From assembly GCF_000219625.1 (NCBI RefSeq), contig NC_018213.1:2536055-2600054 (forward strand): DNA of 64,000 nt, given 5' to 3'. Within the stretch, counting starts at the first letter, position 1, and each line of letters begins with the position of its first letter. Position numbers and translations under genes: made by a program. The notes under the pieces are model-generated. The model was not told the origin of the DNA and did not search any database. It saw only the letters and a list, made by a program, of their open reading frames with translations. This stretch comes from Zymoseptoria tritici IPO323 (taxonomy: Eukaryota; Ascomycota; Dothideomycetes; Mycosphaerellales; Mycosphaerellaceae). Shown in pieces: positions 1 through 64,000 of this stretch.

Positions 1-446
1 ACTACGTCGGCCTAGCGATGTAGATAGCTAAAGCGCTAGAGCGTAACATATAGGGCTATATAAGGTAGAGGTTAAAGGCGTCTACGGAACACAATTAAGT
101 CGACATTAAATGCCTCGTTTAGCTCTATAACCTCTTCCTTCGTAAATCTAAACATAAGGTTAGTTAGCTCTAATTAGCTAAAAGAGGTTAGTTAGCGGCG
201 GCGACGGTAACCTTCTAAAGTCTTAATTTACTACCGACCTTCTTCCTTCTATTAACTACTACTACTACTATCGCGGACTAACCTTATGTACGTCTTAAAC
301 TAGCTCGTAGGCCTATAGTCGATAGACTACTCGATAAACAAGTAATAAGACTCTGGCCGCTACTATAGTAGCGCCTTGTCGAGTCGATAAAACACTACTA
401 ATGCTATTACTAGCACTAACAGCTCGAAATCCTCCTCCGAATCCAT
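1..446 (-). pseudogene. Harbinger/PIF-type transposase, N-terminal fragment, RIP-degraded
   Basis: Read on the minus strand from an ATG at 446, one frame runs to the window edge, broken only by TAG and TAA. It encodes an acidic start (MDSEEDFELL) and further on the pattern FRFTKEEVIELNEAF followed by a segment ending RFSYLHR-stop-ADVV. That layout resembles the N-terminal region of fungal HARBI1/PIF transposases, where a helix is followed by an L-R-R-L-x-Y-P-x-R-W-x-D-L-type segment. The stop before ADVV fits a RIP-converted Trp. The catalytic DDE part would lie left of the window. The family call rests on pattern only. Confidence 0.45.
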
Positions 447-614
447 CGTTAACGGACGTCTACTACTAAAGAAACGCGGTATACTAGTTAGAAACGCACT
501 TAATACGAGGGTGACAAGAGCCAAGAGATATTGCACGGATCACACGTGTTTTTTACGCTATACTACATTTACGCGATCACGCTATTGCTCTATATAGTTT
601 GCCACCTTGTTAGT

Positions 615-639
615 GGTTGTCGGTCGTAAACCGACAACC
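615..639. repeat. Perfect 10-bp-arm palindrome
   Basis: GGTTGTCGGT and ACCGACAACC are exact inverted copies separated by CGTAA. It lies in the little-RIPped stretch right of the Harbinger-like fragment. It may be part of an element end or a binding site; no function is evident. Confidence 0.6.
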
Positions 640-900
640 TCTGCTGAAACGTTCTAATGGATGTAACTCCAAGGAGTTTGACACCACTCCGGACACCGCC
701 GGATAAGTCGTCTGTCACTTGGCCCATCCTCGTGGTCTCTACTTACGGAACGATCACGAGAGCTCACATACAACACCTGGACCAAGGGCAAGGAGTAGTG
801 CATACAGTCCATTGCCACAGCCGCTCGTTACTAACCTCCTTTGGCCGCTGTTGCAAGGGCTCGTTGTCGAATCGATTGGTAGTTATGTTGTCGGTTAACA

Positions 901-995
901 CGGTACATAGTGGCTGCAAGGGAGGTGTAATTGACCGGCATAGTGCTAGCCTTAGCCGGCATAGTGCTATAGTTACCGACATAGTGCTATAGCTC
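901..995 (+). repeat. About 20-bp tandem repeat, three clear units plus one diverged
   Basis: Three successive units start CCGGCATAGTGCTA or CCGACATAGTGCTA at about 935, 956 and 976. A weaker unit (CGGTACATAGTGGCT) begins near 901. The first clear unit is 21 bp and the others 20 bp. The block lies in the non-RIPped stretch. Confidence 0.6.
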
Positions 996-1370
996 GGTTA
1001 AGCGGTTGCAAGGCTCTTAAACACTCGCTTCTGCAGTAATTACTAATATACTAGATATCGGAAGGTCGGTGCGCAGAGCGATAGCATTTACCTTACCTTA
1101 GTGTGCAGTAGCTGGTGTTTAGCTTAATAGCTTTATATCGCTGTTTAATAGCGTGTGTAATCTGTTATATATAAGGCGAATTCGCTAGTGTTATTGCAGA
1201 GCTGTTAGTTTTAAGAGCGTTTTGACAGCGCTTCTACGGAGATTACGGAGATTTAGCTCTACTGCGCTACTGCACTAAGGGCGACAGGTGCTAGGCTAGT
1301 AGCATATATATAGGGCGCAGAATTAGTGTAGAGCAGTATATCCATCCCTTCTATTGTCTTCGTTGTTACT

Positions 1371-3616
1371 ATGCCGTACGTTAATCCAAACTGCTCGTTC
1401 TTAAGCTCTAGCAGCTCTAACGCCTTCGCACCGGCAGTCTACCCCCTTCTACCTCGTCGTATTAGTTATCGTCCAGTGCTTGCTAATAGCATAGTTAGTC
1501 TACGCACGTTGCTATAGCCAGCTCCGGATACAGAGCTAGTAACTCCTTAGCGTTCGTTCTTCGAGCCGGAGGTGGTAGACGACGACGACGAGCCGCGCGG
1601 TCGTAGACTCCTTCCGTACGCTATTCGCACTCGAATTAAGACCCTTAAACGCGTTGCCGGCTGGACGTTGCATCGCATTGCTGCCGCTCTTAGTAAGCTA
1701 TATAGCATTATTCAAACTATTACCGCCGAGGCAGCAACACTAGCTCGTCGTAGACTCTATAGACTGCGTTAGTTCGGCACCCCTATCGCTAACAGGATCG
1801 TAGACTACGTTACTAGCGGTGTGGAAGGTCGTCGAGCGACCTACTAGTAGATTAAAGAGAGGCTTTAGCTGCTATGCTCTGTTAACACTATTCGACGCAG
1901 GCCGGCGACGAGGAACACCTGTACGTGGTGCCGGCTACGAACCTACGACGACATCGTCGTCGTAAAGCCAAGTTTCCTCCGGAGGATTGGAGAGGCCGTC
2001 GATCCCTCTTCCCTTACAAAAACAACACGACCTAGAGGTACACCTCCCCTCGAAACATAAGCTACAGAACAACAGCACGATTCGAACGAATAGCTCTCTA
2101 CGCTACGAACAAGAAGAAGAAGAAGAAGAAGAGGTAGTCCACTCTGTCCTATACGCGCACCTCCTCGAAATCCGAATCGAAATCGCATGTCCCTTCTCTA
2201 GTAGAGACGTCGTTGCCCTCGAAAGGAAGCATACATGTACTTTAAAGAGCTGGAACTCGGTAGAATCTACAACTCTGCGATTAACCTGCGTAGCTGTATA
2301 CGTTTAGAAGCGGTATACAGTTCTACAAAGGCATATTAAGGACAAGAGAAGACAGCGGGTTGGATAGCTGCTTACGTAGCTGCTTGCGCAGCTACGTCGC
2401 TCCTGCACTGCTTTTTGCACTGCAATGCATTTCCTCTCTCTTTCGAATTCGCAGCGTGCGTGCGAAGCAGAAGGATTCGCTGAAAATTCTGCAAAAAGCT
2501 TAGCGCGAAAATTCTGTAGCCTTAGGCCGTAGCAACACTCGTTTAATTTCCTTTATCTCGCATTTGTTTAAAGTCCTTTAGCATTGCCTTAGGCACGGGG
2601 TTTCCCCTAAGGTTAAAGAATACCGAAGAATTTAATTGTAAATAGATCTACTGCCTTGCCCTTAGGGCAAGGCCGTCCTATATAGTCTTGGACTCCGAAA
2701 GGACGTAAATGGAACAAACAAACAAACAAAACAAACAAACAACTATTCGACGCAGACTTAATAAGCGTAGATACTAGAAGCGTATAGCTCGCCGAGCACC
2801 GTTCCTTAACGCTAATAGCCTTAACTTAAGACCTTAGTTTAGCTAGTAGTGTCTAGATTATCTCGACAACAACCGCACCTTCTTGTTTGGCGATAGAGCT
2901 GCCTTTAGCAAGGGTAGCAGCAGCAAGGTGCTCGTTATTCGTCGTGCTAATAAGGCGTTCGATCTAGACTACCTTAGACCACGATATCGCCGCATTAAGA
3001 GCTAGTTCGTCTTCGCACTAATTAGCGGCACTAAGAAGTTAAGGATCGTTTTCTAGGAGCTAGCATAGGGCAACATTACCGCCGCCGGCATAGCCGAGCA
3101 TGTGTTACTAGAGCTGCATCGTTTCTGGCGTAAGATCGTAGACTCGGAGGCTAAGGAATCAGCTGCTAGCTTCCGCAATAACTAGTTTGTCGACGAAGGA
3201 CGCTTCTCTTATTTACTACCTCGTTAAACAACACCTAGAACTCCTACACCTGTCGACGACCTCGTTAAAGAAGCGCAAGTGCCTGCTGCACTATTGCTAA
3301 TGCTCTGCCTTAATAGCGCGGCTGTTCACAAAGTAGCTACGTTCCGTAGCTAGCTAGATATCCTCGGAATTCCTTATGCTCTTAACGTGTGGCTAGCGAA
3401 CTCCCTAGACCTTAATCCAATTAAGAACCTGTGGGCCTTGCTGAAATAGCGCCTTAACTACAACTATCTATTGCCGTCGTCGACTGTAGTGCTTAGACAG
3501 CAGATTTAAGAGGTGTAGGATGCGGTAACTGCGGCTAAGATTAGTCGAATAACGGGCTCGTTTAGAACGCGTTGCGAGAAGGTGATCGCTCGTAAGGGTC
3601 GCCACACGGGCTATTA
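1371..3616 (+). mobile_element. Tc1/mariner-type DNA transposon, transposase RIP-degraded and split by a LINE-tailed insertion
   Basis: A degenerate transposase starts at an ATG at 1371 (MPYVNPNCSF). It passes through a basic helix-turn-helix-like region at 1572-1772 and resumes after the insertion at about 2742. The second part contains FLFGDRAAF, and near 3415 the signature DLNPIKNLWALLK. That signature is the hallmark stretch around the last catalytic residue of Tc1/mariner DDE transposases, with the usual N-P-I-E reading N-P-I-K. The frame closes at the TAA at 3614-3616. In-frame stops are TAG/TAA, as expected of RIP. The inserted element (1901-2741) and its 14-bp duplication account for the gap. 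I could not find the terminal inverted repeats. Confidence 0.8.
1901..2741 (+). mobile_element. Short non-autonomous or 5'-truncated LINE-tailed element, copy 1
   Basis: The element is 841 bp and ends in an (AAAC)n-type tail (ACAAACAAAC repeated) directly preceded by GACGTAAATGGAACAAAC. The same end is found on the full-length LINE at 28981. It is flanked by a 14-bp target-site duplication, ACTATTCGACGCAG, at 1887-1900 and 2742-2755. It contains a (GAA)n tract near 2110-2130 and a 3' segment with a short inverted repeat (CCTTGCCC/GGGCAAGG). No long ORF is present. It resembles the element at 8039-8808 along its whole length, including the 5' end. Confidence 0.8.
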
Positions 3617-4015
3617 ATGCCGCTAATTCGAATAGGAATGGTTTCGTAATAGTAGTAATAGTAGTTGTAGTGTTATAAGTGTTCGAAGTTAAGCTGAATT
3701 CTCAGCCGTCCAGTCTTTCCTGAATTTGCTTTGTAATCATAGATAAGGTCAAATAACACGCGCTTATTAGCTCGCTTAATCTCGTACAGCCTCGTATTGC
3801 GGCCCGTGTCAGTGAATGATAGTCAAGGGCCCTTGCACGTGACAAGGGTGGAAGTGGAGAAACGAGCGGCTGCAGGAGGTGACTGTAGCCCTTGGGCATG
3901 TCACCGGCCTTTCCGCGCCAATGTGATCTCTTCATCGACTGCCGAAATGTGCTCAAGCAGGCGAGATAGACTTTGTCGACCGTTCGCGCTATTCCTGCAT
4001 GCAGGACACAGGATA

Positions 4016-4171
4016 CAGCGTGTGAGCGCATCGGACGGGTCACTGTTCAATCCTTGCCCAAAAAACTATTGGCTTGATTACAACGGCGCGGACCAATAGT
4101 GCCTAGATATCAACCCTGGGGCCTGCAAGTACGCCAACCAGCGGTGACCCGTCCGATCCGCTCACATGCTG
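4016..4171. mobile_element. MITE-like unit 1 (TA-flanked, about 30-bp terminal inverted repeats)
   Basis: The left end CAGCGTGTGAGCGCATCGGA is inversely repeated at the right end (..TCCGATCCGCTCACATGCTG) with few mismatches over about 29 bp. Both ends are bordered by TA (4014-4015 and 4172-4173). A TA duplication with a CAG..CTG terminus is typical of Tc1/mariner-derived MITEs. The unit is 156 bp and has no coding capacity. Confidence 0.6.
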
Positions 4172-4859
4172 TACAGCTGGCCAGGAGCCCGGCCATAATT
4201 TCGAGTGCAATCATATGGTATGACTGCATTTGGAAGGAGCAGCGACGATGGCGCAGCGAGCACGCCAGAGCTCCTCGATACTTGCCAAAAGACGGCTTCG
4301 ACTGAGTTTTCGACGTCGGCAGCACCCTGGCCGTGAATGATCCTTGGTTCACCTCGCTGGGGATGATCTATCTGTCCTCACCGTTGGGCATCAAGATGTC
4401 AGATGGATCGGACTCCCTCGATCCGTAAGCTGTTGCGCTCCTCGAAGCGGTCATACCAGCGACTCCGAACCAATGTCGTCTTGACAGAATGTCCATACTT
4501 GCCTGAACAAGGCAGCGACAAGGTCTCCGAAAGCTAGCGCTGCTTCCCGCATGCAGCACAGGGACTGTAGACACCGGCGAACTAACGCACAGGTCCTGTC
4601 AAAGAAGCAAGATTTTGTGGCCTGTCCGTGAACGGATTGCTGACACTCCACGATCATCAGTCCGTGCTTACAAGAAGAGCACATCGATTGAGTTGTCGGC
4701 GTCAGCGCTGTTCGCTGGACCCAAGCTGCACAGCACATGATGCGATCGACATGCAGGCTCAAAAACGCCCGTAGGTGAATTGCCAATGGAGTCATAGTTA
4801 GACTATGAAGCTTCAGTAAGGGAACGAGGTTCGAGAGTCGGACCCAAACGCACCCATTA

Positions 4860-4971
4860 CAGTGTGTTGACACATCGGAGTGGTCACCCATTCTGCAGGC
4901 TCAGGGGCTGTCCCGAGTCCCAATTGGCTTGAGTTCCAGGACGGTGACCACTCCGATGTGCCAACACGCTG
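4860..4971. mobile_element. MITE-like unit 2 (TA-flanked, about 30-bp terminal inverted repeats)
   Basis: The left end CAGTGTGTTGACACATCGGA pairs with the right end, which finishes ..CCGATGTGCCAACACGCTG. Arms of about 29 bp match with two visible mismatches. TA borders both ends (4858-4859 and 4972-4973). The terminal repeat is the same family as unit 1 (shared core GTGACC..TCCGAT). The unit is 112 bp and non-coding. Confidence 0.65.
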
Positions 4972-6145
4972 TACAGTACTATCGATTCATACTCAAAGAG
5001 AGCCCAGACCACGCTGCGACAAGGAACATCCTTCCTGCCTGGAGGCTACCTGCACCGCCCAGGAGATCTCCATTCTTCACATACTGTGCCCCGCCATTGA
5101 TACGAAGGAACTGTAAGAGCAGTATCTATAATTACTGTCCGCGCTACTGCTGTATGCAGGCCGTACCTTGCGATGACTCTGGCCTGAGCTCGATGATCTT
5201 CAATTCTGGTTGATACGTCTGGAGGCCGGCTTCTAATTACTGAGCGCACATACTACTAAATCTTGCACGGACCGAAAGCACGATGTTGACCTCGGCCGCT
5301 GGAGACAATGCCAGCAATCCCGGATCAATACAGCGAAGTTGGCATATAGCAATGGAGCAGTAGCCACTGCTTCACCGCTCAAGCTTTGTCTCATGCACAC
5401 AGGGATGGTGCTGGAAGCCTTCCATCAATATCCGGAGCGCGATCGTGTCAACAACGTGCATTCATTCGATTACGATGACACAGCCATGTATGATACAATC
5501 GAGTAGCAGCGCCGGTGGTGATCAACCGCTCTTAGTCGCTGTTGCAAGGGCACCGCCAGGGTTGGGGGTCAGCCGTGCGCAGTGATTACAAGGGATATAC
5601 CAGGTACGGAGTAGCCTTTCGCATGGCATTTCAGCGCTTGCAAGCCTTTTGGCATGCTCTAGAGCCGTATACCAAGGGCATCTTGCATGAGACATGGTTC
5701 CGGTGGGTCACCATCGCACTGGTGAGGTGATTGTATGAGGGGTGAAATTACACTTCCCTGCTGTATGGACAGACCCTGTAAGCTAACGCGAATGGTCCAC
5801 TGACAGGCCTCAGGATAAAAACTCACCGCATGCGAACGCATCGGAGTGGTCATCGTTCAACAACCCCGGTCTGCGGAGGTGAGTCGATTCATCCCTGGGC
5901 ATACTCGTGTACCTGTAAACGAGGCTTCGATGCGTTCGTGTGTGCAGTATGCGAACGTATCGCAGTAATTACGAAGAGAGTAGACCAATCCGTCCAATTG
6001 GCTACAACACGCCTGATTTCTGCCTGCAAGCGTCTGTCAATGTCGCACTTCAACATCGAGCTGCCACCTTCCGTTCCGGAACGCAGCGGTTTCTACACAA
6101 GGGTGCCCTTGTGCCTGCAAACGAGGCGACCTAGGCGACCCATTG

Positions 6146-6383
6146 TGTTAATTGAGTAGTGCAATGCAGGGGTGAACTTCAAGATTGAGAAAAACCATGT
6201 GTTTCTTGAGGTTATCGACCTAAAGACTATATAGACGCCGTGATTCCAAATACCTAAAAGGGGTTAGGGTCTTATCGCTAATATCCTATAATATCATATA
6301 GGACACTAACTACGTAATTAGGCTGTTAGAGTTAATATCCCTAGTCTTACCCTATTTTATAAATTAACGCTAACAGATCGACA
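6146..6383 (-). repeat. Copia LTR, left copy (3' LTR)
   Basis: 238 bp, TGTTAATTGAG..ACAGATCGACA on the plus strand. It differs from the right copy at 16 sites, all transitions. At the first seven sites (to 6242) this copy carries the unmutated base; at the last nine (from 6266) it carries the RIP-type base. Confidence 0.92.
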
Positions 6384-6396
6384 CACCCCCGAGATC
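6384..6396 (-). other. Polypurine tract of the Copia element
   Basis: The minus strand reads GGATCTCGGGGGTG immediately before the 3' LTR, the expected plus-strand primer site for reverse transcription. Near-identical purine tracts occur twice more at 29,380-29,425. Confidence 0.75.
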
Positions 6397-6439
6397 CGTT
6401 TATGTTATACTAAACGATCTTAACGCTCGCTCTCCTTAC

Positions 6440-9400
6440 TGTTAGAGTCGTCGTCCGTACCTTCGATTTCGGGGTCCTTCTTTGGCGGTAGTAGAATGTT
6501 AATAAGCGCTAGGGCGGCGGCTTAACGACGGCGTTAAAGTTTAAGAGATTCTAGCTCGAACTCGCCGGATCCGCTAGCTATAGCGTTGAAGACAGCGGCT
6601 CCTTAGCCTCTTCTACGTTAGTTCCCCGCTATCGCGGTTATAGCGTCCTCCTCGGCGTAGGCGTCTCTTATTATCCGGTCGGGAGTAGTAACGTTGCTTA
6701 ATCGAGGTCCTTTAGGCAGAGGTAAGGGAGCGACCTTCCTAGCGTTGCGGTTTATCTTTCTAGTCTTCGATTGCTTAGACTTAGTGTTAACGCCTATTAC
6801 GTTTTCGTCTTCGTCCTTATCTTAGCGTTTACGTTTCGCGGGCTTCTTAACCTTAACGGTAACGCCCTTAGTAGGTTGCTTCTTTGCTAGTGCCTTCCTC
6901 TTAGTTAGCTTAGGCATAGGTGTAAGCTCCTTCTCCTCTTCGTCGGAAGAGTCGTTAATAGGCTAATTGCGTCGTAGGCGAGCTAGTAGTCTGGAGTAGT
7001 ACGGAGTAAGGTAGTTTTCTAGATCGTTATCTCCTTTAGACTCTTCGTCGAGGGCGTCTAGGGCAGCCTAAGCGACCTATCTCCTCTTTTTACGTTCCTT
7101 AGAGGCCTTAGACTTGCGATTATGTTCTTTTACTATCTATCGTATAGTCTTAATGTCTAGGATCCGGTTGTTTCTAGCATCGGCTTTAGGCTTATTTAGG
7201 GTTTGGTCGTCCTAGGTCGGCGTAGCGTAGGCGCGAGTGTAGTTTTTTAATATCGTGGACGTAGCGATAGGGTCGATGCTTTTAATAATTCGATCCTTTC
7301 CTTCGCCCTTAAAGGTGTAGAGGGCCTCTAGGTCCTTAAGAATCTAAAGAAGTCTAGGGTAGTAGATAGTAACTCCGCTCTTAATATCGTTAAAGATGCG
7401 TTTAAGCTAAGTAAGAATGTCGATGTACGGGACGTTAATAATAAAGGGAGCTAATAGGTAAAGTTTTGCTAAATATAGCGCCTTAAACTCCTTTATACGG
7501 TCGATCGAGTTAAGGAGGGTAAGTAGGATAGACTTTAACTACCTCTTAGGTTTTAACTTATTTTCCGTAACGTCGCGTTAGAGTACTCCGTCTTCTCCTT
7601 TATTCTACCGGAACGCCTGCTCCTTCGTTACGCTAAAGTTAGTAAACCGCCTAAATTCTCTAGAGAAGTCGTCGAATGCATTTTAGTAAGTCTTAACGAT
7701 CTTATCGGTAATTTTGGGTTGTTTGTCTAGAAGAGTTGTAGGCCTCTTAGCACTCTGCTACCTACTAGTTATGCGTAGGGTCTTAGGAGTGCGAGTTAAT
7801 TTCTTCGTTAGGGTCTGCTAAGGTTAGATCTAACGACGTAAAGTCTCTATTACAAAGGTTCTACGTAAGGGGCCCTAGTTAAAGTTACCCTTTCTAGTCT
7901 TCTTCGCAGAGATAGGGTCGACTTCGGATCCATCCTACAACTCCTTCTTAATATTAGCGGCTTTAGACTCGGCCTCTTTAGTAGCTTTGTGTTATTTCTC
8001 TGCCTTCTCTTCTACTTTCCGGATAGCTAATTCTCTTGTTTGTTTGTTTGTTTGTTTGTTTGTTTATTCCATTTACGTCCTTTTGGAGTCTATGACTATG
8101 TAGGACGGCCTTGCCCTAAAGGCAAGGCAGTAGATCTATTTACAATCAGAATATTCTGTATTCTTTAACCTTAGGGGAAAACCCCGTGCCTAAGGTAGTG
8201 CTAAAGGACTTTAAACAAATGCAGAACAAAGGAAATCAAATAAGTGTTGCAGCCTAGGGCTACAGAATTTTCGCGCTAAGCTTTTTGCAGAATTTTTAGC
8301 GGATCCTTCCGCTTCGCACATACGCTACAAATTCGAATGCAAAATTCGAATGCAAAGCAGCTGTCTAACTCGCTGTCTTCTCTTGTCCTTAATATGCCTT
8401 TGTAGAACTACATGCCGCTTCCAAACGCATATAGCTACGCAGGTTAATCGTAGAGTTGTAGATTCTACCGACTGTTCTAGCTCTTTAAAGTGCACTTTTC
8501 CGTAGAGGACCCGAATCTCTAGAGGGAAAGAGGTGCAATTTCGGTTCGGATTTCGAGGAGGTGTGCGTATAGGGCAGAGTGGACTGCTTCTTCTTCTTCT
8601 TCTTCTTCTTGTTTGTAGCGTAAAGGGCTATTCGTTCGAATCGTGCTGTTGTTCTGCTGTAGCTTGTATTTCGAGGCGGATTTCGAGAAGGATTTTAGGC
8701 GGATTTCGAGAGGTTTTCGAGGAGGTTTCTTCTAGACTGTCTTGGTTTCCCTTCCGAGGAAGGTACTTACAACGGCCACCACGTAAAGGTGCAGTCTGTT
8801 CGGCCGTCAGCTAATTCTCTTGCCTTTGCGTCCTAGTATGCTGTTAGGTCCTCTTCGGTTAGGTAACTATTCGTTCTTAGCTTTATTTCGTATAACTAAA
8901 TAGCTTTAAGGTCCCTAGCTTGCTAGGCCTAAAAGGCCTTATCCGATTGTCCGGTAACTAGATTAGCTTAATAAAATGTTATAGCGTAATTCTTAAACTC
9001 CTTTTTGTCGAGGATAACTGTTTCTTAAGGAGGAGCGTTGTCCTTATTTGGGACTTTAGCTCTAGCTGCTGTAGTATCCTCCTGTGTGTTCCTATCGTTT
9101 AGGACTTGTGCGCTTTAATCCGGTATCTACGTATTGCTTACTACGCGCTAATTAAGGTAGCGGTGTCGGAACATGTCGTCCTTATCGCTTAGTTAATCTT
9201 CGGCCGCTAACAACTCGCGGTTAACTGTAGCTTTAGCTGCTGCGTCGATTGCGTCTTCTTCCCTTAGATAAGGCTGCGCACCCTACTAGTTGTCCTAAAC
9301 TTTATCTTGCGTACGAGCGGTTGCGGCCTTAGCGGTAACTTAACGTAGCTATTCTAGAGTAATTAAATTAATAGGAGTGTCGACGCGCGCGTTCGGGTCG

Positions 9401-9600
9401 TTAGCGTCGATGCTCGACTAGTTGTCGCCTATCGTAGAGGTGGTTTTCGAGTATTTTCTCGACTTCTTAGCTAATTTAGGGACGTTTTCGAGTACGTTAA
9501 AGTCTAGAAGTAGTGCCTCGTTCTCGGGGTTAAGATTGTGCCTATTTCTAGTGTTTACTATTGCGATAGTGCTACTATGCAATGTTAACACCTCTACTAA
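6440..9600 (-). pseudogene. Extra ORF of the Copia element, downstream of RNase H, unknown function
   Basis: On the minus strand, from about 9,600 to 8,815 and then 8,038 to about 6,440, one can read a protein of roughly 790 residues interrupted mostly by TAG. The two parts are separated by the short LINE-tailed element at 8039-8808. The product is strongly charged, with Lys/Arg-rich clusters (KKPAKRKR, KERKKRR) and acidic runs (SSDEEE), and has no domain I recognise. It lies between the RNase H end (with its 3' non-coding stretch, now split off by the LINE) and the 3' LTR. It could be an acquired gene, an envelope-like position gene, or a remnant of another element. Exact ends are approximate. 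Confidence 0.45.
8039..8808 (-). mobile_element. Short LINE-tailed element, copy 2
   Basis: This is the inverse of the 1901-2741 element. The tail (GTTTGTTTGTTTG.. on the plus strand) starts at 8039 and is followed by TTCCATTTACGTCC. It has a GAA/TTC tract at about 8590-8612 and the same internal and 5' sequence features. A 13-14-bp target-site duplication, AGCTAATTCTCTTG, flanks it at 8025-8038 and 8809-8822. Length is 770 bp. It interrupts the extra Copia ORF. Confidence 0.8.
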
Positions 9601-9603
9601 TAC

Positions 9604-10553
9604 ACATCGACATCCGCACTTCCATTGCACACCCAATATTGACCCGTTTATTACCAAACACGCACTATTCGAAAGCCCTTATCAAGGCCGTTCTAACGAA
9701 CCCGCATTTACCCCGCTGCCCTTAAAACCTACGCCGCTACTGGAGTTTAAAGATTTACCTTGTTGCCCCCTTTAGGGTGCAAATTTTGCTAAACTCCGGG
9801 ATTTGGCCCCCACCTCTAAAACCTTATTCCGACCTTACCTCCCCTACACTCGGAATATTCCCTGTTTAGGGTATTGCATAAGGAAGGTTTACAACCTGTA
9901 CTACAACACTTTAACATACTACAACACAACTATTACGCCGCCGATTCGGACGCCGTGTAGCCCGTTTAAAAGCCCTCGACGAGAGCTTTTATTCTAGCTA
10001 TCAAACGCCTGATTTAGTCGAATTTTAAAAGAGCTAAAGGCTAAACAAGAGTAGTATTCCTAGGATACATAAACATACATATATACTTAGTTCTCTCTAC
10101 ACTAGAGTTACCTGTTGTCCTACGCCGCCGAGAGAGGAAGCTAAAGGAGCAGTATAGTTTAGTAAGGACGAATTTGCACCTCTAGGGATTAGAGTAGTAG
10201 TACTAGCTATATAGCTAGATACTTTATATAGAGTATAGGCCTACCTTTCCCTAGAGACAAAGGTTGTCCCGAACCTGCTACAGCTACCTGCAGAACGCCT
10301 CTAAAGCCTACTACAAAGACGCACGTTGCTGCAGGCTAGAGTACTTCCTAAAAGCAGAGGTATATTTATATATCTCTTCTCTCCTCTTTAAAGTATACCT
10401 TCTCCTATACTCTTATATAGTAGGGAGAAGAGTACCCTAGTATCGCAAGTAGGCTAGGACCCGAACGCGATTAGAAATAGAGACGAATAAGCAGCCCTCT
10501 CGGCGTAAGACTGCTAAGCCTCTTTTTAAACAACAAATAACAACAACAAGACA
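9604..10553 (+). other. LINE 5' untranslated region
   Basis: The sequence runs from the 5' junction of the LINE to the ORF1 ATG at 10554. It is RIPped and C-rich, with no coding signal that continues through it. The open frames at 9422-9775 and 9803-9997 are chance frames; the first crosses the Copia/LINE junction. Confidence 0.6.
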
Positions 10554-10995
10554 ATGTCTACTAAGACGGAAATAACAGACGCAAGCTTAGCCCCTTAGAC
10601 TCTAAAAGCTACGGCTAGAGGGGACGAGGAAGTTACGTTTAAGTCTCTTAAAACCCTGCCGTTGCCGGAGGAACTACTAAAAAGAACCGGTATTCCTTTC
10701 CTACCTAGGAAAAGGCAAAACCCCTTTGAATTCAGTATCTCCCCAACTCGTAGCCCTTCTCTCGGAAAGAAACAAACACTCTCTCGCACGCCCGTGAACG
10801 AGAAGATCCTATAAGCCCGACAGCTACTAGTCGAAGCGGCGGGGGATCTAGGCGGGTTTCTAGAAGAACAAACCCGGGTTCTCGACCTTCTCGAAGTCTT
10901 TCGGCACTTTACCGAGCATACAGACTTTAGGATAACGTCCTAAATCCTCGCAAAGCAAGTCTCGAACCTAGAAACGACAACAAAGAAACTAGTAG

Positions 10996-11269
10996 TGTAG
11001 TGGGGAATATCGCACTGTCACGTGTGGTCTGTATCTAGCTTTAGCTTCGTGTGCAGGTCGGAGGATTATAAAGACACCGACCTACAGAGACACCACCCTA
11101 CGCACATGAGGCCCTACAGTACAGAGCACTTAATACTACCTCTTTTGCCCCCCCTACCTTTTACTCTAATTGTACAGTTTACCGCCCTTTTTGCCCCCTA
11201 TGCTACTCTATACGTCTGCACTACTACTATCCGCGGGAGATCGGAACCTTTGGAAGTCCCCCCCTTACA
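10996..11269 (+). repeat. Gypsy 5' LTR
   Basis: 274 bp, TGTAGTGGGGAATATCGC..CCCCCTTACA. It matches 24525-24798 apart from about six C/T or G/A differences. Confidence 0.92.
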
Positions 11270-13197
11270 TTTTGGTAGACGATGTAAGACTCCTTCCTTC
11301 GCGAAAGCGGAGAAGGAGGATATACAAAGGGTAGGTAGCAGTGCGGAAGTGCGGAGCAGCTACGACCTCGACAACAGCGCCGGTCGCCTTTCGAGTACTT
11401 ACGACGCATACGACGAATACCCTCCCTCGAAGAAAGGATTACGATATACCTCTGCCCCTTAGCTAGGGCAGTAGGCTTAAGTACCTAAGTTTAAAGTCTA
11501 AGTTTAAAATACAAAGTACCTTAATGCACAAATCGCTGTGTGCACATTGCTGGATCTACTACCGAATACACCCCAAATACACGAACACACGAACACACAT
11601 ATACATTCCCTATACCCTACCGAGCTGCACACCCTACGCCGAGCAGCTCGTCGATACAGCCCTAGAAGGAGAAGGAAGAAACCGAGGGAGCAAAAGATTA
11701 CATAAAAAAAGGGACACTAACATCGTATAGAGGCTCGGTATAACGCGCTCTCGCACTAATGTATGCAACCGCGCTACCGGACTCGGATGCAAGCCCTTAA
11801 AGCGCGACGCTATAGCGGAGAGCATATCGACTATAATAGACGCGATTTAGGGTAAAAAGAAGCCTCCTAGGCCCAAAATCGTACTGCTATAGCTTTTCCT
11901 ATGCCCGACTACCTGCCGGTAAAGGTAAGCGAGACGAGCGGCGACCGCACCTGCCGAGGCAGGTACGCCAGGCGTGCGGTAAACCCTATACGAGGCGCTC
12001 GTAAAGAAAAGAAAGAGAAACAGGGTGGAAAAAGAGCCCTTAAGTACCTGGAAAACTTCACCGGTCGCGGTAAAAGTTATAATAGACATAATGGACATTG
12101 GAGATTATCGCTCCTACACCTGTACGAGCGACTACGCTACCGAGCTTAGCTGCACGCCTTTGAAACGCGACACTACTACGGAGATGATATTAACTCTAGC
12201 GGATGCAAAAATAGGGTGAAAACAAGCCTCCTAGGGCCAAAATCGTACTACTATAGCTTTTCCTATGCCCGACTACCTACCGAGGCAGGTAGGCTAGGCG
12301 TGCAGCACAGCCTATACATAGCGTTCGTAAAGAAAAGAAAGAGAAACAGGGTAGAAAAAGAGCCCTTAAGTACCTGGAAAACTTCACCGACCGCCGTAGT
12401 AGCTATAATAGACATGCTAGACATTAGAGAATACTCGGTTACGTAAGCCGTCCCGTGCTCTCGATAGAATAGCTATAAGAAACGAGACTAACCAGCTATT
12501 ATGGCGTGGGCGTCGCGAATACCCTAAGAAACGTCGCCCTATCGCACCGATCGTCCGACCGCTCCTTGGTATTGCTTTCCGAGGCAATAGCAGATGATAT
12601 CGCTACGAACCCGGCACTGGAACTAGGGAGCACATAAGCCCTGCCTAAATCTACCGACACTAGGTTCTCGGTACGAGAATGCGATGTGTAGTTCTCGGCT
12701 CTAGCTGGCTGGAATAGTCTAAGAGGTGCGACCTTTCGAGGATAGGATGTTTCCTAGACTAAATTAGGAAGAGGGTCTGGTAAACAAATAATACCGAGCT
12801 ACAGACCCTAGACGCATCCCTAGTCCTTATTTCCCTACCCTGGATTCTTCTACACCGCACGAGGAGCGATCCCGCCTTATTCTCGAGTTTCTGGATACTT
12901 AGCCGTCCTACGTGCCCGGAACGTACGATTACACCCTGCCCGCACTAAGGAGACTATCGAATATAGCCCCGGACTATGTGTAAACAGCATAATTAGCTGT
13001 AGTGCACTACCAGCAGCAACAATGTTTCCTAGACTAATAGTCTGGCAAACCCTCGAGAGCTTTAAATAGCCTACTCCCGCCGCCCCGGTATCGACGACGA
13101 CTTGCTAACCTTTTCCTATACGCCTTCCGAACACATATCTGCACTCCTTACTTCCTATTTCCCTATTTGCGACACTAATCTGCACATCGCTATTACG
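11270..13197 (+). other. Gypsy 5' untranslated spacer
   Basis: Long leader between the 5' LTR and the gag ATG. It contains a tandem duplication (11,852-12,436) and two hairpin motifs (12,748-12,786 and 13,023-13,050). Short open frames occur but none shows a domain. The sequence just after the LTR (TTTTGGTAGACGATG) is where the primer-binding site should be, but I could not assign a tRNA. Confidence 0.5.
11852..12436 (+). repeat. Two-copy tandem duplication in the Gypsy leader
   Basis: Copy 1 (about 11,852-12,112) and copy 2 (about 12,212-12,436) share AGCCTCCTAGG-CCAAAATCG, CTTTTCCTATGCCCGACTAC and a long AAAGAAAAGAAAGAGAAACAGG-containing block. Copy 1 carries about 40 extra bases in its middle, themselves bounded by CCTGCCG-type repeats. 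Period is about 360 bp. Confidence 0.75.
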
Positions 13198-16100
13198 ATG
13201 TCTCCTAATAACACTCCTAATAACGGCCCGGACGGACCCTCCCGTCGTAGCTATCTTAATACTCCCTCGGAGATTCTCCGCAACACCCTAAGTACTGGCG
13301 AGGCTTCCGGAACTAATAGCCCTATCTAGGCACCTTCCGATGTACGCGCCTTCCGCGATAGTAATAGGATTCTATTAGCTCGCTTTGCGACTAATTCGAC
13401 TAAAGGGTCGACTAATAAGGCTCTTCCTTAAGCCGAAGGGATTGCTGCTATAGCGACCTATAGTACAGTTCCCGCTCCCTAGCCTGCTAACATAAATATT
13501 GCAGATCTTGTTACTGCCCTTACCGCAGCTACTCGCAATAACAGAGCCCCTACTTACCGTAGTTGCGTACCCTTCCCTAGAGAGCCTAGTACTCTATCCT
13601 TCGACAGCAAGGATGCCTCGACTTTCTTCTAGACTATAGCCGACTTCTTCGATTCGTACTTTAAAGGATTACGCACTCCTAATAGGGAAAGGATCCGACT
13701 TGCTGCTCGACACTCGGTGCTAGATGTTCGAGCTTAGCTTAAGAGTCTTTTAGGCTTTAATAGCGAAAACTACGAAGCTTTTAAGGAAGAGGCTCTTTCC
13801 TACTATCGGTGCTATAATAGCTAGGTGTATAAGTATAGCCTCCCTTTCCTCGAGGAGCTATGCGCAAAGGAAAGAGTCTAGGATGTCTCCGGACAGAAGG
13901 ATAACCTACGTTAGTACGTTATAACGTTTAAAGCGGTCTCGAAAAGAATACCTCTTAAACAGTGCAACGAAGTCGCTCGATACTACCTCTTCCTTAAAGG
14001 CTTGCCCTCCGAGGTAGGACAGGAAATTATAAACAAGCTCGAAGTAGACGTCTCGAACCTAGCCTCCTATACTTAGCTTCCTCTATTGTACGATGCGATA
14101 CTTAAGTACGTTATAAGCCGCATAGCTTACTAGGAGTTGTACGGCAAGGGCAAGAGCCAGGTTACTAGCTAGCTTGTTAACTAGACTAAGAAGAGGTATC
14201 CGAAGCTGGATACATCGAACAATAGAGTCTAGTCGTTACGCGTACTAAAAGAGAAGCTGCCGGACATAGAGGACCTATCTAAAAAGCTTTCTAAGATAAC
14301 TATTGCTAAGATTAAGCGTACGAGAGCTGAGAGAAGTGCACGTGTAGCTGTTAATCCACCTAGAGACTTTCCGAAGTCTTATATAGCTACGCTGCATACA
14401 GATAACACCCCTAATTCTCTAGAGTACTACTCGTACAATGTCGCTGGACCTGGACTAGTGCCCTATTAGTCGTCTAGCAGCTCGAACCCCTTCTACTAGG
14501 AAGCCTCTAAGTATACATGCTTTTATTGCTTTAAACCCGGTTATAGTGTTCACGAATGCAAGTATATAAACTACCTCCTAAGTGCGGGCTGGACATACCG
14601 CGACAGTAAAAAGAAGTGGTATATCGGACGAGAAGGTAATATTAACAGACGAAAGGTGCAGTTCAGGAACTAGCCGGATTAGCCTAAGCTCCGGATAATA
14701 GCTCCCGCTATCGAGAAAGCATAGGGAAGGGCTATTACCTAGCCTGCCGATGCGAATATCGAGGATGCTAAGAAGTACTAGCCAGCTTATAAACCACCTG
14801 CAGCTGCCTTTGCTCCTCGGACATATATACTAAGTACACCTCTTAACCCGGCACTTGTTCCTAGCCCTGTTCCACCGACCTCGAAATCTGCACCCTCGTT
14901 ACTAGCTCAACCTAGTTACCTAGGCTAAGGCTTAGGTTCCCCTGCAGGACCCGCACTAGCGACGAACATAAATAGAAACTAGTGCAACATCGTTGCTAGA
15001 AGTACGGTTCCTAAGGATCTAGTGTATATTAATAAGCGAGACCCCCGTGCCCCCTATATAAATCAGATCTGTACTAACTCTCTGTCTGCGAACGCTGCGA
15101 CTAGGCTAACAAGCACAACTAAGGGAAAGGAGCTAGCCGCCAAGCCGAGCAATAATACTAGCCGTATTGTAAAGCCAAAGAAGACAGTGTCTATAGAGAT
15201 CGATGCCCGCAAGATCCCTAACACGGAAGAGTACATAAAGGGAGTCGAAGAAGGCTCGCAGTCGATACAGGGCACTCTTACTAGTAATAGTGCATTTAAC
15301 ACCGGTAACCAGCCGCAGTCCGCAAACGACAGCCAAACCTAGGACCCTACTAGAAGCATAGATCTAGATCCTACCCCTCCTTCTTAGGGCTTCGTTAACC
15401 CCCCGCTGCTAAAGAAAAAGAAGAACCAGAAGCCTACTACAACTAGAAAGGGTGCTTAGAGAAGGGACATTTACCTTCGAGAGCGACTTAACATAGAAAA
15501 GGTGCTGCTCGACAGGATACTAGCGCAGCCGTCTAATATCCCTGTTAGGGAGCTTCTCGCTACCTCGCCTGCTATAGCTAGGGGACTTCTTAAGCGCTAT
15601 GCTCGGAACTAAGAAGACTTCGCAATAGCTACTAAGGAAGCCGGGCTATCGATTATCGTTAAGGAGGATAACATTGCTACTACTGCAGCATACTAGTACG
15701 ATATAGATAAGCTGCTTCGTTCTTACGGGGTGCGAGTCGAGTTTAAACTTAGCAGTGCTACGGCTAAGCACATCCTACCCTCTGGATTTTATGCATGCAA
15801 TAGGTTCGTAGAAGAGATAGAAGACGATAACCCTACTTTCCTCGGTCCTATAATTAAGGAGCTATATGTTACAATGCCCCCGAGACTAATGCAGGACCTG
15901 TACGAAGACCCTAAGGACGCGAGGTTGTCCTTTAACGACCGAGACTATGTTATTATACCCTTACCCGTTATAGAATGCATTGTCGGTCCGAAACGACACA
16001 GGGAGCGTCGTGCCATAATTAACGAGGGATCTAAAGGGAACATCATAAGCTAGTCTGCAGTAAAGCGAGCGGGTGTTAGCATACGCACCTACCGGCCAAT

Positions 16101-16440
16101 ACAGATGAATACGGTTAGTAGCTGTGCGGATTTCCTAGGTATTACAGAGCGGGTACCGATCGAGGTTATAGGTGTCCTTACCTACTCGTCGTTTCTTATT
16201 GCACGGACTGCACCTTTCCTTCTTAGCTGACTATAGACTAGACAGGTGCGGCTTAGATCTATAAACTGCGACGACGGGTCCCTCGAGTACATAATCGCGA
16301 CACCGGATAGAACAACGATTACCTTTACTAGAGTTAAGGGATACGGAGACAGGTACGGTCCGACCGAGGCATTCTACACAACTAAGCCCGAGGAGTCGGG
16401 AAACGAGTAGGCTACCGACACCCCGGTAACGCGGTAGCAT
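13198..16440 (+). pseudogene. Gypsy Gag and protease region
   Basis: The frame starts at an ATG at 13198 (MSPNNTPNNGPDGPSRR). It contains a capsid-like segment around 13,580-14,100. Near 14,520 there is a zinc-knuckle relic (CFYCFKPGYSVHEC) in which the expected His of CX2CX4HX4C reads Tyr, the CAT to TAT change RIP makes. Near 16,020 lies a retropepsin-like motif, INEGSKGNIIS, in which D-x-G-S has become N-x-G-S. Numerous TAG stops interrupt the frame. The reading frame changes before the RT region, so either a programmed frameshift or an indel lies between about 16,440 and 16,850. Confidence 0.75.
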
Positions 16441-16849
16441 TATTCAACTATCCGGAGGATCACTTACAGTCGTCCGGAACGAGACTACTAGTCGAAGTCG
16501 ACCCGAAACCTTTCCTAGACCCCGGGTCTAGCAAACATTTCCTTAGCACCTAGGATAAAGTAAGGGCTTAGGACGAGTTCCGGACTATCACCTCGACAAA
16601 ATACACTATTAATCCCTCGGATACAGTCTGGGAAACTACCTCACAAGCTCGAGTAGCGTCGCTAATTATTAAGTAGGCGGATATTCTCTAGTCAGATCAC
16701 CTCTAGCGAAAAACGGAATAGGAGGTAGGATCCGCTCCGAATGCATACACTATGTACAAACGCAAGGCGGACAAGATCAGACCCGTTAATAGTAGTATTC
16801 ACGACACTAGCAGCAAGCCCCCTAGTGGTACTTTTAACTAGCGGCAGAG

Positions 16850-19800
16850 ATGTCTTAAAAATGAGGCTAAACTTACACCGAGCACGCACCCCTAGGACAA
16901 CAAGTACCTTATCCCTAAGTTTTCCGACATCGAGAAGGGTTCGAGACTTACCCCTAAACGCATAAACAGCTTCAAGACTACGATCGAACTAAAGCCGAAA
17001 GAACTCGAGCTTTTTCATGCCTATCTCTTCCGACGAGAGAAGTCTCTTGCTTAGGATTTCTTACATATCGGTCGCCTTAACGAGGATGTTTCCCTACTAG
17101 TAGAGATCCGCACGATTCCGCACAAGGCCTAGCAGTGCAAGAACTTCCCTATCCCCGCAGCCCTTAAGAAGGTAGTAATACAGATGGTTAGTAAGCGAGC
17201 CCGTAATAGAGTAATCGAGCTATCCTATAGTATATACCGGAACCCCTGGTTTATCGTACAAAAGAAGCCAGACAACCTAAAGCTACTAAAAGCTAAGGAC
17301 CCTATGCTAGAAGGGGAGAGTGTCTAGGAAAAGAAGGAGGAGAAGAAGTACCGACTTATTAACTCAGCTACAGAAGTAAACCGTGTCACGCTAAGGGATG
17401 CTAACATGCTACTGGACGCAGACTCCTTTTCCGCAGACTTCGCAGGCTGCACTACTACCTCGCTTATAGACCTCTTCTCTAGATACGACCAAATACCCCT
17501 AGCCGAATACTATCGGGACCTAACCTCCTTCTACACACCGCTCGGGCTGTTTAGGCACACAGGGATTCCTATAGGCGGAACGAATTCGGTCGCTCAGTTC
17601 CAAAGGATTATAACTACTATCCTTTAGGAGCATATAAATCACCGAGCTCGCCCCTTTCTAGACGACATTAGAGTTAAAGGTCCACGCACTACGTACGATA
17701 ACGAGGAAACCGAGCCCGGCATCCGACGTTAGGTTACGGAACATATTACGAACCTTAACATAGTCCTTGCCGATATTAAGAGAGCCGGACTTACTATATC
17801 AGCTCTTAAGTCGCGATGGTTCTCGACAGGGGTACTAATTGTCGGGTATGTTTATAATGTGCATAGCCGTTACCCTAATAAAGCACGAGTCGTTAAGATT
17901 ACCGAGTGGCCTGCTCCAGACAACCCTAAGGAGGTTCGAGTATTCCTAGGCGTAGTCGTGTACTTCCGGATCTAGATTAAGAAGTATGCACAGGTGTTAG
18001 CTCCGCTGTACAATCTACTAAAGCCTAATATGTACTAGTGTTAGACCGCCGAGCATAACGCATCGATAGAGAAATTGAAGAAGGCTCTTGTTACTGCACC
18101 GGCTCTTAAGACTATAGACTACGTTTTAGGAGGACAGATTATCCTTGCTATTAATACATTCGGGGATAGGTTCGGAGCAGTCCTTATGCAACGAGATATC
18201 GACAACTACAAGACAAGACACCTATCTCGGTATAAAAGCGGCATCTAGAAGCCGAACAAGCGAAAGTTCGATACTAGGAAACTTAAGTATCTCGGTGTTT
18301 TAAAGGCATTAAAAAAGCTAAAGCACTATCTCTACGGTGTTTACTTCCTGCTTAAGCTAGATGCGAATACTCTAGTCTATTAGTTAAACCGACTACCGAC
18401 CGACTTGCCTAACGCAGTAATAACAAGGTAGCTTTTATAGATACGACTGTTTAATTTCGATGTAAAGCATATTCCCGGCCGACTGCACACTACTGCAGAT
18501 GCGCTGTCTCGACGACCGCGTACTTAGTCTAATAACATTAACAAGGAGCATAAGCAGGACTACGAAGAAATAATTAATAGCACGCTATATGTAGTATACG
18601 CGAATCGTGTCGAGGCCGAAGAGATTACCCCTACTCTAGAAGAGGAGCTTGTTTAGAGCAGTATTAACAGCTTCCTCTCGGACTTCTACCGCGATATAGC
18701 ATACTACCTCCTAACCCTTTAACGACCGGTAGGAGTAAACAGGAACAGCTGGTATGCCTTTAAGAAACGGGCATCTCGCTACCTAGTTAGGGAACGCTGC
18801 CTATAGTATTAGAAAAGAATTAACAAGCCGCTATACAGAGTTATAGACAAGGAGTCTAAGCAGAAGTCGATTATCCGTACCCTTTATAGGGACCCTACCT
18901 CCGGCCACAGAGGGCGTAAAGGGACCTACATAAAGATCGCTTGTCGGTATTACTAGCAGGGCCTATATAAGCAGGTCCGAGATTTCGTCGGAAAGTGCCC
19001 TAAGTATCTTCTTCGATCGTCTAGACTAGCGAGTATATCGGAACTACACCTAAGATACAACAGCTATGTTAGCGAGTCGTAGCATATGGACGTCGTTTAT
19101 GTCGATAGCTCCGGAAGTATTATTATAGCTAGGGAGTCTCTCTCTAGATAGCCGGAAGGAAGGATCGTAAACAAGGGGCAGAATTAAGGTGTAAGCTTAA
19201 GGCAGGTCGCGAAGTTTCTTTTTAAAGACGTCTTTTCACGCACTAGAGCCTATAACCGGATCTTCTTTAATAGAGGGCCTAAGAACTACGGCGATATGCC
19301 TCAGCTGCTAGCTTAAATAGATACAAACCTTAGTCGTGTGTCCGCCTACTACCCTAAAGCGAACGGTCTAGTCGAGCGTAGACATCCCAACATCCTGGAC
19401 GTCCTCTTAAAGTGCACGCAGGGCAAGCTAAAGGGCTGGAGATCCTTTTTCTACGCAGCACTATAGGCAGACCGCACTACTATTCGCAGGTCTACGGGAT
19501 ATACGCCGGCAAGTCTTTTCTATGCATTTAATGTCGTCCTACCTATTAAGCTACGGTACGACACTTAGAAAACGATTAACTAGAAGATAGTGCGTACAAC
19601 TAAAGACTTGCTAGCCGCTCGAGTAAGGCAGATCTTCTGCTCTAAGAAGGATGTTAGAGAAGTTACCGCCCTATAGCGTAGGCTACGAGATGCCTAGAAG
19701 GAGTACTAGGATATAAACTATAATGTCGACAACAAGCCGCTTAAGAAGGGGCAGCTCGTGCTGTTAAAAAGAGGCGAGCGAAAGTCTACCTACGAGAAGC

Positions 19801-20170
19801 TGTCCTTTCGATAGAAGGGGCCCTACCGAGTAATAAGTATAAGCCTAGATACCGGTACCTACAAGATTGCAGAACTGGACGAGGCAGAGCTCTAAGGCAC
19901 ATAGTCTAGGGACATGCTTCGGGTAGTCCCTACAGACTACCTCGAGCATGTTAATAAGCTCGAAGAGCTAACACGCGGCGACTTAAACCCTAAATGGTTT
20001 GCAAGTGTTAAGAGTAAGGATAAAGAGCCGGCATTACCTTAGGGCGACGACCCTGCCGCTAAACAGTACAGAGAACCTGCTCCCGGACCTCCGAACATCG
20101 TATAGGGGGTAAGGGAATCCTTACTGTCCCCGGAAGAACGATTATAGTACCTAAGAATCTAAGTGCGGCT
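16850..20170 (+). pseudogene. Gypsy Pol: reverse transcriptase, RNase H, integrase
   Basis: One degenerate frame. RT: LIDLFSRYDQIPLAEYYRDL..FYTPLGLFRHTGIPIGGTNSVAQF near 17,470-17,620, then RPFLDDI at the YxDD position. RNase H: KLKYLGVLKALKKLKHYLYG at about 18,275-18,335 and HIPGRLHTTADALSRR near 18,465-18,520. Integrase: GHRGRKGTY near 18,903, HMDVVYVDSSG near 19,083, and SAYYPKANGLVERRH near 19,340. A chromo-like or GPF/Y-like segment (GQLVLLKRGER..GPYRVI) follows. All these are Ty3/Gypsy signatures. In-frame stops are mostly TAG. Confidence 0.85.
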
Positions 20171-20775
20171 ATAATTCGTATTAAAATGTTTCCTAGACTA
20201 AGGGTCTGGCAAACATAGCGACGGATGCTCTCGGCTTACTATAGTTGTTTCCTAGACCGGTAGTCTAGCAAAGGCTCCGCTCGCTCTCTCGGGCAAACAT
20301 TATTATTACCCAAAGAGACACACACATTTCTTTGTGTTAAAGTGAGCTCTTTCGCTTACAACAAGACCCCCGGCACGACCTTATCTCCGTCCTCGCCGCT
20401 ATCCATCTAATAGACCGACACCGCCAAACTCTTCCGCACTACAATGACTAGCGCATTCACGAAGAACAATCACGAGCGAGCAGCTGTTATTGTTGCCTCC
20501 TGCCGGCGGACATCTTTTAAAAAGGCTGGTGCTGCCGGATAGGCCCAGTTGTTTGCCAGACTATTTAGGGAAAGGGGTCTAGTAAACATTTGCGAAGGAT
20601 AGGACATTGCCTAGGTGTCTCTGCTAGCTACGACTGATCTACTATTGTTCAGAGCGTACCAAACATACGTTCTCTACCCTAAAGGGGAGGGAGTTACAAT
20701 TTACGAAGCTTAGTTACCCTTTCGGATATTTAGGGGCTAGGCTACCTTTTTCTGGACAATTATGCACATTCTGCC

Positions 20776-21014
20776 ACAATTACGAGACTGCTAATGCGAA
20801 ACATTTACCGATATAACAATTACCGACACAACAATTACAGGCCTTTCCTAACAATTACGAGCTCTTCTAACAATTACGAGCACAAGCACGCATACAATTT
20901 ACGAACTAACAATTACTAACACAACAATTACCGATATAATAATTACAGGCCTTTCCTAACAATTACGAGCTCTTCTAACAATTACGAGTACGAGCACGCA
21001 TACAATTTACGAAC
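20776..21014 (+). repeat. CAATTAC-rich tandem repeat
   Basis: About a dozen copies of ACAATTAC(G/C), many in a larger unit. A block of about 70 bp running from ACAGGCCTTTCCTAAC to CATACAATTTACGAAC occurs twice (about 20,837-20,906 and 20,944-21,014). Confidence 0.75.
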
Positions 21015-21231
21015 AAGCAAGGGACCCGCTTTCTGCCTGCTCGCCCTACTTAAAAGCCTTAATCTTCTCTACACCTCCGACTTCCCTACAACATCTACTA
21101 TATCTTCTTTCTTTCCTATCTCCTTGCACCTCCCCTAACGACTCCTTTTCCTCCTAGACGAACCTTATCTGCGTCCTCGCAGACCTTCGACCTAATTAAA
21201 CACTATCTACGAGCCCCCCCTCGACATACTT

Positions 21232-21322
21232 ACTAACCGAGCGCATTAGCGCATATAACACACATACTAACCGAGCGCATTAGCGCATACAACACATATA
21301 CTAACCGAGCGTATTAGCGCAA
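21232..21322 (+). repeat. 34-bp tandem repeat, 2.7 units
   Basis: ACTAACCGAGCGCATTAGCG starts units at 21232, 21266 and 21300, the third with GCGTATTAGCG. Each core contains the palindrome GCGCATTAGCGC-like sequence. Confidence 0.8.
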
Positions 21323-21372
21323 AAACAGCTTCGAAACGATACGAGCGCACCGAGCGCACACAACACACCTTA

Positions 21373-24195
21373 ACAACGAGCGCAACTGCGCATACTACTA
21401 CCGACATAGACAACATCCTAGCTCGCCTCCGGAGCGCTCCCTTAACAAACAATGAAGAAATGCGTATAGCCTTCTCGACTACATAGAACACTAGAGAGCT
21501 AGGAAAACTCGAGAGTCTCCTTAAGAGCATACTAGACGCGGACCGCGAGCGGGTAGTGTTAGACATCGTTAATACCTTAGAATTAGGATTGGAAAAAGCA
21601 GCAGAGTTTGTAGCAGGCATGTAGGATTTCGTGCGGATAAACCGGGTCCCTATTACCTTAGGAACCGGGAGGATTACTAGACAGGACAGTATTGCAGCTG
21701 CTTATCCGAGGCTGGTAGCGGCAGCTACGGATAGTAGGAGGACCCGCAACCGCAAGAAGGGCATTTATAACACCCTTACAAAAGAATAGGGACAGGACGT
21801 AATAGATGCAAACCCGGAACTGAGGCAATACGTGTACAAATCCGAGAATATAGCAAAAGAGATTCGAAAGCTGTCTTCGAAGTACAAGACGTAGTCCGAT
21901 AAGGGTACGATAGTAGCTATGCTTGTTTTACGAGAATACATTCGTCGGTACAGTTAGGGCGCTGGACAGGGACATGTGGATCCGAGAGGGACTAAGTATA
22001 CTACTAAGGACTTCTTTACAGTCGCTAAACTAGGAGGAATCGATCGCCCTACGCAGGAGCAGATTAACATTGTGCGCAACACGTACAACTAGCACATAGA
22101 TAGTCGTAGGTAGATAGTGCCCTACAAGCCTAAGGGAAAGGAGAAGGAAATTGCGTCTGGATCCAACACTTAGAAGCAGATCGAAGCACCTCCCGCTATA
22201 AGCACGCGGTCCAAAACTAAGGAAAAGCCAGCTAATCTCGGCAGTCTTCCTATCCGCGGTACTCCTTCCGAGAGTGGCTCCGGCCGCCCCTAAACACTAT
22301 ACTCCGGCAGATCCATTTCTAGCCCTAGTCTCGGAGGGAGTATCTACGCGTCTCCTATTGTTCGCACTACGGGAAGGGCTCGTTCGGTAAGTTAGGCAGT
22401 AACTAAAACACAGATTGCTCTCGGCATGCCTATTACGGAACCTACGAACACGACCTGTAATTGCAAGAACGCCTTACCTTAAATCATCGCTACGATTAAT
22501 AGCCTAAGGAGGCTTCCGCTTTCGCAACGCCTTGCTACCCCGAACTAGCTATTTCGATGCCTGCAGCTGCTATATCCGGACAGTACGAAGCTAAAGGATA
22601 AGTGCACGTTCCTATGCTACAACTATGCGAGGGACCTGCTTCGGTACTTTGGAATTAAGGTAAAGACCGGGAATGTAATAGCAAAGAACAACACGCTCTT
22701 TAAACTTACTACCCTTAAGTACGATACGTATAAGCTTAGCTAGCTAAAGACAGGTTCCGAGACGTACAAGATGTAGTTTAAGGATGCTCGTCCGTCTCGA
22801 CTATCGGACTTCCTTAGGCCGTACCGCTTCGACAATAACGTTCTACGCAGAGAACTCGGCCAGCTCAACTTTAACGGCTTCTTTAACAAGGCTCGCCAAG
22901 CGATGTACTTAACGGCCGGTTAGGAGAACGAGTTTAAGAGAAATGGCACGCTCAACATTCCCCTCTTCGCGTAGATCGGACAGGACAAGGCCCTTTGCAA
23001 GATTATTAATAAGGAAATAGATATGTACTTATAGCATTAGCGCGAAATTAATAGCTAGCCTAACTACGGATGGCTTCGCACGATGTGCTACTCTCAGATC
23101 TAGCAGCTTATTCGCTAGGACATCTTATACTAGCTACTATATGTTCTTCTGCGAGGTAACTATAAGCACCGGCTGGTGTCGTACCTATACTACGCCAAAA
23201 GCACTAAGAAGGGCGATAACACTACCTTTAAGCACATCGACCTTACGGTTAGCCGCATAGTCGAGGAGAATCGCGGTATTAACTAGATTCAAGGTACGGT
23301 CTCCTTAATAGACGAGGGCAAGAAGGACTGCACGGTGCTCGTTAAGAGGATGCACGAGAAGGAGATCTTTTAGGAATAGTACTAGTAGATAAGGGCTAAC
23401 AACTGCGCAGACAGAGCAGTACAGAAGATTAATAATACGGTGCTACCGCAACACTTCCTAGATTGCTATAAGCTTAAGTAGGAACACGTTCCTTGCAAGG
23501 CATTTAATGTTCGCATTACAGTTCCGCATCTGCTACATAGTGTCGACACTAAGGCAGAGACCGAACGTCGAACGATTCTTCCCTAGTTCGTAGCTGTGCA
23601 TATAGATAGTTCTCTCGAATGTGCCGAAGCTAGTAACTAGGAGATGCTGCGCAAAGCTTATATAGACCTGACCGCCCCCGACAAGACACCCTCCGGGCTT
23701 ATTAACAAGTACGGCAAGATTCCTTACGCCTTCCCTACGGCTATGTCTTTAACACCTAACAACTATATTGCTACTACACTTGTTGCTTACGAGAAGTAAG
23801 AGAGCCCTAGAGTCGTCGTCGAACTAGAGAAGCTTATACGCCTTAATGTTGTCGATCTAAGGGCATAGATTAAGAAGCAGCGGGATGCGACTGTAGCTCG
23901 AGTAAAGGCAAACTATAAGGACATTAAGTACGCGGAGAGGAATACGTTCGGTAACCGATCGTACTACAATGCTAAGGACAAGCACCCGACCGACTTCTAG
24001 AAGCACTAACCTCTACTAGCTGAAGTCGCTCCTAACGATGCAGACGATAGGGAACGTAAGCTGCTTAGGCAGGGAGATACGGATATCGTAGTACCCTAGG
24101 AAGTCCCCGATTTACTTATCGGCAAGGATAGCAAGCGCGTACCTGGACGCGACATGCAGTAGGAGGATAGTACTTAGCGATAGGTTCACAATGTT
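21373..24195 (+). pseudogene. Extra ORF of the Gypsy element; possible 2OG-Fe(II) dioxygenase-like cargo
   Basis: A single degenerate frame of about 930 codons, broken almost only by TAG, follows pol and precedes the 3' LTR. The N-terminal third (..GGIDRPTQEQINIVRNTYN..) is unrecognised. The C-terminal half contains NNVLRRELGQLNFNGFFNKA, TLNIPLFA, then FKHIDL (His at 23233-23235, Asp at 23239-23241), then QGTVSLIDEGKKDCTVLVKRMH with a His at 23353-23355. An H-x-D followed by a distal H next to a GSVSL-D-D-E-like strand recalls 2OG-Fe(II) dioxygenase-like proteins of fungi, but the 37-residue spacing is short and the assignment is tentative. It could equally be a Gag-like or accessory protein. 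Confidence 0.45.
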
Positions 24196-24524
24196 TCCTA
24201 GACTAAAATCCGCATCGGGTCTAGGAAACATTTAGTGCGAACAGGACATAAGGAGCGGCTGTTTTCTGCACTAGCGCTTGTTTTAAGGTTCTTTTTTCTT
24301 TTTGTTATTTCTTTTGTTTTGTTTCTTTTGTTTTAGATGCGATGCATGCGATAGACATGCGTAGTGGGTGCAAAACCCGAGGATAGGGATAGTCTATGTT
24401 AGCAACAAGTTAAAAAGGACGACGCTAGTACTAGATCTAGAGGGTTTTTACGCTATGAGCGTGCACAATAGTATAGTTTAGGTTCTTGCAGTGTCTGGGT
24501 TAGACACTACAGGAGGGGGACGGA
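24196..24524 (+). other. Gypsy 3' non-coding region with polypurine tract
   Basis: It starts with the perfect hairpin at 24,192-24,230, then a TTTTG/TTTCTTTTG-rich stretch (24,290-24,335). It ends with the polypurine tract AGGAGGGGGACGGA just before the 3' LTR. Confidence 0.6.
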
Positions 24525-24798
24525 TGTAGTGGGGAATATCGCACTGTCACGTGTGGTCTGTATCTAGCTTTAGCTTCGTGTGCAGGTCGGAGGATTATAA
24601 AGACACCGACCTACAGAGACACCACCCTACGCACATAAGGCCCTACAGTACAGAGCACTTAATACTACCTCTTTTGCCCCCCCTACCTTTCACTCTAATT
24701 GTACAGTTTACCGCCCTTTTTGCCCCCTATGCTACTCCATACGTCCGCACTGCTACTATCCGCGGGAGATCGGAACCTTTGGAAGTCCCCCCCTCACA
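24525..24798 (+). repeat. Gypsy 3' LTR
   Basis: 274 bp, second copy of 10996-11269, ending CTCACA. The target duplication GTAG follows at 24799-24802. Confidence 0.92.
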
Positions 24799-25520
24799 GT
24801 AGCACAGGCGAAGAAGCCTACTTTCGCAGACGTTGTTAAGGGAGATAGCGGATCCGATACCTCTACCTCTACCTCCTCGACAACAAAGACAACATAACAA
24901 CAACAACAATAACAACAACGTTAGACGACCGTCTCCCGGAGGACTAGCAAGCCGAAAGAACAAGCAGAACCGATGCCTCTTATCCTTGTACTAAAGGATA
25001 AAGAGAAGGAACTCGACTAGATCGCAACCCGAGACAAAATTAACGACGCTCTTAAAGGCGAAGACTAAGAGCTAGCTATCCTTACGATAAAGAAATCGAT
25101 TCGGGGCAATATTGTCCTAAACTTTGTAACAGAGAAAGCCCGCTAACGAACGATCGATAGCCTTACTAAGGTTACCGATATTATAGGCGAGGCATAGGTA
25201 ATAAAGGACTCTCTCTAGCATAAGGTCGTAGTCTACGGCGTCTCGACCGCGAACTTTAATACGCTAACGGGCCTATAGGACATTTAACGAGAAATTAAGA
25301 CCTTTAATAGAGGTCTTAAACTCGTAGGCACCCCGATTTAGCTAACAAACGAAGAGAGAAGAAGGACTCTTACTAGGGCGACAGTTCTAGTAGGTTTTGC
25401 TACCGAGGAGGAGGCAAAAAGGGCTATTTAAAACCGTCTATACGTAGGCGCGGACAGCCTAAGAGTCGAGAAGGCGAAGGATCGTATATAACAGAAAGGG
25501 AGGCCCCTAGAACGTTCTAC

Positions 25521-28500
25521 ATATTAGAACACTCTCTACGGATTTTCTACGTTAATCTTAACCGATCTATCGAGGCTACAGAGTCTACCTTAGACGTCGC
25601 GGTTAAGCAGAAAGCCGACCTTCTACTAGTCTAGGAACCGTAGACTATAGAAGACCTAATAACAGGCTACAAAGAGACAAGATCTATCGCATACCGGGAG
25701 TACAACTAGCTATTCCTAACGACTACGGATTCCACGATCCGGCTAAGGATAATACTATATATTAGCACAAGACTTAATGTTAATATCTCTCCTATTTTAT
25801 TAGACGACAGCGACATACTTTCCTTTGTTATTTTAGACAAGAGGGGCAACAAGATCTAGATAGTTAATCTCTACAACGAGAAAGACCTTCGAGATACCGA
25901 GAACCCGCAAAACCGACGAACAACAGAGAGAAGCCTCTACTCTCTACGTAACACGTTCCTTCTAAACACTCTACTAGTAGGAGACTTTAACCTTAGACAC
26001 CTGTCCTAGGATCCGAGGGGAAAGGATACTACTAGTGCCCGCGAATTTATAGAGTAGATAGAAGACTAGGGCTTTACTCTATATAATACGATAGGTGTCG
26101 GGACCTTCTATAGGCCGCACCTAGACGCAGAGTCGGTCCTAGACCTTACGTTTACAAGAGGATCCTTATCTACGAAAGAAATCGACTAGAGAACGATTCC
26201 GACAGGCTTAGACTATAAGGCTATATCTATAGACCTTATTAGCGCGCAAGATCGAGCCTAACAGAAGAAAGTAGTTCTAGATATAGCTTCCGCGGATTAG
26301 GAACTGTTTACAGATCTCCTAATAAGCAAGGCGACGTCTATTAACTATACGAACTCCCTCGACGACATCGCAGACTCCTTTACCTCGTGTATTACCGAAT
26401 CGATGCGGGGAGCAATCCTAGAGAAAGTAGTACACGCCTGCGCAAAACCTTGGTAGAATAGAGAGCTACGCACGCTACGCCGCATAATGTCTAGAACATA
26501 TAGACAGACCTTTACCTACGGACGCACGCCGACGCTAGACGAGAAAGAGGCGTATACGAAAGCGAGAAACGAGTACTTCCAAGCTATTAAAACAGCTAAG
26601 AAGAACTACTAGAACGCTTTCCTCGAAAAAGAAGACTCGAAATCTATCTTTAAAGCTATGTCCTATACTAGGAATAGTAGCCGAAGATAGATACCTACGA
26701 TAAATAACGAAGATTCTTTCGAGGGGAAATGTAAGGCCTTCTCCGAAGCCTTATTTCCGCGCCCTCCTGCCGAGGAACCTCTACCTAGCCGTTAGGAAGC
26801 GTATACAGCTAGGGATTAGGGCTGGACTACGCTAACCGAAGAGGAACTCGCTACCGCCTATAGTACGAAGATAGTAAAAGGAAAAACGCCGGGCCTAGAC
26901 GGTATTACGCAAGCTATTATTAGTAAAGCGTACAGCGCTATTCCTATTACCTTTCTACGTATATATAGGAGGCTACTCGACGAAGGACACTACCCCCGAT
27001 GCTAGAAAGTTGCGACAGGCGTAGTTCTAGCAAAGCCGGGAAAACTAGACTATTCGGTCCCTAAGGCCTACCGAGTTATCTCTCTCCTAAACTGCCTCGG
27101 TAAGATTAGTAAGAGAATACTCGCAAAACGCCTAGGGATTATCGCAGAGACGAAGCCCCTTCTACACGACTCGTAGTTAGGAGGGCAAAAAAAGAAATCG
27201 GCTATCGATACGGTGCTTCTCTTAACGAACGAAATCGAGGAGAATCGAAGAAAGAAAAAGAAGACTTCGGTTATCTTCCTCGACGTAAGAGGAGCATACG
27301 ACTACGTTGCAAAGAACTAACTATTAAGAATAATAATCTAGTTAAGGCTTCCGCATAGCCTTATACATTAGGTTTAGTCGTTTATAAGCAATAGACGCCT
27401 ACGAATAGCATTCGACGGACAGATACAGGAATTCTAGGACGTAGAGATTAGCGTTCCGCAAGGCAGCCTAATGTCTCCTATCCTCTTTCTTATTTATACG
27501 CGCGACATATTCTTCTCGCTATAAGGAGTTACTCCTAGTTCCTACGTCGACGACATTAGACTATCTACCTCGTCTACGTCCCTTAAGAAGAACTCTAAGG
27601 TACTAGAACGTAAGGCAAGAAGGCTAATAGACCTAGGAAAGAAGAACTCGATTGCTTTTAACCTAGCAAAGACAGACCTAGTACACTTCTCGAAAGGGAA
27701 AGGGTCCGATTGCCCGGTAATTCTTCTAAACGGCGATATTGTTCGCCCGGCAAAGAAAGCGATAAGGTAGCTTAGGATTTAGCTAGACGCCGGTCTTACC
27801 TTTAAGGAGCACATTGTAATAAGATCGGCATAAGCACAAGCAGCATTCTATCGATTAGAAAGACTAGCAAATACCGAACGCGGTCTATCTTCTATATCGT
27901 TAAGAAAGATCTACCTAGCCTGCGTTACTATAATAGCAGACTACGGGGCCCCGGTTTAGTAGCGGTCGAAAAAGAGTATAAAACCTCTAGTATCTCTACA
28001 AAGTAAAGCTTATAGAAAGATCCTAGGCGTTTTCCGTACCGCCCTAAACGTCCTGTCCGAAGTAGAGTCAAATCTCTTCCCCCCGGATCTACGCCTAGAG
28101 AGGCAGTTAATTTTATACTCTCTACGCGTAGCAAAGCTACCCGAAAACTACCCCGTAAGACTCGCTATCTAAAGCGCGCCTTTGGATACGCGAGAAGTCC
28201 GATACGAGGACTCGAGAGAGATACTCCCGCAAAAACGATAGAGAACATAGATACAACTACTCTGTTATCGACTCCGATAATACAAGCATTTCGTAGAACA
28301 CGAGAGGGCTAACTACGCAAAAGACGATCTCTTTAGCGTCTGGAAAACCCGATACGAAATAGCAAGACAACGGGAGATTAATAAGGTACCTAGGAATACA
28401 AATAGCTACCTTAGTCGATTTCTATAGAGCTCGCTAGGAAAACATAGAATAGGAGGAAGACGCGCTTTAACTAGTGCCTTCTATACTATCCTATTAGGAC

Positions 28501-28766
28501 ACGGATACCTAAAGTCCTATCTCTATCGCTTTAGACACGTAACGACGCCAGACTGCCCTTGCGGACGACGAGAAACAGCAGAACACCTCGTATATAGCTG
28601 CCCTATCTACGATGTATTTAGGCTACTACTGCTACGACAAGCACAATCTCTACTAGAAATAGTAGAAGATAAGGAACTCCGGAAACACCTTACTACCTTT
28701 CTCTCGGACACAAAGATTGCTTCTAGGTCCTGGCACCTAGCAAGAGGCGAAGACGAGACCGTCTAG
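25521..28766 (+). pseudogene. LINE ORF2: APE endonuclease, reverse transcriptase, terminal Cys/His motif
   Basis: One frame with RIP-type stops. Endonuclease motifs: LVGDFNLRHLSW near 25,975, and later LDYKAISIDL at the usual D-H position. RT: KGKTPGLDGITQ near 26,880, FLDVRGAYD near 27,285, SVPQGSLMSPILFLIYTRDI near 27,450, and the catalytic box as SYVDDIRLS near 27,540, where an Ala-to-Val change from YADD fits RIP. The C-terminal CPCGRRETAEHLVYSC at about 28,555-28,600 is the zinc-knuckle-like end found in Tad and I-clade elements. The frame stops at 28764-28766, about 215 bp before the tail. Confidence 0.88.
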
Positions 28767-28995
28767 CCTACACTCCTTTTACTTTTCCTTATTTGTCTTT
28801 CTTTAAAGTCCTTCGATACTAGCTAGCTACTATCCTAGGCACGGGTCTTTCCCTAAGGTTAAGAGATACGAGAGAACAACGATTGTATATAGATAGACTG
28901 CTGTCGCGAGACAGCCGTCCTACATAGTTATAGACTCCTACAGGACGTAAATGGAACAAACAAACAAACAAACAAACAAAAACCTCTACTAATAC

Positions 28996-29480
28996 AAAAT
29001 AAGGTAGTTAAAGAAAAGAAGAGAAAGTAGAAGTACAAACGGAAAAGATATAAGCTCTAAGAATAAGCATAGACTAGTGCTAAGGAATGCGTTACGGTTT
29101 TAGAGGTACGCGTAGTTCGGCATGTAATAGCTGTTTAGGCCTTTAGTAGCTGCCAATTTCAGTTTAGCGCAAAAAGTGAAGTGAATTTAGCTTTAAAAGG
29201 GTAATCCGGTCGATAGATCCCTAGATATATACGTCCTAGACTACTTGTTAAGGTAGTAAACGTAATAATTTAAGTCCGCATGTAATGTGCATATAAGGCT
29301 ATATAATAGCTCCTAATCGTTGTGTAGGCTTCTTTCTAATAGTAAAGTTAGACTAGGCATTTGCCTAGCCCTTACCCCCGAGATCCGGTAGTAAAGTTTT
29401 ACTATTAGCGCAGTCCTTACCCCCTAGATCCGGTAGTATTATTATTCAGAGCTAGTCTAGAAAGGCGCGATGCCGTTATG
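28996..29480 (-). other. Copia 3' non-coding stretch with two polypurine-tract-like repeats
   Basis: No coding signal. The minus strand contains CTACCGGATCTCGGGGGTAAGG and, some 37 bp away, the same with one change (GGATCTAGGGGG). Both resemble the true polypurine tract next to the left LTR. Confidence 0.6.
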
Positions 29481-32400
29481 CTAACAGCAGTTTTGTTATC
29501 CCGTCCGCGGGCATTAAGGTAGTTTCGACCTATTCGACCTTAAGGTCTCCGGCTTAGTACCTCTTACGTAGCTAGCACTATTGTATATCTACATGCCTTA
29601 TCTTAGTATCTAGCTTTTAGCCTTATGTAGTAACGACTCGAATAGTTTACTTATTGTTATATAACAACCTACCCTTACTGTTAAGGCTTAGGTCTATGCT
29701 TTTAAACACCCGTTCCTACTAGATTATCTCCGTCCTAGTATAGCTAAGTACATACAGCTCTAACTCCGTAGAAGATTTAGTAACTATAGTCTGCTTCGTA
29801 GACTTCTAATCGACAATTCCTCTAAACAAGAAGAAAACTATACTCTCTAAGCTTCTTCGCGTCTCTAGATCGTCTGCGAACGAAGCATCTAAGGCTCCGA
29901 AGAACTCTAGCAGTTGCGATAGGTAGGTAAGCCTACTATCGTCTTTGCTATACTAAACGCTTAATTAAGAGCTTTATAGCAGATATCTAATGCAATAATC
30001 TGCTGCTTTAAGATAATGTTCGGCTAGATTTACTAGATAACGTGCTAGCAAAGAGACTATAAAAGCGATATCCGGTCTCGTATAGGATGCTGCGAAGTTA
30101 AGAGAACTAACTTTTAACTGCATCTCCTTAATTATGTAGGGTTTCGCCTTTTCTTTTGCCGGTTCCTAATTAAAGTTTATCGGTAGAGGTATATCCGCCC
30201 TTTTTTTAGTTAATAAGACATTATATCTTCCGGCGACCTTCTTAATATAGGTGTCTTAGTTAAGCTATATATCCCTAGTCTCTCTGTTCCGGATGATTTT
30301 AATTCTACAGAAGTAGTCGATTAGGCCTATAACCCTTATCTTATATTTAGCTATTAGCCTTTTCTATATATCTTCGGCGTAAACTTTGTGTTTATAATAA
30401 AATGCTAATATAATGTTATCGACGAAGAAGAAGATTATGACTTTTCTATTAGTGTATAGACAATTAACGACTTGCCGTAGTCTAAGCTCTTCGACTCCTT
30501 TACTTAGATCTCCCTACTATAGCGCTAGGGACTCCTTAAAGCCGTAAAGGGCGCGAACGCATTTTAATAGCATGTTCGGGTCTCGAAAACCGTCTAGGGG
30601 TTAAAGGTAGATTAGCGTCGGCAACTTAGAGTTTAGAAAGGCGTTTACGGCGTCTATCTAGATTATTTCTAGGTTAAAGTATGCTATAATTGCTATTAAC
30701 AACCTAAACAGCCTCGCTGCGAGGGTAGCTGCGTACGTGTTAAGCTCGGTTAACTACAAATCTCCTCTTATATAAATTCGAGCCTTAAACTTCTCTAAGT
30801 GTCCTTTTAAGTCTTGCTTATATTTAAACACCTACGTTAACGGGACGGTTAGGTTGTTTCCTACTTAACTTTTAGGGATCTAATAGAACGTTCTAGTGTC
30901 TAGAGTCTTTTAAAACTCTGCTCTAGCAGCCTTTTCGAATTCCTTTAAGTACTTATGCATAATAAGGTCTTTCTAGCGTTTTAGTTCTAGCAGTAAATCT
31001 CCGATAAGGACAGGTGCGTCTTTTGCGGATGCTCCTTCTTCTATAACTGCCTTTATCGTAGTAATAGCGTAGACTTTGGCTATCGTCGTATAAGTCGCGA
31101 ACATTCCCGTAGTATCGAATAAGGTTATTTCGCCGAAGTTAAAGTCTATAACCTTAGAGTTAAAGCTTAGAGGTAGCTAGTAGTCGATTATTCTCTACCG
31201 TTAAGCTAATAACGTTAGTTTATCGAGCTTATCGTCCGGATCTATCTATTCCGGTCCCCGCTTCTAAGTTTAATAGAAGGGGAAGAGTTAATTGTCTATA
31301 TATTCGATGCCTTAGACACTAACAAACGTTTCTATAATGTCCTCTCGCATCTCTTTAGGTCTATTATAGGGGATTATGTATTCGACATTACTATCGTCTT
31401 AAATTAGAGCACCTCTTCGGAAGGATTCCGGAATTTCGACCTTATTACCTTATCTAGCGATGTAGCTTATATACATAGCCTCTTATAGGTTATAAAATTA
31501 ATATGCTTCTGTAGCGTAGTCTAGTTCGACATTAATCGTAAGATTAAGTAGTACTACTATGTTTAGATTAAAGTCGTAGAGTCCTTCGTACTTTATCTTC
31601 TTGTTAAACACTATATCTCTTGTCCTAATTACCCTGTCTAGGCTTAGAATCTAGATTCGAAAGATGTTATGTCCCTCGAAGCCGACTAGGTATCCGATTC
31701 TTGCTCGCTCTATTATCTTCTCCCTTTTAGGGACGTCTTTTAGATTAGTTTTATATGCATATGCTCTCGACCTAAACTTATAGATGTAGGCGATATCTAG
31801 CTTCTAGTTTGTCGCTATTTCCTATAGAGATTTGTAACCTAATACTTGCGTTAGGGCCCTGTTTATAATGTAGGCTGCTGTTACGTAGGCTTTATTCTAG
31901 AGATCCTTTAGGAGCCTCGATTCGATAATTAGTGTCCTTGCTATCTCGACGATAACGCCGCCGGCTCGTTCTACTAGGTCCTATGCTTGCGTATACGGTG
32001 CTAAGGGCTTCTACATTACTAATCCCTTGCGGAGTGCGGATTAAAACGTTAATCCGTACTTAGGGTCTGCGTCCGATCTAAGGGCGAATATTTTACAACC
32101 TATACTCTTTATAAAGGTCTAAAGTTCCTCGAAGTATCGTACTAGGCTCGCTTAATTAGCGTTCGGCATTGTCTAAACAAAGTGTAGGTGTGTTGTTAAA
32201 TCCACGGCGTGAAACATGTATTTATCTCCGTTCTTTGCTATATTAAATTCTACGATATCGGCCGCAACGTCGGAAAAAGGTACTAGCATCCTAATCTTAA
32301 CCGGTTTCCTTCGAGAAACGACTCTTTTCGACTTGCTCTAGGCGTATAAGTAGCATTCGTACATTTTAGGGGCCGCATCTCTATCTTTTAGATACTCTAC

Positions 32401-34330
32401 GCCTTTAGTAGCTCGATAGAGTTCTAATATACGATTACCCCTAATGTGGCCTATAACTCGGTGCTATTAGGCCTAAGAGAGGACTCTAGGTCGTCTCGTA
32501 GCCCTACTATCCGTCGCGAAGGCGACGAGCTATTTATCGGCTAGTTAATCCCTTTTTAACGCTATCTCGACGCTTAGGGGTTAACTGTCCTCGTTAAGTA
32601 GCTAGTTAATAATTTCAATCCTTACTTTTAGCGTAGTCGCTAGGTTTAGGTATAGTAGGCCGCTATATCGCTTAATCTTAGCAACAACTGCTCCGGACTT
32701 ATCTATCTAGTTGTCGGTCCTTTCGTCTAAGAAGAGGCCGAAGTCTCTGCACAGCCTAGTCGACACGATGTTAACGTGAAATCCGGGTATATATAGGACG
32801 TCCCTTAGTAACAGCGTAATCGGCTTGCCTAAGGGTAATAGGAACTACACTTTTGCCGTGCCTCTTATAGCAGCCTTTATCTGTTAGTTCCCGGCGTAAA
32901 TCGATACGTTATATAGTATATTAACGACCTCGAATCCCGCTATAGTTAGATTGTTTACGATGTAAACGTTCGAGCTATTATCTAGAAGCTATCGATTCTT
33001 CTCGTCGTAAGCTTTAGTCGACATTACTCTAAACTAAGTTACCGCTCTAATAGCGTAACTGCTATACTACGTCTTCGGTTCGTTAGAGACGATTGTCCTA
33101 CTTAAACTAGGTGTTCCGGACCTAGTCTATTCCTTTAGTACCTTAGTAATCTTGTAGTAATCCTTTAGTCCTATAGTAATAGGGTCTCTAAACTTTATCT
33201 ACTAGAGGCACTTGGCTTTGTCCTTCTTAAGGACGTTCCGGTAGTTGTCGAGGAATTTCTTATCTTCTTTTGTTATATCGGCTTTATTAGGTCGAAGACG
33301 ATAGTTAACGATAGGACAATCTCTTAGTTTTGGACACGCTTTATTAGCATCTTTACCTATATACGGTCGACAGGTCCTGTCCTTATTATTAGGCCTGTTC
33401 CCTCTGTTTTAATTACCTAAATTAGTCGTTACGTTAAATGTTACCTAACCTATTCTGGTAATTTAAGCCTCTTTAGACCCAAACGTAGCGTTTGTACGGA
33501 ACTACTTAGCTAAGTTGCTAGGGTCTCTGTTAATAAACGTAGTTACGTCGCAAACGTATTAACTAAGATTATTCTTGCTCGCTAATAGTCTTCCTATAGT
33601 AATATTAATCTTGTCTTCTACTATCCGCACGAAGTCGTCTTTTAGGATGCTAGCGGCCGGATAGTGTCCTCTAACTATCTTCTTTTTAAGCTTAATCTAC
33701 TTCTATAGGTACATAAGGATATTGGACGACTTAGGTCTAGACAATAGGTCGTTATGTTATTTAGAAAGCATTCTACGCCTCGTTACGTCGTCCGGCGCGA
33801 ATGTCTTAGTTACAAAGTCTATCTAGCTTACTAGTGTCCTAGACTAATCGTTAAGGTCGTCTAGGTACGTTAACGGAATAGTCCGGCTAAAGTATTTTTT
33901 AAAATCTTCTTTCTTCTTCCTAAACGTCTCGTAGATAACGGATTCTCTAGTATAGTTCTTTATTTTAGAGTCGAAAATAGCTTTATTTTGTTGCTACTTT
34001 ATAAAGTTCTCGCCTTCTAGAAGTTAAGTGTCTGTAAGGCCTAAATCCGTCTTGTTCGGCATGTTTAGGACCTTTAGTTCTAGAGTTCGGTCTACGGCTA
34101 TACCGTCTTTAACTATTAGGGTTGTCTCTCGCATGTATTACTATATATAGTTATTAATTGCCGCCGACTTAGTGTTTAGGTACTATTTATCGTACTTAGT
34201 TTAATCGGTGTAGACGATTTCTCGACGCTTTAGTCCTATTACGGTTAGAAAACCTAACGAGTCTAGCTTAAGACCTTCTATTGTTGCTTATTAATGCGAA
34301 TTTGTCTTTAATCTTGTTGTTTAAGTCGAA
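29480..34330 (-). pseudogene. Copia Gag-Pol polyprotein: Gag, protease, integrase, RT, RNase H
   Basis: Minus-strand reading. A Cys-rich zinc-knuckle relic lies near 33,350. The protease segment WLLDNSSNVYIVNN is near 32,980, where D-S-G-A-S-type residues have mutated. LRDVLYIPGFHVNIVS follows near 32,790. The pre-integrase and integrase region (HRVIGHIRGN..) is near 32,450. RT has WIDAVNAFLNSKLP near 30,640 and FFFVDNIILAF near 30,420 in place of the Y-V-D-D box. RNase H ends with SSTEAELYVLSY and VDIHNSASYVRG near 29,590. Integrase before RT marks Copia rather than Gypsy. Stops are TAG/TAA, and catalytic D-to-N changes fit RIP. Confidence 0.85.
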
Positions 34331-34331
34331 A

Positions 34332-34344
34332 CCGGGCTTATAAC
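34332..34344 (-). other. Copia primer-binding site (half-tRNA type)
   Basis: The minus strand reads GTTATAAGCCCGG directly after the 5' LTR. With one RIP-type change (A for G) it would be GTTATGAGCCCGG, complementary to the anticodon-stem region of initiator-Met tRNA. That is the half-tRNA priming site typical of many Copia elements. Confidence 0.65.
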
Positions 34345-34582
34345 TGTTAATTAAGTAGTACAATGCAGGGGTGAACTTTAAGATTAAGAAAAACCATATG
34401 TTTCTTAAGGTTATCGACCTAAAGACTATATAGACGCCGTAATTCCAAATACCTAAAAGGGGTTGGGGTCTTATCGCTAATATCCTATAATATCATATAG
34501 GACACTAACTACGTAATCAGGCTGTTGGAGTCAATATCCCTGGTCTTACCCTGTTTCATGAATCAACGCTAACAGATCGACA
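34345..34582 (-). repeat. Copia LTR, right copy (5' LTR)
   Basis: 238 bp. RIP-type bases at the first seven variable sites (to 34441) and unmutated bases at the last nine (from 34465), the mirror image of the left copy. Confidence 0.92.
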
Positions 34583-34614
34583 CATTGTCACCACTCCGAT
34601 GCGCTCCCACGCGG

Positions 34615-34883
34615 TAGATCATGGCTCTGTACAGGCCCAATCCCATGACCACAGCCAATGGACGATCCTTGAACAGAACACCGTGCTTTCCGAGCCAATA
34701 AAGGTACATGCGTTTCAGAACCGTCAATTGCCGCCTGAGTAGCTAGCAACATCCTTGCCTAATCATTCACCGATGCATTGATCGCAGATCAACAGATCGA
34801 GTGACGCATTGTTTCCGCCCATCGGCATCTGCTGAAGCCAGAGACGACAAAAGCAATCACGCCAACCATCTCCATGCCGCTAT
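34615..34883. other. Intergenic region between the transposon island and the amine oxidase gene
   Basis: About 270 bp of normal composition holding the 3' flank of the amine oxidase gene (read from the right). No gene or element is seen. RIP damage stops inside the Copia LTR, so this flank is intact. Confidence 0.6.
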
Positions 34884-36775
34884 TCAAGCGATGCTGACGA
34901 AGTCGCCACCGTCATACTCAATATTGAAAGTGCGGAGCAGGTTCCTTGCCGCTGTCTCGCCCGTTGCGAAAGCACCGTGAACACAGCCGTTTGCGACCAT
35001 GGTGCAATGCTCGCCGGCGAACTGAAGTCGGGAGTCTTTGTGATTTTCCAAGGCATCCATCATCAGTTCTGGCTCGTCGCCGACTTTGTCTGCAGAGTAG
35101 GAGCCAAAGCCGGCAAGTGGGCTATCAGTCTGTCAGTGGCGGTCCGTGGATCGATGATGTATGAAGGGACAGTTGAACTCACTCCTGCGTCCACTTCGTC
35201 GTCTCGATATTCAACAGTCGAGGCAAAGCTTTGTATGGCTCGGTGCGTAGCAGGCGGAACAGCGGCTCGAAGAACTTGTAAAGTGCTCTCTTGTCCGTCA
35301 TTGCCTCTATGCGTTGGGTCAAAGGCTCAGCTACTTGAACGCAGAGTTCTTTGCTCCCAGTCATGATCCAAAGATTGATGGTGACGGTGGCGTAGTTTAG
35401 GATGCTGTCCACTTCGCTAGAGTGCGAGCTGTCTGAACCTGCGGAGGTGGAGTACAGATCCTCAACTGCGAGTGGCGGCGTTGGATAGTACATGAACTAA
35501 ATGATATGTCAGGTTGTGCCCTTGGAAACAGAAAAAAAGTAATCGGCTCACCTGATCGTTGTCCTTCGACCAGAACACATCAGCAAACTCGAAGAACACT
35601 TTGCCGAGAGCTCCGTAGCTGAATTTGGTAAGAGCATGCTGCATGTCGTCCGGAAGGCTTGGTTCAAAGGCGACCAGTCCATGGCGAAGAACACCAAGGG
35701 GCAGTGTCGATATTACCGCATCGCCTTGGAAGGTGGATAATTCTCCATGAATGTCATGGCACTCAACAGCACATGGTTGCCTTGAATCGCATGGTGTTTG
35801 TGCATCGGCCCAGGAGATTCGATCGACGATGTGATTCAGGGTGATAGTATTCGGCTTCAGCGACTCAGCCGTCCATTTCACAATGTTATCGTAACCACCT
35901 TTCATGTACAAGTTTCGCTCGGTGATGAAGTATGACAGGTGTTTTGAGCTTGAAAACTCGGTCGAAGTTCCAAGCCAAAGTTCGACTTCTTTCACAGCCA
36001 TCGGAGCCCACATTCTTTCATCGTTGGTGATGAGTTCATGTTCTTGCACGAATTTGTTAATGAAATCAGACACGCTCTGGTCGGGAGCGTCGGGATGTGT
36101 GTCGTAGAACCATTCGCAATGGTCTGCAAATTCGTCGGCAACCTTCTTCGCCTTGAATTGTGCTCCGGCACGGCCTTGCTCTGTGTAGTATAATGGGAGG
36201 CCATCATCGTAATAATAATCGAGCTTGAGAGAGGAGATGAGTTTAACCAATCGATTCTGAGATGTTTCGTGAAGCCAAGCCGCGCCTACATGACGTTGAA
36301 AAGCAGTTAGCAAGCTTTGAGACAAATACCCTGGAAGTGATGAAGCCTTGCGGCCCTCATGCAGACCCACTCAGGTCTGCAGCTCAGTGTCAGCTACAAC
36401 TTCCTCTTCGAGGAACTGACCGATGTCTCTCGGCACTCCTTGTTCGTTCCTGGTGGTGTGTATGCGTCCACCGATTCGATCACGGCCTTCCAGTACCACG
36501 ACTTCGACTCCATGCCGCTGGAGAACAGAGGCAGCACGCAAGCCGGCGATGCCAGCGCCTACAATTATGACCTTGACCTCTTCTTCGGGCTCCAGTCCTG
36601 GGTTGCCTGCTTTGATAGCCGGCATCTCGTCCGCAGAGGTCTTGCCGCTGAGAGAGATTGACACATCGTCTTCACCCAGGCCGGAGCCAAGATTCGAAGG
36701 TTCTTTGGGAGGGCTTTCGCATATCCGTGACGTGATGTGATATAACTGAGCCATGTTTCGCTGGCAATTTGACAT
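34884..36775 (-). CDS. FAD-dependent amine (polyamine) oxidase
   Basis: Flavin amine oxidase that would oxidise a polyamine or monoamine to an aminoaldehyde with release of H2O2. Four exons: 36775-36421, 36285-35552, 35496-35183, 35121-34884, with introns of 135, 55 and 61 bp and GT-AG borders. The exons join in phase to 546 residues. The Rossmann FAD motif is [17 protein letters not shown] at about residue 70, followed by [16 protein letters not shown]. The first splice rebuilds [11 protein letters not shown], the second DNDQFMYYP and the third [13 protein letters not shown]. Near the C-terminus, [17 protein letters not shown] is the second flavin-binding motif. No signal peptide or peroxisomal tripeptide is evident. 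A polyamine substrate is inferred from the neighbouring ODC and DHS-like genes. The start is the first ATG of the open exon; a few residues are uncertain. Confidence 0.88.
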
Positions 36776-37226
36776 TCGACTGTGTGCTGTGAAGGTGCGG
36801 TACCCAAGACGATGATCCTGTTGCTGTCGTTTTTAGTACCATGGGATGCGTAGGTACTTGTTGTAGCCCCGAGTGAGGTGTGAGGTTGAAGAGAAGGCGG
36901 ACGCGGGAAGTCGGGAGTGGAGCCCCGAAAACTTGCCGCTTAGTCAGTGATACATAGTTCATCGTGACTGAGATTGCGCAAGCGAGGGACTTGCCTCCTC
37001 GACTGAATTGCGACCTCCACCTCCACGTTCCTCTGAATCACGCGACTCCACTATTATAAGCCTGAATCTTCTGATGACAGTGGCTGCTACTGCGAAGATG
37101 ACCGCAATGATATTGAACTACTTCACCTTCAAGCACTGCGGGCGGGAAGACGCCGCCAGCGATTCGAACACCTCTGCGTTGACAATAAGCCTCGCTCGCC
37201 CTAGCAGCGGTTGTACGAAGCACCAG
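36776..37226. other. Intergenic region, amine oxidase 5' flank and MFS 3' flank
   Basis: About 450 bp between two co-oriented minus-strand genes, so it must hold the amine oxidase promoter. No clear TATA box or regulator site can be assigned by eye. Short open frames here overlap nothing conserved. Confidence 0.5.
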
Positions 37227-38802
37227 CTATAGCGATGTCTCTCGAGTCTGGCCGTGGTGCGACTCGCTATGGACCATTTCAGACTCGTTTTCAGCCGAAT
37301 TGGAGACATCTTCGCCTTTGACAAGCCAGATCCAGAGCAGAGCGATGCCAAACGAAAGGCCTGCGAGCAAAAGACCAATAGCAGCAAGTCCACTTCTTGA
37401 CGGAATCGGCAGAATCAGGATTGGACCAATCGTGATGCCGAAGTAGTGTGCAGCGTTTTGTATGCCAAAAGAGTGCGCCACGATATGTTTCCAGTCGTAT
37501 TTGCCACTGGATTCCCGTTCCATGTCTTCCAAGACATTGTCCATGAGGACATAGCCAGCAGGTTCAGTTGCATCCAAGAAGATCCTAATGCATACTAAGA
37601 GTACACATAGAAGAACGATCGAAGAGACTAAGTTCGACGTCACAAGGCGTAGGCAGATTGTAGACGGTACCAGAGCACAAAAGCTGACAGATCCGACGAT
37701 TCGAGCACCGTATTTATCGGCCAACCAGCCTGACAGAAGTTAGCGTCGCCCTAATCAAAAGCTTTGGTTCAGGTACCGTATACTGGTTCGCAGAGCGCCG
37801 GTATTAATACAGGCAGAAATATCAGACCCTGACCAAGAGGGCCCCAATAGGACTGTCCTCCAACGAACACTGGTAGGACCTGCTCGAGTTAGCCGTTCGT
37901 ATGTGACAACATGGAACACCGCGGAAATAGCAGGGAAGAACGACATACCGTGTCAATCGCAGATATGAAGATGCCGCTTACAACCACCGCCAAAAGACCC
38001 ACACGCATCATGGATCTGCGTAATAGATTCCTGCGAGTGAAAGGCGTTGCTGCTGCTCCTAATTGGTCATCGGCCGGCACTGCCGTTTGTTGCGCTGCTC
38101 CATGGCAGTCAGTCCTTCGTTGAGGCGAGCGAATGACCAGCGGTACGACTAGGTTGAGGGCAAGTACACCGCCCACGACAAAGAACAATCCACCCCAGTT
38201 CAGAAAACGGTACAGCACTCCTCCAAGCAATGGCCCTGCTAGGAAACCGAGATTCATTGCTGCACCGGCATATCCCATTAACTGTCCGACAGCATTTTCT
38301 GGTGAGCAGTCCAGAATGATGGTGATGCTCGTGACTTGAATGAGAGCGGATGACAGTCCCTGGACAATTCTTCCCGCAACCAGGGCACCGATAGACCGAG
38401 GGATAGAGATGATCGCCATTGCGACTCCAAGGAGGACTATGCCGAAGAGTAGGAGCAAACGATGACTACGGAGGATCTTGGCCAGGAAGCCGACCACAGG
38501 ACTCGCGAGCAGGGTTGCCAATGCCTCTACGGTGAGTAAGATGCGAATCCATCGACTTACTGAAATATCATCATCAGTTGCGCACGCCCACGATCACCGC
38601 GAAGTACGCACCTTCATGCTCCGACACCGAAAAACGTGGAACCAGTATGCTTGGGAGTACTGGCAACAGCTGTCCCGTCGAGATCAGTCAACGACTGCGA
38701 CTTCGGATTTGCGAGTCTTACGAAGCCGTAAAGCAGTGTATGCTGCGAAGCTGTGTCAGCTTGCGAAGCATTGTAAAGTTGTATATGGTCGTTTCACTTA
38801 CT
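37227..38802 (-). CDS. MFS transporter, vesicular-amine-transporter-like (DHA1 type); start codon unresolved
   Basis: Membrane exporter of the drug:H+ antiporter-1/vesicular amine group. Exons (descending): ..38802, 38742-38722, 38669-38612, 38559-37949, 37879-37777, 37729-37227. All borders are GT-AG and the phases agree. The joined protein reads RSRPVFVIGALSFCLFT (TM1), then LLYGFLLPVLPS, then SVSEHEVSRWIRILLTVEALATLLASP and VVGFLAKILRSHRLLLLFG (the MFS motif A loop). After that come GRIVQGLSSALIQV and GYAGAAMNLGFLAGPLLGG, AIDTVLPVFVGGQ, and GWLADKYGARIVGSVS. This is a full set of about twelve helices. No ATG exists in the first exon's open frame (38802-39044), so either an upstream mini-exon supplies it or the gene has lost its start. 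The amine or polyamine cargo is inferred from family and neighbours. Confidence 0.8.
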
Positions 38803-39183
38803 GTGAATAGACAAAAGCTGAGCGCTCCGATCACAAAGACCGGCCGTGATCGTATGTGTTCTAGATCTAGTGCTATGGCGATGTCAGGAGTGTAATGTCT
38901 CCGGAATAGTGGAGCAGGGCAAGTGTAGCCTGTATTCGATACTATCGAGCTGAGCTGGAGGGAGTATCTGCGGTGAGCGATCGATCGCCTGTCTTTCGGC
39001 TCCGAGGGTCGGCGTCGTTGTAGATGATCGGCGAAGGTGCGCAATAAGCAAATAAGTCTAGTCTTAGCCCTGAAACTATCGATGTAAGTAGAAGAGTACT
39101 CGGCCGCTGAGTCGACCCTTTCTAAGCTAACTCATGGTTCCTTAGTTTACCTAGATTCTCGGTATACTGCTAAGGTTACGACG
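38803..39183. other. Divergent promoter region between MFS and ODC genes
   Basis: The minus-strand MFS gene and the plus-strand ODC gene are transcribed away from each other, so this interval of under 400 bp must drive both. That suits joint regulation. The left part also holds the still-open first exon frame of the MFS gene. No specific operator was recognised. Confidence 0.5.
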
Positions 39184-40823
39184 ATGTCTTTCCTTCCCTG
39201 TGCTCGTGTCACGCATTCCCGCGATTTCCGCGGTCCCTTTCGGCTCAAGCAGAAGCTCCATGTCTATGCCTCGATGTCTGATTCCTATATTGTTCGTCCT
39301 TCATTGCGATTCGCTAACGGCAACAGAGCCTCGCCTTTCGATCTCATCGATCGTACCTCATGGCTTTGGACCAGATTGTGAGATTTGACACTACGTTCAG
39401 CAACGATGCTTGACCTGCTTAGCATTGCAGCGGACCACTGCTTGAAATCCGAGGATTCCTTCTTCCTAGCAGATTTCGGCCGGGTTGTCAAACAGTTCGA
39501 ATTATGGAATACACACTTGCCGGCCGTTCGTCCTTTCTATGGTTCGTCCTTACTGCAATTAGAGATGTCTGGAGCCCTTAGCTAACATTACCAAAGCCGT
39601 GAAATGCAATCCTGATCCAAACCTACTCGGACTACTGGCGCAGCTTGGCTCCGGATTTGACTGCGCCTCGATCGCTGAAATGCATCTTGCGCTTGCTACC
39701 GGTGTACGATCAAAGGACATAATATTCGCAAACCCATGCAAAGCACCCTCTGCTTTGGCTTTTGCCGCCCGAGAAGGCCTCACCACGACAACCTTTGACA
39801 ACCACAGTGAGCTCGAAAAGATCAAGATCTTGATGCCGAATGCGAGACTTTTGCTCCGGATATATGCAAACGATCCAACAGCGCTGGTACCGCTTGGAGA
39901 CAAGTTTGGTGCTACACGCTGTTCCGTTGCGTCTCTCCTCCACAAAGCCCATGCTCTTGGACTAAATGTTGTTGGAATCAGCTTCCACGTTGGTGAGAGC
40001 TTTCCATTTCTTGAATCACTCCCCCCCGACTTACTTGCTGTTCAGGTTCTGGCGCTTCAGACCTAGACAGCCTTCGTGCAGCTATTGAGAGTGCCCGGTA
40101 CGCTTGGGACCTGGCCGAATCATTGCATATGCCCATGGAGATCTTGGACATTGGCGGTGGCTTTCAATCCTCCTCGAAATCCTTCATATCAATGGCGACG
40201 GCGGTAAAAGAAGCCATCGCTCGAGCCCGGTTCCCAGCCCATACCAAATTGATCGCTGAACCGGGTCGATTCTTCGCAAAAGATGCTTATACCCTGTTCA
40301 CTCAGGTGATTTCCCTGAGAGAGAACGACACGCATGAACAACCCTGCCGTACTTCCTGCAGTTGGCAGCACATGCTTTACCAGAACGATGGAGTGTACAA
40401 GTCGTTCATGAATCGCATCATCGAAAAGGAGGAGTTCCACCCTATTCTGGTTCCGGTCTCACGGACCAATAATGTCCTGGAGGAGGGAACGCATACTTAC
40501 TCGATCTGGGGACCAACATGTGACAGTACTGATCTCATCTCGCGAAGGGCAGCATTCCCGTGCCGCGTTCAAGTAGGGGACTGGTTGATGTACGAGAACA
40601 TGGGAGGTAAGCAGAATGACTCTGTCCAAACTCTAAAGGAGGCAAGCCCAACACTGACGAATTGTCGATGATAGCTTATACTTTGTCAACTGCAACAAGG
40701 TTCAATGGGTTCTCGGATGAGCGGCGGATCCTTTACGTCAACAATTTGGAGCGGGACGATGAAAAGCAGACCTGGAATGGCAATAGCGAGTTGAGCGGCC
40801 AGAGGCTGGGGTCCTCGTTGTAG
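39184..40823 (+). CDS. Ornithine decarboxylase (fold-III PLP-dependent)
   Basis: Decarboxylates ornithine to putrescine. Five exons: 39184-39352, 39401-39541, 39597-39992, 40046-40606, 40675-40823. Introns are 48-68 bp, all GT-AG, and join in phase to 471 residues, close to fungal ODC length. Splicing rebuilds RPFYAVKCNPDP (PLP-binding Lys), FHVGSGASDLDSL and ENMGAYTLSTATRFNGF. Other conserved elements are SGFDCAS, ILDIGGGF (phosphate-binding glycines), LIAEPGRFF, QNDGVYKSF and WGPTCDSTDLI with the catalytic Cys. No key residue is missing. The N-terminal 60 residues are not conserved, so the first exon and start are less certain. The gene may be a cluster-dedicated paralogue rather than the housekeeping copy, which is an inference from its neighbours. 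Confidence 0.88.
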
Positions 40824-42005
40824 AGTATACTTCCATGGAACATGTAGATGGGCATTGCCTTCGACAACGATCTATCATATCAATCAGGATCGCTACAGAG
40901 TGTTTTGCTCTTTCCATCGCTACGTGCAGCTACAGGACGTGAGCAACAGTAAGAGAGGAGAGAATGCACGCCCTAGCAAGCTTGGGCCGTACAAGGGCAG
41001 TTTCTCCTCCTGTTTTTCGGTAGGGAGTGAGCTTCAAGTGGGGACGCTCTGTGCATGTGCGAGTGAACAAAAGTCCGCGCTTCTCCGTAATCCAGTGGTT
41101 TAGTATGATAACACAGTACCATCTTGCTCCGCCTGCATCGGACTCTCCTGCATTGATACCTTGTGTTTAGTATTCAGCAGGTAGACGCACCCAGCGGTGT
41201 ACCACTGGTTGACACATCACACGAGCAATTTCGGGGCGCATTTCTGGACGCAATTTTGCCTACCTACCCTCTCGTCGTCTCATCGTCAGGAAATAAGCCT
41301 TGTGACAAGCATCGAACGGTCTGTCCGCGCCAACCTGCTCTAACCACATTGCGTAATCACTCTTTTCGGTGCGCCAAAAGTCATCTCGTGCATGCGGGAT
41401 TTTATGCCCGTGGGGTGATCGACTAGCCGTGCCGTGCACACGCCCTGTCATGAGCAAAGATCGCCGTGTTCCCGAGCCTACACTAGTAAAGAATCGTCCG
41501 TATCGCCATCAGGGGGAGGCATTGGATCCTGCTCCAGTGACCGGTCTTCTGCGATCCTGAGCGGTCGAGTAAGTCGTCGAAGAAATTCTCTTCAGTAACG
41601 AGGCTCGTCATATTCATTGATGGATCCTTGTAGAACGGCTTGGCAACTTCCCAAAGAGGAAAAAAGAAAGATCAGCCGCTAGCTTGCTCCTTCAGAGTTC
41701 GGTGGTTGAAGCCGAGAATGCTACTGACTAAAGGTATTCACTACCAGCTGATTGGGCCCCCCGCTTTCATCATGACTAGTAATCTCAACATCATCAGTGA
41801 GCTCGTCACATTTCATCAAAGGTCCGTCATATTCAGCAACCGTCAAACACACCTTAGACATGACGATTCATGTTGACCACTCAGGACTACTACAATCAAC
41901 CGTCTGCTTTCGTGCATTTTTCGCTCACATCCAGAACAATCTCCGAGACAGGACCACACACACACTCTCTCTGCTTATCCTCACAACAACCCCTCTGATT
42001 GCAAA
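40824..42005. other. Intergenic region, 1.2 kb, between ODC and the DHS-like gene
   Basis: Several open frames of 60-90 codons occur on both strands (for example 41163-41426), but none starts with a convincing ATG context or shows a domain. No terminal repeats or RIP signature were seen. The right end, a C/T-rich stretch with CACACACACTCTCTCTGC before 42006, looks like a fungal promoter/5' UTR of the DHS-like gene. Confidence 0.5.
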
Positions 42006-42980
42006 ATGTCTTCCATGAAGACGTTCCTTCGTCACAACTTCCGCCATTTCAATGCAGCCACGGTTGTGGATGCTGCAGATGGCTGGCAGGCTGTGCTGGA
42101 CCAAAGCGGCAAGATGCTGCTCACGATGGGCGGTGCTATGAGTACTGCTGAGATGGGCTTGTCTGTGGGTCAGCTCATCCGACAAGACAAAGTTCATGCC
42201 CTCTGTGTGACCGGAGCCAATCTCGAAGAGGACATATTCAATCTTGTCGCGCACACGCACTATCGCCGGATTCCCAACTACCGGTCACTTACCGCCAAAG
42301 AAGAGATGGACTTACACGATCAAGGCCTGAACCGCGTCACCGACACCTGCATTCCAGAGGACACAGCGTTCGAAAAGATCCGGCACCAGGTTCTCGATGT
42401 GTGGCAGGAAGCGGAGAAAAACAATGAGCGTCTGTTTCCGTACGAGATGTTCTATCGGATCTTACGCTCCAATCGCCTCGAATCTAAGTATCAGATCGAC
42501 CCGGCGGATTCTTGGCTGGTGGCTGCTGCTGAGAAGGATCTGCCCATCTGGACTCCCGGCTGGGAAGACTCTACCCTTGGCAACTTCTTTGCTGCTTGCA
42601 CTCTGCAAGGCAAAGTCAGCTCGCCGTTGTTGATGAAGAACGGTATCGAGCAAATGCATTCGCTGATTGCTTGGTACCGGAAGACTTCGACGACATCGCC
42701 TATCGGATTTTTCCAGATCGGTGGCGGCATATCGGGCGACTTTCCCATTTGCGTTGTTCCGCTCATCCACAAGGACCTCGAACTCCCGTGCCCTCTGTGG
42801 GCGTGCTTTGCACAGATATCCGACTCCACCACGTCGTACGGTTCCTACAGTGGTGCGGTGCCAAATGAGAAGATTACGTGGGGAAAACTTAATGAGAACA
42901 CTCCGAAGTTCGTCATCGAGTCGGATGCTACCATTGTCTTCCCTTTGATCGCACACTACTTGCTGGAGGAAGAAGTCTGA
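42006..42980 (+). CDS. Bacterial-type deoxyhypusine-synthase-like protein, candidate homospermidine synthase
   Basis: Intronless, 324 residues. It belongs to the DHS family: NAD-dependent transfer of an aminobutyl group, to eIF5A lysine in true DHS or to putrescine in homospermidine synthases. Motifs in order: MGGAMSTAEMG (about residue 41), VTGANLEEDIFNLVAH (68), YRRIPNYR, NRVTDTCIPED, GWEDSTLGNFFA (185), GFFQIGGGISGDFPICVVP (234), ISDSTTSYGSYSGAVPNEK (271), ITWGKL (290, with the imino-forming Lys at 294) and ESDATIVFPLI (305). The wording SDSTTSYGSYSGAVPNEKITWGK and GGGISGDFPICVVP is that of the bacterial DHS-like subgroup. Eukaryotic DHS has GGG-x-x-K-H-H and an acidic D-G-S-D stretch there; the two Asp positions are Tyr here. 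It is therefore unlikely to be the housekeeping eIF5A enzyme. Homospermidine formation is inferred. Confidence 0.88.
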   Translation: MSSMKTFLRHNFRHFNAATVVDAADGWQAVLDQSGKMLLTMGGAMSTAEMGLSVGQLIRQDKVHALCVTGANLEEDIFNLVAHTHYRRIPNYRSLTAKEEMDLHDQGLNRVTDTCIPEDTAFEKIRHQVLDVWQEAEKNNERLFPYEMFYRILRSNRLESKYQIDPADSWLVAAAEKDLPIWTPGWEDSTLGNFFAACTLQGKVSSPLLMKNGIEQMHSLIAWYRKTSTTSPIGFFQIGGGISGDFPICVVPLIHKDLELPCPLWACFAQISDSTTSYGSYSGAVPNEKITWGKLNENTPKFVIESDATIVFPLIAHYLLEEEV

Positions 42981-43351
42981 TGCGCCTTACTGGAGATGAT
43001 TTGGTCGCTGAGGTACGAATGCTGAGCAATGTTGACTGTCGATGAAAAGGTGGACTCAAGGAGTCAAGACGTCAGCATAAGGTAGGCGAGTGCCGCTCGC
43101 ACTAGCGCCAAAGATCTGTACCCGGCAAGGATTTCAAGGATGATCGGCCGTTCCGGCCCGTGATGTATCGCAAGATAAGAAATTGCGCGACGTGAATTGC
43201 TTCTCTTCTTCACTCGCAGGTTTGACCGCATGGGCTCTTCTTGAAGGGCACTGGTGTGGTGCTGAGGAGACATACCAGTGACACGTCAATTTTCGCCGCT
43301 CTAAGGAAGCCACTTCACCTCGAGGACAAGGGAATTTTGGGCGGACGAAAC
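42981..43351. other. Intergenic region upstream of the second MFS gene
   Basis: 371 bp with the DHS-like 3' flank and the MFS 5' leader. The open frame of the MFS extends upstream to 43241, but the first ATG in frame is at 43352. Nothing else is recognised. Confidence 0.5.
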
Positions 43352-45022
43352 ATGTCTACTACGACTTATCCCATTCCGGAGGTCCTGCCTGGAACCCTCC
43401 AACTTTTCGTACAGGATGGAGGACATCTCCGCGACCAAGAGATCACGTTAACGCCTCCGCCGACCACAAGCCCGAACGATCCTCTAAACTGGTCGCCATG
43501 GCGGAAGTACTGGCATGCCACACTCGTGCTCTTTATCACTGGCCTCACGGCAGCCACGTCGAACAGCGCTGGGGCAGCTGGCGATGGAATGCTGGAAGAA
43601 CTTGGTATTCACTACAGCGTTGCTAATACAGCCGCCGGAGTGCTGTTTCTTGGCATCGGGTACTGGACTTTGTTGGCTAGTCCGATGCCTTGGCTCTACG
43701 GACGACGCATTCAGTATCTGATAAGCTTGGGGTTCTCTATTATTGGTCTGGCATGGTTTGCGAACATCCAAGGGGTCCAGGACTCGATTTGGTGCCAATT
43801 GTTCGTTGGTGCTTCCGAGGGCTGCGCAGAAGCACTGGCGCAACTATCCTTGTCCGACCTGTTCTTCCAACATCAGCGCGGCTCAGTTCTGGGTGTGTAC
43901 ATTCTCGCAACGTCCGTCGGGACGTTCTTGGGTCCTTTGGTGTCAGGATACATCGCTGCAGATGCCTGGCGATGGGTCGGCTGGACAGGTCTTATCATCT
44001 CCGCTGCCACTCTCGTTACATTCTACTTTGGACTGGAGGAGACTGCGTTCCATCGAGAGGCCATCCTCGGGCGTCATCTCGGCGGGCAACCTGTAGAGAC
44101 ACTTGCCGATGAGAAGAAAGACGACAAGGGCCAGCTGGACGCCAGAGGCTCGACCGATAGCGACACGATCCCAATGGACCGGCGTCGAACCTACCGCGAG
44201 CGCATCGCTCTTATTACTCCAGCTCCCAACATGATCGGTACTGGCTTCAAGCAATACTTTCACCGCCTCTTTCATACTCTGCGAGTGTTCACTTTTCCCG
44301 CCGTCATCTACTCTGGTCTACAGTGGGGAGCTCAAGACGCCTGGCTTACATTCTACCTTACGGTGGAAGAGGACAATTACTATGGTCCGCCGTGGAACTA
44401 CTCCAACTCGGCTGTAGCAATCATGAATGTTCCGACATTGATTGGTGCGGCGATCGGCTGTGTATACGGTGGCTGGTTCTCGGACGTCTTTGTGCGATGG
44501 ATGGCGAAGAGGCCTGGCCGAAATGGCATTTCCGAAGCGGAAGATCGCTTGTGGCTTATGTTTGCCTCAGCCTTCATCAATCCAGCTGGGCTGATGCTGT
44601 TCGGTATCAGTTCGTCGAAAGGCGCAGCGTGGCCGGCGCCGTATGTCGGACTTGGAATGATTGGTTTTGGATTTGGTTGTGCGGGCGATTTGTCGATGGC
44701 TTATTTGATGGATGCATACCCCGATATGGTGCTGGAAGGAATGGTCGGCGTGGCTGTCATTAACAATACACTGGCTTGTCTCTTCACTTTCACGACGAGT
44801 AAGTCTTCAGCGTTTGTGCATGATCAAAAGACCAAAGCTAACGACATCGCAGGCTATTGGATCGAGGCTAGTGGATTGGCCGACACATTTATTGCGATTG
44901 GTGTTTTGTCTTTTGTTTTCCAGATGACGACTGTACCCATGATGATCTGGGGCAAAGCTTGCAGACGGTGGACATACCAGCGATATCAAAGATTCTTGTA
45001 TCTAAGAGACGGAGAGCAATGA
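43352..45022 (+). CDS. MFS transporter, DHA1/polyamine-exporter type
   Basis: Proton-driven exporter of the plasma membrane. Two exons, 43352-44798 and 44853-45022, give 538 residues. The intron is 54 bp, in frame and free of stops, but has a GTAAGT donor, a GCTAAC branch site and a GCAG acceptor. Its removal gives FTFTTSYWIEASGLADT as in relatives. The start at 43352 (MSTTTYPIPEVL) precedes the hallmark SPNDPLNWSPWRKYW, after which helices begin (LVLFITGLTAATS, GVLFLGIGYWTLLASP, YLISLGFSIIGLAWFA). GRRIQYL stands at the motif A position. A long cytoplasmic loop (about residues 235-305) precedes helix 7. It lies downstream of the DHS-like gene on the same strand, so it may export the pathway product. 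Confidence 0.85.
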   Translation: MSTTTYPIPEVLPGTLQLFVQDGGHLRDQEITLTPPPTTSPNDPLNWSPWRKYWHATLVLFITGLTAATSNSAGAAGDGMLEELGIHYSVANTAAGVLFLGIGYWTLLASPMPWLYGRRIQYLISLGFSIIGLAWFANIQGVQDSIWCQLFVGASEGCAEALAQLSLSDLFFQHQRGSVLGVYILATSVGTFLGPLVSGYIAADAWRWVGWTGLIISAATLVTFYFGLEETAFHREAILGRHLGGQPVETLADEKKDDKGQLDARGSTDSDTIPMDRRRTYRERIALITPAPNMIGTGFKQYFHRLFHTLRVFTFPAVIYSGLQWGAQDAWLTFYLTVEEDNYYGPPWNYSNSAVAIMNVPTLIGAAIGCVYGGWFSDVFVRWMAKRPGRNGISEAEDRLWLMFASAFINPAGLMLFGISSSKGAAWPAPYVGLGMIGFGFGCAGDLSMAYLMDAYPDMVLEGMVGVAVINNTLACLFTFTTSKSSAFVHDQKTKANDIAGYWIEASGLADTFIAIGVLSFVFQMTTVPMMIWGKACRRWTYQRYQRFLYLRDGEQ

Positions 45023-45134
45023 TGGGAGATGTATTGGGGATGGAAACGATCAGTGCATATTAGCCATTTAATTTCTCTCGGCGGGCACATCGTCAATGCC
45101 GCATAACTTGATATGATAACAGGACTGGGTTATC

Positions 45135-47540
45135 TCAAGCATCCAACTCCATCATCGCAGCACTCATGTCAGGGTCTTCGCCCATGTCGAACTCATCATC
45201 ATCACCGTTGCGCTGAGCGTCAGCCATGACTTGGTCGCCTGCATACCCATCAATATCGGCGCCGCCATTCAGCTCCTGCAGCTTCTCCTGCGCATGCTGT
45301 TTACTCTGGTGCTCCATCAAGTCCTCGTAGCTCCACGTACTGATGCCATCCTGCAATTTCGCGGGGAACGGCTTACTCATGTTCTTCAAGAACTTCTTCG
45401 CCGCAGCAACGGCCTGGTCGACCGACATATTTGCGTCGCTTTCCATCATCGCGCTGCCGATCCACTTCGGGAGCTGCGTGCGCTTCTTGGCGAATCGCTT
45501 GTCCGCCATCACCATGACTCCGTAGTCGTCCTTACCGCGCAGGACACGACCCAGACATTGGGCGCAGTGTCGCATGGCGTCGAAGGATAGGAAGTCGTTC
45601 TCTCTGATGCGGTAGGTCTCTCGTAAGAACTCAAGACGAGCTTTAAGAATCCTGGACTCGGTGTATTGGAAGGGTACGCCAATACATAGCACGGTTCGAC
45701 CGTAGTGGTGGTCGAAATCGATGCCTTCAGAGACTTTGCCACGGGCGACACAGAGTAGCACTGCGCCTCTGCCGTTGCTGCAGGCTGTTCGGTACGTTTC
45801 GAGCGCAAGAGAGGTTTCCTGACTATCTGGTGTCTCGACCAGGATCAATTTGCTTTTCCAGACTTGGTCGAGGATTCCCATTCCCTGCCACATTGAGATG
45901 ACACTCTCCATGTACAGATATGAAGGGAAGAAGACCACGATGCCATCGGGCGTCAGCTTCGAGAACTCAATGATCAAAGCGCCGTAGTTGCGAATGTTGC
46001 CGGGATCGCTTCGAGTTTGGAAGCCGGAGGACATTTGACCCTGATCTGAACCTCTCGTAACGATCATGGGTAAGAAAGAGCGTCTGGCGAGTGTCATTGC
46101 ATATGATTCTTGCACCACTGCGGTGAAACCCAGCATCTTGGGATACATTTCGAGCGGAGAGATAGTTCCCGACGTGATGATGACCGAGCTGAAGCGGTCA
46201 AAGACTGGCTTGATTGCGATCGCGGCATCGAGACAAGTGAAGTGGAGAATGGGATTCGGGACGGTTGCGGTATCAGATTCATAGGGCTCCAGGATGAGCA
46301 GGAAGCCTGTGTCGTAGGTGGCGACAAGAGTTGCGAACGTCGCGACTTCTTGCAATGGCTGGTAGTCTTCGATATTGCTGAGCTCCAACGTGCGCACAAG
46401 TGAGGTGAGTCGTTCGGCACAGAAGCGTAGAGGCTTCTTCTCGATGAATGTGAGTTCCTTCAGATGCTGTAAGAAGGAAGGAGGTGTCTCGGAGATGACA
46501 TGCAGAACTTTCATGCGCGTCTTGAGGTACTCGATGAAGCGTTTCAAGAATGCAGTGAAGTGCTCCGCTCGTCGAATATTGCCGGGAATGGCTTCTTTGA
46601 GCAGATCATCTGGGAGCGCCGGATTTGACATGAAGGCACCTTCGTCTCGGGCCTCATCTGCTTCTCGCAGACCCTCCACCAGCTTTGCATATTCGTTCTG
46701 AAGCTTTTCAGCATCAGTATCCTTCATCTCGGTAATTTTCCGCTCCAAGTTGCTGGCTCCTCGAGCGGCCTTCCTCAACGAGTCCTCTGTCAAGTCAATG
46801 CTCAGAGATTCAATACAAACGTTGTCGATGTTGTGAGCTTCGTCAAAAACCACGATGCAATCTTTTGACAACTCTTTCGATACTCTCTCGGCGATCTTGG
46901 GATCCAGTAGATAGTGGTAGGAGTAGATGATCACATTGCAGAACGGCATCATTCGTCTTGCTGTGAAGTATGGGCATTGCTTCTGCTGTTCGCCGTATCG
47001 AAGCATCCCGTCGAGTGTCCAAACGCCAGGCGGGATGAGATTGTGCGGCTCCAGCAGATCCAGGTTGTCGTGATAAATGCAAAGGTCAACATCCTCTCCC
47101 CGCTCCTTCTTCTCCTTCACGAATCCAGCCGTCAGACTTCGACATCTGGAGTCCACCACTGAGCCACTCTTCTCACGCTTCACCGACGGATGTAAACAGA
47201 GATTCTTTCGACTTGTGAGACCAAGACCTCTGAAGTCCTCCACCTCGCCCAGCTGGTCTGCCCGATACTTCATCAAAGCCTTCAATTCCGCCAAAGCCTT
47301 TTCAATCTCGGACATCGTACGAGAGCAGTAGATGAGCTTTCGATGTTCTGGGTAGAACTGCTGGTACGCCACGATGAGCGATAGCAGAGATACGGTCTTT
47401 CCTGTTCCCGAAGGCATCTCCAGTACGCAGTGACCTCCGCTGTCCAGCGTGCGCTTGAGATCGCACATGTATGCATATTGCTCCGGGTAGATCCTGGGAT
47501 ACGGGAAGAGGACCGGGAGGTCCTCGATGAAGAACTTCAT
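45135..47540 (-). CDS. RAD3: XPD/Rad3-type 5'-3' DNA helicase, TFIIH subunit
   Basis: Superfamily 2 Fe-S helicase of TFIIH, needed for promoter opening structure and nucleotide-excision repair. It is a single exon of 801 residues, the usual length. The N-terminus MKFFIEDLPVLFPYPRIYPE is characteristic. Walker A is MPSGTGKTVS at 42-51. The four Fe-S cysteines are at about 115, 133, 154 and 189. The DEAH box VVFDEAHNID is at about 231-240. Motif III-like ITSGTISPLEM and the C-terminal helicase motifs VARGKVSEGIDF and QCLGRVLRGKDDYG are intact. The C-terminus is acidic. Its neighbour on the left is the accessory polyamine-type cluster, so this gene marks the start of the conserved core block. 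It is divergent from the listerin gene. Confidence 0.97.
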   Translation of the reverse strand: MKFFIEDLPVLFPYPRIYPEQYAYMCDLKRTLDSGGHCVLEMPSGTGKTVSLLSLIVAYQQFYPEHRKLIYCSRTMSEIEKALAELKALMKYRADQLGEVEDFRGLGLTSRKNLCLHPSVKREKSGSVVDSRCRSLTAGFVKEKKERGEDVDLCIYHDNLDLLEPHNLIPPGVWTLDGMLRYGEQQKQCPYFTARRMMPFCNVIIYSYHYLLDPKIAERVSKELSKDCIVVFDEAHNIDNVCIESLSIDLTEDSLRKAARGASNLERKITEMKDTDAEKLQNEYAKLVEGLREADEARDEGAFMSNPALPDDLLKEAIPGNIRRAEHFTAFLKRFIEYLKTRMKVLHVISETPPSFLQHLKELTFIEKKPLRFCAERLTSLVRTLELSNIEDYQPLQEVATFATLVATYDTGFLLILEPYESDTATVPNPILHFTCLDAAIAIKPVFDRFSSVIITSGTISPLEMYPKMLGFTAVVQESYAMTLARRSFLPMIVTRGSDQGQMSSGFQTRSDPGNIRNYGALIIEFSKLTPDGIVVFFPSYLYMESVISMWQGMGILDQVWKSKLILVETPDSQETSLALETYRTACSNGRGAVLLCVARGKVSEGIDFDHHYGRTVLCIGVPFQYTESRILKARLEFLRETYRIRENDFLSFDAMRHCAQCLGRVLRGKDDYGVMVMADKRFAKKRTQLPKWIGSAMMESDANMSVDQAVAAAKKFLKNMSKPFPAKLQDGISTWSYEDLMEHQSKQHAQEKLQELNGGADIDGYAGDQVMADAQRNGDDDEFDMGEDPDMSAAMMELDA

Positions 47541-47980
47541 CTTGAATGAAGAGCGAAGGTGGTGGGCGGAACAATCTCGATCATGCTCGCCACAACATAG
47601 CAGTTACGATCAGAAGCACAGCCGATGGTATGCGCGTTCGTGTCCGGGTCAGCCTTGATGTCTCTGGAAGCGTTCAATGAGGAGGAGGTGAATGTTATTG
47701 ATGGCCGAATGTTGAAGATGACTTCAGCAGCGATCGGAGCTAGTACCTGCTTAAGTAAGCCGCTGCGATGCTAGCGCCAACCTTATCTCGTTGGAGCGTC
47801 ATTGCCAAAATTGAGAACCTAAACCGTCAACGTCGAATAACCTCAGCTTTTACATTCACCTCATCTCCTTCCCTAATCCTCCTTTGCGCGACTTTCCTTG
47901 CAGCGGCATTCAGTCCGGAGCTCGACAGATCGACCACAGGAGTGTTGAGGAATCGGGCCAAAGCTGTTTCTTTCGTCATC
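47541..47980. other. Divergent promoter region, XPD / listerin
   Basis: 440 bp between the XPD start and the chosen listerin ATG. The listerin frame stays open upstream to 47768, but the peptide there is unlike any listerin N-terminus. No other gene is seen. Confidence 0.5.
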
Positions 47981-50900
47981 ATGAGCCGGAAATTCAAGTC
48001 GCAAGCAAGCAGTGGCCGAGTGGGCACTTTTGGCAATTCGGGATTCGGCTCGACACAATCATCGACATTGTCATATATTCAGGAGCCTCTCGATTATTCT
48101 GGTATCAGTGATGCTAACGTTGTGGTTGCCTTGAAGAATCTCACGAAGAAGGACAGCACGACAAAGACCAAGGCATTGGAGGATCTGCAGGCCGGGCTTG
48201 TGACGGACAATGATATCAGTGATGCACTTTTGGAGACTTGGGTCCGTCTATTTCCTCGTCTGTCGATAGACAATGCCCGCAGGGTCCGTCAATTGGCGCA
48301 TTCTTTGAACGGTCAGCTATGCGCAAAATGTGGGAAGCGTGTGGCGAAGCATTTGCCCAAGATCGCTGGCGCCTGGCTCTCGGGACTATTTGACAACGAT
48401 CGAGCTGCCGCGAAGGCTGCGCAGGATGCTTTGTCAACGGTGTTCCCAAATCAGGAGAAGATTCAAGGTCTTCGGAAAGCTTTCCAGGAGGCCATTCTGG
48501 AATATTGCCGAGATGCTCTTCTCAATGAGACTGCACAGACACTAAGTGATGAGCGTGCTGTGAGCGTAGAAGACGCTCAAGCAACACATGCGCGGGTTGT
48601 GTCCACCAGCATCTCCGTTGTCTCGAGTCTACTGGAACATCTGCCATCTGAAGAAGTTGCGAAACAAAGCTATCTTTACGAAGCAGTGTTCGGCGACAAA
48701 GGCTTTTGGGAGAACGCTGCGCATTCAGACTCCACCGTTCGGAAGGCACTTCATCGTTTGGTCCGAGTATGCTTGAACAAACAGCCCGCATTCGTTAGCG
48801 ACAACTTGAAGCTGGTCTCGCATGCGTTCCTTTACAAAGCTCTACCTTCAGATCAGACTGGATCGAGTCTGGACTACGCACAGACCTTGCATGTCCTTAC
48901 AAGAGAACTTCCTACGGCGTGGACTGAAGCTTACACTGGCAAGAAGCCCGCAATGTCACGCCTCCGGCAGTGTCTCAAAACCGGATCATACTCCGGACCT
49001 CCAGGCTTTTGGGACGCTATGAGCAACGTCTTCCAGATATTGCCAGCTGAAGTGCTGCCGAAATCGTACGATGAATCTGCGGATCTACTGCTTGCAGCAC
49101 GAGATGGTGTTACGAGGAAGGAAGAGCGCTTCAACGCATCCGCCGCATGGCCAGCATACTTCACGCTCGTTGACCTCGCGGCTCGGCAGCTGTCAAGCGA
49201 AGACTGTGACAAAATTCTCCAAAATTTCGCAGTGCCTCCTATCAGCCAATACCTGCAACCTTCGGACGAAACTTCTCAGTGGAACGTGACTGGCGCAAAA
49301 GCAGCTCAACTAGTATCCAAGGCTGCCATGGTCAAGGGTTTTGGGCCGCTCTTAGAGCGCGAATGGCCGGCGTACGCTGACAAACTCATCGAAAGCGCCA
49401 AAACTTCCCAGCCAGAGCAGTCCAAAGACTTTGACAAATCGCAAAAGCATGTTGCCACCACAGGCGAGAGGTGGGCTGACCTCCAAAGAGAATTGTATGC
49501 CACCGCATATGACTTGCCTGATTCTACGAGATCTGTCTTTGCCGACGCCAACGCGAAGATTTTGAGTGAGGCAATTGCGCTGCTGAAGACTCGCAACGGC
49601 AAGCCGTATGGAGCGGCTGCTATTGTCGAGCAGCAACTACGGACGTGCTCCTCTGAACTGTTGAGGGATCAGAATTTCAAGAACACATTGCTCGCATTCT
49701 TGAAGAATGATATGCCAAGTCTGGTATACAGTCCGGCCCAACGGCATTTGACCCGCTGCTTGTATGCAGTCGTTTCAGAGTCTGAGTTTCAAGAAGTCTT
49801 CGATACGACACTGGCGGCCATACTCAGGGGTGACGACACAGACAACTCGAAGACGAAGGCTTTGCATGCGTTCTTTCCGATGAACACTCCTTTGCAAGCG
49901 GTCGAGCTTGCGCGATCGTCTGAAGTACTGCAAAGCTTTCTGACAACACTTGCGATTGCTCACGCTGATGCTTCTTCTGCAAACCTATTCTCGGACCTTA
50001 TGAAGCTTGGTGTCGTAGCCTCTGAGACGTCTGATCGCCTTCTTTCGCAACTGACGGACTCTCTCTCGCTTTCTGGGCCGGAACAGCAGGTGGCCATCAC
50101 AACCTTCGACAAAATCGCCTCCGCCAACCAGCAAGCGCTCAAAGCGTTCATGTCCAGCCCGAATGGAGCAGGCGAACAACTGATGCCAATTGTGTTGAGA
50201 CTGGAGCAGTCTGCAGACGACAGCGTGGCCGAAAAGGCAGCTGCGCTCTCGTCAAAACTGACATCGACGCTTGGCAGCGAAGCAACCGGTGCACGGTTCG
50301 ACATGATCCTCCACAATCTTGAGAAAGTCTCGTCACAATCACTGCCGATGGACACTGTTCTGGAACTGGGCAGTAAGGTGAACGCAGAGAGTGGCAAAAA
50401 CAATCACAGCCTGCCAAACATCGACGTCTTTCGACGGGCAACGATCGCAGTGATCAAGTCTCCGAAAGAGTCTCTTGGACTTCACAGTCCGCTCGGCGGG
50501 GCTGTGCATATTCTGCGGTCGGAACCCTCAAAGCCGTCGCAAGCAGTGGAATACGATGGCGAAGGACTCTCGCAGGCCCTCAGGATGTCCATGTACCTGG
50601 CGTCAACGATCGGCGCTGACATCGCCTCTTTCTCTAGCGGGCACGCATCGGCATATGTGGCGCTTCTTAGCGTCTGCGTCTTGCTGGTCGAAGACTGTCT
50701 GAGTATCAAAGGCGCGAATGCGATGTGGCTTCCAAGCGAAGCGCAAGCATTGGAGCATGAGATCATGGAGTTTGTGAGAGATGCCCATGCTGTACTTGCA
50801 GAAGTCTCCGCAAAGAACGAGGATGAATTCTTCGCCGGTCTTTCGACGCTCAAGGCGGACTCCGGAAAGTTTTCGCCCCTCGCATACTATGCGTCTCTCG

Positions 50901-52829
50901 CGGCAGTCAAGGCGCACGAGAACATCTTTGAATTACAGGGACACGGCACCGATCTGAACAAATCTTGCGAAGACACTCTGCGCACTGTTCGCGCCAGCAA
51001 AGATCCGCTTGCGCTTACAGCGTACATCGTGGAGTACGCACAGCCGCTCACAGGCGCTCAGTATCTCACTCGACTGTGCAACGAGCTGGTCGCCGACCTC
51101 ACCGCTCTTGACATCGAAGCAAAGGAGAGCGATGGGCTTGGGTCGCTCGTCATTCTCAATGCTATCTTGAATTCTCAGGACGATATCAGCTCCACTATCG
51201 CGAAGAATAGAATGGTCTTCATGGTCAAGCACATCATCGCATGGCTGGAATTAGGAACATCATTGGCCGTTAAAGCTGAGGTCTTAAAGGTCCTGACCTC
51301 ATTGCTGCCGAGCATGTCTGACATGTACGGAGAACACTGGGCACAAGTGACAAAGATTCTGATATCTTTGTGGAGTGCATCGCCATCGACAGACGACGAT
51401 CCGATTGTTTCGGAGAGCAAGATCCTTGTCATCAACGCCTCACTGAGACTTTACAGCGCACTTGAACAGCTTACGAGGGCAGAAGAGCCCAACGACGATC
51501 TTGTAGAGACGACGAAGGAGAACAAGGATCAGTCTTTGAACGGTCTGGTGAACTTGCTGAAATCATCCAGCGATGTCTCCGATCTGCATCATCAGCCGCT
51601 GATGATCACCAACGAACTACTCGCACGAACGCTGTCAAAGACGTCCGTCAAGTCCCTGAACGATGCGGAAGACCTATTCCCACTCCTCTACGCTCCTTCA
51701 CACGCCATTCAGAGCGCCACCTTCACATTGCTCCAGAAGCATATTCCAGCAGCTCAGGAGCAAATTTCATTCGATGCTGCGCTGGAGAACAAAACGGCAC
51801 AACTACCCGACGAGCTGCTGTCTCTTATTATCGAAGCACCGACACTCGACACGCTGGCTGATGCTTCATTCGACGTCGCGATGCCTCTTCAACTGCAAGG
51901 CTTCCTCAACAGCTGGCGAGTTCTATTCGAACATTTCAATGGTTCCAGCTATCGGGTGAAGACAGACTATGTGGAGCAGCTCAAAGATGGTGGCTACGTG
52001 AGTGGTCTGTTGAGCCTGACGTTTGACTTTCTGGGCCACACTCGCGGACGACCAGTAGACGCATCCAAGTTTGACGTCAAGCAGTACACCTCGGACTCAG
52101 AACCCAATGTCGAGAGGGATGTCCAGTGGCTACTTACACATCTCTACTACCTCGCCCTTACCCATCTGCCCAGCCTGGTCAAAGCCTATGTTCTCGACAT
52201 CCGCAGCCGTCAGACTCCTCAGATCATCGAGACCTGGACCGCGAAGTACATTAGTCCACTGACCATCACCTCCAGCTTGCAAGAAGTCGCTGATTGGGCG
52301 GAGAAGAGCGTCAAGGACGATCCAGACTATGAGAATATGACTGTCAAGGTTGGCATGCGAAGCCGAGAAGTCAACGTTGCGTACTTGGTGGATGAACAGC
52401 ACATGGCTATCAAGGTCGTGCTGCCCGAAGCGTACCCTCTGGATGCGGCGAAGGTGACCAGCGTGAACCGTGTGGCAGTCAAGGAGGAGAAGTGGCAGAG
52501 CTGGCTGCGCAATTGTCAGGGCGTCATCACATTCTCAGTAAGTCGGACTATACCCTCTGCACGAGTGAGAACTCTACTAACACTGTCTTTTACAGAACGG
52601 CAGCATCACAGACGCTCTCGCCGCCTGGCGCAAGAACGTCAGCGGTACCCTAAAGGGCCAGACGGAATGTGCCATCTGCTACTCCATCATCAGCGGAGCC
52701 AAGGAGCTGCCCACGAAGCGCTGCCAGACCTGCAAGAACTTGTTCCACGCGAGCTGTCTATTCAAGTGGTTCAAGAGCAGTAACGCGAGTACATGTCCGC
52801 TTTGTCGGAATGCTTTCAACTTCAACTAG
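47981..52829 (+). CDS. LTN1: Listerin, E3 ubiquitin-protein ligase of ribosome quality control
   Basis: Ubiquitylates stalled nascent chains on 60S ribosomal subunits. Two exons, 47981-52537 and 52596-52829, with an intron of 58 bp (GTAAGT, branch TACTAAC, TACAG), give 1596 residues. The N-terminus MSRKFKSQASSGRVGTFG matches the listerin start, which is why 47981 was preferred to the upstream ATG at 47768. A long alpha-helical HEAT-like region follows. The C-terminal exon encodes the RING-variant finger: CAIC, CQTC, LFHASCLFKWF, TCPLC. Splicing joins VITFS to NGSITDALAAWRKN, the conserved RWD-RING approach. The gene ends 160 bp from the convergent PNG1 gene. Confidence 0.95.
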
Positions 52830-52988
52830 ATGGGTGTTTACAGCGGCATGACAGCCTTTCGATGCATAATCAAGACTTCAAGACTACGCCTAAGGTATAC
52901 GTCTTGCTGACCTGGAAGATGTTGGTTCTTGACCCTCATGTGCCTTCTCTACTACACATGCTTTGAAGTAGCCTGTCCTCGAGCTATC

Positions 52989-55900
52989 TCAGAATTGACT
53001 TCCGAAACGAGCTCGACGCTGCGATTCCTCGATGACTGCTGCGGCCTTTTCTCCTCCGATGCGTTGCGACGCTTCGCTGCGTCTCGCGACATGGCCCTTG
53101 ATGCTATGCCGTGGGCGTCCATCATATTCTTCCAGCATTCGGGTGATGAGAGCCTCGATCGCGAGCCGTTGCAATGCGAGCTCTTCTCGCTTGTCCTCCG
53201 CCCTGATTATCAGGAGTTCTTGCACGTCACGGTCGGTGCGCCTCATGGCCGTGATCTCTCGAGTGATGTGCCACAAGACTTCTTCAGCGCACTTCGTCCG
53301 CGGGTTTCCATACATGTCCGGGTCGCGAACGTATCGCCTTGTGACATCGCAACAGCCATCGACGGAGAAAGCGATGCAATAAGATAGCTTCTTGCCCCAT
53401 TCTAAATTTGAGCCATTGTTAGTTCTATGGTCAAAGGTATCTTCATGCTCGGGTAGCTCACCTTGAGTGTAAAGCGTCGGTCTATCCCACGCTCCCTCCG
53501 CAACATCAACGTGCACCCATCGTTGCTGATGGACGCTGTATACCTCGGTCCAAACGTGGTCCTCAGCACTCCAGACCAGCCGTACTCGGCTCCCCAAGGC
53601 CCGACAAAGCATTGTGAAGCACGTTGTCCATTCGCCAACTCGACCTCTTCTGGTCTCCAGAAGCACGAAGGCGTCATTGTATCGAGGGAACCTCTCGTGT
53701 GCCTGACACATCTACTCGTCTCGTCAGTACACGTTTTCATGGCTCAGGTTTCGGTGGCCCGCCAATCGAAGTGCGGACCAAGTTGTTGCCAATGTTGCAT
53801 GAATTGATACTTACAGTATTGCTGCATCGGAACAACTCGACTCGAGTAGCACCGCGAGTGCTCTCACCAACAGTAGGCGGGATCATGCCAAGCGCGGTGG
53901 TCGTAGATTCACAAACCGGGCATCGAGGATTATTGACCCACTGGAAGAAGTCTCGTTTGAACCATGTCATCAGGGCGCGGATCACACAGTCTTGATGGCC
54001 CCACGCTGGCTTCGCTACCTTCCCAAGCAGCGAAGCAACGGCTTGGAGAGCGTCTACCTTGGCTTGGGCTTGGTCGTAGATGTACTGCAGAGGGATCTTT
54101 GCAAGAGCGGCATCCAGTAAAACAGGGTCCTCCCAATTGCACGGTGAATTTGACAAGGACATAAGAAGCTTTCGGAATCGGAGGTCTTTGTTCGTGCTAG
54201 GGCTCAGAGATTCGCGCGGGATATTTGTAAGGTGGAGAGTGTGCGGAAGAGTGGTCGCAGTGGTTGAAGAGATGCCTGATACGTCCACCAGGGGATGGCT
54301 CCTGGGGCTGAAGCGTGATGGAGTTACTTGTCCCGCAGGGTCGGAGCCAGAGCTATCTCTCGCGGTAGATGACTGCGCAACGGCTTCCCCCTCAGTTCGC
54401 GACGAGAAAGCCCGAGCATCTTCCTCTACCTTCATAGGAGGAGCATGCACCATGTTTCTCTCCATCTGGTACAATTGCTCGATCAGGCTGACATCGTTCT
54501 CATCAAAGCTGGGATCAGATCGTCCGCGGGAGCGAGAACGATCACGGCCACCCCCAAGAACTGGAGAAGGCGGACGTGAAAATGCGTACGGATTTGACTT
54601 TGTTCGATATAGGTCGATTTCTGCAGACGCATCAGTATTTGTATTGCATAAAGTACACAGGGCCATTGACTTACTAGCCATGGGCGCTTCCCTGTCATAG
54701 CGTGAGAGTGCTGATTGAATATCTGCAGGTCGCATGGTTTCGGGACTGAATTGTTGTCCAAAGGGCGAGCGATTAGGCACTGGGCTAAGCCCCGAAGCAG
54801 GACTGTGTGAGAAGCCGGCGGAGCTGCGTCCTGGTCGACCTGAGGACATGTCGTATTGGCTGAGAGGTCGATACTCAACGCTTTGGCTTTTCGTGATATG
54901 CCAAATCTTGAGGTTTGCCATGCGTTTCTCCGAAAGCATGCGGCGGAATCGTTTGGTGACGTCCGCGGCCCAGTCATCGGAAGTTTGACGTGTACCTGAT
55001 TCTCCAACAGCGACGTCGTCAGCAGTCGCACCGTCGGCAGGACCTTGGGCGCTGCTGGTGTGGTGAGGAACGTTTTGCTCTAGCTCGGAGCAGTGTTCTA
55101 CTGTCAAAAGGCGAATGCTGCTGTCGAATCCGAGCTGAACATCCTTGAGCATTTGGTACGCGGGAACAATGAGTGCCGATCCGTTGTCGGGGTCTCCAGC
55201 TATGATGTGGCCTTCGAGGTTGCCACTTGAGGCACCGATGACCATTGAGCCACAGTCTCCGTTCTCCAGAGTGTCATCAAGATGCACAGTCCAGAGCTCT
55301 TGGGTAATATGACCGCCGGCCAAAGTCATAAAAGCAGGCGTTCCGGTTAACTTACCTTGAGTTGCGCCTTTCGAACCTGTGTACGCAATGACTTCTCCCT
55401 CGAGAGGCCCTTCCGAAGCTACACCTCTCGGCAAGATGTCATGATAGCAGGAATTTGCCGCCGGGTTGCCGTGGCACAACCTCAAATCCTGTTGCTTCAA
55501 CTCGATTAAGCAGTAGTCCAGACAAGACTCTCGCCGGTTCGCCGAGGAAAATCTAACATCTTCTTTATTGAAGAAAGAAACATCTCCGTGATTGCGATCC
55601 TCTCCATCTGCCTTTGTCGATTTAGATCCTGGTGAAAGACATGCTGCGCTCGATCGTACATCAGGTACCAAAGATTCGTCTTGATCGTCGTCGATGTCCC
55701 ATTCAAACGCGGAATCTGTCGGGCTTTCACATTCGAATAAATCGTCTTCAAACTCGTCAAAGGCGTGAGCTGCAGTGGTGAAGTAAAGCAATTCATCGGA
55801 CTTCACAATGGCTCCGACGGTGGCGGGAGCAGCCCATCCATCAGTCGACTTGACATGTATGCGCCGGCCCATCGGGTTGTAACAAGTCGTGTCGCTGTCT

Positions 55901-56373
55901 GCCGAGTGTTCGCCTGCGACATCGGAGTCTCCCATTGCAAGTTGTCTCATTTGGTCCAGATGTGGCGGTCTCGTACAGTCTCCCGTGCGAAATCCAGAAT
56001 AGGAAGCGAGAAGGCCGCTGCCGTCGATTTCGTTCCTCACGGCTTTCCGTGCCCGTGAATCTTTGCTGCAGAAGAATACGGTTGGGCTAGCACACTGCTT
56101 TGTCTTCCCGACCATGTAGGCCGCCCAGATGACCGTCGCCGAGACGATGTCGCCATGCCGCTCCAGGTGAGTTTTGATGCCGCCAGCAAGACGTAGGTAG
56201 GCCTCTCGAGCGTGACCTCGCATCTCCCAGCAATGATGGCGTCCGAGTGTCCTGTAGAATATTCCGATGGAGGCTTCTGGGTCTGGCCATGGTAGCGATG
56301 GTTTCGGTCGGTCGACCACACGGTCAAAAACGCGCATGAGACGGACTTCCAAAGTGGAGGTTGCTGAGTTCAT
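52989..56373 (-). CDS. png1: PNG1 pseudo-enzyme (peptide:N-glycanase family) fused to an N-terminal S1-like protease domain
   Basis: Exons 56373-54675, 54620-53815, 53711-53462, 53401-52989; introns 54, 103 and 60 bp; 1055 residues. Residues 1 to about 430 form a trypsin-like domain: TTAAHAF (His about 203), LDYCLIEL (Asp about 286), NGDCGSMVIG (Cys, not Ser, at about 374), then GHIIAGDPDNGSALIVPAYQ. From about 466, DWAADVTKRFRRMLSEKRM resembles the PNG1 start. It is followed by a Pro/Ser-rich linker, LRFRKLLMSLS, KPAWGHQDCVIRALMTWFKR, the zinc cysteines (CPVC) and the transglutaminase core. In that core the catalytic Cys is Val860 (RRGRVGEW), while His887 (AEDHVW) and Asp904 (WVHVD) remain. 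Neurospora PNG1 likewise lacks the Cys and activity but is needed for polar growth. The fusion rests on one uninterrupted exon and could instead be two overlapping transcripts. Confidence 0.8.
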
Positions 56374-56618
56374 CTTGCGATAGGTGTTGGGTTGAGACAA
56401 GCAGAGAAGAAGTTGAGCGATTAGCACTTGAGGTCGTGGGCTTGCGTACAGCAGCAGGACGAGGTTTTGATTCGCCCGCTCCGTCGTGCATATGCAGCTC
56501 AGCCGCACTGGTTCGAGATCCGAGGCGGCCTCCGCACATCATTGCGAAGTGGGTACGGTAGATGTCTAGATTGCCTCGCTCATTCATCGTACTTCGCCAC
56601 AGTTGAGTTATTACAATC

Positions 56619-57733
56619 ATGAGCATCGCGAGCGACAAAAGCTCACTTGAGACATCTGTTACCGTGGCCCCCAGCTCCGCCGCCAAAGTCCGACTACTCG
56701 ATCTCTTGTGGGGTGGATGGCCTCCTGGAAGGCAGCCCAATGCCTACCTCGCATACTACGCACAGCAGTGCGACCTTTTCTTCGTCGAGCAGGGCGAATT
56801 GTGCCCCATTTCTGGAAATGTCGACGGACATGTCGCAACTCACCAGGAGCTCGTCGACGTTGCGATGAAGCTTATCGACGGATCGCGAACGAAGGATGAC
56901 ATCGTCGCCGAGCTCCAAGCGCCAAAGAACTCGTCAGCCGCAGCCGGGTCCCCAGCATATACTGTTGTCGAAAATGCGGTCAATTGGGCAGCGAGAGCTC
57001 TCACATGCACCGAGATAGGGACGCTGGCTTGTGCATTCTCGTCTCGCAGGCCCTTGGTCTGGAAAAGCGGCTCTTTACAAAGCTTCCTCGCCGACGTCTT
57101 CGTCGCTAATCAGATAGCGAGCGTGCAAGTCCGGCTTGAGAGGAACTTCAATGCGCGCAATTTGGAGCGCCTTGCAGGAGTCAAAATCGAGTGGACCAAC
57201 GACCTGTCGTCCCACCTAAGCCTGAGAGACGATGACACGAAAGTATTGGTCTTTCATCACGCCAAGTTTCTAGACAACATCAAACAGTGAGTACAGCAGG
57301 TGTAGTCTTCCGGCTTCTTCGGCTGATGTTCTGGCACGGTAGCGACATATTTCCACCCAATCTTTGCGAGGAGACGTTGCGAACCCTTGCGCTGCTTTTG
57401 CCAGCATCGGATCGCGATACGCAGCGATGGTTCCAGAAGCAGAAGTCCGCTCATAACCTCGACGGGGAAGCAATTCGATGCCGCAAGCTTCGCGCAGATG
57501 ATCGCCAGATCGAGGCCTTTTGCTTTTGGGGCGAGCGTCTATCCATTCTCAAGCAGGTTTTCGATGAGGCCGAGCCGAAGACGCTCTCGCAGTGGTGGCA
57601 CGACCGCCGGAAGGGCCCGCAGTGGTATACGTTCTGGGTAGCAATAGCCGTTCTTGCGCTGACTGTATTCTTTGGCGTTGTCCAGTCGATTGAGGGCGCC
57701 TTGCAGGTGTACAAGGCATATCACCCATCATAG
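56619..57733 (+). CDS. Hypothetical protein with one C-terminal transmembrane helix
   Basis: Two exons, 56619-57286 and 57343-57733, separated by a 56-bp GT-AG intron, join to 352 residues. I do not recognise a named domain. The C-terminal part (..LKQVFDEAEPKTLSQWWHDRRKG, then the hydrophobic stretch FWVAIAVLALTVFFGVVQ and IEGALQVYKAYHP) follows a pattern common to uncharacterised filamentous-fungal proteins with a single membrane anchor at the C-terminus. There is no signal peptide. It starts 246 bp from the divergent S1-PNG1 gene, so they share a promoter region. A functional link with the S1-like domain is possible but only suggested by that position. Confidence 0.75.
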
Positions 57734-58222
57734 CATAAGAGTTGAGGTTCGGCGACTGGCCGAAGACTGCAACACTGCGATCGCCTTCGTGTCTACTTCT
57801 TCGCACATCAGATGTGAGGTGAATCCAAGATGTCCGTTCTGGCGACGACTTTGTCGAGTTGATGCAAGGACTGAAGTCTGACTCTGACCTCCTCAATACT
57901 GCTTCAAGTCAGGGTCCATGTAGTGCCGGACCTCACTCCGTCCATCCGCCGTGACATGTCTCAGATCAGGTCGAACTTCAGGAGCTGCTGACCTTGCGTT
58001 TGCCAGGGACATAGGCAGTTTGCTCAGCTCTTTCGATACCATACCATACCGCATTACGCCAGATCGCACTGCGAGCCTACCAATCCTCACGAGTCGACGG
58101 AGTTGTCGCGTCCGAGAGTGCCCTCGGAAGCCTCAGAAAGAGCTGCATGCTGGGAAACACACAAAGCTCTCTTCCAGGCCGAATGAGACATCATTACAGT
58201 ACATGAGGAGAGACTGCACACC
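57734..58222. other. Intergenic region, 489 bp
   Basis: 3' flank of the one-TM protein gene and 5' flank of the transporter gene. Open frames are short and unconserved. No repeat or RNA gene is seen. Confidence 0.5.
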
Positions 58223-59773
58223 ATGGACTCCGCCGCGAGCGCCGGCGGACCACGCCGAGCATCCCGAGAGTCTGGCGACGGCAAGCTACACGATAGCTCT
58301 GAAATAGGAGGACCCTCCAGTTCAGAGGAACTCGAGCTCTCAACACTATCCGATGACGACTCCGAAGACGAAGAGACGGGCCTGACACAATCATCACATC
58401 GCAAGACACGACGGCGGAAACAGAAGCACATTCTCACACCCAACGAAGCCGAAGCCGAGAGGAGACTGGAAGAAGGCATCGCACGCGCGAGTCTGATCAA
58501 GAACACGATCATAAATACAGTCTTGATTCTTCTATGGTACAGCTTCTCTATAAGCATCAGCGTATACAACAAATGGATGTTCTCTGCCGGCAATAAAGGA
58601 CTGGACTTCCACTTTCCTCTGTTCACCACTTCCCTCCATATGCTGGTCCAGTTCAGCCTTGCGACTACAGTCCTCTTCTTCCTCCCTCGCTTCCGACCAC
58701 AAGCCGCCGCGGACGCCTACAACCTCGAACACCAACATGCGCACAAGCGCGACGGCGCTTACTCTCAACTCAATAATGATGAAGACGGACCACCTCCTCC
58801 CGCCGAAAAACCCGTCCTCATGACCAAATCCTTCTACTTCACCCGTATCACCCCCTGCGGCACCGCCACCGCTCTGGACATCGGGCTGGGAAACTTCTCC
58901 CTCCGCTTCATCTCCCTCACCTTCTTCACGATGTGCAAGTCCTCCGTGCTCGCATTCGTCCTGGTATTCGCCTTCCTCTTCCGACTCGAGAAACCGACTT
59001 GGCGACTTTGTGCTATCATTCTGCTAATGACGGTGGGAGTCATCATGATGGTAGCAGGCGAAACAGCATTCAACGCGCTGGGCTTTATGCTCGTCATGAC
59101 AGCGTCGTTTTGCTCAGGCTTTCGATGGTCCTTGACTCAGATCTTGCTATTGAGGAATCCGGCGACGAGTAACCCCTTCGCCAGCATCTTCTTCCTCACG
59201 CCGGTCATGTTTGTGGCGTTGGTGGTATTGGCATTACCGATCGAAGGACCGGCAGCAATTGTGAAAGGAGTGGCAGAGTTGACAGCGGCAAAAGGGACTT
59301 TGCTGGGGATCTTGATCATGCTATTCCCGGGATGTCTAGCGTTCATGATGGTCGCGGCGGAGTTTGCGCTGCTAAAGAGAACGAGTGTGGTCACGCTGTC
59401 GGTATGCGGCATCTTCAAGGAGGTGTTGACCATCTCCGCGGCGTCGGTCACCTTTGGAGACGAGCTCTCACCCATCAACGTGAGCGGGTTGATAGTGACC
59501 ATTGCGAGCATCGCGGGCTACAATTGGTTAAAGTACAGCAAGATGCGAAGAGATGCGAAGAAGGAGGCACACGAGATTGTGGGAGAAGAGGAGGCGAGCG
59601 TGAAGGGGAGAAACTCGCTAGGAGATGAGTTTGCAATAGGGCGAGATAGCACGTCGAGTGTCAGAGCAGATCTCATGCGAGACAGTCTAACGTTGGCGAC
59701 CCAGTACAGCGCTGACGGGACCTCGAAACCTCGAACGAGTCCACCGACGAAGAGAGCGGAGGATATAGAGTAG
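58223..59773 (+). CDS. TPT/SLC35-family nucleotide-sugar or phosphate-sugar transporter
   Basis: Golgi or ER membrane transporter of the drug/metabolite superfamily. Single exon, 516 residues. The N-terminus is long and acidic/Ser-rich (about 1-90), followed by a basic patch KTRRRKQKH. Ten helices follow, the first near ILLWYSFSISISVYNKWMF, a wording typical of the TPT (triose-phosphate translocator-like) group and of SLC35C2. Further family marks are LTFFTMCKSSVLAFVLVFAFLFRLE, AETAFNALGFMLVMTASFCSG and the C-terminal repeat SVVTLSVCGIFKEVLTI. The C-terminal tail is charged and cytosolic. The substrate cannot be read from the sequence. Confidence 0.9.
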   Translation: MDSAASAGGPRRASRESGDGKLHDSSEIGGPSSSEELELSTLSDDDSEDEETGLTQSSHRKTRRRKQKHILTPNEAEAERRLEEGIARASLIKNTIINTVLILLWYSFSISISVYNKWMFSAGNKGLDFHFPLFTTSLHMLVQFSLATTVLFFLPRFRPQAAADAYNLEHQHAHKRDGAYSQLNNDEDGPPPPAEKPVLMTKSFYFTRITPCGTATALDIGLGNFSLRFISLTFFTMCKSSVLAFVLVFAFLFRLEKPTWRLCAIILLMTVGVIMMVAGETAFNALGFMLVMTASFCSGFRWSLTQILLLRNPATSNPFASIFFLTPVMFVALVVLALPIEGPAAIVKGVAELTAAKGTLLGILIMLFPGCLAFMMVAAEFALLKRTSVVTLSVCGIFKEVLTISAASVTFGDELSPINVSGLIVTIASIAGYNWLKYSKMRRDAKKEAHEIVGEEEASVKGRNSLGDEFAIGRDSTSSVRADLMRDSLTLATQYSADGTSKPRTSPPTKRAEDIE

Positions 59774-60335
59774 TCTCAAACGAGGATTTACCACATACGA
59801 AGCTATTTGGTGTCACGAACGTCACGGAGTGAGCGCGTCAGTTCGCATCAATTGACACATCGCCGTGAAGTGTTAGTCTCGCGCTCAGTGGTCTGTCAGT
59901 GCTCACCTTCGTTCATGATCATCGGATGGTCAACCAGCTGCGACTCGTGAACGTATCGTGTCGGTCGTAGGTAGGGTATCGAAGGAGAAGGACGTTTCGC
60001 CGCATCGACGAGCTCGGTCGGTGGTGGACATTCACGAGGCATTCGAGGTGCGTGTGCGAGGCAATTGGGCGTCGAGTGGAGGACGGGGACGAAGAAGGGC
60101 GGAGGAAAGACGGCGAGTCAAGTCGTTCGTAATGCCGATCGATTCGGGGGTGGCTATGTGGTCCAGGGAACTCGGTATGCTCGAAGGATATACTGAAGTA
60201 CAATTGTTAATCAAGAAACGCCGTCCAGTCTGCTTTTTGTACTGCGAGCCACATCGCACGCAACTCATGCTGAATGAACACTCTGTAACGTGCAGGTGCG
60301 CTCAACTCGCTGGGTATCATCTTGGCGAAGTGCGT
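59774..60335. other. Intergenic region between convergent genes
   Basis: 562 bp between the 3' ends of the transporter (+) and the SR-protein gene (-). Open frames up to 146 codons exist but show no domain or splice structure. The interval should contain two 3' UTRs. Confidence 0.5.
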
Positions 60336-61396
60336 CTACTCGGCAGTGTCGAGATCGTCGTGGGCCGGTGGGAGCTCTTCCTCCTTCACTTCTGCTGAAT
60401 TGTCAAAGACTGCTGTCTTGTTGCTGAGTGTCTCGAACTCACCTTTGCGGTCCTCGCCATTCGCAGCGCCATTCTCTTGCTCGTACTCACGCTCACGGGG
60501 CTCTCGCTCGCGGTCGTCATCGCGCTCACGGTCTTCCATCTTCCTGTCGCGGTCGCGATCCTCCGGGCTGCGAGTACGGTCGCGACGCTCACGGCGGTCA
60601 CCACCACGGTCGTAGTCGCGCTCGCGGTCGTCCTCGGCGCGGCGGGCGCGAGGTGGGCTGCCAGAACGTCCGCGGCCACGAGAGCGATCACGGCGCACAC
60701 CACGATCGTCTCCACGGCCACCTCCTCGAGCACTGCCACGGTCTCCACGGTCGCTACCACGAGGTTCAGCACCACGCTCGCCATCACGGCCGGTGTCGAA
60801 GCGCCAGCTGGCTGAAGGTGGAGTGCGAGCCCACTGCGCATTGAGTCAATATGCATGAAGCCGAGCAGAAAACCATTGCAAGACTTACCTCGATCTTTAG
60901 GAGATCATCGCGGCCAATGCGCTTGTTGTGCATCTCATGGTAAGCATCGTCAGCATCGCGGCGGCTCTCGTACTCGACGAATGCGAAGCTGTTCTTGTGA
61001 TTAGCATTGTAGCAGGCGCATGGAAGCTGTGGATGTCCGACTTACAGTCTGCTAGAAGCAGTGCGAGGAGCTGGAATGTCGCAGCGAACGAGACGACCGT
61101 AACTGTGAAGTGTCAGTATGCGCTTCCTTGTTCCTCCACGCTATTTCTTGATCGGATAGGCCGCCAGCCCAATGGATTCGCGCGGAATCACATAGCGCTA
61201 CTCGGCGCAAGTATGATCGAGGCGAAGAGTGTGAACGAGACGGTGTTCTGGGAGTTCAATGGGCAAGGCCGATCGAGGGTGTGCTTCGTGATCGCTGGTG
61301 GGCAACATACCGTTCGAATTCGTATGCGAGATCGCGCGCGCGTGTGCCATGACCGAAGCCAGTGACATACAGGGTGGTGCTTCCGGTGCGAGACAT
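60336..61396 (-). CDS. srp1: SR-type splicing factor with one RRM (Srp1-like)
   Basis: Nuclear pre-mRNA splicing factor. Four exons: 61396-61311, 61102-61046, 60988-60889, 60833-60336, with GT-AG borders. They join to 246 residues. The RRM occupies about residues 1-82: RNP2 is TLYVTGFG, and RNP1, rebuilt across two introns, is RLFAFVEYE. The intervening DLAYEFERYGRLVRCDIPAPR is characteristic of the fungal Srp1 group. After KIEWARTPPSASWRF comes an Arg/Gly/Asp/Ser-rich tail with alternating R-D and R-E dipeptides, then an acidic end. Introns of 208, 57 and 55 bp split the RRM. The long first intron could be alternatively spliced, as is common for SR genes. Confidence 0.92.
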
Positions 61397-61683
61397 GCTT
61401 GAGATGTGTGATGATAAGAAGAGTTGGTGAAGTGGAAGTTCGATGTCAAAGGAAAGCGGAAGACGGGAGCTTCGGATTTTGAGCTCTGACACCATTCACG
61501 TGACGTAGCCAACTCGATGGAAGGACAATGCCTGGAGACGAGACGAAAGGCAACTCCTGAAGTTCGATAGGGTACGTGAATTTCATATACACCATGGCGA
61601 TGATCTCCTCCATGTGACCGCCACGCATACTAAAGCCGCCCAAACGCCAACGCAATGCTATCATAAACCTCATGACAAGCAGA

Positions 61684-63030
61684 TTACTGCTCGGTCGCTA
61701 AAATCATCTTCTCCCGCTCGCTTCTGCGCTTCTGCAAACCCTTCTTAGAATGCTTCCGCTCGTTTTCTTCTCTTCTCTTGATCGCGCGCAACTCCTCACC
61801 CTTGATCTCCCCTGCCTTCTTCACGACCTTGGGCACATGTCTGTGGCGACCAATCCTGCGAATCTCGGGCATGTGCTTCCATCGCTCCTTCAACGCCTCA
61901 TCGTACTCAATTTTCTGCCTCTCTCGTGCAGACTTAATGCCGCTTCGATCACTCGCGTTTGCCCGCCATAACCGAATATTACCATCGTCTGAGCCGGACA
62001 AGAGATAGCTCGAGTCGCCGGTGAAAGTGCAAGAGAATACACGCTGCATCCGCTTGGTGTGGTAGATGTCTCTGCTGTGTCCAGATTTTGTTGGCGTCCA
62101 GAGTCGAATGCTGCGGTCGTACGAGGCAGACACAAGCTCCTGACCGGTTGGGCTGAAGCTGACGCACATCACGGCCGAGACATGATCCTTGAGAACGTTC
62201 AAGGCTCGGCTGAGGTTCCGGCTGTCGAACATGTAAATGTTGTGGTCTTCGTTGGCGACTGCAAGGTTGAAAGGCTCAATCGGATTCCATGCGATGCTGT
62301 TGCTAGACATGGAGAGAATACTTCTGTGGAGAGGCGAAGATGTGCGGAGGTCGTAGAGTACCAGAGAACGATCTGTGGCACACGATGCTAGGAGCGAGGT
62401 TTCAGACTGGTTGAAGGCTAGAGCAGTAATGGTGTCGATGCTGGTTGGCCAGGCCAGGGTTTGTGTGGGTGTCGTTGAAGGCCGAGAGAGGTCGTAGAGC
62501 TGGATAGCGGAGGAAGATGCGGCAGCAAATGCGGGCTCGTGGCGATGTATGCTCAGTGCTGTGAAGGCATTTGAACCAAGCCATGTCGCCGCAGGCTTGC
62601 TGTTGGAAGGAGAGTTGTACGGGTCGTAGAGCTTTACTGTACGATCCGTGCCACAGCTCAACAACTTCCGGTCTTGTGTCCAACACATTCCCTTCACCAG
62701 ATTCTCATGTGCTTGCGTCTGCCATACTTCATCCCGACTGGGCAAATCCCAGACTTTCAGAACTCCATCGCCACTTCCACTCGCAATTCGGTCCAGAGAA
62801 TGCGGATCCTTTGCGAGGGTGTAGACTCCATCGACGTGGCCTCTGCCTAGTTGCGCAACGAAAGGCGCAGCGAACATGCGCTCCATTTTGGTCGCATTCA
62901 ATGCTCTGGTGTATTCTCTTGCCCGTTCGAAGGGATGTAGTGCGGGATCGAGGTTTCGAGGCTGGCGAGCGACATCGCTACCAGGCGCCTGGTGCGAGCT
63001 CGAGGAGCGTGTGAGCGCTTTGATCTTCAT
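61684..63030 (-). CDS. sof1: SOF1/DCAF13-type WD40 protein of the small-subunit processome
   Basis: U3 snoRNP-associated WD40 protein for 18S rRNA maturation in the nucleolus. Single exon, 448 residues. The N-terminus MKIKALTRS precedes PALHPFERAREYTRALNATKMERMFAAPFVAQL, the usual lead-in. About seven WD repeats follow (for example RIASGSGDGVLKVWDL, LLSCGTDRTVKLYD, LVSASYDRSIRLW, YLLSGSDDGNIRLWRA). The C-terminal Sof1 domain (ERQKIEYDEALKERWKHMPE, then IRRIGRHRHVPKVVKKA) ends in a Lys/Arg-rich, nucleolar-type tail. All parts are intact. Its start is 242 bp from the divergent RPN6 start. Confidence 0.96.
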   Translation of the reverse strand: MKIKALTRSSSSHQAPGSDVARQPRNLDPALHPFERAREYTRALNATKMERMFAAPFVAQLGRGHVDGVYTLAKDPHSLDRIASGSGDGVLKVWDLPSRDEVWQTQAHENLVKGMCWTQDRKLLSCGTDRTVKLYDPYNSPSNSKPAATWLGSNAFTALSIHRHEPAFAAASSSAIQLYDLSRPSTTPTQTLAWPTSIDTITALAFNQSETSLLASCATDRSLVLYDLRTSSPLHRSILSMSSNSIAWNPIEPFNLAVANEDHNIYMFDSRNLSRALNVLKDHVSAVMCVSFSPTGQELVSASYDRSIRLWTPTKSGHSRDIYHTKRMQRVFSCTFTGDSSYLLSGSDDGNIRLWRANASDRSGIKSARERQKIEYDEALKERWKHMPEIRRIGRHRHVPKVVKKAGEIKGEELRAIKRREENERKHSKKGLQKRRSEREKMILATEQ

Positions 63031-63272
63031 CGTGTGTCCATGTTCTGTGTGATGGGAATGAAAGTCGCAAAGTCCAACAAAAAAGTTCGAGGTCCTGAGG
63101 ATAGAGCGGACCTGACGCCGAAACTCTATCTAGCTCCGCGCATGAGGTGTTGCCTCTTTCGAGCCAACATCAACCAACTCACACACCAACGCCATCTTTC
63201 CATCACCGCTCGCCAACGCTGAATTGAAGCTCGACATCAGCTTCGTTCGACACTCTCACATCACCACCCAGC
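63031..63272. promoter_or_regulatory. Shared divergent promoter, SOF1 / RPN6
   Basis: 242 bp separate the two start codons, so both promoters must lie here. No proteasome-associated control element or TATA box could be assigned by eye. Confidence 0.5.
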
Positions 63273-64000
63273 ATGGCCGCAGAGGACAACGCAAAGCGGA
63301 TTGAGGAAGCGCGGAAGCTGTCCAAAGACGAGCCACAGAAGAGCGAAGCCATCTACAAGGACATTCTCTCGAAACCACCTGGATCAAACGACAAAGCCGT
63401 ACGCGAATTTGAGAACGCTCTCATCGGTCTCGGCGAGCTCTACCGCGACCACAAGCGGACACAAGACCTCTCCAACCTCATCCAACAAACGCGAGATGTG
63501 CTCACTAGCTTCGCCCGCGCGAAGACTGCTAAGCTAGGTATGTTCATCGGATGCATTGTTTCGGAAGACTGCATGAACTGACCGCGTAAACAGTCCGGCA
63601 ACTCCTCGACCTCTTCCACGCCATCCCAAACACCACCGACACACAGATCGAAGTCACGAAATCATGCATCGACTGGGCCGTATCACAACGTCAAGGCTTT
63701 CTCCGCCAGAATCTCGAAGTCCGGCTGGTGGGCCTCCACATGCAGAAGCAGTCTTACTACGAAGCTCTCACCCTCATCAATGGCCTGCTGAAAGAGCTGA
63801 AGCGTTTGGATGATAAGCTTGTTTTGGTGGAAGTGCAATTACTGGAGAGCAGAGTCTACCATGCATTGGGAAACTTGCCAAAGGGAAGAGCTGCGTTGAC
63901 GAGTGCGCGAACAAGCGCGGCGTCCGTGTACACGCCGCCGCTGTTGCAAGCGAACTTGGACATGCAGTCTGGACAGCTGCACGCAGAAGATGGAGACTTC
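63273..64000 (+). CDS. rpn6: 26S proteasome regulatory subunit RPN6 (PSMD11), 5' part
   Basis: Lid subunit that clamps the 19S lid to the 20S core and ATPase ring. Exon 1 is 63273-63537. A 56-bp intron (GTATGT..ACAG) leads to exon 2 at 63594, which runs off the window. Splicing joins RAKTAKL to VRQLLDLFHAIPNTTDTQ. The conserved start of the PCI-protein TPR-like region is visible: CIDWAVSQRQGFLRQNLEVRLVGL, then LYEALTLINGLLKELKRLDDK in near-identical form (YYEALTLINGLLKELKRLDD), LVEVQLLESRVYHALGN and KGRAALTSARTSA. About 220 of the expected roughly 420 residues are present. The PCI domain lies beyond the window. Confidence 0.96.

Follow-up and report, generated by a model that had tools for sequence, protein, structure and literature searches.

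A bacterial-type, deoxyhypusine synthase-like gene beside a divergent ornithine decarboxylase in Zymoseptoria tritici: a candidate homospermidine branch

Chromosome 6 of Zymoseptoria tritici IPO323 carries five adjacent genes, which encode an FAD amine oxidase, the MFS transporter MFS-1, an ornithine decarboxylase (ODC) paralogue named ODC2, a deoxyhypusine synthase (DHS)-like protein, and the MFS transporter MFS-2. They are located at positions 34884-45022 of the window, the 64,000-nucleotide stretch of DNA that was analysed. In the explanation that we favour with moderate confidence, ODC2, the DHS-like enzyme, and the transporters are a horizontally acquired homospermidine branch positioned beside a housekeeping oxidase. 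SpeY is the bacterial DHS-like homospermidine synthase of Anabaena and Pelagibacterales. A DHS-fold enzyme of this kind would have been transferred from bacteria into fungi, and in Z. tritici it would have come to lie beside a divergent fungal ODC. As to the reaction, its product, the link to ODC2, and the roles of the transporters, we infer that ODC2 would convert ornithine to putrescine, and that the SpeY-like enzyme would use NAD+ to oxidise one molecule of putrescine (or spermidine). The aminobutyl group would then be bound by the conserved lysine of the enzyme and transferred to a second putrescine, forming homospermidine. The amine would be exported or stored by one or both of the MFS proteins.

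Gene content and surroundings of the locus

The adjacency of the five genes, proposed in the initial annotation, was confirmed by gene models and by Pfam matches above the cut-off for every protein: Amino_oxidase for the oxidase, MFS_1 for each of the transporters, Orn_Arg_deC_N and Orn_DAP_Arg_deC for ODC2, and DS for the DHS-like protein. The gene models are complete for four of the five, the exception being MFS-1. The annotation had also described no unrelated gene between the five, and none was seen in the gaps when the ORF list was read by eye, without a family-level search. Judged by the presence of a backbone enzyme or regulator and by cluster-predictor listing, the locus is not a fungal secondary metabolite gene cluster. 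The Pfam results of all five genes include no backbone enzyme, resident regulator, or tailoring enzyme, and the locus is missing from the 34 metabolite loci listed for IPO323 (PMC5561558 Table 1). The neighbourhood is real, but on present evidence it is no alkaloid cluster.

The placement of the cluster between a transposon island and core genes also held. On the left is a repeat-bearing island (1-34584) with RIP-like dinucleotide bias outside the block 4001-6000. The TpA/ApT ratio is 1.55-2.16 in 16 of the 17 2-kb blocks over positions 1-34000, with 4001-6000 as the exception, and the bias ends at the five-gene cluster, where the ratio is 0.84 and lower. No ORF of at least 180 aa (stop to stop) overlaps positions 1-34500. 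The last recognised repeat copy of the island (34345-34584) is 300 bases away from the stop codon of the oxidase. The right side is a conserved core flank (45138-52780) containing an XPD/Rad3-type helicase (minus strand) and listerin (plus strand). The end of the contig is approximately 94-104 kb from the locus. Assembly contamination is unlikely because codon usage is host-like, the locus is flanked by host genes on either side in a single contig of 2.67 Mb, and the protein of a second Z. tritici strain is nearly identical, differing at one residue.

The six exons of MFS-1 (37227-38873, minus strand), separated by GT-AG introns, were placed by sequence reading and encode 455 aa without a start codon. 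There is no in-frame ATG upstream of the first recognised exon, and the 5' end either lies beyond the recognised exons or has been lost. The missing start codon counts against the branch. MFS-1 is weakly similar to NorA and to vesicular amine transporters. MFS-2 (43352-45022, plus strand) has 538 aa encoded in exons 43352-44798 and 44853-45022.

Descent and predicted function of the DHS-like enzyme

The gene of the predicted DHS-fold, bacterial-type homospermidine-synthase-like (SpeY-like) enzyme (42006-42980, plus strand) is a single exon without an intron and encodes 324 aa. The protein shares 83% identity with one protein of Botrytis porri and 65-66% with named bacterial proteins. Z. tritici and B. 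porri are the only fungi among the named rows, themselves a minority, of the 120 listed relatives. In a tree of 49 rows without distant outgroups, the DHS-like protein is nested among bacterial proteins. This tree was derived from one of 74 rows by removing seven rows that were outgroups or looked odd and another 18 that were bacterial; the 74-row tree, which includes canonical DHS, comprised 69 rows out of 104, less one outgroup row, plus six added rows. Set A1 comprised 18 of the 121 proteins P0001-P0121. The outgroup branches of the 74-row tree are extremely long (5 to 10), and therefore it provides no branching order for canonical DHS, the cyanobacterial proteins, and the DHS-like clade. 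The DHS-like gene appears to have come from bacteria. The initial annotation had proposed independent recruitment from fungal DHS, which is ruled out by the nesting among bacterial proteins and by the presence of canonical DHS as a distant, separate gene on C8. Descent from the DHS of the host lineage, the plant-type route, thus does not apply.

The DHS-like protein scores 111.7 bits against NCBIfam PRK00770 (NF001980; cut-off 450) and 103 bits against deoxyhypusine synthase TIGR00321 (cut-off 304.25). Neither this protein nor any of six relatives reached a curated family cut-off, which rules out a close orthologue of a curated family. With four cyanobacterial PRK00770-type proteins, the DHS-like protein shares only 26-27% identity, so the assigned function rests on context rather than on orthology to a tested enzyme. 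The DHS fold and the catalytic W-G-K lysine motif are kept. Three positions, which we take to be spermidine-binding residues of DHS, are D, H, and D in canonical DHS, N, D, and Y in the DHS-like protein, and M, N, and L in two cyanobacterial PRK00770-type proteins. In the DHS-like protein, residues 274-289 next to the catalytic lysine are modelled poorly.

Putrescine-pathway genes were found near the bacterial relatives at 29 of 80 loci and not at the remaining 51 (tblastn; a count without a random-locus baseline). Where more than 5 kb was available on both sides, a putrescine gene was present at 18 of 48 loci. The commonest neighbours are SpeA-type decarboxylases (22 of the 80 loci), several of them weak matches with 22-25% identity. 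Many of the SpeA loci also carry an agmatinase, or a deiminase/amidohydrolase pair, which lead from agmatine to putrescine. The 29 loci with putrescine-pathway genes indicate homospermidine synthesis of the SpeY type. Together, the fold with its W-G-K motif, the replaced spermidine-binding residues, and the putrescine-gene context are consistent with membership of the SpeY-like class, and the enzyme probably makes homospermidine. The branch from putrescine to homospermidine suggested by the initial annotation thus stays the best guess from the DHS-like protein and the ODC, for a different reason: bacterial relatives are found in putrescine operons.

ODC2, the oxidase, and competing explanations

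ODC2 (39406-40823, plus strand; 413 aa; exons 39406-39541, 39597-39992, 40046-40606, and 40675-40823) is identical over its full length to MYCGRDRAFT_44322 of Z. tritici IPO323. Its two Pfam domains and its PLP-lysine, GPTCD, and MGAYT motifs, presumably ODC motifs, identify it as a predicted ornithine decarboxylase; by sequence it is an ODC and not an arginine decarboxylase. It is a divergent fungal paralogue in an ODC tree of 40 of the 120 ODC proteins and canonical ODC. Canonical ODC, AdoMetDC, and spermidine synthase are encoded elsewhere in the genome. The B. porri ODC EAF01_009293 falls into the paralogue clade of ODC2, and its locus tag is far from that of the DHS-like EAF01_003773. That the two are not neighbours in B. 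porri counts against the branch. The protein clusters of ODC2, the DHS-like protein, and the oxidase have one, six, and nine member sequences, respectively; it may be that ODC2 is missing or modelled differently in other strains.

The oxidase (34884-36754, minus strand; 539 aa) is encoded in four exons (36754-36421, 36285-35552, 35496-35183, and 35121-34884) with GT-AG introns and a stop at 34884. Its three introns are inside the range of two to four given for ascomycete clade III genes (PMC7576179). The best solved-structure match is yeast Fms1 (E 7e-55, residues 59-528), and this nearest characterised relative suggests that the oxidase belongs to the Fms1-type class. No other close Fms1-type gene turned up in the genome, and relatives with 71-76% identity are present in Pseudocercospora, Zasmidium, Fulvia, Lecanosticta, and Cercospora. 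Both observations weaken the case for the oxidase as a cluster gene, and it is no evidence for the cyclisation attributed to it in the initial annotation. The oxidase most likely serves the fungus as its normal polyamine oxidase rather than as a pathway-specific cyclase, and it is probably a vertically inherited neighbour of the pathway genes.

The five genes could instead be neighbours by chance, with a housekeeping oxidase beside ODC2, a bacterial gene, and two transporters that each arrived on their own at a chromosome end rich in repeats and share no pathway. The conservation of the oxidase, the separation of the two genes in B. porri, and the position beside a RIP-affected repeat island near the contig end agree with such an arrangement. 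However, the steps predicted for ODC2 and the DHS-like enzyme would follow one another in a single pathway, both genes are extra to the canonical set, and the interval between them showed no unrelated gene, so we consider chance possible but rather unlikely. It is quite improbable that the enzyme joins another amine pair (with, for instance, agmatine, the amine used by the Thermus caldomycin synthase, or cadaverine or spermidine) into a different long polyamine. The commonest bacterial neighbours are of the SpeA type, and a DHS homologue coupling agmatine has been described (PMC10981699). However, many SpeA loci also contain the genes that yield putrescine, and in the fungus the DHS-like gene adjoins one that its sequence marks as an ODC, even if some homologues of ODC are known to decarboxylate arginine (PMC9992855).

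The model of the initial annotation, a cluster for a homospermidine-derived, bicyclic pyrrolizidine-like alkaloid with the FAD oxidase as cyclase, has in its favour that enzymes of the classes needed to make putrescine and homospermidine and to oxidise amines adjoin one another. It is nevertheless highly improbable: the oxidase is the single close Fms1-type gene found and has its relatives in fungi that are not among the named DHS-like rows, the five genes include no tailoring enzyme or regulator, and the DHS-like gene is bacterial rather than a recruited DHS. Returning to the horizontally acquired homospermidine branch, a bolder form of it is doubtful. Here, a bacterial homospermidine synthase, a duplicated ODC, and dedicated transporters would supply homospermidine as a specialised amine that the fungus exports or stores, on or in the plant, and that the flanking oxidase may oxidise to a cyclic compound, in a pathway that arose by horizontal transfer and not by recruitment of DHS. 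If a bacterial homospermidine synthase does work in a filamentous fungus, eukaryotes would have a further route to homospermidine, obtained through gene transfer, and the role of a non-standard polyamine in a plant pathogen would become directly testable.

Comparison with known polyamine enzymes

Plant homospermidine synthase, which acts in pyrrolizidine alkaloid biosynthesis, arose from plant DHS. It shares with the Z. tritici enzyme the proposed product, whereas the latter descends from bacterial proteins; the comparison with the plant enzyme covers origin and product. Eukaryotic deoxyhypusine synthase has the same fold and catalytic lysine motif, but the DHS-like protein differs in the spermidine-binding positions, a score below the cut-off, and bacterial descent, and the genome has a separate canonical DHS. 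Yeast Fms1 is the solved structure that the flanking oxidase matches best, and the function of the oxidase is predicted from this likeness in sequence. In contrast to SpeY, the DHS-like gene is found in a fungus beside a fungal ODC, without a bacterial operon, and its product has a predicted activity, only 26-27% identity to the cyanobacterial PRK00770-type proteins, and a score far below the family cut-off. It resembles SpeY in its DHS fold, its catalytic lysine motif, the loss of the DHS spermidine-binding residues, and the putrescine genes near some of its bacterial relatives.

Genomic setting of the five-gene locus

The IPO323 genome comprises 39,686,251 bases in 21 contigs, and the window covers positions 2536055-2600054 of contig C6, which is chromosome 6 (2,674,951 bases). 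The five genes listed in the initial annotation are real and contiguous, with gene models spliced at GT-AG junctions. They encode an FAD amine oxidase (34884..36754, minus strand), the transporter MFS-1 (37227..38873, minus strand), the ornithine decarboxylase paralogue ODC2 (39406..40823, plus strand), a protein resembling deoxyhypusine synthase (DHS-like; 42006..42980, plus strand), and the transporter MFS-2 (43352..45022, plus strand). The locus is positioned 94-104 kb from the contig end.

Strong RIP-type dinucleotide bias is present in 16 of the 17 2-kb blocks of window positions 1 to 34,000 and absent from the five-gene stretch. No open reading frame of at least 180 amino acids, stop to stop, overlaps positions 1-34500. 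The block without RIP bias within the island, 4001-6000, has 53.5% GC and no long open reading frame (the longest listed has 149 amino acids, stop to stop). Two copies of a 240-base direct repeat (93%), at 6146-6385 and 34345-34584, lie 28 kb apart, with the stop codon of the oxidase gene 300 bases beyond the end of the second; the pair may represent the ends of a transposon insertion. The flank far from the island contains genes for an XPD/Rad3-type helicase and listerin. In the accessible portion of PMC5561558, the five-gene locus is not one of the 34 predicted IPO323 loci of Table 1, where the nearest locus on chromosome 6 spans 2,243,873-2,278,779.

Oxidase, transporters, and ornithine decarboxylase

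The best match of the oxidase among solved structures is yeast Fms1, and other oxidase matches in the genome are partial and at most 48% identical. Among solved structures, MFS-1 matches NorA at 2.6e-11, and vesicular amine transporters at 4.9e-10 or less strongly. No in-frame ATG was found in the interval 38873-39406, upstream of the first recognised exon of MFS-1; either the gene has a small upstream exon or the start was lost in this strain. MFS-2 has a single, weak match among solved structures, and its relatives in the genome are all distant (at most 41%). The words polyamine and amine oxidase are absent from the available main text of the Z. tritici metabolite literature sampled.

The ODC2 model is identical at every residue to MYCGRDRAFT_44322. 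A quick tree, in which the ODC2 end branch of 1.03 makes its exact neighbours unsure, places ODC2 in a fungal paralogue clade (support 100, 32 of 41 rows), apart from the canonical Z. tritici enzyme encoded on contig C7. After ODC2 itself, the best-scoring matches are from Sclerotiniaceae (52-55%), and Z. tritici is the sole member of Mycosphaerellaceae in the named rows among the 120 matches listed. The database cluster of ODC2 has one member, compared with six for the DHS-like protein and nine for the oxidase; the single-member cluster hints that ODC2 may vary within the species. AdoMetDC and a spermidine synthase are encoded elsewhere in the genome; therefore, the putative branch at the locus would be additional to the normal pathway.

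Descent of the DHS-like gene

The DHS-like protein matches Pfam DS with 140.9 bits and differs from a protein of Z. tritici ST99CH_3D1 only at residue 296. Its relatives are EAF01_003773 of B. porri (83% identical) and P0004, P0005, and P0007 (78-82%), followed by proteins of at most 70%. Among the matches listed, named relatives at 65-66% belong to Protochlamydia, Myxococcales, Polyangiaceae, and Planctomycetota. Another relative, P0006, has 443 residues and contains the C-terminal catalytic part twice.

In a 49-row tree, the protein belongs to a five-row clade with B. porri (support 100/100), inside an 18-row group (100/98) whose named rows are all bacterial save two fungi. The canonical DHS of IPO323 (364 aa) is encoded by a separate gene on contig C8 with one intron; the DHS-like gene is intronless, and its codon usage resembles that of the host. 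The bacterial rows around the clade and the separate canonical DHS argue that the gene came into fungi from bacteria, a transfer that is well supported. Searches of open-licence PMC literature found no joint mention of Zymoseptoria and deoxyhypusine, and no report of a fungal homospermidine synthase in the available text on homospermidine and ascomycetes; none of the matches listed for homospermidine with fungal and transfer terms mentions homospermidine.

Predicted reaction and comparison with bacterial enzymes

The predicted monomer of the DHS-like protein has the DHS fold over its full length. In the alignment, the lysine motif of DHS is kept and the three residues that bind spermidine in DHS are lost. 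The protein and the six relatives tested score below every curated NCBIfam equivalog cut-off, and within the scope of that library the clade therefore counts as uncharacterised.

According to the accessible parts of PMC9992855 and PMC10407285, bacteria form homospermidine from putrescine via HSS or the DHS-like SpeY, and in Pelagibacterales SpeY, labelled homospermidine synthase by the authors, sits in a putrescine cluster (PMC9992855). Coupling of agmatine is also possible for a DHS homologue, as described in the available text of PMC10981699. Putrescine-making genes occur at 29 of 80 bacterial loci of DHS-like relatives (raw count; the best 80 of at least 593 confirmed stretches), within 100 bp in 12 of these 29; the remaining 51 have no visible putrescine-making gene, and contig ends truncate many of the loci. 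The enzyme is of bacterial type and probably forms homospermidine, a reaction for which there are good grounds.

The proposal that the locus directs synthesis of a pyrrolizidine-like alkaloid does not stand. In this plant-pathogenic fungus, a bacterial-type DHS-like enzyme adjoins a spare ornithine decarboxylase and two predicted transporters, and it is plausible that the enzyme, the decarboxylase, and the two putative transporters act in a joint pathway. The DHS-like homospermidine synthase SpeY of Anabaena has reportedly been the subject of a study. Two cyanobacterial proteins of the PRK00770 type, the curated SpeY family, have lost the same three residues as the fungal protein, but with different substitutes.
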